DNA of 64,000 bases from Bacteroidota bacterium (GTDB lineage: Bacteria; Bacteroidota; Bacteroidia; Chitinophagales; Chitinophagaceae), in the NCBI GenBank assembly GCA_024640225.1, contig JAHEFK010000001.1, forward strand, positions 1 through 64,000, read 5' to 3'. Each line of letters begins with the position of its first letter. Position 1 is the first letter of the stretch. The position numbers and the translations under genes are program-made. Shown piece by piece: positions 1 to 64,000 of this stretch. The notes beneath the pieces were generated by a model. The model was not told where the DNA came from and did not search any database. It was given only the letters and a program-made list of their open reading frames with translations.

Positions 1-795
1 CAATAATTTTTTTGTTTTAGCTAATACTGCAAATTGTGCGGCTTGTTTGGCCGTGCTGTGAAAGCGCATTGCTGCCTTACTTTCATCTACTTGTAAATAG
101 GTGCTTTCATGATAGAGGGTATCGCAATCCATTACGGCTTCTAAAAAAGAAGTTGTAAATAAAGTATCTGCACAAAACGCATATTTTTTAGGTGCCGTTC
201 CATCATCGGTAAGCCATTTGTTGAGAATGGTATTGCCTTCTTCATCGATATAATCCGCGCCATCTTTTAGGGCGTCATAATGCGTGTAGGGAATTTGATA
301 CGACTCACAAGCGGCTGCATTAATTTTACGCGCGCGCGATTTTTTCTCTACCAAAAATCCATAGCAAGGTATGCGATGCTCTACCGGGAAGCTTTGCACA
401 CTAAAATGAGGCGTATTAACTAAATATTCGTTTTGTGTAGATAGTTTGCAAAAGCTAAGTGGAAATTGAATTTGACTATCACCCGCTTTAAAAATGGCTG
501 CTATTATTTCGGGTAATTCATCGGGACAAAAAATAGTTAGGGGTGCCGTACGCCCTAAGAGGTTCATAGAGTTTAATAAGCCAGGCAAACCAAAATAATG
601 ATCGCCATGCATATGGCTGATAAAAATATAGGCTATTTTATTTTTGCGAATACCAAAACGTTGGATTTGTTCTTGCACCCCTTCTCCACAATCAATCATA
701 CAAAGCGTTTCGTCATCTACTTGCACGATTTGTGAAGTAGTATGCCGACCAAAAGCTGCGAGTGCAGAATTATTTCCAAGAATAGTTACTTTCAT
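1..795 (-). CDS. rnz: Ribonuclease Z (3' tRNA processing endonuclease), C-terminus cut by window edge
   Basis: Metallo-beta-lactamase-fold nuclease that removes 3' trailers from tRNA precursors in the cytoplasm. The reading frame runs from ATG at 795 to the window edge without a stop (265 codons). The family is usually a little over 300 residues, so roughly the last 40 are missing. The N-terminus begins MKVTILGNNSALAAFGRHTT. The zinc-binding HxHxDH motif lies within FISHMHGDHYFGLPG near residues 59-73, and further conserved His and Asp positions follow (VEHRIPCYGF, FCADT, YHESTY). The start lies one base after the stop of the upstream STAS gene, so the two are almost certainly co-transcribed and probably translationally coupled. 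The identification is firm; the truncation is only a window effect. Confidence 0.95.
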   Translation of the reverse strand, partial: MKVTILGNNSALAAFGRHTTSQIVQVDDETLCMIDCGEGVQEQIQRFGIRKNKIAYIFISHMHGDHYFGLPGLLNSMNLLGRTAPLTIFCPDELPEIIAAIFKAGDSQIQFPLSFCKLSTQNEYLVNTPHFSVQSFPVEHRIPCYGFLVEKKSRARKINAAACESYQIPYTHYDALKDGADYIDEEGNTILNKWLTDDGTAPKKYAFCADTLFTTSFLEAVMDCDTLYHESTYLQVDESKAAMRFHSTAKQAAQFAVLAKTKKLL

Positions 796-796
796 G

Positions 797-1174
797 TTAT
801 TCGTCTAATCCGTTTAATAGGTCACGCTCTAAGTTTTCCATCCGCACGATGTCTTCAGCTTCTAAAAAGGATGGTGTAATATTGATACTGAAATGTAATT
901 GTTGCGCTTTCAATTGTTGTAATAAGGCATCGTTGAATCCGGTGCACACAAAAGACTGGTTTTCGTTGTAACATTGATTATGAATAGTCTCCAAAAAAAC
1001 ACCAGCTTCCGCATCTAACGTTTGGCAAGCACTAAAATCAACGATAAAATTTGGACTTTCCTTTTCTGACAGCTGAACACAGCTTTGCATAAGGTTTTCT
1101 GCCATTTTTACATCAAAATGTGCGCTTGTGACTGAAATTAAAGTATAATCTTGTTTGGCATCAAAATTGAACAT
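797..1174 (-). CDS. STAS-domain protein (anti-sigma-factor-antagonist-like)
   Basis: Small cytoplasmic protein of 125 residues when started at ATG 1174; a longer frame from TTG at 1195 exists but is less likely. The pattern of alternating strands and helices (FIVDFSACQTLDAEAG followed by a helix, then SFVCTGF) resembles STAS domains such as SpoIIAA. Those domains work by protein-protein switching, often with a phosphorylatable Ser or Thr after the second strand. Here the corresponding segment reads DFSACQTLDAEAG, so a Ser or Thr is available, but no kinase or phosphatase partner is nearby. The gene ends one base before the rnz start. I infer a regulatory or scaffolding role linked to rnz only from this arrangement. 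Confidence 0.7.
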   Translation of the reverse strand: MFNFDAKQDYTLISVTSAHFDVKMAENLMQSCVQLSEKESPNFIVDFSACQTLDAEAGVFLETIHNQCYNENQSFVCTGFNDALLQQLKAQQLHFSINITPSFLEAEDIVRMENLERDLLNGLDE

Positions 1175-1319
1175 AGATAAAAGAGGATTAAACAACCACC
1201 AATTTAACGGATTGAATTTTATGAATAACCTATCCGTTCGTAAATTTATAAAAATTAAATGGTTGAATTATAAATAATATTATTGAATTAAAAAATTCAT
1301 TATTACAAGCAAAAAAATT

Positions 1320-1327
1320 TACTTTTA
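1320..1327 (+). promoter_or_regulatory. Probable -7 box for clpC
   Basis: TACTTTTA matches the Bacteroidota -7 consensus TAnnTTTG in all but the last base. It would place transcription start around 1331-1333, giving a leader of about 13-15 bases before the ATG at 1346. I see no clear -33 TTG. Confidence 0.4.
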
Positions 1328-1345
1328 GCATATAAAGAATTGGCT

Positions 1346-3895
1346 ATGGACTCGAATTTTTCACAAAAGGTAAAAGATATAATCTCTTATAGTAGAGAAG
1401 AAGCATTGCGCTTAGGCAATGACTTTATTGGAACGGAACATTTATTATTAGGCTTATTGCGTGATGGTGAAGGGGTGGCAATTAATTTATTGCATCAAAT
1501 GCAGGTAGATTTAAATAATCTAAGAAGAGATTTGGAGCATGCTATTAAAGACAAAAATTCAAAATCGGTTTCTCAGATTAATAGTTTGCCTTTAACCAAG
1601 CAAGCAGAAAAAGTAATTCGTATTACGGTATTAGAAGCAAAGCTTCAAAAAAGTCCATCGGTAGAATCGGAGCATTTAATGTTGTCCATTTTGAAAAATA
1701 AAGACAATGTGGCTACGCAGATTTTACAAAATTATAATGTCGACTATGAGTTGTTTAAAATAGAACTCATGCAGATGTTGGGCGAAACACCAAAAAGTAA
1801 TTATGATGATTATGAAGACCAAGATCCGTTTTCTGGAGAGGGCAAACAACCTGAAATGCGCAAGCCTGCTGGTGGAGCAACGGGTGCTAGCAAATCAAAA
1901 ACACCGGTTTTAGATAATTTTGGTAGAGATATAACGAAGATGGCGGAGATGGGGAATTTAGATCCTATTGTAGGTCGTGAAAAAGAAATAGAGCGCGTAT
2001 CTCAAATTCTATCTCGTAGAAAAAAGAACAATCCTATTTTAATTGGTGAGCCAGGCGTGGGTAAAACGGCTGTGGTAGAAGGCTTGGCCTTACGCATTGT
2101 GCAAAAGAAAGTATCGCGCGTTTTATACGATAAGCGCGTAATTAGTTTAGATGTTGCTTCTCTTGTAGCGGGCACCAAATATCGTGGTCAGTTTGAAGAG
2201 CGTATTAAAGCCATCATGAATGAATTAGAAAAAAATAGAGATATCATTTTATTCATTGATGAGATTCATACAATTGTTGGTGCTGGCGGTGCTAGCGGAT
2301 CATTAGATGCTTCTAATATTATTAAGCCAGCCTTGGCTAGTGGCGAATTGCAATGTATTGGTGCATCTACTTTAGATGAGTACCGAATCAATATCGAAAA
2401 AGATGGCGCGTTAGATCGTCGTTTTCAAAAAGTATTAGTTGAAGAGCCGAGTGTTGAAGAAGCGATTACTATCTTGAATAATATCAAATCGAAATACGAA
2501 GACTATCACAACGTAGCGTATAGTATCGATGCTATTACGGCTTGTGTAAAATTATCGGATCGCTATATGACCGATCGTTTATTGCCCGACAAAGCCATTG
2601 ATATTATGGACGAAGTAGGAGCGCGCGTGCATTTGAAAAATATCAATGTGCCTGATACTATTATTGAATTAGAGCGATTGATAGAAGAAGTAAAAGCAGA
2701 AAAAAATAAAGTAGTAAAGAGCCAACGTTTCGAAGAAGCGGCGGCATTGCGCAATAAAGAAACAGAAATTGGTAAAGAATTGATGGCCGCGAAAGCCGCT
2801 TGGGAAGAAGATGCCAAAAATAAAAAGTTTGCCATTGAAGAAGATGATATTGCTGAAGTGGTGAGCATGATGACCGGCATTCCTGTAAAACGCATGGTGG
2901 AAGCAGAGAGTATTAAATTGCGCCGCATGGGCGAGGATTTGAAAGGTGAAGTGATTGGTCAGGATGAAGCCATTGCAAAAGTGGTAAAAGCAATTCAGCG
3001 CAATCGTATCGGATTGAAAGATCCTAAAAAACCAATTGGTTCTTTTATTTTCTTAGGTCCAACCGGTGTAGGTAAAACAGAATTAGCTAAAACGCTAGCA
3101 CGTTATTTGTTTGACAGTGAAGAGGCATTGATCCGTGTAGATATGACCGAGTATATGGAGAAATTTTCTTTAAGCCGATTGATTGGTGCGCCTCCAGGAT
3201 ATGTAGGTTATGAAGAAGGTGGACAATTAACGGAGCGTATTCGTCGTAAGCCGTATTCGGTTATTTTATTAGATGAAATCGAAAAAGCACATCCTGATAT
3301 TTTTAATATTTTATTGCAAGTATTAGATGATGGTCAGCTTACCGATGGCTTGGGTAGAAAAGTAGATTTTAAAAACACCTTAATCATCATGACATCTAAT
3401 ATTGGCGTACGTCAATTAAAAGATTTTGGTGATGGCGTAGGTTTTGCTACTTCTGCAAAAGTTAATAATCAGGAAGAAGCAGGCAAAGGGGTGATAGAAA
3501 AAGCGTTGAAACGCACCTTCTCTCCAGAGTTTTTAAATAGAATAGACGATGTTATCATTTTCAATTCTTTAGAACAAGAGCATATCTATCAGATCATTGA
3601 TATTTTAATGAAGGGTGTAATGAAGCGCTTAACAGGCTTAGGTTTTGGATTAGAATTGAGCGATGCTGCAAAGAAATTTGTTGCTGAGAAAGGCTACGAT
3701 CCTAAATTTGGAGCACGTCCGTTACATAGAGCGATTCAGAAATATTTAGAAGATCCTTTGGCAGAAGAAATTTTAAATCAGGATGTAAAAGAAGGAGATA
3801 TCTTAATTGCTGATTTAAATGAGGCCGACCAAAAAATTGTTTTCACAAAAAAACAAGAGCCGGCACCAAAGAAAGAAAAGAAACCAAAAGCATAA
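1346..3895 (+). CDS. clpC: ATP-dependent Clp protease ATP-binding subunit ClpC
   Basis: AAA+ unfoldase that feeds substrates into ClpP in the cytoplasm and takes part in general protein quality control. It has 849 residues from ATG 1346; a TTG six bases upstream is in frame, but [11 protein letters not shown] is the usual family start. The Clp N-terminal repeat domain covers about residues 1-145. The first AAA domain has Walker A GEPGVGKT near 234-241. A UVR-type middle motif ([15 protein letters not shown], about 458-472) is diagnostic for ClpC rather than ClpB. The second AAA domain has Walker A GPTGVGKT near 571. The C-terminal tail is Lys/Pro-rich ([11 protein letters not shown]). No ctsR or mcsA/B lies nearby, unlike the Firmicutes arrangement. 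A clear hairpin terminator follows. Confidence 0.97.
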
Positions 3896-3900
3896 TATGA

Positions 3901-3925
3901 AAAGCCTCGAAAGAGGCTTTTTTTA
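3901..3925 (+). terminator. Rho-independent terminator after clpC
   Basis: A nine-base stem AAAAGCCTC / GAGGCTTTT with a GAAA tetraloop is followed by a T run, starting five bases after the clpC stop codon. It isolates clpC from feoB. Confidence 0.9.
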
Positions 3926-4007
3926 TGCGTATCATAGGTTGCATAACTAACCGTGCTGCACCATAAAATCAGTGTATCAAAACATAGTGGTATTCACAAA
4001 TACATAG

Positions 4008-4015
4008 TACCTTTG
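4008..4015 (+). promoter_or_regulatory. -7 box of feoB, very close to the start codon
   Basis: TACCTTTG is a perfect match to TAnnTTTG. Only eight bases separate it from the ATG at 4024. Since transcription starts about 4-6 bases after this box in Bacteroidota, the predicted leader is only 2-4 bases. Confidence 0.65.
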
Positions 4016-4023
4016 CCCTGCAC

Positions 4024-6138
4024 ATGGCAAGCAATCCTCACATAGCGCTCGTAGGTAATCCCAATAGTGGGAAGAGTTCCTTGTTTAATGCATTAACCGG
4101 TTTAAATCAGAAAGTAGGAAATTTTCCGGGCGTTACGGTAGACAAAAAAACAGGGCAATGTAAATTATCTAATCAACAGACGATTACTATTCTTGATTTG
4201 CCAGGCACCTATAGTTTATATCCTAAAAGTGCAGATGAGCAAGTAACCTATGAAGTATTGCTTAATGCTAAAAATGAAGAAAAACCCGATTTAGTAGTAG
4301 TTGTTGCCGATGCTTCTAATTTAAAACGCAACTTACTTTTTTGTTCGCAAATTATTGATTTGCGCATACCGGTTGTGGTGGCTTTAACCATGATGGATAT
4401 TGCTAAAAACAAAGGCATACAAATTGATGTGGCAGCCTTGCAAGAAGCAATTGGTGTGCCTATTGTAGTCATTAATCCTCGTAAGAATAAAGGCCTTAGT
4501 TTGTTAAGACAAACTATTGAAGCGCAATTAACACAAGCACCCAAAAGTGTAAAGCGAGTAATAGATGCTGATGCACTGGCATGTGTATGGTTGCGAGAAA
4601 TTGAGCAATTTTGTGCTACGAGTTCTTGTTATGCGGCATTACATATTGCGTGCAACTATACCGAATTGAGTTTCTTAAATGCTGCACAACGCATCCGATT
4701 AGCAGCATTGCTGGACGAAGTAACATTTCAAAAATCAAAAATACAAGCCGAAGAAATTTTATTACGCTATCAGCACATCAATAAAATAATGGCTTTGTGT
4801 GTGCAAGAAAACACGCCAGCCAAGCGAAGAGAATTTACCGAACAAATAGATAAAATACTCTTGCACCCTATAGCAGGTAATGCTATTTTATTATTGGTAT
4901 TGTTTTTATTGTTTCAGAGTATTTTTTGGTTGGCCAATTATCCTATGCAATGGGTAGAAAGCCTGTTTGCAATGCTATCAGGTTTTTTAAACCAGCACAT
5001 GGTAGCAACTACTTTTTCTGATTTAGTAATAAATGGCTTGATTGCTGGTATTGGCGGTATCGTGATTTTTATTCCTCAAATCATGATTTTGTTTGGCTTT
5101 ATCACCTTATTAGAAGATACAGGTTATATGGCGCGCATTAGTTTTTTAACGGATCGTTTAATGCGTAGTGTGGGGCTCAATGGCCGATCGGTGATGCCCT
5201 TGATAAGTGGTATGGCTTGTGCGGTACCCGCTATCATGTCGGCACGAACCATTCAAAATAAAAAAGAACGATTGATAACGATTTTAGTAACGCCGCTGAT
5301 GAGTTGTTCAGCACGCTTGCCGGTATATACTATTTTAATAAGTTTAGTCATACCGAACAAAACCTGTTTATCTATTTTCAATTTACAAGGCTTAGTACTA
5401 ATGGCCTTATATTTATTGGGTTTTGTAATGGCATTACTCGTTTCCAAAATTTTAACCCTTGTAATTAAAGTAAAAGAACGTTCTTATTTCCTAATGGAAA
5501 TGCCTGTATATAGAGCACCTCGTTGGAAAAATGTAGGTATCACTATGGTCGAAAAAGCAAAAGTATTTGTTTTAGATGCCGGTAAAGTTATTTTAGTAAT
5601 TTCTTTATTGTTGTGGTTTTTGGCTAGTTATGGTCCAAGCGCATCCATGCATCAAGTGGCTCAAGAAAAAGCGTTACTATTAAAACAATTTCCAACGCAA
5701 CAAGATAGTATTCAGCACGTGATGGCAACTAAAAAATTAGCGCATTCGTATGTTGGCATATTAGGAAAAACCATAGAGCCACTCATACAGCCATTAGGTT
5801 TTGATTGGAAAATAGGTATTGCACTAATTACTTCTTTTGCTGCTAGAGAGGTGTTTGTAGGTACTATGGCTACTTTATATAGTGTGGGTGAAGAAATAGG
5901 CACTTCTACCTTAGAGCAAAAAATGCATGTAGCAACCCATGCTAATGGAACGCCCGTTTATACCTTAGCGAGTGGTGTAGCCTTATTGCTATTTTATGTA
6001 TTTGCGATGCAATGCATGAGTACTTTAGCGGTTGTAAAAAGAGAAACACAATCTTGGAAATATCCTATTTTTCAATTGCTGTATATGTCGGCTATTGCCT
6101 ACGCGGCTGCTTGGATTGCTTATACGCTATTAGCTTAA
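4024..6138 (+). CDS. feoB: Ferrous iron transporter FeoB
   Basis: Inner-membrane Fe(II) uptake protein with a cytoplasmic GTPase domain, 704 residues. The N-terminal G domain shows G1 GNPNSGKS (residues 11-18), the FeoB-typical VGNFPGVTVDKKTG switch region and G3 DLPG (58-61). The G4 position reads TMMD (122-125), where NxxD is usual; this could weaken guanine specificity. From about residue 285 onward the protein is a membrane domain with two Gate-type regions (ISGMACAVPAIMSARTI and FAAREVFVGTMATLY). No feoA gene lies beside it and no FeoA domain is fused to it. The gene is monocistronic, with its own promoter almost on the start codon. Its stop codon shares the sequence TTAA with the stop of the convergent flippase gene. 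Confidence 0.96.
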   Translation: MASNPHIALVGNPNSGKSSLFNALTGLNQKVGNFPGVTVDKKTGQCKLSNQQTITILDLPGTYSLYPKSADEQVTYEVLLNAKNEEKPDLVVVVADASNLKRNLLFCSQIIDLRIPVVVALTMMDIAKNKGIQIDVAALQEAIGVPIVVINPRKNKGLSLLRQTIEAQLTQAPKSVKRVIDADALACVWLREIEQFCATSSCYAALHIACNYTELSFLNAAQRIRLAALLDEVTFQKSKIQAEEILLRYQHINKIMALCVQENTPAKRREFTEQIDKILLHPIAGNAILLLVLFLLFQSIFWLANYPMQWVESLFAMLSGFLNQHMVATTFSDLVINGLIAGIGGIVIFIPQIMILFGFITLLEDTGYMARISFLTDRLMRSVGLNGRSVMPLISGMACAVPAIMSARTIQNKKERLITILVTPLMSCSARLPVYTILISLVIPNKTCLSIFNLQGLVLMALYLLGFVMALLVSKILTLVIKVKERSYFLMEMPVYRAPRWKNVGITMVEKAKVFVLDAGKVILVISLLLWFLASYGPSASMHQVAQEKALLLKQFPTQQDSIQHVMATKKLAHSYVGILGKTIEPLIQPLGFDWKIGIALITSFAAREVFVGTMATLYSVGEEIGTSTLEQKMHVATHANGTPVYTLASGVALLLFYVFAMQCMSTLAVVKRETQSWKYPIFQLLYMSAIAYAAAWIAYTLLA

Positions 6139-7583
6139 TTTGAGCTTGGCAACAAAGTATCTTTCCATTCGCTGATAGAAAAAAATCGAAATAAAAATCC
6201 TAATACAATTCCTGTAATGGTAATTATTATAGCTCCTACTATCCATGCTATACACATTGCTTTTAGCAAAGCGCCCATAGTAAAAAGGATAATTGTAAAA
6301 TAAACGATGCGAAGGCAAAGAGCATAATTTTTTGGAAGTTGTAGTAATCGTATTGCATAAAAGAACGCGTATAATGCTACTGCCCATTCTGTGAGACAAG
6401 CAATTTTTGCACAAGCTAATGCGCCGTTTGATGGAATGAATAAACTATTCAAGCTGATATTAATGAGCACCCCCAAGCTAGCCATACCTATTAACTGTTT
6501 CATATTACCACTGGCAGTAAGCAAGGTGCTATAAATATAAATAATACCAAAAGCAGGAAACGAGGCCATTAACCAAGCAAATACATGCGCATCATACGTG
6601 CTTAAAGGATGATATAAAAAAGCCATGATGTCTTCGCTCCATAGCATTGCAATACTAGCTGTGATAATTGTAAAGGGTAGTAAAAGCTGCACGGCTATTT
6701 TTACTAACTCGCTAATTTTTTGTTGAGCAGCCAATTGTTTGCTAAACATCGGTAAGAGTACACCCGCAAATAAAAGCGCCATCATATTACCTACATCTAA
6801 TAAACGATACGCAGAGGCATAAACGCCATTTTCAAAATTTCCATTAGGATGCAAACGTTCTAACAATAAAGTATCGCTCCGCATATAGATACTCATTAGA
6901 AAAATTAATGCTGCATAAGGCAAGCTATCTTTGATAATCTCGAAGATGCTAGCTCGGTTGATGCGACTCCAAAAAGGTTTTTTATAAAGCCATTTTAATA
7001 AGCAAAGCGCCAGGACTACGCTTATTAAATAACTAACTAATTGAGCAATTACAAACCAATGAATAGAGAAGGCAGCACTTGTTTTGCTATTCAAAAACAA
7101 GATGCCACAAATGCCAATCATTAAGAGCTTATCCATAATAGACACGATGCCATCAACTTTAAAGTAATGCAGGGCGCTAATGATGCTTCTTATATACTGT
7201 AAAAGACTGTTTAAAAATTGGATACCAATGATGCCCATCAACAAGTATCGTTCTTCGCGCGTATGCTGCAAAGAGATGCTTAAGCTCCATATTATACTCG
7301 CATAAAGAATACCTAAAAAAAGTTTAGCAAAAAGCGTACTAGAAAATAATTTACCTACTTGATCATGAGATTGCGCAATTGTTTTGTTGGTATAATTTAG
7401 TATACCCATATCTAAAATAATCTGAAAGACTAAGGTAGTATTGAGCAGGGCCCAATAGCTACCGAATTGTGTATAGCCTACTTTGTTTTGAACCGTTCTA
7501 TCGATGAAGAAAACCCAAAAGGGTTTAATCAATACATTGATTAGAATTACAAAAAATAGATTTTTTACAAAAAAGCGTTTCAT
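6135..7583 (-). CDS. Polysaccharide/lipid-linked oligosaccharide flippase (Wzx/MATE-like)
   Basis: Integral membrane protein of 482 residues with about 12-14 hydrophobic segments. It begins MKRFFVKNLFFVILINVLIK and resembles polysaccharide biosynthesis flippases of the MOP superfamily, which move lipid-linked sugar units across the inner membrane. Family resemblance rests on the overall hydropathy and on segments such as RSDTLLLERL and YASAYRLLDVGN, typical of the substrate-facing helices. A glycosyltransferase gene starts 104 bases away on the opposite strand, so this is a small divergent surface-glycan pair. A -7-like box TACTTTTA (7590-7597, minus strand) sits six bases before the ATG. The gene is convergent with feoB, overlapping it by four bases, with no terminator between them. 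Confidence 0.85.
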   Translation of the reverse strand: MKRFFVKNLFFVILINVLIKPFWVFFIDRTVQNKVGYTQFGSYWALLNTTLVFQIILDMGILNYTNKTIAQSHDQVGKLFSSTLFAKLFLGILYASIIWSLSISLQHTREERYLLMGIIGIQFLNSLLQYIRSIISALHYFKVDGIVSIMDKLLMIGICGILFLNSKTSAAFSIHWFVIAQLVSYLISVVLALCLLKWLYKKPFWSRINRASIFEIIKDSLPYAALIFLMSIYMRSDTLLLERLHPNGNFENGVYASAYRLLDVGNMMALLFAGVLLPMFSKQLAAQQKISELVKIAVQLLLPFTIITASIAMLWSEDIMAFLYHPLSTYDAHVFAWLMASFPAFGIIYIYSTLLTASGNMKQLIGMASLGVLINISLNSLFIPSNGALACAKIACLTEWAVALYAFFYAIRLLQLPKNYALCLRIVYFTIILFTMGALLKAMCIAWIVGAIIITITGIVLGFLFRFFSISEWKDTLLPSSN

Positions 7584-7589
7584 CTTTTG

Positions 7590-7597
7590 TAAAAGTA
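7590..7597 (-). promoter_or_regulatory. Possible -7 box of the flippase gene
   Basis: Read on the minus strand this is TACTTTTA, one base off TAnnTTTG. It lies six bases before the ATG at 7583, so the transcript would be leaderless or nearly so if the box is used. Confidence 0.35.
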
Positions 7598-7661
7598 AAA
7601 AAACGAATTAGAATGCGGACTATTCGTACAATTAATTATAAAAAATAACGTTATTAAATAG

Positions 7662-7669
7662 TACTTTTG
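7662..7669 (+). promoter_or_regulatory. -7 box of the family 1 glycosyltransferase gene
   Basis: TACTTTTG matches TAnnTTTG perfectly and lies 17 bases before the ATG at 7687, predicting a leader of about 12 bases. Confidence 0.6.
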
Positions 7670-7686
7670 CGACGCTTACAACGAAT

Positions 7687-8811
7687 ATGCGCATAGCTGT
7701 AAATACACGACTTTTACTCAAAGGTAAATTAGAAGGCATTGGCTGGTTTACGTTTCAAACCTTGAAACGTATCGTACTAGCACATCCAGAGCATACCTTC
7801 TTGTTTATATTCGATAGGCCTTACGATGCTTCCTTTATTTTTGCTGATAATGTTATTCCAATTGTAATACCACCACAGGCAAGGCATCCCATTTTGTTTT
7901 ATTTATGGTTTGAATGGTCGATACCATATGTATTAAAAAAATACAAAGCCGATCTTTTTCTATCGCCAGACGGTATTGGTTCTTTGCGCACCAAAGTACC
8001 TTCGGTACTTGTTATGCATGATTTAGCATTTGAGCATTATCCCGAGCATCTTAAATGGAGTCATAGTGTTTTTATGCGCTATTATTCAAAGCGCTATGCA
8101 CATAAAGCTCAACAACTCGTTACCGTTTCTCATTTTTCTAAGCAAGATATAGTAGCTCATTATGGTGTAGATGCAGCCAAAATTACGGTTGCCTGCAACG
8201 GAGCGCACAGTGCTTATAAGCCCTTGACTTGGGAGCAGCGAGAGTTAGTAAAAAAAGAGTATGCACAAGGAGAAGAGTATTTCATTTTTGCTGGTGCCTT
8301 ACATCCAAGAAAAAATGTAGTAGCCTTATTAAAGGCATTTGTATTGTTTAAAAAGAGGAATCGCACCAATATGAAATTGGTGGTAGTGGGTAGATTGGCT
8401 TGGAATTATGAAGAAGTGGAACAAATGCGCGACACGATGTCATTTAAAGAAGATGTAATATGGGTGGGTTATAGCGAAGTTAATCAGTTATGTTCTATAA
8501 TTGGCGCCGCTTATGCCATGGTGTATCCATCTTTATTTGAAGGCTTTGGTATTCCTATTTTAGAATCTTATTACTGCGATGTGCCTGCTATAGTGAGCAC
8601 TACTTCTTCTATGCCAGAGGTAGGTGGCGATGCAGCCTTATATGTAGATCCGATGGATGATCAAAGTATTGCCGATGCCATGTCTCAAATGTATAAAGAT
8701 GAGTTGCTCAGAAAACAATTAATTGAAAAAGCCAAAGTGCATCGCACTAAATTTACTTGGGATAAAGCTGCGGAGGCTTTGTGGCAAGCCTTACTTAAAG
8801 CAGTAGCATAA
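7687..8811 (+). CDS. Glycosyltransferase family 1 (GT4-type) protein
   Basis: Cytoplasmic or membrane-associated retaining glycosyltransferase with two Rossmann domains (GT-B fold), 374 residues. The N-terminus MRIAVNTRLLLKGKLEGIGW holds the acceptor-side glycine loop. The donor-binding half contains FAGALHPRKNV, and the EX7E region reads PSLFEGFGIPILES, which fits GT4 enzymes. Homologues transfer hexoses to lipid-linked or cell-surface glycans; the actual sugar cannot be read from sequence. It is divergent from the flippase at 6135-7583, consistent with a shared role in surface polysaccharide. Its stop codon is three bases from that of the convergent mreD, with no terminator between them. 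Confidence 0.93.
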   Translation: MRIAVNTRLLLKGKLEGIGWFTFQTLKRIVLAHPEHTFLFIFDRPYDASFIFADNVIPIVIPPQARHPILFYLWFEWSIPYVLKKYKADLFLSPDGIGSLRTKVPSVLVMHDLAFEHYPEHLKWSHSVFMRYYSKRYAHKAQQLVTVSHFSKQDIVAHYGVDAAKITVACNGAHSAYKPLTWEQRELVKKEYAQGEEYFIFAGALHPRKNVVALLKAFVLFKKRNRTNMKLVVVGRLAWNYEEVEQMRDTMSFKEDVIWVGYSEVNQLCSIIGAAYAMVYPSLFEGFGIPILESYYCDVPAIVSTTSSMPEVGGDAALYVDPMDDQSIADAMSQMYKDELLRKQLIEKAKVHRTKFTWDKAAEALWQALLKAVA

Positions 8812-8814
8812 TGC

Positions 8815-9354
8815 TTATCTGCTTTGCTGTTTTGTAAATAGCATTACATAGCTTATAATTAATAACAGCGTTGTAATTGTAGAGGCAATAATTTTTAGAA
8901 TCAAATAACCCACGTTTTGCATACTCCATAATTCAATTACAAAATACGCAGTATGATGTATTAGAATTAGAAAAGCTGCATAGGTGAGAAAGGGCGTCCA
9001 ATTCATGTTTTTTACAGAAGGCGCTTGCGCTTTATAATCACTCAAATGTTTTGGTAACAGCGCGTTCAATACATTGGTGCGCAAATAAGCTAATAGCACG
9101 GTTGCAAAAGCATGAATACCCGGGGTGTTCATAAATGCATCAATGCTAAGTCCAGTTATAAATCCAATTACTAACAAACCAGCAACAGGCACTTCAAACG
9201 GAAGTAATAAAATGAATAAAGGGTATATATACGGTATAAAGATTGGAAACCCATAGGGTTGCGACCACCAACGCAAGGATATCTTATTGAGAATTAGTAC
9301 TTGTACAGCTACAATAATAAAAAAGCGAATAAAATTTTTAATAATCGTTCCCAT
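8815..9354 (-). CDS. mreD: Rod shape-determining protein MreD
   Basis: Small integral membrane protein of 179 residues with about five or six hydrophobic segments. It is the third member of the MreBCD elongasome, which positions peptidoglycan synthesis in rod-shaped cells. The sequence itself is weakly conserved in this family, so the call rests on size, hydropathy, segments such as PFEVPVAGLLVIGFITGLS, and its position four bases downstream of mreC. The usual downstream partners pbp2 (mrdA) and rodA do not follow: a convergent glycosyltransferase ends three bases away. Confidence 0.88.
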   Translation of the reverse strand: MGTIIKNFIRFFIIVAVQVLILNKISLRWWSQPYGFPIFIPYIYPLFILLLPFEVPVAGLLVIGFITGLSIDAFMNTPGIHAFATVLLAYLRTNVLNALLPKHLSDYKAQAPSVKNMNWTPFLTYAAFLILIHHTAYFVIELWSMQNVGYLILKIIASTITTLLLIISYVMLFTKQQSR

Positions 9355-9358
9355 AGTC

Positions 9359-10204
9359 TTATTTATTAGCCTCCTCCAAGTCCATTTTTTCTTGTAAAAA
9401 AGTATTTTCTACTACATATACATATTGAAGGTTTCTGAAGTTGACAGCCGTATGCAAATAAATGCGTTGCATGCTATTCTTTTTAATCAACTCTACTTTA
9501 AAAACACGTCCGATAAGAATATTCTCTGGGAAGAAAGAGAAATTAGTAGTCATAACAGAATCCCCTCTTCTAATTTTTACTTCTTGCGAAACATCTTTCA
9601 TAATTAACACATCGGGCTTTCCAATTTCCCATACTACGGGTCCGAAGGTGCCGTCGTGAAGTTTTGCGCTGATCGGTTGTTTTTCAGATAATACAGAGAT
9701 GACACTTGCAAAGTGTTTAGATACACTTACTACTTTTCCTACAGCCCCAGCACCACTGATAACCGCCATGTTTTTTTTGATGCCATCAGCACTACCTCTG
9801 TTGATGGTAATATAGTTATCGGTATTGCTTACTTCATTATTGATGACACGTGCGGTGCGATAAATAAAGTTGGCATAGCTAAGTTTTACACTGGTATCGC
9901 TTGCATGAAATCCTCTATTGACAATGGTGTCTTTAACGCGTTCCCATTGTTGTTGACTAACAATACGCTCTTGTAATTTTTTATTTTCATTAAGCAAACT
10001 ATCATTCATTCTTTTTAATTCAAAATAATAGACTACTTCATTTTGTTTTTGATAGAGTGCACCAACCAAACTGTTGGAGGAGCTAATAAGATCTACACCT
10101 TGCACAGCGTGTGTACGAGCAATAAGGATTAGGCACACTATTTCTAGTGTGATAAAAAGAATTAAATTAAAAAATCTGCGGATGAATAATATAAAATTGC
10201 GCAA
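9359..10204 (-). CDS. mreC: Rod shape-determining protein MreC (TTG start)
   Basis: Periplasmic scaffold anchored by one N-terminal membrane helix (residues about 12-30), 281 residues. It links cytoplasmic MreB filaments to the cell wall synthases. A coiled coil covers about residues 45-85, followed by the beta-barrel domains with NRGSADGIKKNMAVI and GAVGKVVSVS, typical of MreC. The start is TTG at 10204: an in-frame TAA lies just upstream and the first internal Met is near residue 66. The segment MRNFILFIRRFFN encoded from the TTG matches the family's usual N-terminus, so the TTG is well supported. The gene is separated from mreB by a 58-base gap holding a 13-bp hairpin, which suggests lower expression than mreB. 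Confidence 0.93.
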   Translation of the reverse strand: MRNFILFIRRFFNLILFITLEIVCLILIARTHAVQGVDLISSSNSLVGALYQKQNEVVYYFELKRMNDSLLNENKKLQERIVSQQQWERVKDTIVNRGFHASDTSVKLSYANFIYRTARVINNEVSNTDNYITINRGSADGIKKNMAVISGAGAVGKVVSVSKHFASVISVLSEKQPISAKLHDGTFGPVVWEIGKPDVLIMKDVSQEVKIRRGDSVMTTNFSFFPENILIGRVFKVELIKKNSMQRIYLHTAVNFRNLQYVYVVENTFLQEKMDLEEANK

Positions 10205-10222
10205 GGGGAAAATTATTTAAAT

Positions 10223-10254
10223 AAAACAGGCATAGTAAATGCTATGCCTGTTTT
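10223..10254 (-). terminator. Hairpin between mreB and mreC, possible attenuator
   Basis: A perfect 13-bp inverted repeat AAAACAGGCATAG / CTATGCCTGTTTT has a six-base loop and lies between the mreB stop (10263) and the mreC start (10204). In the minus-strand direction the T run is only four bases, so partial termination or RNA processing is more likely than a full stop. It would allow mreB to be made in excess of mreC and mreD. Confidence 0.7.
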
Positions 10255-10262
10255 TTAATTTT

Positions 10263-11285
10263 TTATTTCATTAAGAACGGCATCTTAGCAATATTTTTTA
10301 AGGCCATGCCGGTTCCTCTAACTACCGCTCTTAGCGGATCTTCTGCTACATGAACAGGTAATTTGATTTTATTAGAAATACGTTTGTCTAATCCACGTAA
10401 GAGTGCTCCACCACCAGTTAGATATAAACCACGACGATAAATATCAGAAGCTAATTCAGGTGGTGTTGTTTCTAATGCTTTTAAAATCGCTTCTTCAATT
10501 TTGAAAATAGATTTATCTAAAGCCTCAGCAACTTCTTGATACGACACCATAATTTGTTTAGGAATACCCGTAACTAAGTCGCGACCATTTACTGGAATAT
10601 CATCTGGTGGATTGTCTAACACTTTTAACGCCGATCCCACATGAATTTTGATTTGCTCTGCCGTACGCTCCCCAATTTGTAAACTATGGTATCTTCGCAT
10701 TGCTTCCATAATATCTGCAGTAAATTCATCTCCTGCAATACGAATCGATTGGTCGCATACAATACCTGCTAAGGCAATAACAGAGATACCTGTAGTACCA
10801 CCACCAATATCAATAATCATATTACCGGTTGGTTCTTCTACATCGATACCAATACCAATAGCAGCAGCCATAGGTTCGTGAATCATGTATACTTCTTTAG
10901 CGCCTGCTTGTTCTGCCGAATCGCGCACCGCACGTTTTTCTACTTCTGTAATGCTAGAAGGAATACAAATTACCATTCTCCAGCTAGGTGGAAATAATGG
11001 TTTTTTAGGGTAAACCAATTTAATCATTTCCCGCAACATCCCTTCTGCTGCATTAAAATCGGCAATTACACCATCTTTTAATGGACGTATTGTTTTTAAA
11101 TTGTCGTGTGTTTTTTCGTGCATCATCATAGCGCGTTTACCAACAGCTACAATCTTATCCGTGCTACGATCAATTGCTACAATGGAAGGCTCATCTACTA
11201 CTACTTGATCATTGTGAATGATCAAGGTATTAGCGGTACCTAAGTCAATGGCAATTTCTTGTGTTAAAAAGTTAAATAATCCCAT
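10263..11285 (-). CDS. mreB: Rod shape-determining protein MreB (bacterial actin)
   Basis: Actin-like ATPase of 340 residues that polymerises under the inner membrane and organises lateral cell wall synthesis. It begins MGLFNFLTQEIAIDLGTANT, where DLGTANT is the phosphate-1 motif. Phosphate-2 is seen in MIIDIGGGTTGISVIAL and the adenosine motif in LTGGGALLRGLD. Length and motifs match the family, so it appears intact. It is the first gene of mreBCD on the minus strand and is divergent from carB across a 322-base gap. A near-consensus -7 box lies at 11324-11331. Confidence 0.98.
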   Translation of the reverse strand: MGLFNFLTQEIAIDLGTANTLIIHNDQVVVDEPSIVAIDRSTDKIVAVGKRAMMMHEKTHDNLKTIRPLKDGVIADFNAAEGMLREMIKLVYPKKPLFPPSWRMVICIPSSITEVEKRAVRDSAEQAGAKEVYMIHEPMAAAIGIGIDVEEPTGNMIIDIGGGTTGISVIALAGIVCDQSIRIAGDEFTADIMEAMRRYHSLQIGERTAEQIKIHVGSALKVLDNPPDDIPVNGRDLVTGIPKQIMVSYQEVAEALDKSIFKIEEAILKALETTPPELASDIYRRGLYLTGGGALLRGLDKRISNKIKLPVHVAEDPLRAVVRGTGMALKNIAKMPFLMK

Positions 11286-11323
11286 TTTTATAAATCAAAA
11301 TTGTAAAATAATCTGAATAGCTA

Positions 11324-11331
11324 CAAAGGTG
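11324..11331 (-). promoter_or_regulatory. Probable -7 box of mreB
   Basis: On the minus strand the sequence is CACCTTTG, matching TAnnTTTG except at the first base. It would give a leader of roughly 30-35 bases before the ATG at 11285. Confidence 0.45.
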
Positions 11332-11512
11332 CGAAAAAAACATGGATTGAACCTATTTTTAGTTCAACTAAATTAGAGATAATTTTTTATTTAATAACGA
11401 TTAATTTTTTATGGAACTAGGCGCTATTTAAGTTCCATCATCGGGCTGGTTCATAACCCTATTTTCTTTTCAGAATAATTCATAAATATTTCGCGATCCA
11501 CCATTTTTAAAC

Positions 11513-11520
11513 TAACTTTG
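11513..11520 (+). promoter_or_regulatory. -7 box of carB
   Basis: TAACTTTG is a perfect TAnnTTTG match. Transcription should begin near 11524-11526, which is the first base of the hairpin that opens the carB leader. No clear -33 TTG is visible. Confidence 0.65.
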
Positions 11521-11523
11521 CAC

Positions 11524-11586
11524 CTCGGGCGTTGAGCCCGAGTTAAGCTCTGCTCATCGCGCTACGAATAGGTTTCCTATTCTTTT
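11524..11586 (+). promoter_or_regulatory. Structured 5' leader of carB, attenuator-like
   Basis: The predicted transcript starts with a GC-rich hairpin CTCGGGC / GCCCGAG (11524-11530 and 11536-11542, loop GTTGA). A second hairpin follows, GAATAGG / CCTATTC (11566-11572 and 11576-11582, loop TTT), then four Ts. An alternative weaker pairing of GAGC (11535-11538) with GCTC (11547-11550) would disrupt the first stem. The layout resembles an attenuator or a small cis-regulatory RNA controlling pyrimidine/arginine supply. The T run is short and no known riboswitch class was recognised, so the regulatory reading is inference. Confidence 0.4.
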
Positions 11587-11607
11587 AAATTTTATATTTA
11601 TTTCTCT

Positions 11608-14460
11608 ATGCCGCGCGACAATTCTATTAAAAGTGTACTCATTATTGGTTCTGGTCCTATTATCATTGGTCAAGCCTGCGAATTCGATTATTCTGGATCT
11701 CAAGCTGCACGCAGCTTGCGAGAAGAAGGGGTGAAAGTAACGCTGATTAATTCTAATCCAGCTACCATCATGACCGATCCTATTGTGGCGGATAAGGTGT
11801 ATTTAAAGCCCTTAACAGTAGAAAGTATTGAGGAAATTTTAGAAGAAAGTGATATTGATGCGGTATTGCCAACTATGGGCGGACAAACAGCGTTGAATTT
11901 GGCCAAAGAGTGTAAAGAATTGGGTGTTTGGGAGCGATTTAACGTGCGTTTGATTGGTGTTGATATTAAAGCTATTGATAAAGCCGAAGATCGTGAATTA
12001 TTCCGCCAATGGATGATTGAATTGGGCGTGCCTGTTGCGCAAGCAAGAACGGCTAACTCTTTGTTAGAAGGAAAAGAATTTGCACAAGAAATTGGGCTGC
12101 CGATAGTTATTCGTCCATCATTCACCTTAGGTGGCACTGGTGGCGGATTTGTGATGCACAAAGAAGAATTAGATGGTGCCTTAGACCGCGGTTTGACGGC
12201 CTCTCCTATACACGAAGTATTGGTTGAAAAAGCTGTACTAGGTTGGAAAGAATATGAATTAGAACTCTTACGCGATGCGGCTGATAATGTAGTAATCATT
12301 TGTACGGTAGAGAATTTTGACCCTATGGGTATTCATACCGGAGATAGTATTACGGTAGCGCCAGCTATGACGCTTAGCGACACCGCATTTCAATTGATGC
12401 GTAATACTGCTTTAATGATGATGCGCGACTTAGGTAATTTTGCCGGTGGTTGTAATGTTCAATTTGCATTAAATCCAGAAACAGAAGAGATTATTGCCAT
12501 CGAAATTAATCCAAGGGTTAGTAGATCATCTGCCTTAGCATCTAAAGCAACGGGTTACCCTATTGCTAAAATTGCTGCTAAATTGGCTATTGGCTATAAT
12601 TTAGATGAATTGCAAAACCAAATTACACAAACCACTTCTGCTTATTTTGAGCCAGCCTTAGATTATGTAATTGTGAAAATGCCTCGTTGGAATTTTGATA
12701 AATTTAAAGGTGCCGATGATACCTTAGGTTTACAAATGAAATCGGTAGGTGAGGTAATGGCTATTGGTAGAAGCTTCCCAGAAGCTTTACAAAAAGCTTG
12801 CCAAAGCTTAGAAAATAACGCAACAGGCTTAAACTACATCAGTCGCGGACAACTCCGTGCAGAAGAATTGATTGAATATTTAAAACGACCAACATGGGAT
12901 CGTATCTTTAAAATTAAAGAAGCTATGCAAGCTGGCGTTTCTATAAAAACCATTCACGAAATTACCTTAATTGATAAATGGTTTTTATATCAAATTCAAG
13001 ATATTATAAGTACGGAGAATAACATCACTCAGCAAAAAAACTTAGAAGCCATCACAGAAGACTTGATGTGGAAAGCCAAAGAAATGGGCTTTAGTGATGA
13101 GCAAATAGCCGATTGCTTGAAAGATTGTAATGCGGAACAAGTTTACGAATACAGAAAACAATTAGGGGTAACAAGAGTCTACAAAATGGTAGATACCTGC
13201 AGCGCTGAGTTTGAAGCGAAAACCCCGTACTATTATTCTGCTTTTGAAAAACCAGCACTTCAAATTGGTGCTCATGCATTGGTTCAAAATGAAAGTAAAC
13301 GAAGTGACAAAAAGAAAATCATCGTATTAGGTTCTGGTCCAAATAGAATTGGCCAGGGTATTGAATTCGATTATTGTTGCACCCATGGCTTATTGGCTAT
13401 AAAAGATAGTGGCTATGAAGCTATTATGGTGAATTGCAATCCAGAAACGGTTTCTACCGATTTCGATATTGCCGATAAATTATATTTTGAGCCGGTATAT
13501 TGGGAGCATTTATGGGAAATCATTGAGCATGAACAACCAGAAGGTGTAGTGGTACAGTTAGGCGGACAAACTGCTTTGAAATTAGCGAAGCGTTTGCATG
13601 AAAAAGGTATTAAAATTATTGGTACCAGCTTCGATGATATGGATATTGCCGAAGACCGCGGTCGCTTCTCCGATTTATTAAAAGAATTAAACATTCCATA
13701 TCCAAATTATGGCACGGCCTATACTACCGACGAAGCGATAGAAGTCGCTAATCAAGTGGGTTATCCGGTTTTAGTAAGACCTTCTTATGTATTAGGTGGT
13801 CAACGAATGCGTATTGTTATCAACGATGATGAACTAGAAAAAAGTGTAGTAAGCTTGTTGAAACATTTACCCGGTAATAAAATTTTGATTGATCATTTCC
13901 TAGATCGTTGTCAAGAAGCTGAAATAGATGCTATTTGTGATGGCGAAGAAGTGCATATTATGGGCATTATGGAACATATAGAGCCAGCAGGTATTCATAG
14001 TGGTGATAGCCATTCGGTATTGCCGGTCTTTAATCTTGGTCCATTAGTAGTAGATGAAATGGTAGATATTGCTAAAAAAATTGCCTTGAAATTAAATATA
14101 AAAGGTTTAATCAATATTCAATACGCCATTAAAGACAGTAAGGTATTTGTTATTGAGGCTAATCCGCGTGCCAGCAGAACTACGCCATTTATAGCAAAAG
14201 CGTATGGAGTTCCCTTCTTACACATTGCTACACAAGTAATGATGGGTGTGAAAAAATTAAAAGACTTTACCATTGTGAAACACTTAGATGGTTTTGCAGT
14301 TAAAGAACCAGTATTTAGTTTTAATAAATTCCCGAATGTAAATAAAGAATTAGGCCCTGAAATGAAAAGTACAGGAGAAGCGATTCGATTTATAAAAAAT
14401 CTTAGAGACCCGTGGTTTAGAAATTTATATAAAGAGCGCAGCATGCATCTTTCTAAATAA
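11608..14460 (+). CDS. carB: Carbamoyl-phosphate synthase large subunit, short form
   Basis: Makes carbamoyl phosphate from bicarbonate, ATP and glutamine-derived ammonia, feeding pyrimidine and arginine synthesis in the cytoplasm. The 950 residues contain two homologous ATP-grasp halves, beginning [20 protein letters not shown] near residue 9 and [20 protein letters not shown] near residue 569. Conserved segments include [14 protein letters not shown] and the matching [14 protein letters not shown]. The protein stops shortly after the second ATP-grasp domain, so the C-terminal MGS-like allosteric domain of the roughly 1,070-residue enzymes is absent. Short CarB forms of this length are, to my knowledge, known in Flavobacteriia and relatives. 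The small subunit carA is not in the window. The gene has its own promoter and a structured leader. Confidence 0.97.
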
Positions 14461-14465
14461 GTTTC

Positions 14466-14915
14466 ATGATACAGTACGAATTTAAAACCTTTGATAGCCT
14501 CAACATACATGAATTGTATGCCATTATGCAAGTGCGCAATGATGTATTCGTATATGAGCAACATTGCTATTATCAGGATTTAGATGATAAAGATCAAGCC
14601 TGCATACATGTATTAGCGTGGAACGAGCAGCAGCAATTAGTGGCCTATTGCAGAATATTGCCTCCCGGTTTGACCTATCCTACCCATTCTATAGGTAGGG
14701 TTTTAGTGATTGCAACGTATAGAAAACAGCAATTAGGAAGAATGCTGATGCAAAAAACACTCGCCTACATCCAATCAGAATTTGGCCAGGTGCCTTTAAC
14801 CATTGAAGCACAACTTTATTTGCAAGCATTTTATGAGTCGCTCGGCTTTGTAAGAACGAGTGATGTATTTGATGATGCCGGAATAGATCATGTGGAGATG
14901 CAATTGCATTTATAA
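14466..14915 (+). CDS. GNAT family N-acetyltransferase, ElaA-like
   Basis: Acetyl-CoA-dependent N-acetyltransferase of 149 residues. ElaA features are visible: an N-terminal block with RNDVFVYEQHCYYQDLDDKD, the central GRVLVIATYRKQQLGRMLM where the RxxxxG/A-type acetyl-CoA loop sits, and a C-terminal FYESLGFVRTSDVFDDAGID. The substrate is unknown; E. coli ElaA is itself poorly characterised. The ATG lies five bases after the carB stop, so it should be the second gene of a carB transcript. No functional link to carbamoyl phosphate is obvious. Confidence 0.88.
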   Translation: MIQYEFKTFDSLNIHELYAIMQVRNDVFVYEQHCYYQDLDDKDQACIHVLAWNEQQQLVAYCRILPPGLTYPTHSIGRVLVIATYRKQQLGRMLMQKTLAYIQSEFGQVPLTIEAQLYLQAFYESLGFVRTSDVFDDAGIDHVEMQLHL

Positions 14916-14961
14916 TTCGTTAAATCTGTTTACTAATTGTTTTAATTGCTGCAATCTGCAA

Positions 14962-14969
14962 TACCTTTA
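14962..14969 (+). promoter_or_regulatory. Probable -7 box of the thioesterase gene
   Basis: TACCTTTA differs from TAnnTTTG only in the last base. It lies 17 bases before the ATG at 14987, and a TTG at 14937-14939 is at suitable -33 distance (22 bases). Confidence 0.45.
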
Positions 14970-14986
14970 CAAATAATATATTTTTT

Positions 14987-15505
14987 ATGGCTACACAAAA
15001 AAATCCAAAAGACAGTTTTAATATCATGAGTGAATTGGTATTGCCCAATGATACCAATACCTTAGGTAATTTAATGGGAGGCAAGCTAATGCATTGGATG
15101 GATATTGCGGCAGCAATTTCTGCCATGAAGCATTGCAACTGTCCGGTAGTTACGGCCTCTGTAGATAATGTGTCTTTTGCTAATCCTATAAAATTAGGCA
15201 ATCTATTAACCCTAGAGTCTAAAGTAACTCGTGCTTTTAATACCTCTATGGAAGTATATATAAAAGTATGGGGCGAAGACTTGTCGGCACAATACAAATA
15301 TGTGAGCAATGAAGCGTATTTAACTTTTGTAGCTTTAGATCCTAATGGTAAGCCAAGAAAAGTACCCGAACTTATTCCAGTTACCGAAGAAGATCAAAAA
15401 ATGTATGAAGGTGCTTTGCGTCGCAGACAAGTACGTTTGATATTAGGAGGAAAAATGAAACCAGAAGATGCTGGTGAATTAAAAGCATTATTTATTAAAG
15501 ACTAA
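14987..15505 (+). CDS. Acyl-CoA thioesterase (hotdog fold)
   Basis: Cytoplasmic thioesterase of 172 residues that hydrolyses acyl-CoA to free acid and CoA. The hotdog-fold signature is clear: LPNDTNTLGNLMGGKLMHWM with the conserved N and G residues, DIAAAISAMKHC for the central helix and VTASVDNVSFANPIKLG for the first strand pair, as in the YciA/BACH branch. Chain-length preference cannot be read from the sequence. It is followed after three bases by the M16-like gene, so the two form an operon. Confidence 0.9.
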   Translation: MATQKNPKDSFNIMSELVLPNDTNTLGNLMGGKLMHWMDIAAAISAMKHCNCPVVTASVDNVSFANPIKLGNLLTLESKVTRAFNTSMEVYIKVWGEDLSAQYKYVSNEAYLTFVALDPNGKPRKVPELIPVTEEDQKMYEGALRRRQVRLILGGKMKPEDAGELKALFIKD

Positions 15506-15508
15506 TAC

Positions 15509-16792
15509 ATGTTAGATAGAGCTACTGCACCGATTATTAAAGATCCTATTCATTTTAATTTTGAATTACCAGCTATCAATACGCATGCACTCAGCAATGG
15601 CGTGCCTTTGTATTGGTTGCATGCCGGCGTTTTAGATGTTGTAGAGATCAATTGGATTTTTGATGCTGGCATTTGGCAAGAGCCGCATCAAGGAGTTGCT
15701 AATGCAACGGCTGCCTTATTAAAAAATGGTACGCTTAGTAAAACGGCAAAACAAATAAATGAAGATTTAGAATTATATGGTGCAAGTTTAAAAATAGGAG
15801 CGAGTAATGATTACGCATCTATTACCTTACATTGTTTGGTAAAACATTTAGCAGCAATACTTCCAACTATAGCGAGTATACTTTTCGAAGCTTCTTTTCC
15901 AGAGGAAGAATTAGAGATTTTTAAAAAGAATGCGCTACAGCGTTTGGCTATCAATTTAAAACAATGTGAATTTGTTGCCAATCAAAAAATTGATGCACAT
16001 GTTTTTGGTGCCCAACATCCCTATGGTCGATATACCACTAGTGCTTCTTTAGAAGCGCTCAGCAGTGATGTGTTGCGCAACTTTCATAAAGCAGCGTATC
16101 AAATGAATACGTGTAAAATTTTTATGGCTGGTAAAGTGGGACCACAAGAAATAGATTTAATCAATCGTTATTTTGGAGCTACGACTTTAGCAACTACCAC
16201 TACGAATGTAAATAATGAATTTACAATAAGCACTGAAGCACCCTTTAAATCTTTTATTGAAAATGATGCGAATGCGGTGCAAGGAGCCATTCGTATTGCA
16301 AGAACAATACCTAATAGACATCATCCTGATTTTGCGCCATTAGTAGTTTTGAATACTCTTTTTGGCGGATATTTTGGCTCTCGATTAATGAGCAATATTA
16401 GAGAAGATAAAGGCTATACGTATGGAATTTATAGTTCACAATCTTCTTATATACATTCCGGAATGTTATGTATTCAAACGGAAGTAGGGCGTGATGTTCT
16501 TCAACATGCAGTAGACGAAATCTATAAAGAAATGGATCTTTTATTGCAGGAATCCATTGAGGAGGAAGAACTCTTATTGGTAAAAAATTATTTATTGGGC
16601 AGCATATTAGGTGATTTAGATGGACCCTTTTCTATTTTGCAAAGATGGCGTTCTTTGATTTTAAATGGACTTGACCAACAGACCTTCCAAAAAAATATAC
16701 ATACTTATAAAAATATCACAGCAATTGAATTACAGCAATTAGCTAAAAAATATTATAACGCAACCGACTTCTTTGAAATTCAAGTTGTCTAA
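15509..16792 (+). CDS. M16-family (insulinase-like) protein without zinc motif
   Basis: A 427-residue member of the pitrilysin/insulinase fold family with both halves recognisable: the N-terminal part starts THALSNGVPLYWLHAG, and the C-terminal part has FGGYFGSRLMSNIREDKGYTYG, a hallmark of M16B. In active M16 peptidases the N-terminal half carries HxxEH (for example AHFLEH). Here the aligned segment, residues 64-75, reads ANATAALLKNGT, so both His and the Glu are replaced. The protein should therefore be catalytically inactive, like the partner subunits of two-subunit M16B enzymes. No active partner lies next to it. No signal peptide is evident. It forms an operon with the thioesterase. Confidence 0.88.
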   Translation: MLDRATAPIIKDPIHFNFELPAINTHALSNGVPLYWLHAGVLDVVEINWIFDAGIWQEPHQGVANATAALLKNGTLSKTAKQINEDLELYGASLKIGASNDYASITLHCLVKHLAAILPTIASILFEASFPEEELEIFKKNALQRLAINLKQCEFVANQKIDAHVFGAQHPYGRYTTSASLEALSSDVLRNFHKAAYQMNTCKIFMAGKVGPQEIDLINRYFGATTLATTTTNVNNEFTISTEAPFKSFIENDANAVQGAIRIARTIPNRHHPDFAPLVVLNTLFGGYFGSRLMSNIREDKGYTYGIYSSQSSYIHSGMLCIQTEVGRDVLQHAVDEIYKEMDLLLQESIEEEELLLVKNYLLGSILGDLDGPFSILQRWRSLILNGLDQQTFQKNIHTYKNITAIELQQLAKKYYNATDFFEIQVV

Positions 16793-16837
16793 ATAAACTA
16801 AATAACTAAAGGCTAAACTTTAGTTGTACTCACTATT

Positions 16838-19363
16838 ATGATCAAAACATTTTTTGCTTTTATATTTTCACTTATAACGCTTACCACTGTCGCACAAACT
16901 ATTAGCATTCAGGGTAGGCTGAGAGATGCTAATAATGAACCTATTGCCTATGCAACTTTAAATTTAATGGATGCCGAGGCAAAGAAAGCAGTAGCTGGAG
17001 CTCAAAGTACAGAAAATGGTAATTTTTCTATTCCTGTTTCAAAAAAAGGAGTTTATTATATTACGATTAACACTTTAGGTTATGAATCGTATATCGGACC
17101 TAAAATCCGGATTAATCAATTAGATAGTTCTATTACAGTTGGCATAATTAAATTGACCACGCAAACAAAAAATTTAAAAATAGTAGAAGTAAAAGCAGAA
17201 AAATCCATGATGCAAATGGATATTGATAAACGTGTTTTTAATGTAGAAAAAAATACAACTACAAGCGGTGGCAGCGCTGCTGATGTTTTACAAAATGTGC
17301 CTTCTGTGGCTGTTGATTTGGATGGCAATGTAAGTTTAAGAGGGAAAGGAAATGTTACTATTTTAATTGACGGCAGACCATCGACAATGTTGGGAAGCGA
17401 TGTGGCTTCTGCACTTCAAAGCCTTTCTGCAAGTAGTATAGAAAGCGTAGAGGTTATCACGAATCCATCTTCAAAATATGATGCTCAAGGCATGTCGGGT
17501 ATTATTAATATTATTACCAAGCGAGATAAGAAATTTGGTTTGAATGGCGTAGGTACTCTTGGTATTGGCACACTCAACAAATATAATGGCAGTTTGAATT
17601 TGAATTTGAAAAATAATAAGTGGAATGTATTTGTGAATGCAAACGGAAGAATTAATAATACCTATAATTACGCTACTATCAATAGAAGCAATAAAAATGA
17701 TGCTATTCGTTCTAATAGTTATGAAGATAATGACAAGTATAGATTTGGGGGTATGGCGTCTATAGGTGCAGAATATACCTTTAGTAAGCAAGATGTTTTG
17801 ATGTTTACACAATCCTTAAACAGAATGAAATTTGGCAGTGACGCTAATACCTTGTATGAAGTTTTTAATGGTACAGCTCCAACATTATTGCAAAATAGAC
17901 ATGGCAATTTTGATGGCGGCCCTATTTCATTGACATCTGTCTTAAATTATAAACATAAATTTAAACAGCCTAAACAAGAAATCACTACGGATCTCTCGTT
18001 TTCGCAAACATGGATGAAACGTCAACAGGACTATGCTACAACAACAACTAATTTTCTGTTGATGCCACCAATGAATATTGAATCTAGTTTAAATCAGCAT
18101 GCTCCTGGGCAGGGCACTATGAATAATTTTACGGGTATGATTGACTATACCATGCCTATGTTTCATGGAAAAGGAAAAATGGATGCCGGTTTAAAAACGC
18201 AACGTAGCCATTTTGACAATAGCAATACGCCAACCAAAGATTTTGGTAACCCAAGTACGGCAACTACCGACACCAGCATGAAAAGTGATTATAATTACAC
18301 CCAACAAATTGATGCGGCTTATCTTAACCTTGCTAATACTAACGGCAAGTGGGGGTATCAAGCGGGCCTTCGATTAGAAAATGCACATTATAAAGGGAGT
18401 ACTAATATCTACTCCTTGCTGACATACGAAAATCATTTTTTGAATTTATTTCCTACTACCTATATTTCCTATCAAGTTTCCCCAAGTCAAACTTTTTACC
18501 TTAGTTATTCAAGAAGAACAAATCGACCAGGCTTTAGAGATATGATGCCATTTTTAGATTTGTCGAATCCTCAGGATTCAAGTATGGGTAATCCTAATTT
18601 AAAACCAGAATTTATTCACAATGCGGAACTAAATTATAATAAGCAATTCGAGAAAGGACATCAAATTATGTTTAGCACTTACTATCAATACACTGAAAAC
18701 CTAATAGAAAAATATAGAGTATTTTACAGCGATGGTACGAGTTTTACGCAACCTCAAAATTTAAATAAAGGCGAAACCTTTGGTGCAGAGCTTACAGGAA
18801 AAGTGCAAATTTCAAAGCCTTGGGATGCTAGTTTTAACTTCAATTTGTTTAAAACAAACATCATCAATAATTCCATTGCACAGGCTGTAAATACGAGTGG
18901 CACTAGTTGGTTCACTAAATTAAATACTACCTACAAATTGAATCCAGGCTCTTCTCTACAATTAAATGCAAATTACGAAGCACCAAAAGTATCTGCTCAA
19001 GGTAAAACACAAGAAGTATATTGGATTGACCTAGCTTTTAAAACTAGTTTCTGGAATACAAAAGGATCATTGACTTTGAGTATTTCTGATATTCTTAATA
19101 CTAGAAAATACACTACTATTTATGACTATAGTGTGTATTATCAAGTTAATTATAGAGATCGAGAAACACGCATTGCTAATATTACGTTTACTTATAGGAT
19201 TGGTAAGTCGGATGTAAAAGCAGCAAGTAATAAAAAAGGAAGATCAGAAAAAAATCAAACTTCAGAAGAAAAGAAAGCAAAGAGTAGAGATAATTTACTG
19301 AAGGAAGGAGATGATAATAATAACGAGGGAGGAAGTGAACAGCCAAAGCAGCCATCAAATTAA
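16838..19363 (+). CDS. TonB-dependent-receptor-like outer membrane beta-barrel protein
   Basis: Outer-membrane protein of 841 residues. A signal peptide covers about residues 1-20 (MIKTFFAFIFSLITLTTVAQ). It is followed by a carboxypeptidase-regulatory-like Ig domain (about 22-105, with GRLRDANNEPIAYATLNL). A plug domain contains ADVLQNVPSVAVDLDGNVSL and GMSGIINIITKR. The remainder is a large beta-barrel of the OMP_b-brl_3 type, with the typical SYSRRTNRPGFRDMMPFLDL and GNPNLKPEFIHNAELNY. After the apparent last strand (NITFTYRIGKSD) comes a charged, low-complexity tail of about 50 residues (Lys, Glu, Asn rich). The substrate is unknown. A DUF4197 gene follows after 17 bases. Confidence 0.9.
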   Translation: MIKTFFAFIFSLITLTTVAQTISIQGRLRDANNEPIAYATLNLMDAEAKKAVAGAQSTENGNFSIPVSKKGVYYITINTLGYESYIGPKIRINQLDSSITVGIIKLTTQTKNLKIVEVKAEKSMMQMDIDKRVFNVEKNTTTSGGSAADVLQNVPSVAVDLDGNVSLRGKGNVTILIDGRPSTMLGSDVASALQSLSASSIESVEVITNPSSKYDAQGMSGIINIITKRDKKFGLNGVGTLGIGTLNKYNGSLNLNLKNNKWNVFVNANGRINNTYNYATINRSNKNDAIRSNSYEDNDKYRFGGMASIGAEYTFSKQDVLMFTQSLNRMKFGSDANTLYEVFNGTAPTLLQNRHGNFDGGPISLTSVLNYKHKFKQPKQEITTDLSFSQTWMKRQQDYATTTTNFLLMPPMNIESSLNQHAPGQGTMNNFTGMIDYTMPMFHGKGKMDAGLKTQRSHFDNSNTPTKDFGNPSTATTDTSMKSDYNYTQQIDAAYLNLANTNGKWGYQAGLRLENAHYKGSTNIYSLLTYENHFLNLFPTTYISYQVSPSQTFYLSYSRRTNRPGFRDMMPFLDLSNPQDSSMGNPNLKPEFIHNAELNYNKQFEKGHQIMFSTYYQYTENLIEKYRVFYSDGTSFTQPQNLNKGETFGAELTGKVQISKPWDASFNFNLFKTNIINNSIAQAVNTSGTSWFTKLNTTYKLNPGSSLQLNANYEAPKVSAQGKTQEVYWIDLAFKTSFWNTKGSLTLSISDILNTRKYTTIYDYSVYYQVNYRDRETRIANITFTYRIGKSDVKAASNKKGRSEKNQTSEEKKAKSRDNLLKEGDDNNNEGGSEQPKQPSN

Positions 19364-19380
19364 AAATCAATTATAGCGTT

Positions 19381-20091
19381 ATGAAAAAGTATGTTTTAGG
19401 TATTATGTTGTTTGTGCTTGTAGAAGAAGTGCCTGCACAAAAAAATGGTTCTTCGATGTTGGCATCGAAATCGCAAAAATCAATCTTAGCGAATACTGAT
19501 ATTAGTAAAGGATTGAAGGAAGCATTACGAATTGGAATTCAAAATACCGGTAAACAATTATCTGCCGTTAATGGATTTTATAATGATGCGTTAGTTAAAA
19601 TAGTATTGCCTCCAGAGGCAGCAATTGTAGCAACCAATTTACAAAAAATAGGATTGGGCTATTTAGTGGATTCTGTTGTGTTATCCATGAATAGAGCTGC
19701 AGAGCAAGCAGCCATTCAAATTACCCCCGTATTTCTAACGGCCATTCAAAAGTTGTCTTTTCAAGATGCCGTTCAAATTCTTAATGGATCAGAACAAGCT
19801 GCTACCGATTATTTAAAAGTTAGCACCAGCGATTCTTTAAAAGTTGCCATTACCCCAATTATTAGCACTTCCTTACAACAAACGAAAACAGAAGAGGCAT
19901 GGAACACGGTGTTTAAGACGTATAATAAAATTCCATTTACCCAAAAGGTAAATCCTAATCTTACGAGTTATGTTACCGATCAAACACTTAAAGCTGTATT
20001 TTTAAAATTGGCTATTGAGGAGAAAGCTATAAGAACGACTGCTGCGGCAAGAACAACTCCAATATTAAAAACAGTTTTTGGTACTAAGTAA
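19381..20091 (+). CDS. DUF4197 domain protein, exported
   Basis: A 236-residue protein of the DUF4197 family, whose molecular function is not known. The start MKKYVLGIMLFVLVEEVPAQ looks like a signal peptide cleaved near residue 20, suggesting a periplasmic location. The DUF4197 core runs from about ISKGLKEALRIGIQNTGKQL through GFYNDALVKIVLPPEA to the C-terminal VTDQTLKAVFLKLAIEEKAI. It lies 17 bases after the outer-membrane receptor gene and is probably co-transcribed with it; whether they act together is not known. Confidence 0.85.
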   Translation: MKKYVLGIMLFVLVEEVPAQKNGSSMLASKSQKSILANTDISKGLKEALRIGIQNTGKQLSAVNGFYNDALVKIVLPPEAAIVATNLQKIGLGYLVDSVVLSMNRAAEQAAIQITPVFLTAIQKLSFQDAVQILNGSEQAATDYLKVSTSDSLKVAITPIISTSLQQTKTEEAWNTVFKTYNKIPFTQKVNPNLTSYVTDQTLKAVFLKLAIEEKAIRTTAAARTTPILKTVFGTK

Positions 20092-20149
20092 TACGATAAG
20101 TACTATAAATAATTTATTTTCGTAGATAAAATTTGAAATCTTAATAATC

Positions 20150-21703
20150 ATGGGCACTGAACAAGACGTAAAGACTATTTTAGATTGGTGGAATAATGAA
20201 GTAATTGATGATAAACATCTATTTACTTTAGCACCTAATGGTAGTTTATCGATTAATCCAACAACTTTTTTTCCTTCTAGAGAAATTGCAAATTTAACGT
20301 TGCAAAATGCAACGGTAGTTGTCACTTCATTAATAAAAAAGTACAAAGAAGCTAGTGCCAAAATTAAAGAGCTCCAAGAAGAATGGCAGTTAACCCCAGA
20401 GAAAGTAAAATTATATGGTAAAGTAGTGCGTTATAAAGAGTATTTATTAAAAGCCAATTTAATAGGCGATGTACCTAGTTTATTACAAATTTTAGATGGT
20501 TTTGAACAAGAAACCAAATCGCTTCACGAAGGTGTTGTTTTGCAAAAAGAGGCTATTTTAAAGAAACTTGCAATAGCCATTGAGGGGGGTAATTTCAAGT
20601 CTATTACGGAAGAGATAAAACTAATGAATGAGGAATGGAAATCTATTTCTGCTGCTGATTATATCCGTAATGATAAACTATGGAAGCAATTTGAAGCCTT
20701 GAAAAATGATTTTTTCGAAAAGAAGAAAGCGCATTTTGCTAATCAAGAAAAAGACTATATCAATAATCTTGATTATAAAATGGAATTGGTGGATACTGCT
20801 AAGCGTTGGGCTCTTTCTGATAATTGGAAAGAAGCTACCGTGTTTTTTAATAGTTGTATAGAGGAGTGGAAAAAAATTGGTCCGACGATGTATGAAAAGA
20901 ACGAAGCTTTATGGACGGAATTAATGCAATTGAAAACCGATTTTTTTAATAGAAAAAAAGATAATTACGCAAAAATTGAACAAGAGCAAAACAATAATCT
21001 ACAACTTAAATTAGCATTAATAGATCAAGCGGTTGCGATACAACATGAAACCAATTGGAATGAGACCACTCAAAAAATGCAGGATTTAACAGAGGAGTGG
21101 AAAAAAATTGGTAGAGTGCCCAACGAGAAAAGTGATGAAATTTGGGCTGCTTTTTCTGCAGCAAAAGATGTTTTCTTTGCGGCCAAAAGAGCCCATTTTG
21201 ATAGTTTAAAGATTTCATTAGAAGATAATCTAGTAAAAAAAGAAGCATTAGTTAGTAGAGCTTTACAATTAAAAGATTCTACTAATTGGCGTACAACAAC
21301 TGATGAGTTTTTGGAACTAATGGATGCTTGGAAGCAAATTGGACCAGCACCGCGACAACGAAATGAAGAATTGTGGGAACAATTTATAAATGCCAAAAAA
21401 ACATTTTTTGAACGCAAAGATGAAGATCGTGAGCGTAGAAAAAAAGCTGCTGTGGCTTTTGAAGCTAAACAAAAAGAGCAACAAGTTGCTTTCTTAAAGC
21501 AATTGAAAGAAGAATTGGCCGATGAAGAAGCTAAAATAGTCGAGTTTACAGATACCTTACAAAATTTGCAAGATGGACCTAAGAAAGAACAATTGAAAAC
21601 ACACTTGTCAAATTTAATAGAAGAAGGTAAGCATGTAATAGAAAAGAAAAAGCAATTGATTACTAAAATAGAACAAGAGCAGCAAACTGCAACTAAAGAA
21701 TAA
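20150..21703 (+). CDS. DUF349 repeat protein
   Basis: A 517-residue cytoplasmic protein built of several DUF349 repeats of about 70-75 residues. Each contains a recurring core such as WKKIGP, followed by a helix ending in FFxxKK (for example SCIEEWKKIGPTMYEKNEAL and DLTEEWKKIGRVPNEKSDEI). At least four repeats can be picked out between about residues 140 and 425. They are followed by a charged coiled-coil tail rich in Glu, Lys and Gln. DUF349 proteins are widespread in Bacteroidota and Actinobacteria without an established role. The gene ends inside a bidirectional terminator. Confidence 0.88.
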   Translation: MGTEQDVKTILDWWNNEVIDDKHLFTLAPNGSLSINPTTFFPSREIANLTLQNATVVVTSLIKKYKEASAKIKELQEEWQLTPEKVKLYGKVVRYKEYLLKANLIGDVPSLLQILDGFEQETKSLHEGVVLQKEAILKKLAIAIEGGNFKSITEEIKLMNEEWKSISAADYIRNDKLWKQFEALKNDFFEKKKAHFANQEKDYINNLDYKMELVDTAKRWALSDNWKEATVFFNSCIEEWKKIGPTMYEKNEALWTELMQLKTDFFNRKKDNYAKIEQEQNNNLQLKLALIDQAVAIQHETNWNETTQKMQDLTEEWKKIGRVPNEKSDEIWAAFSAAKDVFFAAKRAHFDSLKISLEDNLVKKEALVSRALQLKDSTNWRTTTDEFLELMDAWKQIGPAPRQRNEELWEQFINAKKTFFERKDEDRERRKKAAVAFEAKQKEQQVAFLKQLKEELADEEAKIVEFTDTLQNLQDGPKKEQLKTHLSNLIEEGKHVIEKKKQLITKIEQEQQTATKE

Positions 21704-21734
21704 AAAAGGTCGAGCAATTGCTCGACCTTTTTTT
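21702..21734. terminator. Bidirectional terminator between convergent DUF349 and porP-like genes
   Basis: A perfect 32-base palindrome (16-base arms meeting at CAATTG, core GGTCGAGCAATTGCTCGACC) is flanked by A and T runs. It overlaps the stop codons of both convergent genes and should terminate transcripts from both directions. Confidence 0.9.
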
Positions 21735-22779
21735 AATAAGCATCAGGCTCAAAAATATCTTCAAAGCGAGGGCACCGCATCATTTCTTTGTTATGAGGAA
21801 ATTTATAAAAGCCTCTCCAATTAATACTCAATTCATACGCACCAAATCCTTGGTTATAATTTTTTAAGGAGCTACTAGTAGCATCATAACTAATCGCAAT
21901 GGCATAATTTTTAAAATCACATTTTACAACACCAATATAAGCATCATTTACTCTGTTAAAAGCACCAATAGATAGAATTACATGATTTTTAGAATTGATT
22001 ACGCTGATAGGTTTAACATTCAGAAAAGCGCCAAAAACTAGTTCTTCAAAAGGATTTTGTTTGGTATAATTTACCAGCGCTGTAATACTTAAATTATGTC
22101 CAATGTTGGATTTAAATCCAGCATGTATACTCCATTTCCGATTAAGTTTTACAAACGATTCATTTCTAAACGTTTCATCTGGTTTATTTATATGATAAAG
22201 GCCAACACCTATATAGTAGTTAGCTTTATTTTCATATCCCATAGCGCCATTAAGCGACAAACCAGATCCTATATCATAATGCCTTAAGGTATTACTGGCA
22301 ATGGTTTCTCCAATGCTAGTAGTTATTGTTCCATTTTGATATTGGTTATCAAAGATCATTCTAGATGCATTAAATGAGCGCTGTATAAAACCACCAGAAA
22401 AACCAAAAGACAAATAGGTATAGTGATACTCTTCTAACAATTTATTGTAATTGAGCATCCCATAAAATTGACTATTACTCATATTAATAGTGCCTGCTTT
22501 GTCTATAGTTGTAAAAAGTCCATAACTGATAAAATCGCCACTTTGATTTCCTATGCTTTTCTTGGATTCTGCAGAGCAAACCATAGTTTGAAATGGCGCA
22601 GACAATGCACTCCATTGGTTTCTATATTGCAGATTGATTTTATAGTCGCCACTAAATATACCTGTTAAGGCTGGATTTCGAATTATATTAGCTTCATAGA
22701 ATTGAGATAGATGAGCATCTTGTGCTATGGCTGAAACAAATAAGAAGGAAGCTAGTAATGTGTTGATTGATTTTTTCAT
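21733..22779 (-). CDS. Type IX secretion system membrane protein, PorP/SprF family
   Basis: Outer-membrane beta-barrel of 348 residues with a signal peptide (MKKSINTLLASFLFVSAIAQ). PorP/SprF features include DAHLSQFYEANIIRNPALTGIFSGDYKINLQYRNQW at the N-terminus (shown here in part) and alternating beta strands to the end. In Flavobacterium johnsoniae SprF is needed to export and surface-attach the adhesin SprB, whose C-terminal domain is type B. Here the gene starts five bases after a gene for a type B adhesin, the arrangement expected for a dedicated substrate-specific partner. The stop codon overlaps the terminator palindrome. Confidence 0.92.
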   Translation of the reverse strand: MKKSINTLLASFLFVSAIAQDAHLSQFYEANIIRNPALTGIFSGDYKINLQYRNQWSALSAPFQTMVCSAESKKSIGNQSGDFISYGLFTTIDKAGTINMSNSQFYGMLNYNKLLEEYHYTYLSFGFSGGFIQRSFNASRMIFDNQYQNGTITTSIGETIASNTLRHYDIGSGLSLNGAMGYENKANYYIGVGLYHINKPDETFRNESFVKLNRKWSIHAGFKSNIGHNLSITALVNYTKQNPFEELVFGAFLNVKPISVINSKNHVILSIGAFNRVNDAYIGVVKCDFKNYAIAISYDATSSSLKNYNQGFGAYELSINWRGFYKFPHNKEMMRCPRFEDIFEPDAY

Positions 22780-22784
22780 AACGT

Positions 22785-25700
22785 TTATTTTATTAATGCG
22801 ATATCCCCTTTAACCTGAATTAAATCACCCGTAATACAAATAGCATCTACGGTATACACAAAAATATCATTGCCTAGTGGCGTATTATTAAATGTTCCAT
22901 CCCAACCGTTGTTATAGTCATTTGGAGAAAAATCGGTTCGTTCAAAAACTAAATTGCCCCATTTATTATATATTCTAAACGCTACAATATTTCTTAGCCC
23001 CACACCTCTCACTGCAAAAACATCATTTGCGCCATCTCCATTGGGTGTAAACGTATTGGGTAAAAAGACTTGGCTATTTTCACAACGTATATTAATACTT
23101 ACCGAATCATGTGCTGTGCAGCCAAATAGATTGCTTACGGTTATATGGTAAACAGTATTTTCTGTTGGACTAGCAATTGGCGTTGCACAGGTATTGCAAC
23201 TCAAACTTGAAGCGGGTGTCCATGTGTAGAAATTAATATTAGTTCCACTTGCCGTTAAAAGTACCGATGACCCTGCCATAATTGTTTGGCTTGTGCCGGC
23301 AATTAATATTGGTTTCGGGTTTACAGTGACAGTCAATTGTAGGGTATCAAAAGTACAGGTACCTTGATGAATAGCTACATAGTAGGTAGTTGTACTTGTA
23401 GGATAAACCCAAGGGTTGCTAATCTGTGAATTTGATAAATACGAAATTGGACTCCACGTATAACTAGTGCCACCATATGCATTTATTTGTACAGAGTCTC
23501 CTAAACAAATACTTTTCTGATTATCTATACTACTTGGTAATTTGGGCTGAACGGTAACGACTAAATATGCAGTATCTATACATCCATTAGCATTGCTAGC
23601 AATAATTGTATAGTTAGTGGACGTGAGTGGATTCACAAAAGGAGTGCTACAGTTACTACACGATAATCCTGTTGATGGATACCAGTTCGTAGTAATTGAA
23701 TTAGAAGTAATGGTTACCGTTTTGCCTTGCCCTTCACACAAGAATAAGTTGTTAGTCATACTAATATTATTGCCCTCTAGGATTGTGATTGTTTTGTAAC
23801 ACGTATCGGCACAACCAACATCACTGATCACAATAAGTCGCACCGAGAAAACACCAATATTGCTATACGTATGATTAGGATTTTTTAAATTACTGTTGGT
23901 ACCATCGCCAAAGTCCCACAAGTAGTTTGCTATTTGGCCACTTGATGCCGTAGAAGAATCCGTGAATTGAACAGTGCCTGATTTGCAAAACGTAAGTTGT
24001 GATGCACCAAACTTGGCACTCGTTTTTGTTACTTTAATAGTGTCAGTGCCTACGAGTGCAATAATACAGTTGGAGCCACTAGTCATCACTAATTTAGGAA
24101 CATAATTCCCTATCTGATTATAAGTATAGGTATAACTTGTAGTACTGCCTGAAGTAGTTGCAGTTACACCATTGCTAAAATCCCACAAAAGCGACTGGGT
24201 ATTATTGGTTGTTGCTGTAAATACGATGCTAGCATTTGGGAAACAGGCTTGCGTAGGTGTGTATGAAAAGCTACCCGTTGGTCCGTTTACTATAATTGTT
24301 TTAAAGGCCGAATCTATGCAGCCTATAGCATTGGTACTAATCAGTTTAATAATGTAGGTACCAGGATTTGAATAAATAATGCTAGGGTTTAACAAGGTGC
24401 TTGTTCCATTGTTTCCAAAAGTCCATAAAGAAGATGTGCTGTTAGTCGTTGTATTTGTTAGATTAACAATTAGCGGCGGACAAGAAGCAAGGGTATCACT
24501 TGCTATAAACGAACTTTTAATACCATTAATTTGAATCAAATTTGTTTTGGTAATGGAATCGGTACAACCTAAACTATCTGTTATTTTAAGTTTTACAGTA
24601 TATAGTCCGTTTTGAGCATAGGCATGCGAAGGATTTGCGGTAGCAGCACTTCCGCCATCTCCAAAGGACCAGTAGTAGGTCAATCCGTTTCCACTATAAA
24701 TAGAAGAATCAGTGAAATAAATCAATTCTTGATTGCATGCAATAACTTTATTTACACCAAATTTCGCTACTGGTTTGTTTACTTTAATATAGTTAATTTT
24801 TGTAATCGAGTCTACGCAATTATGTGATTCGGTAATTATGAGTTTAACAGCATATGATCCAGCATTGTTGTATATCGTATTTCCGTTGGGGTTATTGCTA
24901 ATAATACCATTTCCAAAATCCCATTTATAATTGATGATGCTTGCGCCCAATGCAGCTGTGCTGGTATTGTTAAATAGTACATTAAGTGGAGCACATCCTT
25001 GTAATAAATTAGCTACAAAATTTACGTTTGTGCCGTATATACTAACGTAGTTAATTTTAGTAATAGAATCTTTACAATTGTATTTATCAGTAACCACTAA
25101 TTTTATAGTATATACTCCCGAGTTTGTATATGCATGATAATTAGAATTGTTACTATTACTTGAATAGCTTCCATCGCCCCAATACCAAGTATAATTTATG
25201 TAATTGAGATTTGGATTGGCGGTATAATTACATGTCACAAACTTACAAGCACTTATTGTGCCATTAAATTGTGCTGTTAAATTAAAAATATCAACGGAAA
25301 GCGTATCGTAATGCACACATCCCGTTATAGAATTCATTGCTTTAAGTATTACTTGATACGTTCCATTAGATGCATAAGTATGTGTGGGGTTGGTTAAGGT
25401 AGAAGTGCCGCCATCTCCAAAATTCCATAGATAAGAAGTGGCCCCTATAGAATTGTTGGTAAAGGCGATCGTTTTTCTATCAGAACAGTTATTGAGTGTA
25501 AATGTAAATAAGGCTTTGGGAGGATTAACGTAAATTAAATTTTGGTATTTAGCTGTATCTACACAAGTTCCGTTCCCAGCAATTAGCATTACTGAAAAAT
25601 AACCTGTATCAACATAGGTATGGGTAAGGTTTGTACTATTGTTTGAAAAACTACCATCACCAAAAAACCAGGTATAGGCACTTGCTCCTGATGAAGTATT

Positions 25701-27335
25701 TACAAAAGAAACGGCACTACCAATGCAAATAGTGGTAGGACTCGCAGTAAAATTGGCTATAGGTGTAGTGCCTACAACAATTGTTTTTTGCTTTGAATAA
25801 CTACAACCATTAGCTAATGTGTAGTTGAGTGTAATGGTATAATTTCCGGGTGTTGTGTATGTGTTTGTGGGATTAGCGGCTGTGGAGTTTTGTGCATTAC
25901 CAAATGACCAATTATAGGACACAATACCAACACTTGCATTGGTATTGAGTGAAAAGGATGTAGTGTAAGGCGCACATAAATTAGCATTGGATAAATTAAT
26001 CGTATCTAACTCTTCAATAATAGTAACTGCGTTATATTGTACGGCAGTGTTTGAGCAACCTACACTATTGGTTACCGTTAACTGAACCGTAAACTGATTA
26101 TAGCTGTTATAAGTGTGTGTTGGATTGGGAGTAGTGGACGTTGTAAGATCTCCAAAATTCCACAAATAACTTACGATACCTGTTCCTGTGCTTGTATTCG
26201 TGAAATTTACAATGCCAGGAACAGCACATGGACTTATTGGGCTTGCAGTAAAAGCAGCTACGGGTGCTGGTTTTATGGTGATTATTTGTGTTGCAGAGTC
26301 TATACAAGATCCATTTTGAACTATTAATTTTACTGTATAATTTCCTGGATTACTATAAATATGACTTGGATTATTAGTCGTAGTAGTTGCGCCATCTCCA
26401 AAATTCCAAAAATAATTTCCTCCTATTGGTATGCTTGTATTGGTAAAATTCACTGGCGTATTTTGACATTGTGTGTTTCCTACCGAAAAACTAGCTATTA
26501 AATTATTAATGTTAATATAATTGGGTAAGATGAGCGTATCCTTACATCCCGTTGTGTTGATTGAAATAAGTTGCACTGTGTAGGATCCAAGGGCATTGTA
26601 GGTATGTGAAAGGGTATTGCCCAGCCCAGTAGTATTATCTCCGAAATTCCATAAATAACTAACTCCCGTTTGGTTGCTGCTCGCGCTAAAAACAGTACTA
26701 AAGGGGGCTGTGCAAGCACTCGTATTGCTTGCAGATATAGTAGTGGTGGGTTTGCTTATTAAAGTGATAAAATTTTGTTTTGTCAACGATTTAGAACATC
26801 CATTGCTATTGCTAATTAATAAGGTAACATTATAATTACCAGGATTTGTATAGGTGTGAATTGGGTTGGCTAAGGTAGAGGTGCTACCATCGCCAAAGTT
26901 CCACAAAAAGGTAGGATTGATGGTACCTGTACTTTGGTTAGTAAATTGAATTGTTTTTGGAAGGCAAACATTTCCAGAATCCGAAGCAGTAAACAGAATA
27001 TTTGGTGAAGCATTTACTGTGATATAGGCAACACTTGTTTTTGTATTTGAGCTTGTGCTATTGGATGCTGTAAGTGTAATGGTATATGTGCCAGGAGTAG
27101 TAAATACAGTTGAAGGATTTTGTTGAGTAGAGGTAACACTATTTCCAAAATTCCATTGCCATGCATTGGGGTTACCTGTGCTAGCATCATTAAATTGAAC
27201 AACTAAGGGAGCGCAGCCGTTGATAACATTGGAGTTGAAATTAGCTACAACTTGCCCCTGTATTTTCTCGAAAGAAAAAAAACAAATTACTAAAATAACA
27301 AGATTCAATATCTTGACTTTACTTGGTACATGCAT
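22785..27335 (-). CDS. Giant PKD-repeat adhesin with T9SS type B sorting domain
   Basis: Secreted cell-surface protein of 1,516 residues. A signal peptide ends near residue 28 (ILVICFFSFEKIQGQ). I count 14 tandem PKD domains over residues about 30-1188, each with a WNFGDG-type motif and a HTYxxxGxYxVxL motif. Three Ig-like modules follow (about 1189-1416), two of them with paired Cys (SCSNCSTP, SCNTCATP). The C-terminal 100 residues are a gliding-motility-associated type B domain: FLPNTFTPNGDGANDVF, FRIYNKWGNLVFE and the terminal VKGDIALIK. Substrates of this kind pass through T9SS and are usually attached via PorP/SprF, encoded immediately downstream. The ligand is unknown. The gene lies 26 bases after pdxJ, so it may be transcribed from the pdxJ promoter. 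Confidence 0.92.
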   Translation of the reverse strand: MHVPSKVKILNLVILVICFFSFEKIQGQVVANFNSNVINGCAPLVVQFNDASTGNPNAWQWNFGNSVTSTQQNPSTVFTTPGTYTITLTASNSTSSNTKTSVAYITVNASPNILFTASDSGNVCLPKTIQFTNQSTGTINPTFLWNFGDGSTSTLANPIHTYTNPGNYNVTLLISNSNGCSKSLTKQNFITLISKPTTTISASNTSACTAPFSTVFSASSNQTGVSYLWNFGDNTTGLGNTLSHTYNALGSYTVQLISINTTGCKDTLILPNYININNLIASFSVGNTQCQNTPVNFTNTSIPIGGNYFWNFGDGATTTTNNPSHIYSNPGNYTVKLIVQNGSCIDSATQIITIKPAPVAAFTASPISPCAVPGIVNFTNTSTGTGIVSYLWNFGDLTTSTTPNPTHTYNSYNQFTVQLTVTNSVGCSNTAVQYNAVTIIEELDTINLSNANLCAPYTTSFSLNTNASVGIVSYNWSFGNAQNSTAANPTNTYTTPGNYTITLNYTLANGCSYSKQKTIVVGTTPIANFTASPTTICIGSAVSFVNTSSGASAYTWFFGDGSFSNNSTNLTHTYVDTGYFSVMLIAGNGTCVDTAKYQNLIYVNPPKALFTFTLNNCSDRKTIAFTNNSIGATSYLWNFGDGGTSTLTNPTHTYASNGTYQVILKAMNSITGCVHYDTLSVDIFNLTAQFNGTISACKFVTCNYTANPNLNYINYTWYWGDGSYSSNSNNSNYHAYTNSGVYTIKLVVTDKYNCKDSITKINYVSIYGTNVNFVANLLQGCAPLNVLFNNTSTAALGASIINYKWDFGNGIISNNPNGNTIYNNAGSYAVKLIITESHNCVDSITKINYIKVNKPVAKFGVNKVIACNQELIYFTDSSIYSGNGLTYYWSFGDGGSAATANPSHAYAQNGLYTVKLKITDSLGCTDSITKTNLIQINGIKSSFIASDTLASCPPLIVNLTNTTTNSTSSLWTFGNNGTSTLLNPSIIYSNPGTYIIKLISTNAIGCIDSAFKTIIVNGPTGSFSYTPTQACFPNASIVFTATTNNTQSLLWDFSNGVTATTSGSTTSYTYTYNQIGNYVPKLVMTSGSNCIIALVGTDTIKVTKTSAKFGASQLTFCKSGTVQFTDSSTASSGQIANYLWDFGDGTNSNLKNPNHTYSNIGVFSVRLIVISDVGCADTCYKTITILEGNNISMTNNLFLCEGQGKTVTITSNSITTNWYPSTGLSCSNCSTPFVNPLTSTNYTIIASNANGCIDTAYLVVTVQPKLPSSIDNQKSICLGDSVQINAYGGTSYTWSPISYLSNSQISNPWVYPTSTTTYYVAIHQGTCTFDTLQLTVTVNPKPILIAGTSQTIMAGSSVLLTASGTNINFYTWTPASSLSCNTCATPIASPTENTVYHITVSNLFGCTAHDSVSINIRCENSQVFLPNTFTPNGDGANDVFAVRGVGLRNIVAFRIYNKWGNLVFERTDFSPNDYNNGWDGTFNNTPLGNDIFVYTVDAICITGDLIQVKGDIALIK
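23769..27248 (-). repeat. Array of 14 PKD-coding repeats
   Basis: Fourteen in-frame tandem units average about 249 bp (83 residues). Sequence divergence between units is considerable, so this is an old protein-repeat array and not a recent DNA duplication. Units near 25000-25100 and 24500-24900 share similar linkers (KINYIKV, KTNLIQI) and may be the most recent copies. Confidence 0.85.
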
Positions 27336-27361
27336 AATACTAACGGGTTTAAATAAAAAAA

Positions 27362-28087
27362 TTAAAGGGTACTTAATTGTCTTTTATATAACTGAATGGT
27401 GTTTTCTAATCCTAAATAAATAGCATCTGCTATGAGTGCGTGCCCAATTGAAACCTCAAGCAATGTTGGTATTTCTTTTTTTAAAAAAGCTAAATTATGT
27501 AAATCTAAATCATGCCCGGCATTAATACCTATGCCTAATTGGTCTGCTTTTAATGCACACAATTTATAGTTTGCTATAGCCTTTTTGGGATCAATTAAAA
27601 AATCTTTTGCATATTGCTCCGTATATAATTCTATTCGATCCGTTTGTATGTCTTTGGCAGCTTGTATTTGTTCTTCAATTGGATCTACAAAAATGGAAAC
27701 ACGAATATTATGTTTTTTGAAAAGACATATAAAGGAGGACAATAAGTTGGCATTTTCAATAATATTCCAACCATGATTCGACGTTAATTGATTTGTAGCA
27801 TCTGGCACCAATGTAACTTGTGCCGGTTTATTGTCTAGTACTAGTTGAACAAATTTATCTTCAAGAGGATTGCCTTCTATATTAAACTCTGTAGTGAGCA
27901 CATTTTTTAAATCATAAACATCTTTATAAGTAATATGGCGTTCGTCAGGACGGGGATGCACGGTTATTCCATCTGCGCCAAATAATTCACAATCCATGGC
28001 TGTTTTAACAACATTGGGATTATTATGACCTCTACTATTCCTTAGGGTTGCTATTTTATTGATATTAACGGAAAGCTTAGTAATCAT
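27362..28087 (-). CDS. pdxJ: Pyridoxine 5'-phosphate synthase
   Basis: Cytoplasmic TIM-barrel enzyme that condenses 3-amino-2-oxopropyl phosphate with deoxyxylulose 5-phosphate to give pyridoxine 5'-phosphate (vitamin B6). The start is ATG 28087 (241 residues), giving the family N-terminus MITKLSVNINKIATLRNSRG; a TTG six codons upstream overlaps the -7 box and is not credible. Conserved motifs are GADGITVHPRPDERHI, which carries the catalytic and phosphate-binding His/Arg, and LGINAGHDLDLHNL near the C-terminus (INAGHDL holds the catalytic His). The gene has its own promoter and is followed after 26 bases by the PKD adhesin gene. Confidence 0.97.
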   Translation of the reverse strand: MITKLSVNINKIATLRNSRGHNNPNVVKTAMDCELFGADGITVHPRPDERHITYKDVYDLKNVLTTEFNIEGNPLEDKFVQLVLDNKPAQVTLVPDATNQLTSNHGWNIIENANLLSSFICLFKKHNIRVSIFVDPIEEQIQAAKDIQTDRIELYTEQYAKDFLIDPKKAIANYKLCALKADQLGIGINAGHDLDLHNLAFLKKEIPTLLEVSIGHALIADAIYLGLENTIQLYKRQLSTL

Positions 28088-28102
28088 ACAGCATATTCTA
28101 CA

Positions 28103-28110
28103 CAAATGTA
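28103..28110 (-). promoter_or_regulatory. -7 box of pdxJ
   Basis: On the minus strand this reads TACATTTG, a perfect TAnnTTTG match, 15 bases before the ATG at 28087. The predicted leader is about 10 bases. It may also drive the PKD adhesin and porP-like genes. Confidence 0.6.
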
Positions 28111-28179
28111 ATTATTAAATTTTAAATTTATTGTGCAATTGATTTAATTAATCATTATTTTCAATTTTAATGCAGTAAA

Positions 28180-29802
28180 ATGTTGCGACGATTCCTACCG
28201 TTTTTATTTTCATGTCTGTTGTTATGTATAGCAGCTTGTAATACAATCGACGAAAAAGCCTATGATCACACTTTTAGAATGAATTTAGGGGGAGGTTTAC
28301 ATTCACTTGATCCCGCCTTTTCAAAAGACTTATCTACCATGTGGTGTGCGCAGCTTTTGTACAATACCTTAGTAGAAACAGATAGCAATTTGCAATTAAA
28401 AGCGAGTATAGCTCATGCATGGTCGGTAGATGCAAGTCAGCTAAATTATACTTTTCATCTTCGTCAAAATATTTATTTTCATCAGCACCCCCTTTTCCCT
28501 AAGCACCAAGCTAGAAAATTAGTAGCTAGTGATGTGGTGTTTAGTTTTAAGCGTTTGATTGATCCAACATTAGCATCACCAGGCGCTTGGATATTCAATG
28601 ATAAAGTAACAGCAGATAATCCTTTTGAAGCGCTTAACGATAGCACCTTTATAATCCATTTAAAACAACCTTTTCAGCCCTTGTTGCATATGTTGAGTAT
28701 GCCCTATTGTAGCATTGTTCCCTATGAGGTTGTTAACTATTATAAAGAAGATTTTAGAAGTCACCCTTGTGGCACTGGCCCATTTCAACTCATTAGTTGG
28801 GATGAGGGTGCCAATTTGCTAATGCATAAAAATCCTATTTATTGGGAGTATGAAAATGGGCGACGCTTACCATATTTAAGTGGTGTACAACTGTCTTTTT
28901 TTGATGCTAAGGCCACAGAGTTTTTATTATTTATGCAACACAAGTTGGATTTTGTAAATAGTATCGATGCTTCTTTTAAAGATCTTGTTTTTTATAAAAA
29001 TGGTTTATTAAAACCTTCGTTTCAAAAACAATTTAATCTTCAAAAGGCAACCTATATTAATACAGAATATATCGGCTTTTTATTAGATACATCTTCCTCT
29101 GTTTTGAAAAACAATCCACTGAAAATAAAGCAGTACCGACAAGCTATTAATTATGCTATCGATAGAAATAAAGTGCTTACTAATTTCAGAAATGGAATAG
29201 GTGTAGCAGCTACAAAAGGATTTATACCTAAAGGAATGCCTGGTTATTTTGAAGATGCTCAATATGGTTATCATTATCAACCAGAAAAAGCGAAGCAGCT
29301 TTTGGCACAGATTGGTTTTGATAAAAAAGGGAATGCTCCACCAATTACAATTTATACACCAGATAATTATGCCGATATTGTAAATTTCATTGCAAAGGAA
29401 TTGAAAGATGTTGGTATACCTGTTGTTGTAGAGGTGATGCAGGCGTCTATATTAAAACAACAAATGAGTGCCGGAGAACTGCCTATGTTTAGGGCGCAAT
29501 GGATTGGTGACTATCCTGATGCGGAAACCTTTTTAGCTGTTTTTTTATCTTCGATGCCGGCGCCTCCTAATTATACAAGGTTTAAGAATAAACAGTTTGA
29601 TAATTGGTATAAACAAGCTATGCAACTTGTAGGTGCTGCTCGCCTGGCGCTGTATCGTAAAATGGATAGCCTAATGATAGAAGAAGCGCCCGTTATTCCT
29701 TTGTTTTATGATGAATATGTACATCTTTACCAAAAGAATATATTTGGATTAAGAAGCAATGCTATGAATCGAATTGATTTGAAAAGGGTACAAAAGAACT
29801 AG
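28180..29802 (+). CDS. Peptide/solute-binding lipoprotein, ABC transporter family 5
   Basis: Periplasmic substrate-binding protein of 540 residues in the SBP_bac_5 family (DppA/OppA-like). A lipoprotein signal ends in IAAC with Cys20, suggesting membrane anchoring. The family signature is present: SLDPAFSKDLSTMWCAQLLY, LVASDVVFSFKRLIDP, HPCGTGPFQLISWDEG and VLTNFRNGIGVAATKGFIPK. Homologues bind di- or oligopeptides or other small solutes. No ABC permease or ATPase genes lie next to it, so it is either an orphan binding protein or works with a transporter elsewhere. Its stop codon directly abuts that of the convergent TPR gene. Confidence 0.92.
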   Translation: MLRRFLPFLFSCLLLCIAACNTIDEKAYDHTFRMNLGGGLHSLDPAFSKDLSTMWCAQLLYNTLVETDSNLQLKASIAHAWSVDASQLNYTFHLRQNIYFHQHPLFPKHQARKLVASDVVFSFKRLIDPTLASPGAWIFNDKVTADNPFEALNDSTFIIHLKQPFQPLLHMLSMPYCSIVPYEVVNYYKEDFRSHPCGTGPFQLISWDEGANLLMHKNPIYWEYENGRRLPYLSGVQLSFFDAKATEFLLFMQHKLDFVNSIDASFKDLVFYKNGLLKPSFQKQFNLQKATYINTEYIGFLLDTSSSVLKNNPLKIKQYRQAINYAIDRNKVLTNFRNGIGVAATKGFIPKGMPGYFEDAQYGYHYQPEKAKQLLAQIGFDKKGNAPPITIYTPDNYADIVNFIAKELKDVGIPVVVEVMQASILKQQMSAGELPMFRAQWIGDYPDAETFLAVFLSSMPAPPNYTRFKNKQFDNWYKQAMQLVGAARLALYRKMDSLMIEEAPVIPLFYDEYVHLYQKNIFGLRSNAMNRIDLKRVQKN

Positions 29803-31224
29803 TTATTTTTTTCTTTTGTAGGTAGCTATTAATTCACTAACATTATTTCTTCTAATTAAATCAGCATCTAAGCTTAAAAAATTAGCCACTTTTTGTGGCG
29901 CATTTTTCAGTCCGATTTCTAATTTTTTTAAGGCATCTTTCGATTTTCCAATGGCAAATAAACAAGCTGCTTGTAAATAATAAAACTCTGGTTTGGGCCC
30001 ACAATGTTCTTTCGCTATTTCTAACTGTAGCAAGGCATCTTCAAAAAGTTTGCTGGTATATAAGCTTTTAATGAGGGCAATCCATGTAGTCTTAATATTA
30101 GGTTTTATACGAACGGCATTGAGATAGCAAATGACCGCTTCATTGGGGATGTTCATATGCATCAAGCAATTCCCAATGGCCATATTATATTGTGCATTGT
30201 TCGTATCTAAATGTAAGGAAACGGCAAAGGCTTTAGCCGCTTTTTCCCATTGATGCTCGCGGGTATAGGTTTCTCCAATTTTGAAAAATATACTAGCATC
30301 TTTAGGATTCAACAAAGAGGCTTGTCGGTAATAATAGCGTGCTTTTTGAAATAATTTTTTCTTTTCCCAGCAATGGCCAATAGCTTCAAAAATGATGTCT
30401 TCTGGTTGTGCGATTTCAATATGTTTTTCTAAAACTTCAATAGCTTTGTCGAACCATTTCAAACGCATAAAGGCATCGGCCATATTACGATATGCAAATT
30501 CAAACTTGTCATCTATTGCTATGCAATACTCGTAAGCATCGGCACTTTTTTCATACAGACGTAGTCCTTGATAGGCAGCACCTAAATTAAACCAAGCAGT
30601 TGCATTATACGGATCTTTGTCGCATAACTCGGTATGCAATTCCACACTTTCTTCTAATTGCTTAGTAAAATCTGCCCAAAAGCAAATTTTCTGTAAGGCC
30701 TCTTCGTTTCTACTGTCTATTTTTACGACTCTTTTTAAGGTAGCAAAAACAGCTTCAAATTCTTCCGCTTCATCATATACATCTGAAAGCTCCATTAAGA
30801 GCTCTATTTGATCTTTCTTTCCAAAATGAGCAATATTTTGTTCTAACCAATCGGCTGCCTGTTGGTATTTGAGTTGATTTAAATATATGTCTGCGCGTAA
30901 TAATACTGCACTAACATTTTTTTGATCTAAACGATCTAAATCGTCTAGTACTTGTAAGGCTTGTCCATAACGTTGTAATTGTGCTAGTATTTCTGCTTTA
31001 AATTGTAGGATTGCACTCGAATATGGAAAGAAACCTAAGGCTATTTCACAAGCTTCTAAGCCATCCATTTCTTTTGAGTTGAAAATAAAGTAATCAATGA
31101 TTTCTTCGAAATCATCTTCATCTAATGAAATCCTTGATTGGCCATTTTTAATAGCCATATAGTCTTGGAGTAATTGCTCTAAACTTTTTCCTTCTCCTTC
31201 TATAAAATCGTCATCATCAAACAT
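29803..31224 (-). CDS. Tetratricopeptide repeat protein
   Basis: A 473-residue protein from ATG 31224 (a TTG two codons upstream is less likely), starting MFDDDDFIEGEGKSLEQLL. From about residue 45 to 450 it consists of consecutive TPR helix pairs, such as ATAWFNLGAAYQGLRLYEKS and FAYRNMADAFMRLKWFDKAI. There is no signal peptide, so it is probably a cytoplasmic scaffold. No enzymatic domain is seen, and the partner is unknown. It does not overlap the convergent binding-protein gene, but the stop codons touch and there is no terminator between them. Confidence 0.88.
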   Translation of the reverse strand: MFDDDDFIEGEGKSLEQLLQDYMAIKNGQSRISLDEDDFEEIIDYFIFNSKEMDGLEACEIALGFFPYSSAILQFKAEILAQLQRYGQALQVLDDLDRLDQKNVSAVLLRADIYLNQLKYQQAADWLEQNIAHFGKKDQIELLMELSDVYDEAEEFEAVFATLKRVVKIDSRNEEALQKICFWADFTKQLEESVELHTELCDKDPYNATAWFNLGAAYQGLRLYEKSADAYEYCIAIDDKFEFAYRNMADAFMRLKWFDKAIEVLEKHIEIAQPEDIIFEAIGHCWEKKKLFQKARYYYRQASLLNPKDASIFFKIGETYTREHQWEKAAKAFAVSLHLDTNNAQYNMAIGNCLMHMNIPNEAVICYLNAVRIKPNIKTTWIALIKSLYTSKLFEDALLQLEIAKEHCGPKPEFYYLQAACLFAIGKSKDALKKLEIGLKNAPQKVANFLSLDADLIRRNNVSELIATYKRKK

Positions 31225-31296
31225 GGGCAATCGTTTTAATAAAAATAAATCATAAAATAGGATTTACCTTTTTTAACTTAAAATAGTTATCAACAT

Positions 31297-31671
31297 TTAT
31301 TCTGTTACAGGCAAGTAAATGGTTTGGGCTGTTTCGGTTTCAATGGTATACGGTATGCCTCCTTTTACCGTCTGCATAATGCTTGTGTCTATGCCGATAC
31401 CATAAATATAATAATCTCCTTTTGTGAGTTCTGTAAATACAGCTGTTGGAATACCATTTTGCAAGATAGTTTGTACCGAATCATCATAGTAGGCTGGTGT
31501 ATTTTTAGTGTTGTATTTTATATACACTTTGCTATTGGCAATATTCAATCCATGATGCTGTGGAGTAATAGATAAGGTGGCATGTCCACCTTTGCCTGCA
31601 AGGGTTTCTTCTTTTCTACAAGCTACAATTCCAATGAAGCTAATAAAGAGTATCATATAATGGAGTTTCAT
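31297..31671 (-). CDS. Small predicted lipoprotein, function unknown
   Basis: A 124-residue protein started at ATG 31671 with a lipoprotein signal MKLHYMILFISFIGIVACRK (Cys18, lipobox IVAC). An ATG six codons upstream (31689) overlaps a TAACTTTA box (31689-31696, minus strand) that may be the -7 element, so the downstream start is preferred. The mature part resembles a beta-sandwich, with HATLSITPQHHGLNIANSKV and DYYIYGIGIDTSIM. I recognise no family. It lies between the TPR and GHL10 genes on the same strand. Confidence 0.72.
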   Translation of the reverse strand: MKLHYMILFISFIGIVACRKEETLAGKGGHATLSITPQHHGLNIANSKVYIKYNTKNTPAYYDDSVQTILQNGIPTAVFTELTKGDYYIYGIGIDTSIMQTVKGGIPYTIETETAQTIYLPVTE

Positions 31672-31731
31672 AGGCTTATCATTTGGCATAAAGTTAGTGT
31701 TTAATTTAATTGTAAAAATGTTAAACTATCA

Positions 31732-33240
31732 TTACCAAGATAGATTACTTGCTTTACTTTCATTCCAATTTCTATCTAAAGCGCTTACACAATAAACATC
31801 ACTTGCGTCATGCATTAAATCGTCTTTAAATTCTTTTTCTTTAGTTATCGCTATAAGATGTTCATTATCTTGAATAGTTATGGGTTCGTTTTTCTTAAAT
31901 CGATATACTGCAAATCGAATTTGTTCTTTTGAAGCATTCGCATGCTCCCAGGCAATAACTTTACTATGATGTATTGTTTGCGATTTTTTAATGACAGGAA
32001 TTTCGGGTGCTATAGCATCAAGCCAAGACATGTTTGGAACAAAGGCGATACTGGGATTGGCTGTTTGGGCAATTGCATTAACTACCATTGGATTTAATTT
32101 GTCGAAACAAGAAAGACTATAAAAAGAAAAACCGCCATTACTTGTTTCTTTACGAATGCATGTAATTTCATTTTTTAATTCTGCTTCCGTTGCCCAAACC
32201 CCTTTACCATTCACCATTCTATATACGCCTAAACCATAATACATGTGCCGTTGGTATTTGTGGTTTTCCCACCAAGGTAATAATACTTCAAAGGCTGCAG
32301 CTTTATGGTGTATTTCCCAATATAGTTGCGGTAGTGCATAGTCGATCCATTCTTTTTCCATCCACAAACGGATATCCGCGTATAGATCGTCAAAACAGGT
32401 TTGTCCACCTCTAGTAGCCGATCCTTCAGGATCTACAGAAGCGTTTCTCCATACCCCAAAGGGACTAATACCTAATTTGCAATAGGGTTTTATTTTTTTT
32501 ATTTCTTTGTTGAGTGACTTAACAAAAGTGGAAACGTTTTGTCGGCGCCAATCGTGACGATTAAGCTGTTCTGGATTGTAACTATGGTATGCTGCTGCAT
32601 CATTAAATTCTACATTAGCGATTCGGTAAGGATAAAAATAATCATCTAAGTGCACCGCATCAATATCATATTTACGCACCACTTCTAACATCACATCTTG
32701 AATGTAATTGCGAACAGCGGGAATACCTGGATTAAAATAGGATTTACCGCCATAATTGACTACCCAATCTTTATGTTGTTTAGTGGCGTGATTGCTCGGA
32801 TTGGCATTTTTAGTAGCATCCGTTAAGGCTCTAAAGGGATTAAACCATGCATGAAATTCTATATTTCGTTTATGTGTTTCTTCAATCATAAAAGCCAAAA
32901 CATCATAATAAGGATTAGGTGCTTGGCCAATTTTACCTGTAAGAAAGCGCGACCAGGGTTCAAAACTGCTTGGATAAAAGGCATCTGCAGCGGGTCTTAT
33001 TTGAACGATAGCAACATTACATCCTAATTGCACCAATTGATCTAAGCGTTTTATAAATTCGCTCTGTTGCTGTTGTGTACTTAATCCTGGTTTAGATGGC
33101 CAATCTATATTAGAGACGGTTGCAATCCACGCCGCTCTAAATTCGTATTTAGGAAAGGCTTGCTTTGCAATTAGGCTGTTTGCACAAACAAGCAATAATA
33201 AGATTATGAAAAGTTGATTTTTAAATTTTTGTATCGACAT
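31732..33240 (-). CDS. Family 10-like glycoside hydrolase (GHL10/DUF187)
   Basis: Exported TIM-barrel hydrolase-like protein of 502 residues. A Sec signal peptide covers about residues 1-25 (IILLLLVCANSLIA). The GHL10 domain begins at EFRAAWIATVSNIDWPSKPG and includes NVAIVQIRPAADAFYPS, IEFHAWFNPFRAL, YDIDAVHLDDYFYP, KLGISPFGVWRN and WIDYALPQLYWEI, as in the DUF187/YngK family. This family is thought to act on glycans, and some members on peptidoglycan-related or glucosaminoglycan substrates; the substrate here is unknown. A C-terminal beta-rich, fibronectin-like segment of about 100 residues follows. A perfect -7 box sits four bases before the ATG, so the mRNA is predicted to be leaderless. 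Confidence 0.92.
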   Translation of the reverse strand: MSIQKFKNQLFIILLLLVCANSLIAKQAFPKYEFRAAWIATVSNIDWPSKPGLSTQQQQSEFIKRLDQLVQLGCNVAIVQIRPAADAFYPSSFEPWSRFLTGKIGQAPNPYYDVLAFMIEETHKRNIEFHAWFNPFRALTDATKNANPSNHATKQHKDWVVNYGGKSYFNPGIPAVRNYIQDVMLEVVRKYDIDAVHLDDYFYPYRIANVEFNDAAAYHSYNPEQLNRHDWRRQNVSTFVKSLNKEIKKIKPYCKLGISPFGVWRNASVDPEGSATRGGQTCFDDLYADIRLWMEKEWIDYALPQLYWEIHHKAAAFEVLLPWWENHKYQRHMYYGLGVYRMVNGKGVWATEAELKNEITCIRKETSNGGFSFYSLSCFDKLNPMVVNAIAQTANPSIAFVPNMSWLDAIAPEIPVIKKSQTIHHSKVIAWEHANASKEQIRFAVYRFKKNEPITIQDNEHLIAITKEKEFKDDLMHDASDVYCVSALDRNWNESKASNLSW

Positions 33241-33244
33241 ATTG

Positions 33245-33252
33245 CAAATTTA
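33245..33252 (-). promoter_or_regulatory. -7 box of the GHL10 gene, abutting the start codon
   Basis: The minus strand reads TAAATTTG, a perfect match, and only CAAT separates it from the ATG at 33240. Transcription should start at or next to the A of the ATG. A TTG lies 16 bases upstream of the box as a possible -33 element. Confidence 0.6.
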
Positions 33253-33272
33253 CAATTTTCATTTGGAGCAAT

Positions 33273-33303
33273 AAAAAAAGCCGCAATGTATATTGCGGCT
33301 TTT
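33273..33303 (-). terminator. Rho-independent terminator after the DUF5606 gene
   Basis: A 12-bp stem AAAAGCCGCAAT / ATTGCGGCTTTT with a four-base loop is followed on the minus strand by a run of Ts. It lies between the DUF5606 stop (33322) and the GHL10 promoter. Confidence 0.88.
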
Positions 33304-33321
33304 GGTGTTTATAAATTTAAG

Positions 33322-33879
33322 TTAGTCTTCTTTTTTCTTTTTAGCAGCAGTTTTTTTAGCTGGTTTTTCTGCCGCTTCTTCACCTTCCGTTACAACTTTT
33401 TTAGCTCTTGCTTTTTTTGCTGGTTTTTCAGCTACCACAGCTGCTTCTTGCGGCGCCTCGATTGCATGGGCTGCTTCTTCAGTAGCTACTTCAAAGCTCA
33501 ATAAATTACTTGACTTTAATATTTCATACCATTTCAACATTTTTTTCATGTCGCTGATATAAACTCTTTCTAAATCAATATTAGGGTAAACAGATGAAAT
33601 ATAGTTCTTAATTTCTTCGTTGCTTGCTTTTTTATGATCTACAAGGGGCTTGCTAGCTTCTTGTTCTTTCATTTGTGAAAATAACTCACTTAATCGAATA
33701 TTTTCTTCGATGGTATAGATTTCGATACTATCTAAAGGGGTTACATTATGAAGTCTTGCAGAAATAAATTTAGTACTATTGTCCGCTAAACTTTTCACGA
33801 TAGCGCCATCGCTTTTTGTAGTTAATAATTGATATAAACCACCTAATCCTGTAATGGCTACGATTTCTCTGTATTGCAT
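33322..33879 (-). CDS. DUF5606 domain protein with lysine/alanine-rich tail
   Basis: A 185-residue cytoplasmic protein. The N-terminal 130 residues match the DUF5606 family of Bacteroidota: MQYREIVAITGLGGLYQLLT, then RLHNVTPLDSIEIYTIEENI and SSVYPNIDLERVYISDMKKM. The family's function is not known. After about residue 145 the sequence becomes low-complexity, Lys/Ala/Glu rich, with repeated KPAKK-type motifs and ending in KKKKED. This tail recalls histone-H1-like or AlgP-type tails and could bind nucleic acid, which is inference. A perfect -7 box and a terminator define it as a single-gene unit. Confidence 0.88.
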   Translation of the reverse strand: MQYREIVAITGLGGLYQLLTTKSDGAIVKSLADNSTKFISARLHNVTPLDSIEIYTIEENIRLSELFSQMKEQEASKPLVDHKKASNEEIKNYISSVYPNIDLERVYISDMKKMLKWYEILKSSNLLSFEVATEEAAHAIEAPQEAAVVAEKPAKKARAKKVVTEGEEAAEKPAKKTAAKKKKED

Positions 33880-33902
33880 AAAATTGTTCTTTTAAGTGGA
33901 TG

Positions 33903-33910
33903 CAAAAGTA
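33903..33910 (-). promoter_or_regulatory. -7 box of the DUF5606 gene
   Basis: Minus-strand TACTTTTG matches TAnnTTTG perfectly and lies 23 bases before the ATG at 33879, giving a leader of about 18 bases. Confidence 0.6.
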
Positions 33911-33957
33911 AATTAATTCTCTTAATTCTTGCTATGATTATGAATAAATATTGCTTT

Positions 33958-36900
33958 TTATCTAATTAAGGTTACGTCTCCTTTTAATTCTAAAGGCGTT
34001 GGACTCGTATTGCCACAAGTACCTTTCAGGTAATAAAAGAAGGTGCCTCCATCTTGAGGTATATCGTTATAGGTGCCATCCCACGAGTCGGTAGGATTTT
34101 TTGTGAAAAACACTTCTTGACCCCAACGGTTATAAATCGAAAAGCGTTCGATGGTAATATCGCCAACGAATTTAATTCGGAATCGATCATTATTGCCATC
34201 ATTGTTTGGAGTAAATGCATTGGGTATAAATGGCAAACAACAATTGTCGAAACGAACAGTAGCCGTAGCCGTATCTTTGCAATTGTGTGCATCTTGAACA
34301 TAGAGCACATACACGCCATTTGTCAAATTAAAAATTGACGGGTCATTAGAAAAAGGATTCCAAGTATAAGCATAGGGCTGAGTACCACCTTGTACGATAC
34401 TTACTATGCTTGCATTAGCATTGCCAACACAATTATTGTTAGTTACCTGTAATTGAATTTGCAAAGAATCTGGACTAGGTATTTGTATGAGCGTATCATG
34501 TAGGCAATTCTTACTGTCTTTTACTTTTATAGTATAAGCTCCTGCAAATAAATTACTAAAGGTATTTTGACTGGAATACAAAGTGGCAGGTACCATTAGA
34601 TAAAGATAAGAGGGCTTTCCGCCACTAGCTGCAATAGTCACTTGGCCATCTTTATAACCATAACAAGAAACGGGTGTAATAGTTACATTTGGAAAAGTTA
34701 GGGGTGGTAATTCTGTTATGGTTACGGTAGTATCTTTAATACAACCATTGGCATCTTTAATCGTTAAGGTATAGGTGCCGGCACCTATAGTTGTAAATAC
34801 ATTATTCGATCCGAAATTCACGCCATCTATGGAATAGGTATATGGAGCTATGCCCCCTGTTCCATTTACACTTGCCACCCCATCTTTATATCCAGGACAG
34901 GTAGCATTGGTTAGTGGCGCGTTAATTATTTTAATTTCGGTAGGCTGTGCAATACTAATGGTAGTGTCTTTAATACAGTTGTTATTATCACTTACGTGTA
35001 CAACATGTGTACCTGCATTTAAGCCTGTTAATATATTAGATGCCTGATATGGATTGGCATCAAATGCATAGGTATATGTAGGTGTGCCACCAGAAGCAGA
35101 GATGGTTGCCGTGCCTGAATTATCGCCAAAACATAAAACAGGAGTAGTGGTTAGGGTTATTTGAACTGGACTAGGATTAACTAAACTCACGGTGGTATCT
35201 TTTGTACATCCCTTAGAATCGATTACATGCAATACATAAGTGCCAGCTAATAAAGCCGTAAAATTATTTGTAGGTCCAAAGGTGTTGGAGTTATATGCAT
35301 AGCTATAGCCTGGTGTGCCTCCAGAACCCGTTACAAGTAGGCTACCTGTGTTACCGCCATTACAAAGCGGATTGGTTAGGGTTACTTGCACTGCTACCGG
35401 CGGAGGAGCAGTAATGGAAACAGTAGTATCCTTAATACAACCGTTTATGTCTTTTACATGAATCGTATAGCTACCCGTACTTAGATTGGAGAATACATTG
35501 CTAAGGTTATAAGTACTGGTGTTAATTGCATACGTATAAGGAGCTATGCCGGCATTGCCATTAGCAATAATAACGCCATTGCTTAATCCATTACAAGAAA
35601 TATTCGTAGTGCTTACTGTAGCGCCTACTATAATAGAATCTTGAATAGTAAGGGTAGTATCTTTGATGCAATTATTAGCATCTTTAATGTGAAGTGTATA
35701 CGTACCTGCTCCTAAATTGCTAAATATAGCCGAATTAGAATAGGCATTAGTACCAATGGCATATTGATAGGTAGGGGTGCCTCCACTTGCTGTTAATGTA
35801 ATTTTACCGGTGTTGGTACTAGAACAAATATTTTTAACAACACTAGCAGTAACTTGTAAAGGGCTAGGTTGTGTAATGCTGATAGTGGTATCTTTAATAC
35901 AGTTATTGGCATCTTTGACATGCAGCACATAGGTGCCTGCTGAAATACCTGTAAATAAAGGATTGTTACTGTAGGTACCCGTGCCAATAGCATAGGTATA
36001 AGCGGTTGTTCCACCCACTCCTCCAATAGTTATAGTACCGGTGTTTTCACCAAAACAAAGAGGCTTGGTAAAGCTTGCGGTAATTCCCAATAAAGAAGGC
36101 TGTGTTATAGTAGCTGTTGTGTCTTTACTGCAATTATTAGCATCTTTTATATGAAAGGTATAAGTGCCGGGCGCTAAATTTGAAAAAGTAGCATTGCTTC
36201 CCCAGGCATTGGTACCAATGGCGTATTGATAGGTAGGTGTGCCACCCGTAGTGCTTATGGCAACGCTTCCATTGTTGAGACCATAACAGCTTACTGGAGT
36301 AATAGCAAGTGTATTAACTAATGGGTTGGGTTGCGTAATGGTAATAAGCGTATCTAAATAGCATCCATTAACATCTTTTACATGAAATAAAAAGGTATTC
36401 GCACTGAGGTTTACATAGGTAGTAGCAGCGGTGTATATTCCACTACCTAATGCATAAGAATAGGGGCTTGTGCCACTATTGCCAACGATGCTTACGGTAC
36501 CTAAACTTTGTCCAAAACAAAGATTGTTGGTAGTGCTTACGGTAGCATGTACATTAATAGAATCTAATAAAGTAACCGTAGTATCTCTAATACAATTCAC
36601 AGCATCTTTTATATGAATAACATAGGTGCCAGAATATAAATTGGTAAAAATATTGTTGGCACTATAAGGCCCTGCACCTAAAGCATATTGATAAGGTGCG
36701 GTACCATTAAAGGCAACGATAGCTATAGCACCATTTTGAAAGGCGTTACAAGGTGGTTTGGTATAAACTATATTGCCACCGATTGGAGTTGTGTTGGGCA
36801 CCACCACTACCGTATCTTTAATACAGTTATTGGCGTCTTTTATATGAATTGTATAAGTGCCTGGAGTAAGGTTACTAAATACATTATTGCTGCCATAGGC

Positions 36901-38496
36901 ACCCGTTCCAATGGCGTATTGAATGGGGCTCACGGCACCCACTACATTTGTAATAGTAATGCTGCCATTGTTGCCATTATAACAATTTGGTGCAACTTTG
37001 GTGATATTAGGTAAAATAGTAATAGGCGTGTTTAAAATAATAGTTGTGTCACTAAAACAAGCATTGGTATCGGTGGTGCGCACTGTGTATCCACCTGGAT
37101 TATAAAATAAACTATCATAGATTGGTCCACTTGCATTATACTGCGTAAAAATAGTAGTAGTGCCTTGTAGAATATTCACATGCAATGGAGGCGTACCGCC
37201 ATTCGGTATAATTTTTATTTGTCCTTTTTGAGAACAAACAGGTTGTGTTACAATACTTACTGCGCTTGAAGGATTGGGTAAAACAATGATTGTATAGGCT
37301 TGTGTTTGTTTACTTACTAATGGGCATCCGTTGTCTTCATAAGTAATAAAAAAGGTATAGGTACCTGGAGTGGCTGTAGCTAAATTCCAACTAAACGCAC
37401 CTATTGGATTCGTTGTGTTGTTATTGCTGATGCTGAAGGTAGCACCCAATGGCAATCCATTAGCAGCCACATTAATGGTATTGCCATCAATATCAGTTGG
37501 ATTGATATTAAAGGTAAGTGTACCATTACTTTTACAAATTTTTATCGTAGTGGTGTCAATTAATGTAGAGCCAGCCGAATTGTTAGAGATATTACCTACA
37601 GGAGGATTGTTATTACAATTATTGATAACAACAAATGTCATTTCGCGCATACTCGTGCCAACCAATACTCCATTTTTATATTCTTCCACTTGTCCTACTA
37701 CCAAACTTTTTTGTACGGCATTTGGTGTGAAATTTAATTGACCATTGGCATTGTTGAAATTGAAGGCACCTGCAGCGGTAGCTAAAGGCGCTGCGCCTGT
37801 AAATGGCACAACATACGTAACCGTTCCAGCAGGTTCTAGGCCGTTTACTAAACTAAAATTCAAAGAATCTGAGTTGGGATCAATAGCACCAGGATTATAA
37901 GCAGCTGGTTTATTGATACAGAAAAAGGGTGTTGGGATAGTGGTATAAACAGGAGACGAATTGGGCCCACTTAGATTATTTAATGTAGCTATTAAGGAAA
38001 TAATACTGCCTGTTGTAGGGCCAATCGTAATATTAGTAATGCTATTGCTTCGGCCTGCAGAGCTATTACCCATTACCCCATTAAATTGAAATACCCAATT
38101 AGCCGAAAGGGCATTTAAAGTAACATTAGCTGCATAGATAAAGCGTTTTACCCCTGGGATAGTACTTAATGGATTAGAACAAACTGTGTTATTGATCTGA
38201 TTATCACAAACGGGCGTTACTTCTACGTTAGAACCTGCTTGAATGGTGAGCGTTAGGGTGTCATACGAATTACCATTGTTGTATACAACAACCTGTGGTT
38301 GAGAACCCGGAAAAGAGGGGTAAGAGGTGCCGGAACAATCACCATAAACTACCAAGTAGACCTTGTAGGTATTGCCAATTACATGTGAATAATAAAAATC
38401 TGCCCCATAAAAGTGAGAGGCTTTCGATACTTTATTAACAAGTAAAAAAGATAAAATAAAGGACAAGCTGAGCAATATGCGTTTATATACATTCAT
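33958..38496 (-). CDS. Giant SprB-repeat adhesin with T9SS type B sorting domain
   Basis: Secreted surface protein of 1,512 residues. The signal peptide (ILLSLSFILSFLLVNKVSKA) ends near residue 26. An N-terminal domain follows (about 27-300, starting SHFYGADFYYSHVIGNTYKV), then a cadherin-like Ig segment with INPTDIDGNTINVAANGLP. Thirteen SprB-type repeats cover about residues 413-1416, each with CxGxxNG, GGTPxYxYA and GTYxxHIKDANNCIKDT motifs. The last 95 residues are a type B sorting domain with FIPNAFTPNNDGNNDRF and the terminal LKGDVTLIR. SprB-repeat proteins are mobile adhesins in gliding Bacteroidota, but gliding here is unproven. Unlike the PKD adhesin, this gene has no PorP/SprF neighbour. 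Confidence 0.92.
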   Translation of the reverse strand: MNVYKRILLSLSFILSFLLVNKVSKASHFYGADFYYSHVIGNTYKVYLVVYGDCSGTSYPSFPGSQPQVVVYNNGNSYDTLTLTIQAGSNVEVTPVCDNQINNTVCSNPLSTIPGVKRFIYAANVTLNALSANWVFQFNGVMGNSSAGRSNSITNITIGPTTGSIISLIATLNNLSGPNSSPVYTTIPTPFFCINKPAAYNPGAIDPNSDSLNFSLVNGLEPAGTVTYVVPFTGAAPLATAAGAFNFNNANGQLNFTPNAVQKSLVVGQVEEYKNGVLVGTSMREMTFVVINNCNNNPPVGNISNNSAGSTLIDTTTIKICKSNGTLTFNINPTDIDGNTINVAANGLPLGATFSISNNNTTNPIGAFSWNLATATPGTYTFFITYEDNGCPLVSKQTQAYTIIVLPNPSSAVSIVTQPVCSQKGQIKIIPNGGTPPLHVNILQGTTTIFTQYNASGPIYDSLFYNPGGYTVRTTDTNACFSDTTIILNTPITILPNITKVAPNCYNGNNGSITITNVVGAVSPIQYAIGTGAYGSNNVFSNLTPGTYTIHIKDANNCIKDTVVVVPNTTPIGGNIVYTKPPCNAFQNGAIAIVAFNGTAPYQYALGAGPYSANNIFTNLYSGTYVIHIKDAVNCIRDTTVTLLDSINVHATVSTTNNLCFGQSLGTVSIVGNSGTSPYSYALGSGIYTAATTYVNLSANTFLFHVKDVNGCYLDTLITITQPNPLVNTLAITPVSCYGLNNGSVAISTTGGTPTYQYAIGTNAWGSNATFSNLAPGTYTFHIKDANNCSKDTTATITQPSLLGITASFTKPLCFGENTGTITIGGVGGTTAYTYAIGTGTYSNNPLFTGISAGTYVLHVKDANNCIKDTTISITQPSPLQVTASVVKNICSSTNTGKITLTASGGTPTYQYAIGTNAYSNSAIFSNLGAGTYTLHIKDANNCIKDTTLTIQDSIIVGATVSTTNISCNGLSNGVIIANGNAGIAPYTYAINTSTYNLSNVFSNLSTGSYTIHVKDINGCIKDTTVSITAPPPVAVQVTLTNPLCNGGNTGSLLVTGSGGTPGYSYAYNSNTFGPTNNFTALLAGTYVLHVIDSKGCTKDTTVSLVNPSPVQITLTTTPVLCFGDNSGTATISASGGTPTYTYAFDANPYQASNILTGLNAGTHVVHVSDNNNCIKDTTISIAQPTEIKIINAPLTNATCPGYKDGVASVNGTGGIAPYTYSIDGVNFGSNNVFTTIGAGTYTLTIKDANGCIKDTTVTITELPPLTFPNVTITPVSCYGYKDGQVTIAASGGKPSYLYLMVPATLYSSQNTFSNLFAGAYTIKVKDSKNCLHDTLIQIPSPDSLQIQLQVTNNNCVGNANASIVSIVQGGTQPYAYTWNPFSNDPSIFNLTNGVYVLYVQDAHNCKDTATATVRFDNCCLPFIPNAFTPNNDGNNDRFRIKFVGDITIERFSIYNRWGQEVFFTKNPTDSWDGTYNDIPQDGGTFFYYLKGTCGNTSPTPLELKGDVTLIR
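34250..37265 (-). repeat. Array of 13 SprB-type coding repeats
   Basis: Thirteen in-frame units average about 233 bp (77 residues). Some neighbouring units keep long stretches of near-identical protein sequence, for example YAIGTNAxxSNAxFSNLxxG in two units and HIKDANNCIKDTT in several. This array is therefore more homogeneous than the PKD array and a candidate for copy-number change by recombination. Confidence 0.85.
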
Positions 38497-38562
38497 CTGA
38501 CGAAAAATAAAAAAGTAGAATAAATCTAGGTTTTGTAAAAGTTGATTGGTTTTCCCTACCTA

Positions 38563-38570
38563 CAAAAATA
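38563..38570 (-). promoter_or_regulatory. -7 box of the SprB-repeat adhesin
   Basis: Minus-strand TATTTTTG is a perfect TAnnTTTG match located 66 bases before the ATG at 38496, giving a leader of about 60 bases. No obvious -33 TTG at the right distance. Confidence 0.5.
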
Positions 38571-38624
38571 GACAATTAAATGCTCTAAAGTGTTGGAAAA
38601 ATAGATGGATTCTTTTCTGTAAGG

Positions 38625-40115
38625 TTAAAATAAACGACGAGAAGACTTGATTTTAATGATAAAATCATTAAAGTCAGGAACTAAATTAAATTTGTAAATA
38701 CTTCCTAAAAACAATAGCAGCCCAAGAAGGCTACGTAAGCAAAGATCAATATATACATTTCCAATTGTTGGTATCAACTGAAATACTGATACTATAACTA
38801 AGCCAGTTAATATGGTGAAAAAACTATTTTTTGTAAAAGGCTCTAGTTGCAGTTTTTGTTTAACAAGCAGGTACTTACCTATATTAAAAATACACAACGC
38901 AATACTCGTAGCCCATGCCGCACCATATACACCATAAAGGGGAATGCTAATTCTATTGAATACTAAAATCATAAGCACCAGGGCTAAAGAAAGCATGAAA
39001 AATGATTTGTAATGTTTTGAAATGCTCATAATTTCGCTATTCAAACCGGTGGCCATATCTACCAATCGACCTAGCATTAATATTAATACCAAAGGTTTAA
39101 TAGCTGCATATGCTGGGGGTAATATAGCAACAGCATTGTCTAAATTTATAGCTATTAAAATACCCATGCCAACCGTTGCAAATAAAATTGTATTACTTGC
39201 TCTATTGTATACATCTTTTACTTTTTCCATATCGTTTGCATGATAGGCTTGGGTAAGTATTGGAAAAGATGCAGCGGTCATTGCTCTATAAGGAATAACA
39301 AATAAACTGATGATAAAAACAGCATTAGCATATACGCCAACATCGCTAATTCCTTGATGGGAATAAAAGGCTAACATGTTGGCATCTAAAGTACCCAATA
39401 GGGTTAACGATGCACTTAATAAGAGATGGTACCAAGTAAAATGCAGCAGTTCTTTTCGTTCGGTCTTTTCAAATACGTGCCAATTGAAGGCTAATTGAAA
39501 ATTTGCTGTTTTGTATGTAGCGATCCACCACATAGCGATTATCGGAATGCAGTACATTAATACCATTCCATAAAAAAAAGTACTGATACTAATTAATTTT
39601 AAACCCGTTAATACTAATAAAATGATAGTTATAACACGTATGATTATGGATTGCATAAACGAACTTATTGCTACACGCATTTGTGAATTTAGATAAGATT
39701 CAAAAAGCGTTACCAAACTTATAAGCAATACAAAAAGCGGTAATAAATAAAAATATTGCTCGTTTATCGATCGATCAATAGGTTGATAATGATAGATGAC
39801 GGTCTTGTGAAGTAAGGTATAAACAACAATAAAAACGGCACAGGTTATAATGGGTATTAAAAAACTCAAACCTAATAGTGTTTTCCTTTTCTTAGGAGCC
39901 TCCTGGTATTTATGAATATATACCATTAAAGTAGCTGGAGCACCCATTAATAAAAAATAAGAAAAAGTAAGTGCTTGGTTGGTAATGTTTTTTACAAAAC
40001 CATAATACTGAACAGGCAATAAATAAGTAGAAATCAATACTATTATAGCACCTAATACCGCTCCAAAAAGCGTCACTAGTGTTGTTTTAATCGATTGTCT
40101 TACTACGATGCCCAT
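38625..40115 (-). CDS. Polysaccharide flippase (Wzx/MOP family)
   Basis: Integral membrane protein of 496 residues with about 14 hydrophobic segments. It begins MGIVVRQSIKTTLVTLFGAV, a start seen in lipid-linked oligosaccharide flippases of the MOP superfamily. Segments such as LLGTLDANMLAFYSHQGISD and VGVYANAVFIISLFVIPYRA fit the conserved substrate-cavity helices. It probably exports sugar units assembled by the two GT2 enzymes encoded just upstream. Its ATG lies three bases after the upstream gene's stop. It is a second flippase, distinct from that at 6135-7583. Confidence 0.87.
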   Translation of the reverse strand: MGIVVRQSIKTTLVTLFGAVLGAIIVLISTYLLPVQYYGFVKNITNQALTFSYFLLMGAPATLMVYIHKYQEAPKKRKTLLGLSFLIPIITCAVFIVVYTLLHKTVIYHYQPIDRSINEQYFYLLPLFVLLISLVTLFESYLNSQMRVAISSFMQSIIIRVITIILLVLTGLKLISISTFFYGMVLMYCIPIIAMWWIATYKTANFQLAFNWHVFEKTERKELLHFTWYHLLLSASLTLLGTLDANMLAFYSHQGISDVGVYANAVFIISLFVIPYRAMTAASFPILTQAYHANDMEKVKDVYNRASNTILFATVGMGILIAINLDNAVAILPPAYAAIKPLVLILMLGRLVDMATGLNSEIMSISKHYKSFFMLSLALVLMILVFNRISIPLYGVYGAAWATSIALCIFNIGKYLLVKQKLQLEPFTKNSFFTILTGLVIVSVFQLIPTIGNVYIDLCLRSLLGLLLFLGSIYKFNLVPDFNDFIIKIKSSRRLF

Positions 40116-40118
40116 AGT

Positions 40119-40985
40119 TTATTTCAAAAAGTTTTTTAGAAATTCACGCATTTTCACCTTAGTCGTAAAAAGCACTTTAAATACTATTTGTTTAATTTTT
40201 GAACGGTTAATCTCGTTAAATATAATCAATTCATGCTGAAGCATTGTTGATTGTAGTTGCTTTAATTTAGATCGATCTGTACTTGCATTGGCAATATGTA
40301 CCACCTTTGGAGCAGATAAATAATATGTAGAAAAGCCAGCTTTTTTAAATTGATAACACCATAAATGATCTTCGCCATACATGAAAAAACGGTCATCTAA
40401 TCGATGGTCTTTCAATACTAGTAAATCTTTTTTCCTAAACATAAAATAGGCACCAGAAACCCAGTCACAAGGCGTATTGTAATCGCCTCTAAAAAACTGG
40501 TTGAGCATATATTGGGATCTTACTTTATAAGGCACTAAGGCAAGTAAATATCGATTAATTTCTAAAATTTCTTTCGTAATTGACCTAAAAGATCTTGCAT
40601 TATTTTGATACACGCCATTTTCATAAACCAATTGAACGCTTACTACCCCAATGGTTGGGTTTTCTTGTAAGATTGTAAGCGCATTGACTAAAGCTTCCTC
40701 TTTAAAATAGGTATCGGAATTGAGTAATAAAATATGTGGTGTGCTAGCATGGGCAATGCCTAGATTGTTGCCGCCAGCAAAACCATTATTGATATTGTTT
40801 TTTATAAGTTTTATAGTAGGAAATTCTCGTATTAAATCAGTAGGATCATCTTTTGTAGAGGCGTTGTCTACTACAATTAGTTCAAATAGCTCTTCATTGC
40901 AATGTCTGAAAATAGAAGCTATGCACTGTTTTGTAAGCGCTAGCGTATTGTAGTTTATAATAATGATTGATAATTGCTTACTCAT
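40119..40985 (-). CDS. Glycosyltransferase family 2 (rhamnosyltransferase-like)
   Basis: Inverting GT-A glycosyltransferase of 288 residues. N-terminal nucleotide-sugar-binding strands read LSIIIINYNTLALTKQCIAS and LIVVDNASTKDD. The segment NNGFAGGNNLGI and the DxD-type motif LLLNSDTYF are typical of the WbbL/rhamnosyltransferase branch, followed by CDWVSGAYFMFRKKDL. It likely adds one sugar to a lipid-linked glycan at the cytoplasmic membrane face; the sugar is not determined. The start ATG overlaps the stop of the upstream GT2 gene by eight bases (ATGAGTAA), suggesting translational coupling. Confidence 0.92.
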   Translation of the reverse strand: MSKQLSIIIINYNTLALTKQCIASIFRHCNEELFELIVVDNASTKDDPTDLIREFPTIKLIKNNINNGFAGGNNLGIAHASTPHILLLNSDTYFKEEALVNALTILQENPTIGVVSVQLVYENGVYQNNARSFRSITKEILEINRYLLALVPYKVRSQYMLNQFFRGDYNTPCDWVSGAYFMFRKKDLLVLKDHRLDDRFFMYGEDHLWCYQFKKAGFSTYYLSAPKVVHIANASTDRSKLKQLQSTMLQHELIIFNEINRSKIKQIVFKVLFTTKVKMREFLKNFLK

Positions 40986-41919
40986 GTCGATGTGTTAGGT
41001 ATGAAATACACATGCCTAATTTAGAACCTACACCAGTTGATAAAATAGTGCGCGGAATAGCATGTTGTAGGGCAATTATTTTTTTTAAAAAAGCAGGTAT
41101 AGGCAGTGCTCTTGCATAGCTCTGTAATTCCGATAGCGTAACAATTTTTAAATTTCTTATCATGCGCCACCAAGCGTCGTATACGAGTAGGGATGCAGTT
41201 GATGCTGGCCCATATTGTTGAAATAATAACAACCATTCATAGACCTCAACGGATGGATTTCTAAAACAACTATTGGTTACTTGTGAGTCGTTGTAACTCA
41301 TATTGATTAAGGGCTTATCTATATATCCACATGTTGTAGTTTGTAGCATTCTTATATACCCTTCAATGTCTACAAGCCATTTATAGGATGGGTTGTACCA
41401 AGCATTGGCATTATTTTTAAATAATACTACAGATGGGTTACCAATTTTATTTTCTGCCAACAACAGAAATGGATTTTTCTTAATCTTTTGAAAGCTTCTC
41501 TCATCAATTGTTTTGTTGATATAATGCTTTGTTGATTCAAAATAGGCATTATAGCCCGAAAAAATCACTTCTTTTTCATCATCTATGGCATTAGCAAAGG
41601 CATTTAAACTATCTGCATCTGAGAAATAATCATCATCATGCATTACTTTAATCCACTGTCCGGAGGCATACGGTATGCCTGCTGTCCAATTTTTAGGTGT
41701 GCCAAGTGTTTCTTTATTGCGGATATACTGTATAGGAAACCATACACGTATAGTTTTTAAATATTGTTCAATGCTATCATTAGAAGAATCATCTGTTATA
41801 ATAACCTCGAAATTTTTATACTTTTGTATAGCTATACTTTCTAAAAGACGCTTTAAATAGTGAATTCGATTATAAGTGCCAATACAAATGGAGATTTCAC
41901 AATTTTTTTGTTCAAGCAT
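40978..41919 (-). CDS. Glycosyltransferase family 2
   Basis: GT-A enzyme of 313 residues, first gene of the GT2-GT2-flippase unit. The N-terminal fold is clear: ISICIGTYNRIHYLKRLLES, FEVIITDDSSND, then WIKVMHDDDYFSDADSL with the acidic metal-binding motif. The C-terminal half is variable, as expected for acceptor recognition. It starts only 22 bases from the divergent FkbM methyltransferase gene, so its promoter must lie within that short gap or inside the neighbouring gene; no perfect -7 box was found in the gap. Confidence 0.92.
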   Translation of the reverse strand: MLEQKNCEISICIGTYNRIHYLKRLLESIAIQKYKNFEVIITDDSSNDSIEQYLKTIRVWFPIQYIRNKETLGTPKNWTAGIPYASGQWIKVMHDDDYFSDADSLNAFANAIDDEKEVIFSGYNAYFESTKHYINKTIDERSFQKIKKNPFLLLAENKIGNPSVVLFKNNANAWYNPSYKWLVDIEGYIRMLQTTTCGYIDKPLINMSYNDSQVTNSCFRNPSVEVYEWLLLFQQYGPASTASLLVYDAWWRMIRNLKIVTLSELQSYARALPIPAFLKKIIALQHAIPRTILSTGVGSKLGMCISYLTHRHE

Positions 41920-41941
41920 TGATATTTAAATATGTAAATTT

Positions 41942-42781
41942 ATGAAAACCCTTTTAAAACCGTTGTTTGATGCAGTTTTGTATCGATGGAACAAATTTAA
42001 TTTAAAAAAACAACAACAACAAATTGCCGGTTTGGATTGGTTTTCTATTAAAAAACTAAAACATGATAAGAGTTCCCATTTAAAAATGCATCGCTCCAAA
42101 ATAGGGGACTTATATTACACTCAAGCACAACAGTTATATCATGGCTTACAAGAGGTTCTGGTTGAGGAAATTTACAAAGTACAATTAGCTCCCAATGCAC
42201 GCATTATAGATTGTGGTGCCAATATTGGCATTAGCATTTTGTATTTTAAGAGTATTTGTCCTACGGCTCTTATTACAGCTTTTGAGCCAGATAAACATAA
42301 TTTCGAATTACTCACCAAAAATTGTATTGTGAACAATTTAAATCATGTTGATTTGATAGAGGCTGCAGTTTGGAAAGAAAATACTGATTTGAAATTTATG
42401 GCTCAAGGCGGCATGGACAGTAAAATAAGTATAGGTGCAGAAGAGGGCATTGTTGTTAAAGCATACTCCTTAACCGGTTATTTACAAGAGCCCGTTGACT
42501 TTTTAAAATTAGATATTGAAGGAGCTGAATTTGAAGTTTTGAAAAGTATTAAAGATTACTTGAGTAATATTACTAACCTTTTTATAGAATACCACGGTGC
42601 TTTTACACAAACTAACGAATTGGTAGAAATATTAGGTATGGTACAAAAAGCAGGTTTTTATGTGTATATAAAAGAAGCCTGTAATGTATATCCAACACCA
42701 TTCCTGATTAGTTCTAAGCATGGTCAATTTGATGTGCAATTGAATATATTTTGTAGAAAAGCAAGTAACGTTTTAAACTAA
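41942..42781 (+). CDS. FkbM family methyltransferase
   Basis: SAM-dependent methyltransferase of 279 residues. The SAM-binding motif I reads IIDCGANIGISILYFKSICP, followed by ITAFEPDKHNFELLTKNC (motif II) and DFLKLDIEGAEFEVLKSI, all diagnostic of FkbM. Family members methylate hydroxyl groups on sugars or polyketides. Next to two GT2 genes and a flippase, methylation of a surface glycan is the natural inference. The gene is divergent from the GT2 cluster with only 22 bases between the two start codons. Confidence 0.92.
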   Translation: MKTLLKPLFDAVLYRWNKFNLKKQQQQIAGLDWFSIKKLKHDKSSHLKMHRSKIGDLYYTQAQQLYHGLQEVLVEEIYKVQLAPNARIIDCGANIGISILYFKSICPTALITAFEPDKHNFELLTKNCIVNNLNHVDLIEAAVWKENTDLKFMAQGGMDSKISIGAEEGIVVKAYSLTGYLQEPVDFLKLDIEGAEFEVLKSIKDYLSNITNLFIEYHGAFTQTNELVEILGMVQKAGFYVYIKEACNVYPTPFLISSKHGQFDVQLNIFCRKASNVLN

Positions 42782-42890
42782 AATAGGCCGTTTTTACAAC
42801 TAATTCTAACAGGTCTTTTATGGGCGCTGTTATTTTTCAAAAATCTTTCTAAATACTTTAAATAAACCTTGTAAATTCCTTTACGAGGCT

Positions 42891-42898
42891 TAACTTTG
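42891..42898 (+). promoter_or_regulatory. Promoter of the nuo operon
   Basis: A perfect -7 box TAACTTTG is preceded by TTG at 42869-42871 with a 19-base spacer, fitting the Bacteroidota consensus. Transcription should start near 42903, about 32 bases before nuoA. Confidence 0.75.
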
Positions 42899-42934
42899 TC
42901 AGGCAAAATAACATAACCTATAATTCTAATTAAA

Positions 42935-43327
42935 ATGCTTTCTGTCTTATTAAATAGCCCGGCTAACACCACCATAAACTATTTACCTATCGTGATTCAA
43001 TTGGTAGTAGCTATTGGCTTTGTAGCATTTATGATGAGTGTTACGCACTTACTAGGCCCTAAACGCCGCACCAGCGATAAATTAGCCAATTTTGAAAGCG
43101 GTATCGAATCGGTTGGTAATGCCCGTCAGCCCATGGCTATTAAGTACTTTTTGGTGGCTATTTTATTCGTGTTATTTGATGTAGAAGTTATTTTCTTCTA
43201 CCCGTATGCGGTGAATTTCAAAGCCCTCGGAAAAGAAGGGTTTTTGGCGGTGTTGATGTTTGTAGCGTTCTTTTTGGTTGGATTTATCTATATCCGCAAA
43301 AGGGGAGCATTAGATTGGGAAGAATAA
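42935..43327 (+). CDS. nuoA: NADH-quinone oxidoreductase subunit A
   Basis: Small membrane subunit of respiratory complex I, 130 residues with three membrane helices. The conserved loop KRRTSDKLANFESGIESVGN and the following AIKYFLVAILFVLFDVEVIF are hallmarks of NuoA. It sits at the junction of the membrane and peripheral arms, near the quinone site. It is the first gene of a 14-subunit operon. Confidence 0.97.
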   Translation: MLSVLLNSPANTTINYLPIVIQLVVAIGFVAFMMSVTHLLGPKRRTSDKLANFESGIESVGNARQPMAIKYFLVAILFVLFDVEVIFFYPYAVNFKALGKEGFLAVLMFVAFFLVGFIYIRKRGALDWEE

Positions 43328-43374
43328 ACATTTTTTTAAAAAACAAGTTTTACTCATAACTATTTCGTTTTTAT

Positions 43375-43935
43375 ATGCGTCCAGTTCAATATAATACCAA
43401 CCTGAAAATGGTTGATTTGCCAGAAGGTCATACCGGCGAAGGTTTTTTTGCTACTTCTTTAAACAACGTTATTGGTTTAGCAAGAAAAAACTCAATTTGG
43501 CCTTTACCTTTCGCCACTTCTTGTTGTGGTATTGAGTTTATGGCTACCATGGCTGCCCATTATGATTTAGCTCGTTTTGGATCGGAGCGCCTAGGCTTTA
43601 GTCCGCGCCAATGCGATTTATTAATGGTAATGGGTACCATATCTAAAAAAATGGCGCCTGTTTTACGCCAAGTTTATTTACAAATGGCCGAACCCCGCTG
43701 GGTGTTGGCAGTAGGTGCTTGCGCTTCTAGTGGCGGTATTTTTGACAGTTATTCTGTTTTACAAGGCATCGATCAAGTTATACCGGTAGATGTTTACGTA
43801 CCCGGTTGTCCTCCAAGACCAGAAGCTATTATTGACGGAATTATGAAAATTCAAGAATTAGTGGGACAAGAAAGCTTACGCCGCAGAAATAGTGAACAAT
43901 ATAAAGGACTTTTAGAAAGCTACGGAATTCAATAG
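43375..43935 (+). CDS. nuoB: NADH-quinone oxidoreductase subunit B
   Basis: Peripheral-arm subunit of complex I carrying cluster N2, the final electron donor to quinone; 186 residues. The cluster ligands are visible in [12 protein letters not shown] (tandem Cys), [14 protein letters not shown] and [12 protein letters not shown]. The gene lies 47 bases after nuoA and three bases before nuoC. It appears intact. Confidence 0.98.
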
Positions 43936-43938
43936 CAT

Positions 43939-44451
43939 ATGACACACGAACAAATTATTGAAACATTGGAAGCTGCCTTTGCAGGCCAATTAAGTGATTG
44001 TGATACCGCACACGGCATTAGCTCGATAACCATACCGGCTGCAGCTAATTTAAAAGTGTTGCAATTCTTGTATGATAGCGAAGATTTACAATTTCGCTTC
44101 CTTACTGATTTAACAGCAGTGCATTATCCCAACAGAACTAATGAAGAACTTTGTGTAGTCTATCACTTACACAGTCTTTATTTAAATAAGCGTTTACGAG
44201 TAAAATTATATGTGCCCGTTGCTGCACCTAAAGTGTTTACAGCGTCTAAGCTCTTCTCTGGTGCCAATTGGATGGAGCGTGAAACCTTCGACTTTTTTGG
44301 GGTTGAATTTGTTGGCCATCCAAATTTGAAACGAATTTTAAATGTAGATGAGATGGATTACTTCCCAATGCGAAAAGAGTATCCAATGGAAGATCCAACG
44401 CGTATTGATAAAGATGATGAAATGTTTGGTCGTGGAGGAACGATTTGTTAA
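43939..44451 (+). CDS. nuoC: NADH-quinone oxidoreductase subunit C
   Basis: Peripheral-arm complex I subunit of the 30-kDa type, 170 residues, separate from NuoD (not the fused CD form of E. coli). Recognisable segments are FRFLTDLTAVHYPNRT, GANWMERETFDFFGVEF and FPMRKEYPMEDPTR. It supports the quinone-binding module together with NuoD and NuoB. Confidence 0.97.
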   Translation: MTHEQIIETLEAAFAGQLSDCDTAHGISSITIPAAANLKVLQFLYDSEDLQFRFLTDLTAVHYPNRTNEELCVVYHLHSLYLNKRLRVKLYVPVAAPKVFTASKLFSGANWMERETFDFFGVEFVGHPNLKRILNVDEMDYFPMRKEYPMEDPTRIDKDDEMFGRGGTIC

Positions 44452-44472
44452 TTACATAAAGAAATTATTACC

Positions 44473-45705
44473 ATGTCAGCACATATACATTTAGACGAAG
44501 CTTCAATTCAAAAACAAACCACTACCCTCAATTTGGGTCCTACCCACCCAGCAACACACGGGGTATTTCAAAATATTTTGGAAATGGATGGCGAGCGCAT
44601 CGTTAGCGCTGTACCAACGGTTGGATATATACATAGAGCGTTCGAAAAAATTGCAGAACGCCGCCCTTATTATCAAATTACGCCCCTTACCGATCGATTA
44701 AATTATTGCTCATCTCCTATCAACAATATGGGATGGCACATTACAGTAGAGCGCTTATTGGGCATTAAAACACCAAAGCGCGTTGACTATTTACGTGTTA
44801 TCATCATGGAATTGTCTCGTATTGCCGATCATTTGGTGTGCAATTCTGTAATTGGTGTTGACACGGGAGCATTGACCAGTTTCGTATATGTATTCGAATT
44901 TAGAGAGCATATTTATGAAATTTTTGAAGCTGTTTGTGGGTCTCGTTTAACCACTAATATTGGTCGCTTTGGCGGTTTTGAACGTAATTTCCCGCAAGAG
45001 GCTTTCGATAAAATCAATAAATTTTTAGAAGCGTTTCCACGCGGTATGAAAGAGTTTGAATCCCTACTTACACGCAACCGCATCTTTATGGAACGCACCA
45101 TGGGTGTAGGCGGTATTAGTGCAGAAAGAGCCTTGAACTATAGTTTTACTGGCCCTAATTTGCGAGCAGCTGGAGTTGATTATGATGTACGTGTGGCGCA
45201 ACCTTATAGTTCTTACGAAGATTTCGATTTCAACATTCCAGTAGGTACTACTGGTGATGTATATGATCGCTTCTTAGTGCGCAACCAAGAAATTTGGGAA
45301 AGCGTAAGCATTATCAAACAAGCACTCGAAAAAATTGCAGCTTTAGAAGCAGCAGATCCTAGTCAGAAAGAAGTTTTCTATGCCAAAGAAGCCGATAAGT
45401 ATCACTTACCTCCAAAAGAAGATGTGTATACTAAAATGGAAGCCTTAATCTTCCACTTCAAAATGGTGATGGGTGAAATTGAGGTATTACCAGGCGAAAT
45501 TTATTCGGCTGTAGAAGGAGGCAATGGCGAAGTAGGTTATTATTTAATCAGTGATGGTGGTAGAACTCCTTATCGCTTACATTTTAGAAGACCATGCTTT
45601 ATTTATTACCAAGCGTATCCAGAAATCGTTAAAGGAAGTTTGCTGAGTGATGCGGTAGTTACAATGAGTAGCTTAAACCTCATTGCCGGAGAATTAGATG
45701 CATAA
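44473..45705 (+). CDS. nuoD: NADH-quinone oxidoreductase subunit D
   Basis: The 49-kDa complex I subunit forming the quinone-binding cavity with NuoB; 410 residues. Family motifs are LNLGPTHPATHGVFQNILEM, GYIHRAFEKIAERRPYYQIT and, near the C-terminus, EVGYYLISDGGRTPYRLHFR. It ends in an eight-base overlap with nuoE (ATGCATAA), which points to translational coupling. Confidence 0.98.
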   Translation: MSAHIHLDEASIQKQTTTLNLGPTHPATHGVFQNILEMDGERIVSAVPTVGYIHRAFEKIAERRPYYQITPLTDRLNYCSSPINNMGWHITVERLLGIKTPKRVDYLRVIIMELSRIADHLVCNSVIGVDTGALTSFVYVFEFREHIYEIFEAVCGSRLTTNIGRFGGFERNFPQEAFDKINKFLEAFPRGMKEFESLLTRNRIFMERTMGVGGISAERALNYSFTGPNLRAAGVDYDVRVAQPYSSYEDFDFNIPVGTTGDVYDRFLVRNQEIWESVSIIKQALEKIAALEAADPSQKEVFYAKEADKYHLPPKEDVYTKMEALIFHFKMVMGEIEVLPGEIYSAVEGGNGEVGYYLISDGGRTPYRLHFRRPCFIYYQAYPEIVKGSLLSDAVVTMSSLNLIAGELDA

Positions 45706-46213
45706 TCAAGATATTATTAAACGTATGAAACAATTTTCAGCAGAACAATTAAATCAAGTACAAGCTATTATAGCACGTTACCCTGAGGGGAAGCAAAAAA
45801 GTGCGCTAATACCTTTGCTTCATCTCGCTCAAGAAACTTTTGGTGGCTGGTTAGATACCGAAACCATGGATTATATAGCTTCTTTATTAACAATTAAACC
45901 AATTGAAGTATATGAAGTAGCTTCTTTCTATTCCATGTTTCACATGAAGCCCGTAGGCAAGCATGTATTAGAAGTATGCCAAACAGGGCCTTGTATGCTT
46001 AACGGTAGCGATGAAATTATCGACTACATTAAACAAAAATTAGGTATCGAAGCAGGACAAACTACAGCAGATGGATTATTTACCTTGAAACCGGTAGAGT
46101 GTTTAGGCGCTTGTGGTTATGCACCTATGATGCAATTGGGCAAACACTATAAAGAGTTTTTGACCAAAGATAAAATTGATCAAATTATTGAAGATTTAAG
46201 AAATAGTATTTAA
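45698..46213 (+). CDS. nuoE: NADH-quinone oxidoreductase subunit E
   Basis: The 24-kDa subunit of the NADH dehydrogenase module, 171 residues, with the 2Fe-2S cluster N1a. The four Cys ligands lie in CQTGPCMLNG and CLGACGYAP. The upstream ATG overlaps nuoD; a second in-frame ATG at 45725 (MKQFSAEQLNQ) is closer to typical family starts, so the exact start is uncertain. Normally nuoF follows directly, but here an unrelated 1.6-kb gene is inserted. Confidence 0.96.
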   Translation: MHNQDIIKRMKQFSAEQLNQVQAIIARYPEGKQKSALIPLLHLAQETFGGWLDTETMDYIASLLTIKPIEVYEVASFYSMFHMKPVGKHVLEVCQTGPCMLNGSDEIIDYIKQKLGIEAGQTTADGLFTLKPVECLGACGYAPMMQLGKHYKEFLTKDKIDQIIEDLRNSI

Positions 46214-46240
46214 CCCTTAGCTATTAAAACTAATCTTTCC

Positions 46241-47824
46241 ATGAATAAAATAATACAAATTGTCGTTTGGGCTTTGATACTATCTTCATGTTCTTTTACT
46301 AAAGAAATGACTATAAGAGTTTCATCTTCGCACGATGCAACGGAAACTCAAAAGGGTAATTTTGTTAAATTAAAAAATGGAAATGAAATAAGTTTATTAA
46401 ATAGTGTTTCAATCGATCATGGCATGCCAGATGTAAATAGATTGACAAAATTAACTATTGGTAATAAATCATTTAAAGGAAAGGATGTTGCATCTTTTCA
46501 AATTGAAAAAAAATATTACGAGAATTTAAATATTAGAAAGAAAAATTCAAATGAATTTGGTGTAAGAATTTATAAAGGGCCTATAAATATTTTTACACAT
46601 ACAGAAGTGTCGCAGAGTGTTGAGTATAATAGTAATGGATCAAGTGTTAGAAATTATAAAACAACAACTCGAACTGTAAGTCTATATTACTTACAAAGCC
46701 CTAATATTAACAATGGAGCATTTACTCAAGTTTTAAATACAAATAAGGTAGATAAAATGATGCCGTATTTAAATGATTACAAACCTTCATTGTCTATATT
46801 AAACAAATATAATGATGTTAGAAAAAAAGCAATAAAAACAAAATTAATGGTTTCTGGTGCAATAGTTTTTTCAGCCGCCGCATTAATTGCCTCAGGCAAT
46901 CAAACATTAGAAGGTGTAGGCGCAGGCATAATAACTACAGGAATATTATTTATTCCTCCATTCTGTATTTTTCACAAAATAAATAACAAAACACTACCTT
47001 ACCGTGCGCTTCAAAAATATATAGATAATAATTTTTCAAAAACAAATACTTCATTTTTAGAAAAGCAGTTGAGTGCAAATTCAAAAGTTATAGCATCTGA
47101 TTCCATTGTTGGTAAAATGTCATTAAACGAAATCGTAGATACTTCAAAATTAGATTTCTTGATCATGAAAAGTGGATCGAAAATAATTGCAGAGCCGGGC
47201 ACTATTTTAGAAACATCTAATAATCAAGCGTTCAAAATAAACAACCAAATAATTACGAACCCTGTTAGTGCTTTTCAACAAAATGGGTTGTTTTATAAAA
47301 AAATAAATGCTGTTAAAGATTTTAATGAATACGCATGTAGGTATATAAAAGGGAAAATTAGTATTTATGAAAATACATTGGATGTGGCGCATAGTATAAA
47401 AAAACCAAGAAATTTCTTCATAACATCTGATAATGATAAAAAAAGTGTTGATATAGAATCAATACATAATAAAATTTTCAAACAAAGTTTCTTTGAGAAA
47501 AATAATAATAATGAGTTAATTCCTAATACAAATAAATTAAAGTCATTTTTTTCAGACAATATTACAGCATCCAAAATGTATTCAAATTATCAAAAAAATA
47601 TAATTAAAAGCAAAGTTGAAGCATATGGACTTTTTGCACTTTCTCTATTCGGTTATTATGCAAGTGTTAAGAGTTTTGTTAATGAAAAATATGTTTTGGG
47701 GAGCACGTTAGGGATTGCAGCAAGTCTAAATTTAATGTACATTGTACCCTCCATTTCAACTAAAATTCGTAATAATTTAAATAAAGAACTTTTAAATACG
47801 GTAGAATACTACAACACACACTAA
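46241..47824 (+). CDS. Predicted lipoprotein of unknown function inserted in the nuo operon
   Basis: A 527-residue protein of no family I recognise. The N-terminus MNKIIQIVVWALILSSC is a lipoprotein signal (lipobox LSSC, Cys17), so it should be exported and lipid-anchored. It looks like an internal duplication: residues about 38-262 and 303-520 share the order beta-rich segment (FQIEKKYYENL / FQQNGLFYKKI), RIYKGPINIF / RYIKGKISIY, a helix with NKVDKMMPYLND / NKLKSFFSDN, then two hydrophobic stretches (203-245 and 462-505). These stretches could be membrane helices. Base composition is visibly more AT-rich than the neighbouring nuo genes and Arg is mostly AGA, suggesting transfer. It lies 27 bases after nuoE and 10 before nuoF, with no terminator. 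Confidence 0.85.
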   Translation: MNKIIQIVVWALILSSCSFTKEMTIRVSSSHDATETQKGNFVKLKNGNEISLLNSVSIDHGMPDVNRLTKLTIGNKSFKGKDVASFQIEKKYYENLNIRKKNSNEFGVRIYKGPINIFTHTEVSQSVEYNSNGSSVRNYKTTTRTVSLYYLQSPNINNGAFTQVLNTNKVDKMMPYLNDYKPSLSILNKYNDVRKKAIKTKLMVSGAIVFSAAALIASGNQTLEGVGAGIITTGILFIPPFCIFHKINNKTLPYRALQKYIDNNFSKTNTSFLEKQLSANSKVIASDSIVGKMSLNEIVDTSKLDFLIMKSGSKIIAEPGTILETSNNQAFKINNQIITNPVSAFQQNGLFYKKINAVKDFNEYACRYIKGKISIYENTLDVAHSIKKPRNFFITSDNDKKSVDIESIHNKIFKQSFFEKNNNNELIPNTNKLKSFFSDNITASKMYSNYQKNIIKSKVEAYGLFALSLFGYYASVKSFVNEKYVLGSTLGIAASLNLMYIVPSISTKIRNNLNKELLNTVEYYNTH

Positions 47825-47834
47825 AAAATAATTA

Positions 47835-49187
47835 ATGGGAATACAACTTTTATTAGAAAAATCGAAAGTAGAAAACATCAGATTATATGATGTGTACCGA
47901 CGCGAAGGTGGTTATAGAAGTGTGGAGAAAGCACTTAAAATGAGCCCAGACGACATCGTAGAAGAGGTTAAAAAGAGTGGCTTAAGAGGTCGTGGTGGCG
48001 CAGGTTTCCCTACGGGTATGAAGTGGAGTTTTTTGGCAAAGCCAGAAGGAGTGCCCCGTCATTTGGTGTGCAATGCCGACGAATCGGAACCCGGCACTTT
48101 CAAGGATCGTTATTTAATGGAATTCCTTCCGCATTTATTAATCGAAGGCTTGATTGTATCTTCTTATGCCTTGGGTTCTAATGCAACGTATATCTACATT
48201 CGTGGCGAATATGCTTGGATACCGGATATTTTAGAGCAAGCTATTGCAGAGGCAAAAGCTAATGGTTGGTTAGGCAAAAATATTTTAGGTACCGGTTTCG
48301 ATTGCGAAATTTATGTGCAACGCGGTGCAGGTGCTTATATCTGTGGTGAAGAAACTGCTTTGATAGAAAGCTTAGAAGGAAAACGTGGTAATCCACGTAT
48401 CAAACCTCCATTCCCAGCTATTCAAGGGCTTTGGATGCGACCTACCGTAGTAAACAATGTAGAAACCTTAGCAGCTGTGGTGCCTATTATTAATATGGGT
48501 GGCGATGAGTATGCAAAAATTGGTGTAGGAAAATCTACCGGCACCAAACTACTTTCTGTTTGTGGTAATGTAAATAAACCAGGTGTTTATGAAATAGACA
48601 TGACCATTTCTGTAGAAGAATTTATTTACAGCGATGCATATTGTGGTGGTATTCCAAACGGAAAAAAATTAAAAGCTTGTATTCCAGGCGGTTCTTCCGT
48701 ACCTATTTTACCAGCTAATTTATTATTAAAAACAGCCAAAGGCGAAACCCGTATGATGAATTACGAAAGTCTTGCTGATGGTGGTTTTGCAACAGGATCT
48801 ATGATGGGGTCGGGTGGTTTTATTGTGTTAGACGAATCACAATGTATCGTTCGCCATACGATGAGTCTTGCTCGTTTTTACAACCATGAAAGTTGTGGTC
48901 AATGTAGTCCTTGCAGAGAAGGTACAGGATGGATGTATAAAATCTTGAAAAACATTGAATACGGTCATGGTAAAATGAGCGACATAGATTTACTATGGGA
49001 TGTGCAGCGAAAAATTGAAGGAAACACGATTTGTCCATTAGGAGATGCAGCAGCTTGGCCTGTAGCAGCGGCTATTCGTCATTTTAGAGATGAGTTTGAA
49101 TGGCATATTAATAATCCAGTAGAAGCACAAACGCGTAACTATGGATTGGCGCATTATGCAGATCCTATTCATGTACCAACAGTTTAA
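47835..49187 (+). CDS. nuoF: NADH-quinone oxidoreductase subunit F
   Basis: The 51-kDa NADH- and FMN-binding subunit with 4Fe-4S cluster N3; 450 residues. The glycine-rich NADH/FMN sites are seen in GLRGRGGAGFPTGMKW and GAGAYICGEETALIESLEGK, and the cluster ligands in ESCGQCSPCREGTGW and NTICPLGDAAAWP. The ATG is ten bases after the inserted lipoprotein gene, so nuoF expression depends on transcription through that insert unless an internal promoter exists. Confidence 0.98.
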   Translation: MGIQLLLEKSKVENIRLYDVYRREGGYRSVEKALKMSPDDIVEEVKKSGLRGRGGAGFPTGMKWSFLAKPEGVPRHLVCNADESEPGTFKDRYLMEFLPHLLIEGLIVSSYALGSNATYIYIRGEYAWIPDILEQAIAEAKANGWLGKNILGTGFDCEIYVQRGAGAYICGEETALIESLEGKRGNPRIKPPFPAIQGLWMRPTVVNNVETLAAVVPIINMGGDEYAKIGVGKSTGTKLLSVCGNVNKPGVYEIDMTISVEEFIYSDAYCGGIPNGKKLKACIPGGSSVPILPANLLLKTAKGETRMMNYESLADGGFATGSMMGSGGFIVLDESQCIVRHTMSLARFYNHESCGQCSPCREGTGWMYKILKNIEYGHGKMSDIDLLWDVQRKIEGNTICPLGDAAAWPVAAAIRHFRDEFEWHINNPVEAQTRNYGLAHYADPIHVPTV

Positions 49188-49221
49188 AAATAATAATCGC
49201 TAACGCGAAAAAAAATACAAC

Positions 49222-50295
49222 ATGAGTGAACAAATTAAAGTAACGATTGATAATATTACGGTAGCAGTAGCACCCGGTACTACTATTTTACAAGCAGCAC
49301 GTCAAATTGGTGGTGAAGTAACACCTCCTGCAATGTGTTATTACAGTAAACTAGAGGGAAGTGGTGGTAAATGCCGTACCTGCTTGGTAGAAGTTTCGAA
49401 AGGCTCTGAAAAAGATCCTCGACCGATGCCAAAATTAGTAGCTAGTTGTCGTACTCCTGTATCCGATGGTATGGAGGTTAAGAATATTACCTCTCCAAAA
49501 GTACTTGACGCTCGTGCTGGTATTGTAGAAATGTTGTTGATCAATCACCCATTGGATTGCCCTGTTTGTGACCAAGCTGGTGAATGTCATTTGCAAGATT
49601 TGAGTTATGAGCATGGTGCAAGTGGCACACGATATGAATTTGATAGACGTACGTTTGAAAAAGAAGATATTGGTCCTTACATCCAATTGCACATGAATCG
49701 TTGTATTCTTTGTTATCGTTGTGTATACACAGCAGATCAGTTAACAGGCAAACGCGAGCATGGTGTATTAGATCGTGGCGATCATGCTGCTATTAGTACG
49801 TGTATTGGAAAAGCACTAGACAATGATTTTATTGGTAATGTAATAGATGTTTGTCCAGTAGGGGCATTAACCGACAAAACATTCCGATTCAAAAACCGCG
49901 TTTGGTTTACTAAGCCAGTAGACGCTCATCGTGATTGTCCTACCTGCTCAGGAAAAACAAGATTGTGGATGCGTGGCGATGAAGTATATCGCGTAACAGC
50001 AAGAAAAGATAAATGGGGCGAAGTAGAAGAATGGATTTGTAATACCTGTCGTTTCGATAAAAAACAAGCAAGTGATTGGACGATAGAAGGACCAAGTAAA
50101 ATTGATCGCCATAGTGTAATTGCACAAGGGCATTATGAAGGCGTATTGAAACCGCAAAATTTCTTACCAGAAGTAATTGGTAGAAATCCAAAATTACTGA
50201 TGAATATACATGATGTAAGTGGTGTCAATAAAAACGATATTGAATTGAGTAAATTAAATGGTCCTGCACATAGTAGCGACTTTGATAAAAAATAA
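49222..50295 (+). CDS. nuoG: NADH-quinone oxidoreductase subunit G, short form
   Basis: Iron-sulfur subunit of the complex I peripheral arm, 357 residues. The 2Fe-2S ferredoxin domain has Cys39, Cys51, Cys54 and Cys76. The His-Cys3 motif NHPLDCPVCDQAGECHLQD (His109, Cys113, 116, 122) and a further set starting CILCYRCVY (161-167) and ending in VCPVGALTDK follow. The Fe4S4 segment CPTCSGKTRLWM to ICNTCRF closes the conserved part. The long molybdopterin-oxidoreductase-like C-terminal domain of E. coli NuoG (about 900 residues) is absent. Short NuoG is, to my knowledge, usual in Bacteroidota, so this is not a truncation. Confidence 0.95.
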   Translation: MSEQIKVTIDNITVAVAPGTTILQAARQIGGEVTPPAMCYYSKLEGSGGKCRTCLVEVSKGSEKDPRPMPKLVASCRTPVSDGMEVKNITSPKVLDARAGIVEMLLINHPLDCPVCDQAGECHLQDLSYEHGASGTRYEFDRRTFEKEDIGPYIQLHMNRCILCYRCVYTADQLTGKREHGVLDRGDHAAISTCIGKALDNDFIGNVIDVCPVGALTDKTFRFKNRVWFTKPVDAHRDCPTCSGKTRLWMRGDEVYRVTARKDKWGEVEEWICNTCRFDKKQASDWTIEGPSKIDRHSVIAQGHYEGVLKPQNFLPEVIGRNPKLLMNIHDVSGVNKNDIELSKLNGPAHSSDFDKK

Positions 50296-50321
50296 TTATT
50301 AACGAATCACAATACAACTAC

Positions 50322-51392
50322 ATGTTATTACTGTCTATAGATTGGAGTTTTATTATAGAAAAATTGATTTTAATTTCTGTAATACTCGGTGCATCACTAG
50401 GTGTGGCAACTTATGCTACTTGGGGTGAGCGAAAAGTAGCTGCTTGGATGCAAGATAGAAAAGGGCCAAGCCGTGCGGGTCCCTTCGGATTATTACAACC
50501 TATTGCAGATGGTATCAAATTATTTTTTAAAGAAGAAATTATACCAAATGACGCTAATCGATTCTTATTTATTTTAGGTCCTTCACTAGCTATGCTTACA
50601 GCTTGTATGGCAAGTGCGGTAGTGCCTTGGGGACCAAGTATTGAATTAGAAAGCGGCAGAGTTATTGCTTTGCAAGTTGCCGATATTAACATTGGTATCT
50701 TATATGTATTTGGTGTGGTGAGTGTAGGAGTATATGGTATTATGTTGGGCGGATGGGCTTCTAATAATAAATACTCATTAATGGGTAGTGTGCGTGCTGC
50801 TTCTCAAGCTATTTCTTATGAATTAGCAATGGGTATTAGCCTTATTGCATTATTAATGATGACGGGCACCTTAAGTTTAGCAGAAATTGTAAATCAACAA
50901 CATGGATTTTGGGAAAATGGATGGTTTACATGGAATGTGGCAAAACAACCATTGGGCTTTATCATCTTTTTAGTGTGTGCATTTGCAGAGTTAAACAGAG
51001 CACCTTTCGATTTACCTGAAGCAGAAAGTGAGTTGGTTGCAGGATACCATACAGAATACTCCTCCATGAAATTAGGTTTTTACTTATTTGCAGAATATGT
51101 AAACTTATTTATCAGCTCAGCAATATTAATCACCTTGTTTTTTGGTGGTTATAATTTCCCTTTTATGGATCAAGTTGCTGGTAGTGTGAGCCCCGTAGTA
51201 TTTTCTATCATTTGTGTTTTAGTATTACTAACTAAAACGATTATGATGATTTTATTTTTCATGTTCATCCGTTGGACGATCCCGAGATTTAGATATGATC
51301 AATTAATGAACTTAGGTTGGAAATCACTCATTCCATTAGCCCTTGTAAATATGCTAATTACTGGAGCCATTATTATTTGGGTATTAAATTAA
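50322..51392 (+). CDS. nuoH: NADH-quinone oxidoreductase subunit H
   Basis: Membrane subunit at the quinone-binding heel of complex I, 356 residues with about eight helices. The conserved loops ERKVAAWMQDRKGPSRAGPF, LQPIADGIKLFFKEE and FAELNRAPFDLPEAESELVA, which lines the quinone channel, are all intact. Confidence 0.98.
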   Translation: MLLLSIDWSFIIEKLILISVILGASLGVATYATWGERKVAAWMQDRKGPSRAGPFGLLQPIADGIKLFFKEEIIPNDANRFLFILGPSLAMLTACMASAVVPWGPSIELESGRVIALQVADINIGILYVFGVVSVGVYGIMLGGWASNNKYSLMGSVRAASQAISYELAMGISLIALLMMTGTLSLAEIVNQQHGFWENGWFTWNVAKQPLGFIIFLVCAFAELNRAPFDLPEAESELVAGYHTEYSSMKLGFYLFAEYVNLFISSAILITLFFGGYNFPFMDQVAGSVSPVVFSIICVLVLLTKTIMMILFFMFIRWTIPRFRYDQLMNLGWKSLIPLALVNMLITGAIIIWVLN

Positions 51393-51401
51393 AAAGAAAT
51401 C

Positions 51402-51905
51402 ATGCAAGAATTAACAAATAAAAGAGTAGCTGTAGATAGAAAGCCCATGACCTTCATGGAGCGCCTCTATATTCCTACTATAATAAAAGGACTTTTTATA
51501 ACGGTAGGTCATATTTTTAAAAAGCCCGCAACGATTAGTTATCCTGAACAGCAACGACCATTTAGTCCGGTGTTTAGAGGCTTACATATTTTAAATAGAG
51601 ATGAGCAAGGTCGTGAAAAATGCACGGCGTGTGGTTTGTGTGCTTTGTCTTGCCCTGCAGAAGCGATTACTATGGAAGCAGCTGAGCGAACCAAAGGAGA
51701 AGAACATTTGTATAGAGAAGAAAAGTATGCTGCAAAATACGAAATCAATATGTTGCGTTGTATTTTCTGTGGCTTATGCGAAGAGGCTTGTCCTAAAGAT
51801 GCTATTTACTTATCAGAAACCGTTGCGCAAGCCAATTATACTCGTAAGAGCTTTATTTATAACAAAGAAGATTTATTAATTCCAAATCCAAACGAAACAC
51901 ATTAA
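51402..51905 (+). CDS. nuoI: NADH-quinone oxidoreductase subunit I
   Basis: Peripheral-arm ferredoxin-like subunit holding clusters N6a and N6b, 167 residues. Two CxxCxxCxxxC motifs are visible: CTACGLCALSCP and CIFCGLCEEACP. It lies nine bases after nuoH and one base before nuoJ. Confidence 0.97.
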   Translation: MQELTNKRVAVDRKPMTFMERLYIPTIIKGLFITVGHIFKKPATISYPEQQRPFSPVFRGLHILNRDEQGREKCTACGLCALSCPAEAITMEAAERTKGEEHLYREEKYAAKYEINMLRCIFCGLCEEACPKDAIYLSETVAQANYTRKSFIYNKEDLLIPNPNETH

Positions 51906-51906
51906 T

Positions 51907-52404
51907 ATGAACCCACATCAACTTGTATTTTGGATTTTATCCGTTATTGCTATTGGTGGCGCCTTAGGGGTGATACTCAGTAGAAATCCTGTAGCTAGTG
52001 TATTGTTTTTGATTGTCACTTTCTTTGCGGTGTCGGGTCATTATATTTTACTTAATGCACAATTTTTAGCAATTGTAAACATAATTGTATATGCAGGTGC
52101 CATCATGGTTTTGTTTTTATATGTCATCATGCTTATGAATTTAAATGGCGATGTAGAACCACAAAAAAGTAAATTATTACAGTTTGCTGGTATTATTTCT
52201 GGAGGGATTTTGTTTTTAGTGTTGTTGGCGGCTTTCAAAACTACACAACTCAGTACAACGCCTATCAATGCTAGTACATCCATTGGATTAATTAGCGAAT
52301 TAGGTCAAGTATTATTTACTCGATTTGTATTTCCATTCGAGATCAGTAGTATATTATTTTTAAGTGCTATGGTAGGTGCTGTAGTAATTGGTAAAAAAGA
52401 TTAA
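51907..52404 (+). CDS. nuoJ: NADH-quinone oxidoreductase subunit J
   Basis: Membrane subunit of complex I, 165 residues with five predicted helices. The segment IVNIIVYAGAIMVLFLYVIM corresponds to the conserved pi-bulge helix region of NuoJ. It starts one base after nuoI. Confidence 0.96.
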   Translation: MNPHQLVFWILSVIAIGGALGVILSRNPVASVLFLIVTFFAVSGHYILLNAQFLAIVNIIVYAGAIMVLFLYVIMLMNLNGDVEPQKSKLLQFAGIISGGILFLVLLAAFKTTQLSTTPINASTSIGLISELGQVLFTRFVFPFEISSILFLSAMVGAVVIGKKD

Positions 52405-52415
52405 AATAAGTAAGT

Positions 52416-52715
52416 ATGCCTATTCAATATTATATTTTTTTAAGCCTTGCCTTGTTTAGCATTGGCGTAATGGGAACCATGATGCGCAGAAATGCCATAA
52501 TCATTTTTATGTGCATTGAATTGATGCTGAACGCAGTCAATTTATTAATGGTCGCTTTTTCTAATTATTGGGAAAATAGCAATGCACAGATTTTTGTGTT
52601 TTTCATAATGGTAGTGGCTGCTGCAGAAGTAGCTGTAGGATTAGCCATTATCACCTTGGTGTATAGAAAAGTAAACTCTGTAGATATTAATATTTTAAAT
52701 CGATTAAAAAATTAA
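52416..52715 (+). CDS. nuoK: NADH-quinone oxidoreductase subunit K
   Basis: Small membrane subunit of complex I, 99 residues with three helices. The buried Glu residues of the proton path are present in FMCIELMLNAVNLLMVAF and VVAAAEVAVGLAIITLVYR. Length matches the family. Confidence 0.97.
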   Translation: MPIQYYIFLSLALFSIGVMGTMMRRNAIIIFMCIELMLNAVNLLMVAFSNYWENSNAQIFVFFIMVVAAAEVAVGLAIITLVYRKVNSVDINILNRLKN

Positions 52716-52751
52716 TACTGCCTTTAAAATTAACTTTTAGAAAGAAAATTT

Positions 52752-54638
52752 ATGATACAATATAGTTACCTCATTCCATTATTTCCATTGCTTGGTTTTT
52801 TAATCAATGGGTTGGGCTGGAATAAAATACCAAAGTCACTTGCAGGTGTTATTGGTTCTACATCGATACTTGCCTCCTTTGTAGTTTCCTTAGCTGTTTT
52901 TGTTGAGGTGCTTTCGCCAAGTTTTCAAGGGCCTTTCGTGCAGCATTATTTTGATTTTATTCAATCCGGAACACTTTATATTCCTTTTGCCTTTCAGATA
53001 GATGCTTTGTCGGCTAGCTTTTTATTAATCATAACGGGTATTGGATTTTTAATTCATGTATATTCTACTGCTTATATGCATGATGATGAAGGTATGGTGA
53101 AATATTTTGCATACCTCAATCTCTTTGTTTTCTCCATGTTATTATTAGTGATGGGTGCAAACTATATCATTATGTTTATTGGATGGGAAGGCGTTGGATT
53201 GTGCTCTTATTTATTAATAGGATTTTGGTTTAAAAACCACGCGTATACCGATGCTGCTAAAAAAGCATTTGTGATGAATAGAATTGGTGACCTTGGATTT
53301 TTAGTGGGTATGTTATTGGTCTTGTATCATTTCCATACCTTAAGTTATCAAGAATTATTTGACATTATACAATCAAGCGCTGATCAGACAAATATGTATA
53401 CTGCCATTGCCATTTGCTTCTTTATTGGTGCGATGGGTAAAAGTGCGCAAATTCCATTATATACTTGGTTGCCAGATGCGATGGCCGGACCAACGCCAGT
53501 ATCTGCATTAATACATGCAGCTACCATGGTTACCGCAGGTATTTATATGATTGCGAGAAGCAGTGTATTGTATAATCTTGCACCAATAGCTTTAGATCTA
53601 ATTACATGGATAGGATTAGCAACTGCTTTGTTAGCAGCATCTATTGCTATCAAACAAAATGATATCAAAAAAGTGTTGGCGTATTCTACCGTAAGTCAGT
53701 TAGGCTTTATGTTTGTTGCCATTGGAATGGGCGCTTATACTACTGCTGTTTTTCATGTTATTACCCATGCCTTTTTTAAAGCTTTATTATTCTTAGGTTC
53801 GGGCAGTGTCATTCATGCTATGGGCGGCGAACAAGATATTCGTTTTATGGGTGGATTAGGAAAGAAGATGCCGATTACAAAAATTACCTTCTTAATTGGT
53901 TGTTTAGCCATTGCCGGTATACCTGGTTTTGCGGGCTTCTTTTCTAAAGATGAAATATTAGCACATGCATATGCGCAGCAACCGTTGTTGTTTGTTGCAT
54001 TATTAATAGGCGCTTTGATGACAGCCTTTTATATGTTCCGTTTATATTTCTTAACCTTTACAGGATCCTTTAGAGGCACTGAAGAACAAGCACATCACTT
54101 ACATGAGAGTCCAAAAGCAATGACGCTTCCTTTAATGGTATTAGCTTTATTCTCCATCATTGGTGGTTATATAGGATTGCCAAAAGTACTTTCAGAAAAA
54201 CATTGGTTACACGATTTTCTTTCTGCAGCAGTTACAGAAAAAGAACTCCATGAGTTGAGCCATGCTACAGAATGGATGTTGATGGGTGTTTCTGTTGGTT
54301 TGGTAGTAGTGATGATTGCACTTGCTTATAAAGCAACACAAAAAGCGCAATTTTCTGCAGCAAAAGGATTAGGAAAAGTGCTAGAGCATAAATGGTATGT
54401 AGATGAATTATATCAAGCCATTATACTTACACCATTGAATCATCTAGGTGTCTTTTTACAGCAAATAATTGAAAAATCAGGTATTGATGCTTTAGTAAAT
54501 AATATTGGTACAAGTATACAATGGTTAAGTACACGCGTTCGCTTATTACAAAGCGGAATTGTTGGTTCTTACATTTTTGTAATGGTACTTGGTATTATTT
54601 TATTACTTAGCATCGGATTTTTAAGTACAATTTTATAA
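52752..54638 (+). CDS. nuoL: NADH-quinone oxidoreductase subunit L
   Basis: Largest antiporter-like proton-pumping subunit, 628 residues. Key features are MFIGWEGVGLCSYLLIGFWF with the conserved Glu of TM5, YTWLPDAMAGPTPVSALIHA and MVTAGIYMIAR. The C-terminal part holds the long lateral helix and final anchor typical of NuoL. Confidence 0.98.
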   Translation: MIQYSYLIPLFPLLGFLINGLGWNKIPKSLAGVIGSTSILASFVVSLAVFVEVLSPSFQGPFVQHYFDFIQSGTLYIPFAFQIDALSASFLLIITGIGFLIHVYSTAYMHDDEGMVKYFAYLNLFVFSMLLLVMGANYIIMFIGWEGVGLCSYLLIGFWFKNHAYTDAAKKAFVMNRIGDLGFLVGMLLVLYHFHTLSYQELFDIIQSSADQTNMYTAIAICFFIGAMGKSAQIPLYTWLPDAMAGPTPVSALIHAATMVTAGIYMIARSSVLYNLAPIALDLITWIGLATALLAASIAIKQNDIKKVLAYSTVSQLGFMFVAIGMGAYTTAVFHVITHAFFKALLFLGSGSVIHAMGGEQDIRFMGGLGKKMPITKITFLIGCLAIAGIPGFAGFFSKDEILAHAYAQQPLLFVALLIGALMTAFYMFRLYFLTFTGSFRGTEEQAHHLHESPKAMTLPLMVLALFSIIGGYIGLPKVLSEKHWLHDFLSAAVTEKELHELSHATEWMLMGVSVGLVVVMIALAYKATQKAQFSAAKGLGKVLEHKWYVDELYQAIILTPLNHLGVFLQQIIEKSGIDALVNNIGTSIQWLSTRVRLLQSGIVGSYIFVMVLGIILLLSIGFLSTIL

Positions 54639-54659
54639 CATTCTCATATTTTATAAGTC

Positions 54660-56078
54660 ATGATTTTAATAACCTTATTGGCACTTCCCTTTGTTGCAGC
54701 ATTATTAAGTTTACTAGTGCCAAAACAAGCAAAAATACTTGCACTAGTTAGTAGTGCATTGGCTGTATTGATTACCCTGTATATGTCGATGCATATTGCA
54801 GAAGGAGCATTAACTATAGCGCAAGCATGGTTGCCCGATTTAGGTATTCAATTTGCTTTGCATGCAGATGGGTTAAGCTGCTCTTTAAGTTTGCTTACAG
54901 CATTGATTAGTTTCCTCGTTTTTCTAAACCTTAATAATAAAGAAGTTCCAAAAGCGGCTTCATTTTACAGCTTATTATTATTTGCACAAACCGGTTTGAT
55001 GGGTGTGTTTTTAGCCTCAGATGCTATGCTCTTTTATTTCTTTTGGGAACTAGCACTAATACCTATTTATTTTCTTTCTTCCATTTGGGGTGGAGAAAAT
55101 AGGATTAAAGTCACCTTTAAATTTTTCATTTATACTTTTATTGGTAGCTTAATGATGTTGGCAGGATTAATTTATTTAGGATTACAAACACCTGGTGCTG
55201 ATGCTTTTTCCTACCACGCTTTAGTAGCTGTGGGCAATAGTTTAAGCAATACACAACAAATTAGTTTATTTGTATTATTCTTTTTAGCCTTTGCTATTAA
55301 AATGCCTATTTTCCCATTTCATACTTGGCAACCCGATGCGTATGACGAAGCACCTACTAGTGTTACTATTTTCTTAAGTGCATTGATGGTTAAGATGGGT
55401 TTATATGCCGTACTTCGTTGGTTGATGCCCGTTTTGCCAGAAGGCGTTTCTTATTGGTCAAACACAGTAATTATTTTATCTATCATTGGAATTCTTTACG
55501 CTTCTATTATTGCTTTACAACAAACGAATATTAAACGTTTTATTGCTTACTCTTCAATAGCTCACATGGGTTTGATGTGTGCTGCAGCTTTTGTACAAAA
55601 TGATCTTGCTTTACACGGCGTTAAAATCCAAATGTTTATGCATGGTATTAATATTGCTGGCATGTGGTTGGTAGTAAGTATAATAGAAAATAGATATCAC
55701 ACAAAAGATATGAATGCGCTTGGTGGCATTGCAAGCACTATGCCTAAATTAGCCGTAGCTTTTGTAATTATTTCTTTTGCAAATATTGCATTGCCCTTAA
55801 CCAATGGTTTTGTTGGCGAGTTTATGTTGTTTGCTGGTATCTTTTCTAGTGCAAACCCTAGCCATGTGCTGTATATGGTATTGGCAGGTCTTGGTGTGAT
55901 TTTAGGTGCAGCATATACTTTACGTATGCTACAGAAAGTAGTTTTTGGAACAGCTTCCAATACTCAAGCAGTAAAAGATTTAAGTATAAATGAATGGTGT
56001 GTATTAGCAATTGTGCTTTCCTTAATTATAGCTTTAGGGGTATATGCTAAACCATTATTAACCTTAACGAGTTTTTAA
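54660..56078 (+). CDS. nuoM: NADH-quinone oxidoreductase subunit M
   Basis: Antiporter-like proton-pumping subunit of complex I, 472 residues with about 14 helices. The conserved FYFFWELALIPIYFLSSIWG (TM5 Glu) and FPFHTWQPDAYDEAPTSVTI, plus AYSSIAHMGLM, identify NuoM. It starts 21 bases after nuoL. Confidence 0.98.
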   Translation: MILITLLALPFVAALLSLLVPKQAKILALVSSALAVLITLYMSMHIAEGALTIAQAWLPDLGIQFALHADGLSCSLSLLTALISFLVFLNLNNKEVPKAASFYSLLLFAQTGLMGVFLASDAMLFYFFWELALIPIYFLSSIWGGENRIKVTFKFFIYTFIGSLMMLAGLIYLGLQTPGADAFSYHALVAVGNSLSNTQQISLFVLFFLAFAIKMPIFPFHTWQPDAYDEAPTSVTIFLSALMVKMGLYAVLRWLMPVLPEGVSYWSNTVIILSIIGILYASIIALQQTNIKRFIAYSSIAHMGLMCAAAFVQNDLALHGVKIQMFMHGINIAGMWLVVSIIENRYHTKDMNALGGIASTMPKLAVAFVIISFANIALPLTNGFVGEFMLFAGIFSSANPSHVLYMVLAGLGVILGAAYTLRMLQKVVFGTASNTQAVKDLSINEWCVLAIVLSLIIALGVYAKPLLTLTSF

Positions 56079-56112
56079 AATAACAATTTCATTAACGATA
56101 TATTAGTTCATC

Positions 56113-57492
56113 ATGATTTTAATAATAACTGCTTCTATAATTGGTGTTGTGTTGCTTTTCGCAAGTTTTTTACTGAAACATACCAGTAGCCTGCTGCATT
56201 TAGTAACTGTTTTGTTTGCTGCTTTGTTTGGCGTTGCTATATGGGAAGCTTTGCAACCTACGGCTATACTTACTCAGTCGTTTTATTTAGATGCCATCCG
56301 AGTAGATAGATTTACTAATCAGTTTAATGTATTAATTACCGGCTGTTTGTTTTTATATATACTCTTAATGAAGAAACATATTGCTGCAGTTGGTAAATAC
56401 AAAGCGGAGTACTTTGCTTTGATTGCCTTTATAATGGTTGGCATATTTATGTTAAGTAGTTTTAATAGTTTGCTTGTTATGTTTTTGGGTATAGAAATCG
56501 TTTCTATTCCTCAGTATATTTTAGCCGGAAGTGATAAAGAAAATTTAAAAAGTACAGAAGCATCTTTAAAGTATTTTTTAATGGGCGCTTTTTCAACAGG
56601 CTTTTTATTAATGGGTATTACCTTGCTTTACGGCGCTACCGGTAATTTTATGGTTAGTGAATTTAATTTTTTACAAGCAACAAGTATCAATCCAATAGCT
56701 TTGGGCGGCGTATTATTATTAATTGTTGCTTTTGGCTTTAAAGTATCGGCCGCTCCCATGCATTTATGGACGCCCGATGTATATGACGGTACGCCTACGC
56801 CCTTTACGGCATTTATGGCTACTATCGTAAAAGTAGCTGCATTTGTAGGGTTCATGCGTTTATTCCAAACGTCTTTTACCGCTATTAGCTCATCTTGGTC
56901 ATTGGTATTAGCTGTAGTCATTGCGCTTACTTTATTTGTAGGAAATATAACAGCGGTATTTCAACAAAGTGTAAAACGCATGTTGGCCTATTCGTCAATT
57001 GCTCAGGCTGGATTTATGCTATTTGCCATTATTTCTTTAAATGCAATAGGCCGTCAAGGTATGCTTGTTTATACTGTTGCTTATTCAGTTGCAAGCATTT
57101 GCTTCTTTGCTATTTTAATTAAAATGAAAGATTATACCTATGATGGGTTTAATGGATTGGCTAAAAAACAACCTTTTATTGCGGCTTTGGCTACAATTTA
57201 CATGCTTTCTTTAGCGGGTATTCCTTTAACAGGTGGATTTATGGCTAAATACTACATGCTTAAAGCAGTATTATTTGAGGGCAGCTACATGTGGTTAGCA
57301 ATTTTTGCCTTATTGATGGCAGCGGTAAGTGTTTATTATTATTTTAAAGTAATAATTGCCATGTATTTCAAAGAAGGGGAAGCTGCAATGATAGATTCCT
57401 TTACGAAAGAAGAAAAGTTATACCTTACCATAGGTGCTTTGGCATTACTCGTTGTGGGTATATTCCCAAGTTTACTTACCGGAACTATTTAG
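56113..57492 (+). CDS. nuoN: NADH-quinone oxidoreductase subunit N
   Basis: Third antiporter-like subunit, 459 residues, last gene of the operon. Landmarks are MFLGIEIVSIPQYILAGSDK with the TM5 Glu, PMHLWTPDVYDGTPTPFTAF and MLAYSSIAQAGFML. A strong terminator lies 25 bases downstream of the stop codon. Confidence 0.98.
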   Translation: MILIITASIIGVVLLFASFLLKHTSSLLHLVTVLFAALFGVAIWEALQPTAILTQSFYLDAIRVDRFTNQFNVLITGCLFLYILLMKKHIAAVGKYKAEYFALIAFIMVGIFMLSSFNSLLVMFLGIEIVSIPQYILAGSDKENLKSTEASLKYFLMGAFSTGFLLMGITLLYGATGNFMVSEFNFLQATSINPIALGGVLLLIVAFGFKVSAAPMHLWTPDVYDGTPTPFTAFMATIVKVAAFVGFMRLFQTSFTAISSSWSLVLAVVIALTLFVGNITAVFQQSVKRMLAYSSIAQAGFMLFAIISLNAIGRQGMLVYTVAYSVASICFFAILIKMKDYTYDGFNGLAKKQPFIAALATIYMLSLAGIPLTGGFMAKYYMLKAVLFEGSYMWLAIFALLMAAVSVYYYFKVIIAMYFKEGEAAMIDSFTKEEKLYLTIGALALLVVGIFPSLLTGTI

Positions 57493-57517
57493 ATTTCTAA
57501 GATTGAAAACGAACTTT

Positions 57518-57546
57518 AAAAGGGCTGCTACTAAGCAGCCCTTTTT
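57518..57546 (+). terminator. Terminator of the nuo operon
   Basis: A 12-bp perfect stem AAAAGGGCTGCT / AGCAGCCCTTTT with loop ACTA is followed by Ts. It closes the nuo transcript before scpB. Confidence 0.92.
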
Positions 57547-57638
57547 GGTATAATTTACCCACATCTGTGCATTTCTTTCTAAGGTAACTAACAAATACCT
57601 TAGTATTTTTATACTTCACAAGATTATAATTGTAGGGT

Positions 57639-58286
57639 ATGGATATAGAACAATTAATGCCGCATGTAGAAGCACTTGTATTTGCTAGCGAGCGACCAAT
57701 AACACAAATTGAAATTACAGAAATGATCAGTCAAGCAGTAGAGCTTCCAATTGAAATGGAGCGTATTTCTATTTGCATTGAGGCTATCAAAGAAAAATAC
57801 GCACAAGAATTTTATCCGTTTGAGTTGAGAGAGATAGGGGGTGGATTTCAATTTTTAACTAAAAAGGAATACCACAGAACGGTGTTGCAATTAAATGGCG
57901 ATAAGTACATTAAAAAACTATCTACTGCAGCTATGGAAACCTTAGCTATAGTAGCATACAAACAGCCTATTACTAAATCTGAAATTGAATATATTAGAGG
58001 TGTAAGTGCAGATTATTCTATTCAGAAACTTCTAGAAAAAGAACTTATTGTTATATCAGGAAGAAATGAAGATATGGTTGGAAAGCCATTGATTTACGCT
58101 ACTTCAAAGAATTTTATGGATTATTTGGGCATCAATGACCCAAGTCAATTGCCGCAATTAAGCGAATTAGCGAATGTAGACATTGTGGTTCCTACTGCAG
58201 CTACCGAAGCGCTTCCAGATGACACTCCAGGTAAATTAATCGTATCGGAAGATGGGGAATTAGTAGACCCTACAGATACGAACTAA
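57639..58286 (+). CDS. scpB: Segregation and condensation protein B (SMC-Scp complex)
   Basis: Winged-helix kleisin-associated subunit of the SMC-ScpAB condensin, which helps organise and segregate the chromosome. It has 215 residues with two winged-helix domains: the first begins IEQLMPHVEALVFASERPIT, the second includes STAAMETLAIVAYKQPITKS and IEYIRGVSADYSIQKLLEKE, which is the family hallmark. The C-terminal 30 residues are acidic and poorly conserved. scpA is not in this window. Confidence 0.95.
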   Translation: MDIEQLMPHVEALVFASERPITQIEITEMISQAVELPIEMERISICIEAIKEKYAQEFYPFELREIGGGFQFLTKKEYHRTVLQLNGDKYIKKLSTAAMETLAIVAYKQPITKSEIEYIRGVSADYSIQKLLEKELIVISGRNEDMVGKPLIYATSKNFMDYLGINDPSQLPQLSELANVDIVVPTAATEALPDDTPGKLIVSEDGELVDPTDTN

Positions 58287-58343
58287 GAAAGATGCTATAA
58301 GTTTCCGTTTTAATTACAATTCTAATTTTTGTTTTAATCATAA

Positions 58344-58369
58344 ATGCCTCAGTTTTCTGAGGTATTTTT
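58344..58369 (+). terminator. Terminator after scpB
   Basis: A nine-bp stem ATGCCTCAG / CTGAGGTAT (one G-T pair) with loop TTTT is followed by Ts. The distal arm and T run also spell TATTTTTG (58363-58370), a perfect -7 box for the downstream lipoprotein gene. Confidence 0.75.
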
Positions 58370-58413
58370 GTTTTAGTGGGCCTAAAATTTCTTATATTTA
58401 TAAAAATTTTATC

Positions 58414-59082
58414 GTGAAACAAGTCATATTAGCAGTTTTAGTTTTGGCAATTCTTTCGGCTTCTTCTTGCAAAAAATTAGAGGGAGATAACCAAAACCTA
58501 GTAGCCACTAACCAAAGTGTATTCGATTTGATGTCAACAAAACAGGGTTCTTGGTGGATGTATGGCAATAGAAATGATACGGTATTTATACGGTATGCAA
58601 CCGGTAAAGACACGACTAAACTGGGCTTGAAATATAGTTTTTATACCCGTAGAGATACCATAACTACCACTACCTCTCCGGAGTTTTTTGGTAAAAATGA
58701 AGGAAAGTACCTAACCCTTGTAGATTTGGATGGTAATGAAACGAATTATATCAATTATGTATTTTGGTATGATGGAAAAACCAGCTGGACCAATGATGGC
58801 GAGTATAATTCTGGTACTATTTTGGGAAAAGTAATTGTTACCATTTCTTCCGCTATCGTTCAAACAGGACTCACGATTACCCAAAATGGAAAAACCTATA
58901 ATGATGTGTATCATGTTCATTCCACTTTAAAAGCAGGTGCGCTAAATATCGATTTAGGAACTTTAGACATCTGGTTCGCTAAAAACATTGGTATCATTAG
59001 AGAGGAGGCCGATTTAAATGCATTAGGACTTTATAAAAATAAGTACACCGACTCCCTAATCAATTATCATATTCAACCTTAA
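58414..59082 (+). CDS. Predicted lipoprotein of unknown function (GTG start)
   Basis: A 222-residue protein starting with GTG at 58414. No in-frame ATG lies upstream, and the encoded MKQVILAVLVLAILSASSCK is a plausible lipoprotein signal (Cys19), although Ala at -3 makes the lipobox weak. The mature part is beta-rich with aromatic pairs (GSWWMYGNRNDTVFIRYATG, IDLGTLDIWFAKNIGIIREE). The last segment resembles lipoproteins in which a measured property is compared, but I recognise no family. It is a single-gene unit between two terminators. Confidence 0.75.
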   Translation: MKQVILAVLVLAILSASSCKKLEGDNQNLVATNQSVFDLMSTKQGSWWMYGNRNDTVFIRYATGKDTTKLGLKYSFYTRRDTITTTTSPEFFGKNEGKYLTLVDLDGNETNYINYVFWYDGKTSWTNDGEYNSGTILGKVIVTISSAIVQTGLTITQNGKTYNDVYHVHSTLKAGALNIDLGTLDIWFAKNIGIIREEADLNALGLYKNKYTDSLINYHIQP

Positions 59083-59088
59083 TAAAAC

Positions 59089-59113
59089 AACCCACTGTAA
59101 AGTGGGTTTTTTT
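59089..59113 (+). terminator. Terminator after the 222-residue lipoprotein gene
   Basis: An eight-bp stem AACCCACT / AGTGGGTT with loop GTAA is followed by a T run, seven bases after the stop codon. Confidence 0.88.
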
Positions 59114-59202
59114 GTGGATACATTTGTGCACAACCTAGTGCTTAATCCAACAAATATGATATTAAATAGCATTTTATTTTTGCAAATAATCTATTACCAA
59201 GT

Positions 59203-59210
59203 TAACTTTG
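59203..59210 (+). promoter_or_regulatory. Promoter of gcvP
   Basis: A perfect -7 box TAACTTTG is preceded by TTG at 59180-59182 with a 20-base spacer. The predicted leader is about 32 bases. No glycine riboswitch-like structure is recognisable in it, and it is too short to hold one. Confidence 0.75.
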
Positions 59211-59247
59211 CAGTCACAATTTAACGCCCTTATATACTTTTAATTTT

Positions 59248-62115
59248 ATGTCTTTATTTGCTCTACAACGTAACGAATTTAAAAGCCGACACATTGGCCC
59301 TAGTCAAGAAGCTACTGCAGCTATGCTTAAAACCATAGGAGAAAGTTCATTAGACAGCTTGATAGATAAAACGGTGCCTAATGCTATACGCATGCAATCG
59401 CCTTTAAATTTGCCAGCTCCAATGCATGAAGCTGCCTATTTGCAACATGTACAGGAAATGGGGAGTAAAAATATTGTAGCAAAGAATTTTATTGGGCAAG
59501 GTTACTATGGCACCTATACACCCAGTGTGATTTTGAGAACTATTTTCGAAAATCCAGGATGGTATACACAATACACACCTTACCAAGCAGAGATTGCGCA
59601 AGGTCGCTTAGAGAGCTTATTGAATTATCAAACGATGGTATCCGACTTAACAGGATTGCCCATAGCAAACGCTTCTTTATTAGATGAAGCAACTGCTGCA
59701 TCAGAAGCAATGACGATGTTCTTCAACATGTTAAATAAAAATCAGGATAGTATAGAGCGTCCAAAGTTTTTTGTAGATCAACATTGTTTCCCTCAAACTA
59801 TAGATGTATTAAAAACAAGAGCATTACCAATAGGTATCGAATTAATAATCGGTGACTATAAAACAGCTAGTCTTGATGCTACTTATTTTGGTGCTTTAGT
59901 GCAATATCCAAATGATAAAGGAAGCATCGAAGATTATGCTAATTTTATTCAAGCAGCACATCATGCTGGTGCATTTGTTGCAATGGCAACTGATTTGTTG
60001 GCACTAACTTTATTGAAAAGTCCAGGGGAATTAGGAGCAGATGCTGCTTTGGGTTCTGCTCAACGTTTTGGTGTACCAATGGGCTTTGGTGGCCCACATG
60101 CTGCCTTTTTTGCGGTGTCTGATGAATTTAAACGTCAAATTCCTGGTCGTATTATCGGTATTAGTATCGACGCAAATGGCAACAGAGCCTTGCGTATGGC
60201 TTTACAAACGCGTGAGCAACATATCAAAAGAGAAAAAGCAACTTCTAATATTTGTACCGCACAAGCGTTATTAGCAAATATGGCTGCGATGTACGCCGTA
60301 TATCACGGTCCACAAGGCTTGAAAACTATTGCAACGCGAATCAATCAATTAACATCAGCGCTTGCTACTGCCTTAAAAGCTGTAGCGCCTAATGTCATTA
60401 AAGTAGAAAATGCGTCCGCATTTGACACCCTATTGGTGCATGTGCCTGCAACAAAAACAATAGCTGCTTTAGCTAATGCAGCACATATCAACTTTAGATA
60501 TTTCAACGAAACACAACTTGGTATTTCATTAGATGAAACAACGAGTGTAGATGATATCAATGCAATAATTGCTTTATTTGCGAAAGCTTATGAAGGAATA
60601 AATACAGCTGCAAATATTATTGATGCGTCTATGATTCCAAGTGCTTTAGAAAGAACTAGTGCTTATTTAACGCATTCCGTTTTTAATAGTCATCATAGTG
60701 AAACGCAAATGATGCGCTATATAAAAAAATTAGAAAATAGAGATTTATCCTTAAATACTAGTATGATTTCATTAGGCTCTTGCACAATGAAATTAAATGC
60801 AGCAAGTGAAATGATGCCATTGAGCAATCCAAATTGGGGGGCTTTACATCCCTTTGCTCCTGCACATCAAACTTTAGGCTACCAAGAAATGGCCGATAAA
60901 TTAAGTGCGTTTTTATGTGAAATCACCAAATTTGATGCTTGTAGCTTACAACCCAATAGTGGTGCTCAAGGAGAATATGCTGGTTTATTAACCATCAGAA
61001 ATTATCACATCAGCAAAGGTGAGCATCATAGAGATGTAATGTTGATACCAATTTCTGCACATGGTACCAATCCAGCTTCTGCTGTTATGGCTGGTTATAA
61101 AGTTGTGGTAGTGAAAGCACTTGAAAATGGATATATCGATATAGCTGACCTTAAAGAAAAAGCACAAGCACACGCAGCCAATCTTGCAGGTATTATGATT
61201 ACGTATCCTTCAACCTATGGTGTGTATGAGGAAACGGTTATTGAAATTACTGATTTAATTCATCAGTACGGCGGACAAGTATACATGGATGGTGCCAATA
61301 TGAATGCGCAAGTTGGACTCACAGCACCGGGCTTAATTGGTGCAGATGTATGCCATTTGAATCTTCATAAAACATTTGCTATTCCGCACGGTGGTGGCGG
61401 ACCAGGCATGGGACCTATTTGTGTAAAAGCGCATCTTGCCCCACATCTTCCGGGTCATATTCACAACAATAGTGCTGTAACAGCTGTTTCTGCTGCACCT
61501 TATGGATCAGCATCTATTTTATTAATTTCTTATGCGTATATCTGCATGTTAGGTGCAGAAGGGGTAACTGATGCGACTAAGTATGCAATACTAAATGCTA
61601 ATTATATGCGTGCTCGCTTAGATAAAGCATATGATATTTTATATACCGGTGTAAGTGGAACTTGTGCGCATGAATTTATTGTAGATCTTCGTCCGTTTAA
61701 AGCAAGTGTTGGCGTAGAAGCGGAAGACATTGCTAAGCGTTTAATTGATTATGGTTTCCATGCTCCTACTATGAGTTTCCCTGTAGCCGGAACTATAATG
61801 ATAGAACCTACAGAAAGTGAAGATAAAGCTGAGCTCGATCGCTTTTGCGATGCTTTATTAGCAATTCGTGAAGAAATAAAAGCAATCGAAACGGGTAGTG
61901 CAGACAAAGCAAATAATGTATTGAAGCATGCACCTCATACGCAAGCATTGGTTTGTAGTACTTCTTGGGATAGGCCATATACGAGAGAGCAAGCAGCTTT
62001 CCCATTAGCTTATGTAAGTGAAAATAAATTCTGGCCATTTGTATCTAGAATTAATAACACGCATGGTGATAGAAATTTAGTATGTACGTGTGAGCCAACA
62101 GAAGCCTATATGTAA
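59248..62115 (+). CDS. gcvP: Glycine dehydrogenase (aminomethyl-transferring), P-protein
   Basis: PLP-dependent P-protein of the glycine cleavage system, which decarboxylates glycine and passes the aminomethyl group to lipoyl-GcvH. It is the fused single-chain form, 955 residues. The N-terminal half begins [20 protein letters not shown] and includes [12 protein letters not shown]. The C-terminal catalytic half has the PLP lysine in [20 protein letters not shown] and the [15 protein letters not shown] motif. gcvT and gcvH are not nearby. It is monocistronic, with its own promoter and a strong terminator. Confidence 0.98.
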
Positions 62116-62142
62116 GAGCAGCTCTTGCTAGTAATAATAAAT

Positions 62143-62178
62143 AAAAAAACCGAGTAGCGAAAGCTACTCGGTTTTTTT
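62143..62178. terminator. Bidirectional terminator between gcvP and the convergent small gene
   Basis: A perfect 16-bp stem (core CCGAGTAGC / GCTACTCGG) with a GAAA tetraloop is flanked by A and T runs. Reversed, it also ends at the stop codon of the 78-residue gene on the minus strand. Confidence 0.92.
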
Positions 62179-62413
62179 ATTGTACATGTTTTTCAATAAT
62201 ATCGCTTACAGCTAAAATGATTTCGTAATCAATTGGTGGATGGTCACCGGGAACAATATCATAACGACCAATAGCTGCATATTGCATAGCAAATCTAGGA
62301 AGTCCTTGAATATTGATTTCGTAATAAAAACCGTCTGCTCGAGAATGAGGAACTACACTTACAAAAAAGTTCTTTTTGTTTGCCGTAATGTGGTCTGTGA
62401 AATGAGCAGGCAT
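62177..62413 (-). CDS. Small protein of unknown function coupled to the thioredoxin gene
   Basis: A 78-residue protein starting MPAHFTDHITANKKNFFVSV from ATG 62413. That ATG shares its A with the TAA stop of the upstream rhodanese-thioredoxin gene (TAATG), a classic translational-coupling junction, so this start is preferred over a longer in-frame extension inside that gene. No signal peptide or known motif is seen; the sequence looks like a small alpha/beta protein with FYYEINIQGLPRFAMQ. I do not recognise a family. Confidence 0.72.
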   Translation of the reverse strand: MPAHFTDHITANKKNFFVSVVPHSRADGFYYEINIQGLPRFAMQYAAIGRYDIVPGDHPPIDYEIILAVSDIIEKHVQ

Positions 62414-63117
62414 TAGTTGATTTGTTTTTTTATAGCAGCTTCCATTTCTTGTTCTTCTAAGATTCCTTCCGCTCTCCAAGCTTCTTTACCCTCTTTATAC
62501 AAAATAAAGGTTGGCATATGCAATACTTGTTGGTCTTGAATAATTAACGTCTGAACGCCACCATCTACTTTAATAAAGTGTATTTTATTCGAAAATTGTT
62601 GTTGCATTTTTTTATAAACAGGTTCCATTTTTCTGCAAGGTGGGCACCATGGCGCACCAATATCAACTAATACATAAGTAGCTGCTTTCAGCATTTCTTG
62701 ATAGGCTGCAGGGGTGATTTGTACGGTATTATTATTACCCTCTATTTCTTTACCTTCTGCCCGCCAAGCTGTTATGCCGCCTTCTAATTCGTTTACTTCC
62801 GTGAAGCCTTTTTCACGTAAAATAGAGGAAGCACGTTTACTTCTGCCGCCACTTAAACAATATACAAACACAGGTTTTTTCTTATCTAATGCATTGATGC
62901 GTCTATTAAATTCTTCGCCATCTTGTATGGGCGCTAACATGGCTCCTTTAATATGACCAGAAGCAAATTCTTCTGCACTGCGCACATCTAAAAATTGTGC
63001 ATTTTTATTTTCCAATCCTTTTTGAAAAGTCTCCACATCAACTGTTTGCGACTGCACACAGGCATTATGAACAAGCAATAAATAACAACAAAATAAAAGA
63101 CGGAACATTTTTTTCAT
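62413..63117 (-). CDS. Rhodanese-thioredoxin fusion protein, exported
   Basis: A 234-residue protein from ATG 63117. The N-terminus MKKMFRLLFCCYLLLVHNAC is a signal sequence, possibly lipoprotein-type at Cys20 although the lipobox is atypical. A rhodanese domain (about 28-125) has FLDVRSAEEFASGHIKGAM and the active-site loop YCLSGGRSKRA with Cys87. A thioredoxin domain (about 132-234) has GAPWCPPCRKMEP with WCPPC at 157-161 and the cis-Pro in HMPTFILYKEG. It probably handles disulfide or sulfane-sulfur chemistry in the periplasm, which is inference. Longer in-frame starts at 63153 and 63168 exist, but a perfect -7 box five bases before 63117 favours this one. Confidence 0.9.
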   Translation of the reverse strand: MKKMFRLLFCCYLLLVHNACVQSQTVDVETFQKGLENKNAQFLDVRSAEEFASGHIKGAMLAPIQDGEEFNRRINALDKKKPVFVYCLSGGRSKRASSILREKGFTEVNELEGGITAWRAEGKEIEGNNNTVQITPAAYQEMLKAATYVLVDIGAPWCPPCRKMEPVYKKMQQQFSNKIHFIKVDGGVQTLIIQDQQVLHMPTFILYKEGKEAWRAEGILEEQEMEAAIKKQIN

Positions 63118-63122
63118 AGTCT

Positions 63123-63130
63123 CAAAAATA
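63123..63130 (-). promoter_or_regulatory. -7 box of the rhodanese-thioredoxin gene, abutting the start codon
   Basis: Minus-strand TATTTTTG is a perfect match, separated from the ATG at 63117 by only AGACT. Transcription should start at the A of the ATG or within a base or two, predicting a leaderless mRNA. Confidence 0.55.
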
Positions 63131-63209
63131 ACTAAAAGGAATGTATTTTTCATGAATTTTATAATCAATATTATCGTAGTTTTATATGTCTAAATTTTAA
63201 TAACCAATC

Positions 63210-64000
63210 ATGAAAAGAGCTTTTCATTTACGTAGCCTTTTACTAATTATAATAGTACTTCACATAAGTTTTCATGCTACAAGTTATGCTTGTCAACAGG
63301 CTACTTATAAAACCAATAAGAAATTATTAAAAACAGCGATTGCAGATGCTCGCGAGGACTATTATGATATAAAGTATACCAAGTTGATCATTGCAATGAA
63401 CAATACCAATACCAATATCGCTGGTTCGGTCGTCTATAATGCAGTGGTAAGTAATGCGTTTATGAATGAATATGTTTTTGAGTTATTAAACACTTTGCAA
63501 ATCGATTCGGTTTTTGTAAACAATCAATTGTGTACCTATGCGCGTAATGGCAATGTAGTTTCGGTGCCGCTTTCTAGTTCATTGACGGCTGGAACATTTT
63601 TTACTACAAAAATTGTATATCATGGTGCTCCAACAAGTGGTACGGGCTTCTTTTCAGCAGGTATTAATACGATTGCTTCGCCTTCTTGGGGAAATAAAGT
63701 AACGTATACCATGAGTGCTTCTTATCATGGATTTGAATGGTTTCCATGCAAGCAATCACTTAAAGATAAAATTGATTCTTCGAGTGTTTGGATAATCGTA
63801 CCCGATACTTTAAAGGCAGGCAGTAATGGTTTGTTAAATAAGGTTACGAGCCTTCCTAATAATTTAAAAAGATATGAGTGGTCTACAAAATATCCTATTG
63901 ATTACTATTTAATTTCGGCAAGCGTGGCTAACTATGTAGATTATTCTTATTACATGCATTTCGACAATAGTACCGACAGCATGCTGATACAAAATTATGT
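63210..64000 (+). CDS. M1-family aminopeptidase-like protein, N-terminal part
   Basis: Open from ATG 63210 to the window edge (263 codons), so only the start is visible. A signal peptide MKRAFHLRSLLLIIIVLHIS with a likely cut after about residue 27 (ATSYA) indicates export. The following beta-rich region matches the N-terminal domain of peptidase M1 proteins: YDIKYTKLIIAMNNTNTNIA at its start, then EWFPCKQSLKDKIDSSSVWI and VPDTLKAGSNGLL, the M1 pattern around (P)WxPCKD. The HExxH zinc motif would lie beyond the window. Secreted M1 peptidases of Bacteroidota often carry a T9SS sorting domain, which cannot be checked here. Confidence 0.85.
   Translation, partial: MKRAFHLRSLLLIIIVLHISFHATSYACQQATYKTNKKLLKTAIADAREDYYDIKYTKLIIAMNNTNTNIAGSVVYNAVVSNAFMNEYVFELLNTLQIDSVFVNNQLCTYARNGNVVSVPLSSSLTAGTFFTTKIVYHGAPTSGTGFFSAGINTIASPSWGNKVTYTMSASYHGFEWFPCKQSLKDKIDSSSVWIIVPDTLKAGSNGLLNKVTSLPNNLKRYEWSTKYPIDYYLISASVANYVDYSYYMHFDNSTDSMLIQNY

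Follow-up and report, generated by a model that had tools for sequence, protein, structure and literature searches.

The window analyzed here, i.e., the whole stretch of 64,000 nucleotides, derives from G000, a Chitinophagaceae genome of 1.85 Mb in 43 contigs, and carries a nuoA-N operon for respiratory complex I. Within this operon nuoE and nuoF are separated by a 1.6-kb open reading frame, referred to here as the embedded gene. All three genes lie on the + strand, with spacings of 27 bp from nuoE to the embedded gene and 10 bp from the embedded gene to nuoF, so that the coordinates, strand, start and both gaps proposed in the first-pass annotation were confirmed. Its description of the nuo junctions as tight and standard also holds for G000, where the remaining genes lie 1-47 bp apart, save for nuoD and nuoE, which overlap slightly. 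The features discussed below are the following:

42935..57492, + strand, nuoA-N operon housing the embedded gene (gene order collinear with relatives)
45698..46213, + strand, nuoE, NADH dehydrogenase 24 kDa subunit (Pfam 2Fe-2S_thioredx, E 3.5e-57)
46203..47906, + strand, putative exchanged block: nuoE tail, embedded gene and first ~24 nuoF codons (blastn against the sister species, G002)
46241..47824, + strand, embedded gene, predicted two-repeat lipoprotein of 527 aa (open reading frame; full-length form in G000 alone)
46241..46294, + strand, predicted signal peptide with lipobox L-S-S-C17 (sequence, hydropathy, and Ser16-Cys17 aligned with the lipobox of single-repeat relatives)
46241..47050, + strand, repeat 1: lipobox, beta domain and hydrophobic glycine-rich hairpin at residues 197-248 (profile match E 9.8e-76, the repeat itself being in the profile)
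47051..47821, + strand, repeat 2: no lipobox, beta domain and weaker hydrophobic segment at residues 484-503 (profile with the repeat itself included, internal alignment, hydropathy)
47835..49187, + strand, nuoF, 51 kDa FMN/NADH-binding subunit (Pfam Complex1_51K, E 6.6e-47)

Elsewhere in the window, two very large repeat proteins (~1,510 aa) are encoded on the - strand at 22785-27335 and 33958-38496, and the C-termini of both resemble gliding/type IX secretion cargo.

The AT-richness and odd codon use noted in the first pass were borne out by comparison with neighboring genes. The GC content of the embedded gene (0.273) is the lowest among 39 window genes tested. Its GC3 amounts to 0.19, whereas the nuo genes tested range from 0.23 to 0.44. 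AGA accounts for 64% (7/11) of its Arg codons and ATA for 48% of its Ile codons, versus 27% and 20%, respectively, in the nuo genes. The N-terminus of the protein, MNKIIQIVVWALILSSC, combines a hydrophobic stretch with a lipobox (LSSC) at Cys17, which agrees with the exported, lipid-anchored character predicted earlier.

Internal comparison revealed that residues 1-270 and 271-527 resemble each other (BLASTP E 7e-5), with a Smith-Waterman score of 109 between the two repeats against a best of 78 in 500 shuffles. Both halves contain a beta region, marked by a K.G ... G(K/P)I.(I/L)(Y/F) motif, and end with a hydrophobic region close to the terminus; according to hydropathy, repeat 1 has a clear hairpin and repeat 2 a weaker one. 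Since the halves align and each has a beta region and a hydrophobic end, the embedded gene is, as judged from these alignments, two fused, tandem copies of a normally single-unit lipoprotein. AlphaFold2 models were of low confidence (mean pLDDT 46 and 40), a PDB fold search with the low-confidence model gave no significant match, and a sequence search for relatives with solved structure found none.

The full-length 527 aa protein was found in G000 only, in searches that included 399 Chitinophagaceae genomes. A single-sequence search retrieved lipoproteins of 240-270 aa resembling one half of it from seven other genomes (8/399 counting G000), and all seven matched repeat 1, with E-values from 1e-9 to 1e-4. 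A profile search detected the family in 58 of the 399 genomes and in 33 of 104 genera, the weakest of these matches being partial. Because the profile (A1) had both G000 repeats as rows, their profile scores are not independent evidence; the seven single-sequence matches provide independent support. For a narrower family profile, the three named loci belong to Taibaiella sp., Flavipsychrobacter sp. and a Chitinophagaceae bacterium. Outside Chitinophagaceae, a 199-genome sample of the order yielded four weak matches only, and the family is nearly confined to Chitinophagaceae as far as sequence similarity reveals it. A weak match of the embedded protein in G056 was dismissed as chance, since it falls in an oxidoreductase frame.

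The earlier claim of an unknown family therefore stands in part: no Pfam or NCBIfam model covers the embedded protein or its 240-270 aa relatives and no PADLOC model matches the embedded protein, but relatives of this protein do exist in Chitinophagaceae. Single-sequence scans of the genome contig and viral contig collections and of phage records also gave no match, and an identity as an anti-phage defence or phage gene was considered and discarded. Members of this uncatalogued family have in common with the embedded protein the lipobox, a beta domain with the KxG...G(K/P)IN(I/L/M)Y motif and a glycine-rich hydrophobic hairpin. The embedded protein differs in being two fused units, highly diverged and located in the nuo operon, and by alignment it is a fast-evolving, diverged, tandemly duplicated member of the family. 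Related exported proteins of ~210 aa were also observed at L136, L138, L139, L140 and L141; these are devoid of the hairpin and mostly of the lipobox, which suggests a wider superfamily built around the beta domain.

As for genomic location, the majority of the profile matches sit away from nuoF, on other contigs or at other positions. Nevertheless, single-repeat relatives fill the nuoE-nuoF slot in genomes of three other genera (G403, G123 and G260). The slot-dwelling members share one region of the family tree, with 12 of 500 label shuffles equally clustered, in a tree whose deep branches are weakly resolved and in which the G000 repeats form long branches.

The first-pass annotation had regarded nuoE and nuoF as normally adjacent. 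Comparison of the locus across Chitinophagaceae contradicted this: in a survey of one genome per genus, with a gap of at least 400 bp defining an occupied junction, the nuoE-nuoF junction was occupied in 22 of 30 genera versus 25 of 357 other nuo junctions (Fisher p ~1e-16). Wide gaps also cluster between nuoF and nuoG, a second hot spot that is occupied in 15 of 32 genera and accounts for 15 of those 25 other wide junctions. The nuoE-nuoF junction commonly holds one to five additional genes of varied families. In a wider genome set, the commonest of these encode DUF4440 (47 genes, cluster 0) and AHSA1-like proteins (20 genes, cluster 1), followed by rarer glyoxalase-like, NlpE, DNA alkylation repair and aspartyl protease-like genes. 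Since unrelated genes fill the slot in most genera, a foreign gene at this point is ordinary for Chitinophagaceae, and its position reflects a habit of the lineage, not the mark of a new complex I part. The literature searched for the nuoE-nuoF slot contained no report of it.

Several observations concern the other occupants of these junctions. At loci L063-L102 and L142-L181, DUF4440 proteins (SnoaL/NTF2-like, usually with a signal-like N-terminus) and AHSA1-like proteins recur between nuoE and nuoF, and their genes may be conserved companions of nuoE. In G008 (L069, L070) the nuo operon appears split, with nuoA-E followed by DUF4440, AHSA1-like and LpxD-like genes on one contig, and nuoF onward on another contig, after a RadA-like gene. 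A relative of one slot DUF4440 protein was sought in G000 and G002 and none was found; an AHSA1-family gene is present in one copy in G000, away from the slot. In G167 and G352 (L155, L156), which represent two genera, the slot also has a gene for an AAA ATPase-like protein and, after it, a gene for a protein of 217-219 aa, possibly an OLD/TOPRIM-type or abortive-infection pair. The nuoF-nuoG junction (e.g., L088, L074 and L083) often contains PDDEXK_3 (GxxExxY) genes, and sometimes genes for four-helix-bundle-like proteins or glycosyltransferases.

Next we consider the sister species. The operon of G002 is intact, 91-93% identical to that of G000, and its nuoE-nuoF gap is only 22 bp; the embedded gene was sought throughout the G002 genome without a match. 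Another genome, G001 (60% complete), gave no nuoE or nuoF match and hence carries no information on the slot. In blastn alignments of G000 and G002, identity is 90.6% up to position 46202 and 92.7% from position 47907. Between these positions the last few nuoE codons differ and the 5' end of nuoF is only 56% identical at the DNA level. Specifically, 12 of 26 amino acids are identical over nuoF codons 1-26, and then, abruptly, 49 of 49. The short gap in G002 and the sharp break in the nuoF head make block replacement by homologous recombination the simplest account, in which the segment from the nuoE end to approximately nuoF codon 25 was probably swapped as one unit through recombination in nuoE and nuoF. 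The nearest kin of the G000 nuoF head are G013, G260 and G029, while those of the G002 head are G035 and G068, genera with close NuoF bodies; these affinities point to G000 as the likely recipient. Recent arrival, as proposed in the first pass, thus gains support from the absence of the gene in the sister species, its atypical composition and the sharp breakpoint inside nuoF.

This footprint rests on one genome pair. The difference between nuoF head and body is 0.36 for G000/G002, against a maximum of 0.17 among 88 other same-genus comparisons, in which the pairs with different cargo are more diverged. A divergent nuoF head at every change of cargo is not supported by those 88 pairs, and we therefore do not claim block exchange as a general mechanism.

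We consider it likely that a recurrent insertion slot holds the embedded gene as accessory cargo, i.e., that the gene encodes a horizontally exchanged, periplasm-facing lipoprotein that is not a part of complex I. A donor already bearing the gene between nuoE and nuoF would have provided the DNA, and homologous recombination in conserved nuoE and nuoF sequence would have replaced the nuoE tail, the intergenic region and the nuoF head together. The upstream promoter would then drive the gene together with the nuo genes, and the short flanking gaps make such co-transcription plausible (promoters were sought with a crude scan for Bacteroidota-type promoters). Judging by the lipobox, the product would be exported, carry a lipid at Cys17 and stay attached to a membrane. 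The beta domains would face the periplasm, and the glycine-rich hairpins would be embedded in the membrane or lie against it, a contact that their hydrophobic character suggests. Such a lipoprotein would be dispensable for complex I, whose operon is intact without the gene in G002 and most genera, and would act as an envelope accessory with a dose that tracks respiratory gene expression. One caveat is that, since most profile matches of the family lie outside the nuo operon, the slot may be incidental.

The first pass had also raised the possibility of a complex I-linked envelope factor, i.e., a lipoprotein that aids the assembly, stability or sensing of complex I, a purpose for which the operon would have retained it. 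The presence of family members in the slot in four genera, far above random placement, speaks for such a link, as do the other exported slot proteins (DUF4440 proteins with signal-like N-termini and NlpE-type lipoproteins), and the relatives in three other genera leave some room for a connection to operon expression. However, a complex I subunit or assembly factor would be conserved with the nuo operon, and this gene is absent from most genera and from a sister species with an otherwise near-identical operon. Complex I without a family member is the rule in Chitinophagaceae (58/399 genomes have one), which makes a subunit role unlikely on the sequence comparison. Most family members are located elsewhere, and the sharing of the slot by varied unrelated genes favors accessory cargo over a role specific to complex I. 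We regard this reading as very unlikely.

Selfish or neutral hitch-hiking, with a slot that is merely tolerant of insertions and has no selected link to nuo expression, is possible if rather doubtful. The cargo is diverse and patchy, the embedded gene is very diverged and AT-rich, and the nuoF-nuoG junction likewise gathers unrelated genes such as those of PDDEXK_3 (GxxExxY). Yet DUF4440 and AHSA1-like genes recur in many genera and remain beside nuoE even in a split operon, and the 527-codon frame is intact with both repeats recognizable. A further reading, in which the slot of this genus held the gene ancestrally and G002 lost it when its junction was replaced, instead of G000 gaining it, is in our view improbable. 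Slot members in several genera would permit an old origin with losses, but it is the G002 nuoF head that looks like the heads found in genera with close NuoF bodies, and the composition of the embedded gene is the most atypical in the window.

Returning to accessory cargo, a broader and tentative version of it, unlikely as it stands, is that the junction serves as a natural cassette slot, in which lineages swap cargo, frequently exported envelope proteins, by homologous recombination with nuoE and nuoF as the arms. If so, each new gene would gain respiratory control and complex I would stay undisturbed. The tempting inference that an odd gene in a famous operon must be a new complex I factor is corrected here by a broader fact, namely that accessory genes, in most genera of a large family, settle preferentially at one junction of the complex I operon. 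The slot is a good system for studying what makes an operon accept unrelated genes at certain points, retain them and exchange them, and its analysis exposes a widespread uncatalogued lipoprotein family together with recurrent DUF4440 and AHSA1-like companions of nuoE.

Among known lipoproteins, those of the NlpE type (PF04170) are likewise exported and occupy the same operon slot in other genera. Their sequence differs, the embedded protein has a membrane hairpin, and the NlpE N-terminal profile did not match it. Glycine-zipper 2TM lipoproteins (SlyB-like) share the lipobox and the glycine-rich hydrophobic hairpin, but the embedded protein has a beta domain between anchor and hairpin, and the Pfam glycine-zipper profiles gave no match to it. 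The only sensible short match in the fold search was to E. coli YgdR (PDB 3fif), which aligned with the low-confidence model over 55 residues (probability 0.82, TM 0.62 on target, E 0.9). For a small LSM/SH3-like beta fold as in DUF903 proteins, this one short match to a model of mean pLDDT 46 was the observation obtained. A DUF903/YgdR identity failed at the level of profile comparison, as no DUF903 profile matched and hhalign against the YgdR sequence, checked against the PDB entry, gave 7-8% probability; moreover, DUF903 lipoproteins are far shorter and have no hairpin. Alien or ORFan genes have been described inside the conserved his operons of Bacteroidota, with the same alien gene reported at the same operon position in different organisms (PMC8305728). 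The embedded gene follows this pattern, as it lies on the same strand as the conserved operon around it, is flanked by short gaps and is absent at the corresponding position in G002. Both cases involve a conserved Bacteroidota operon that houses a gene of unrelated family. Here, in contrast, the host is the complex I operon, one junction is strongly preferred, and the breakpoint suggests that cargo and flanks were exchanged together. The embedded gene is another case of an alien gene in a conserved operon, at an unusually favored junction.
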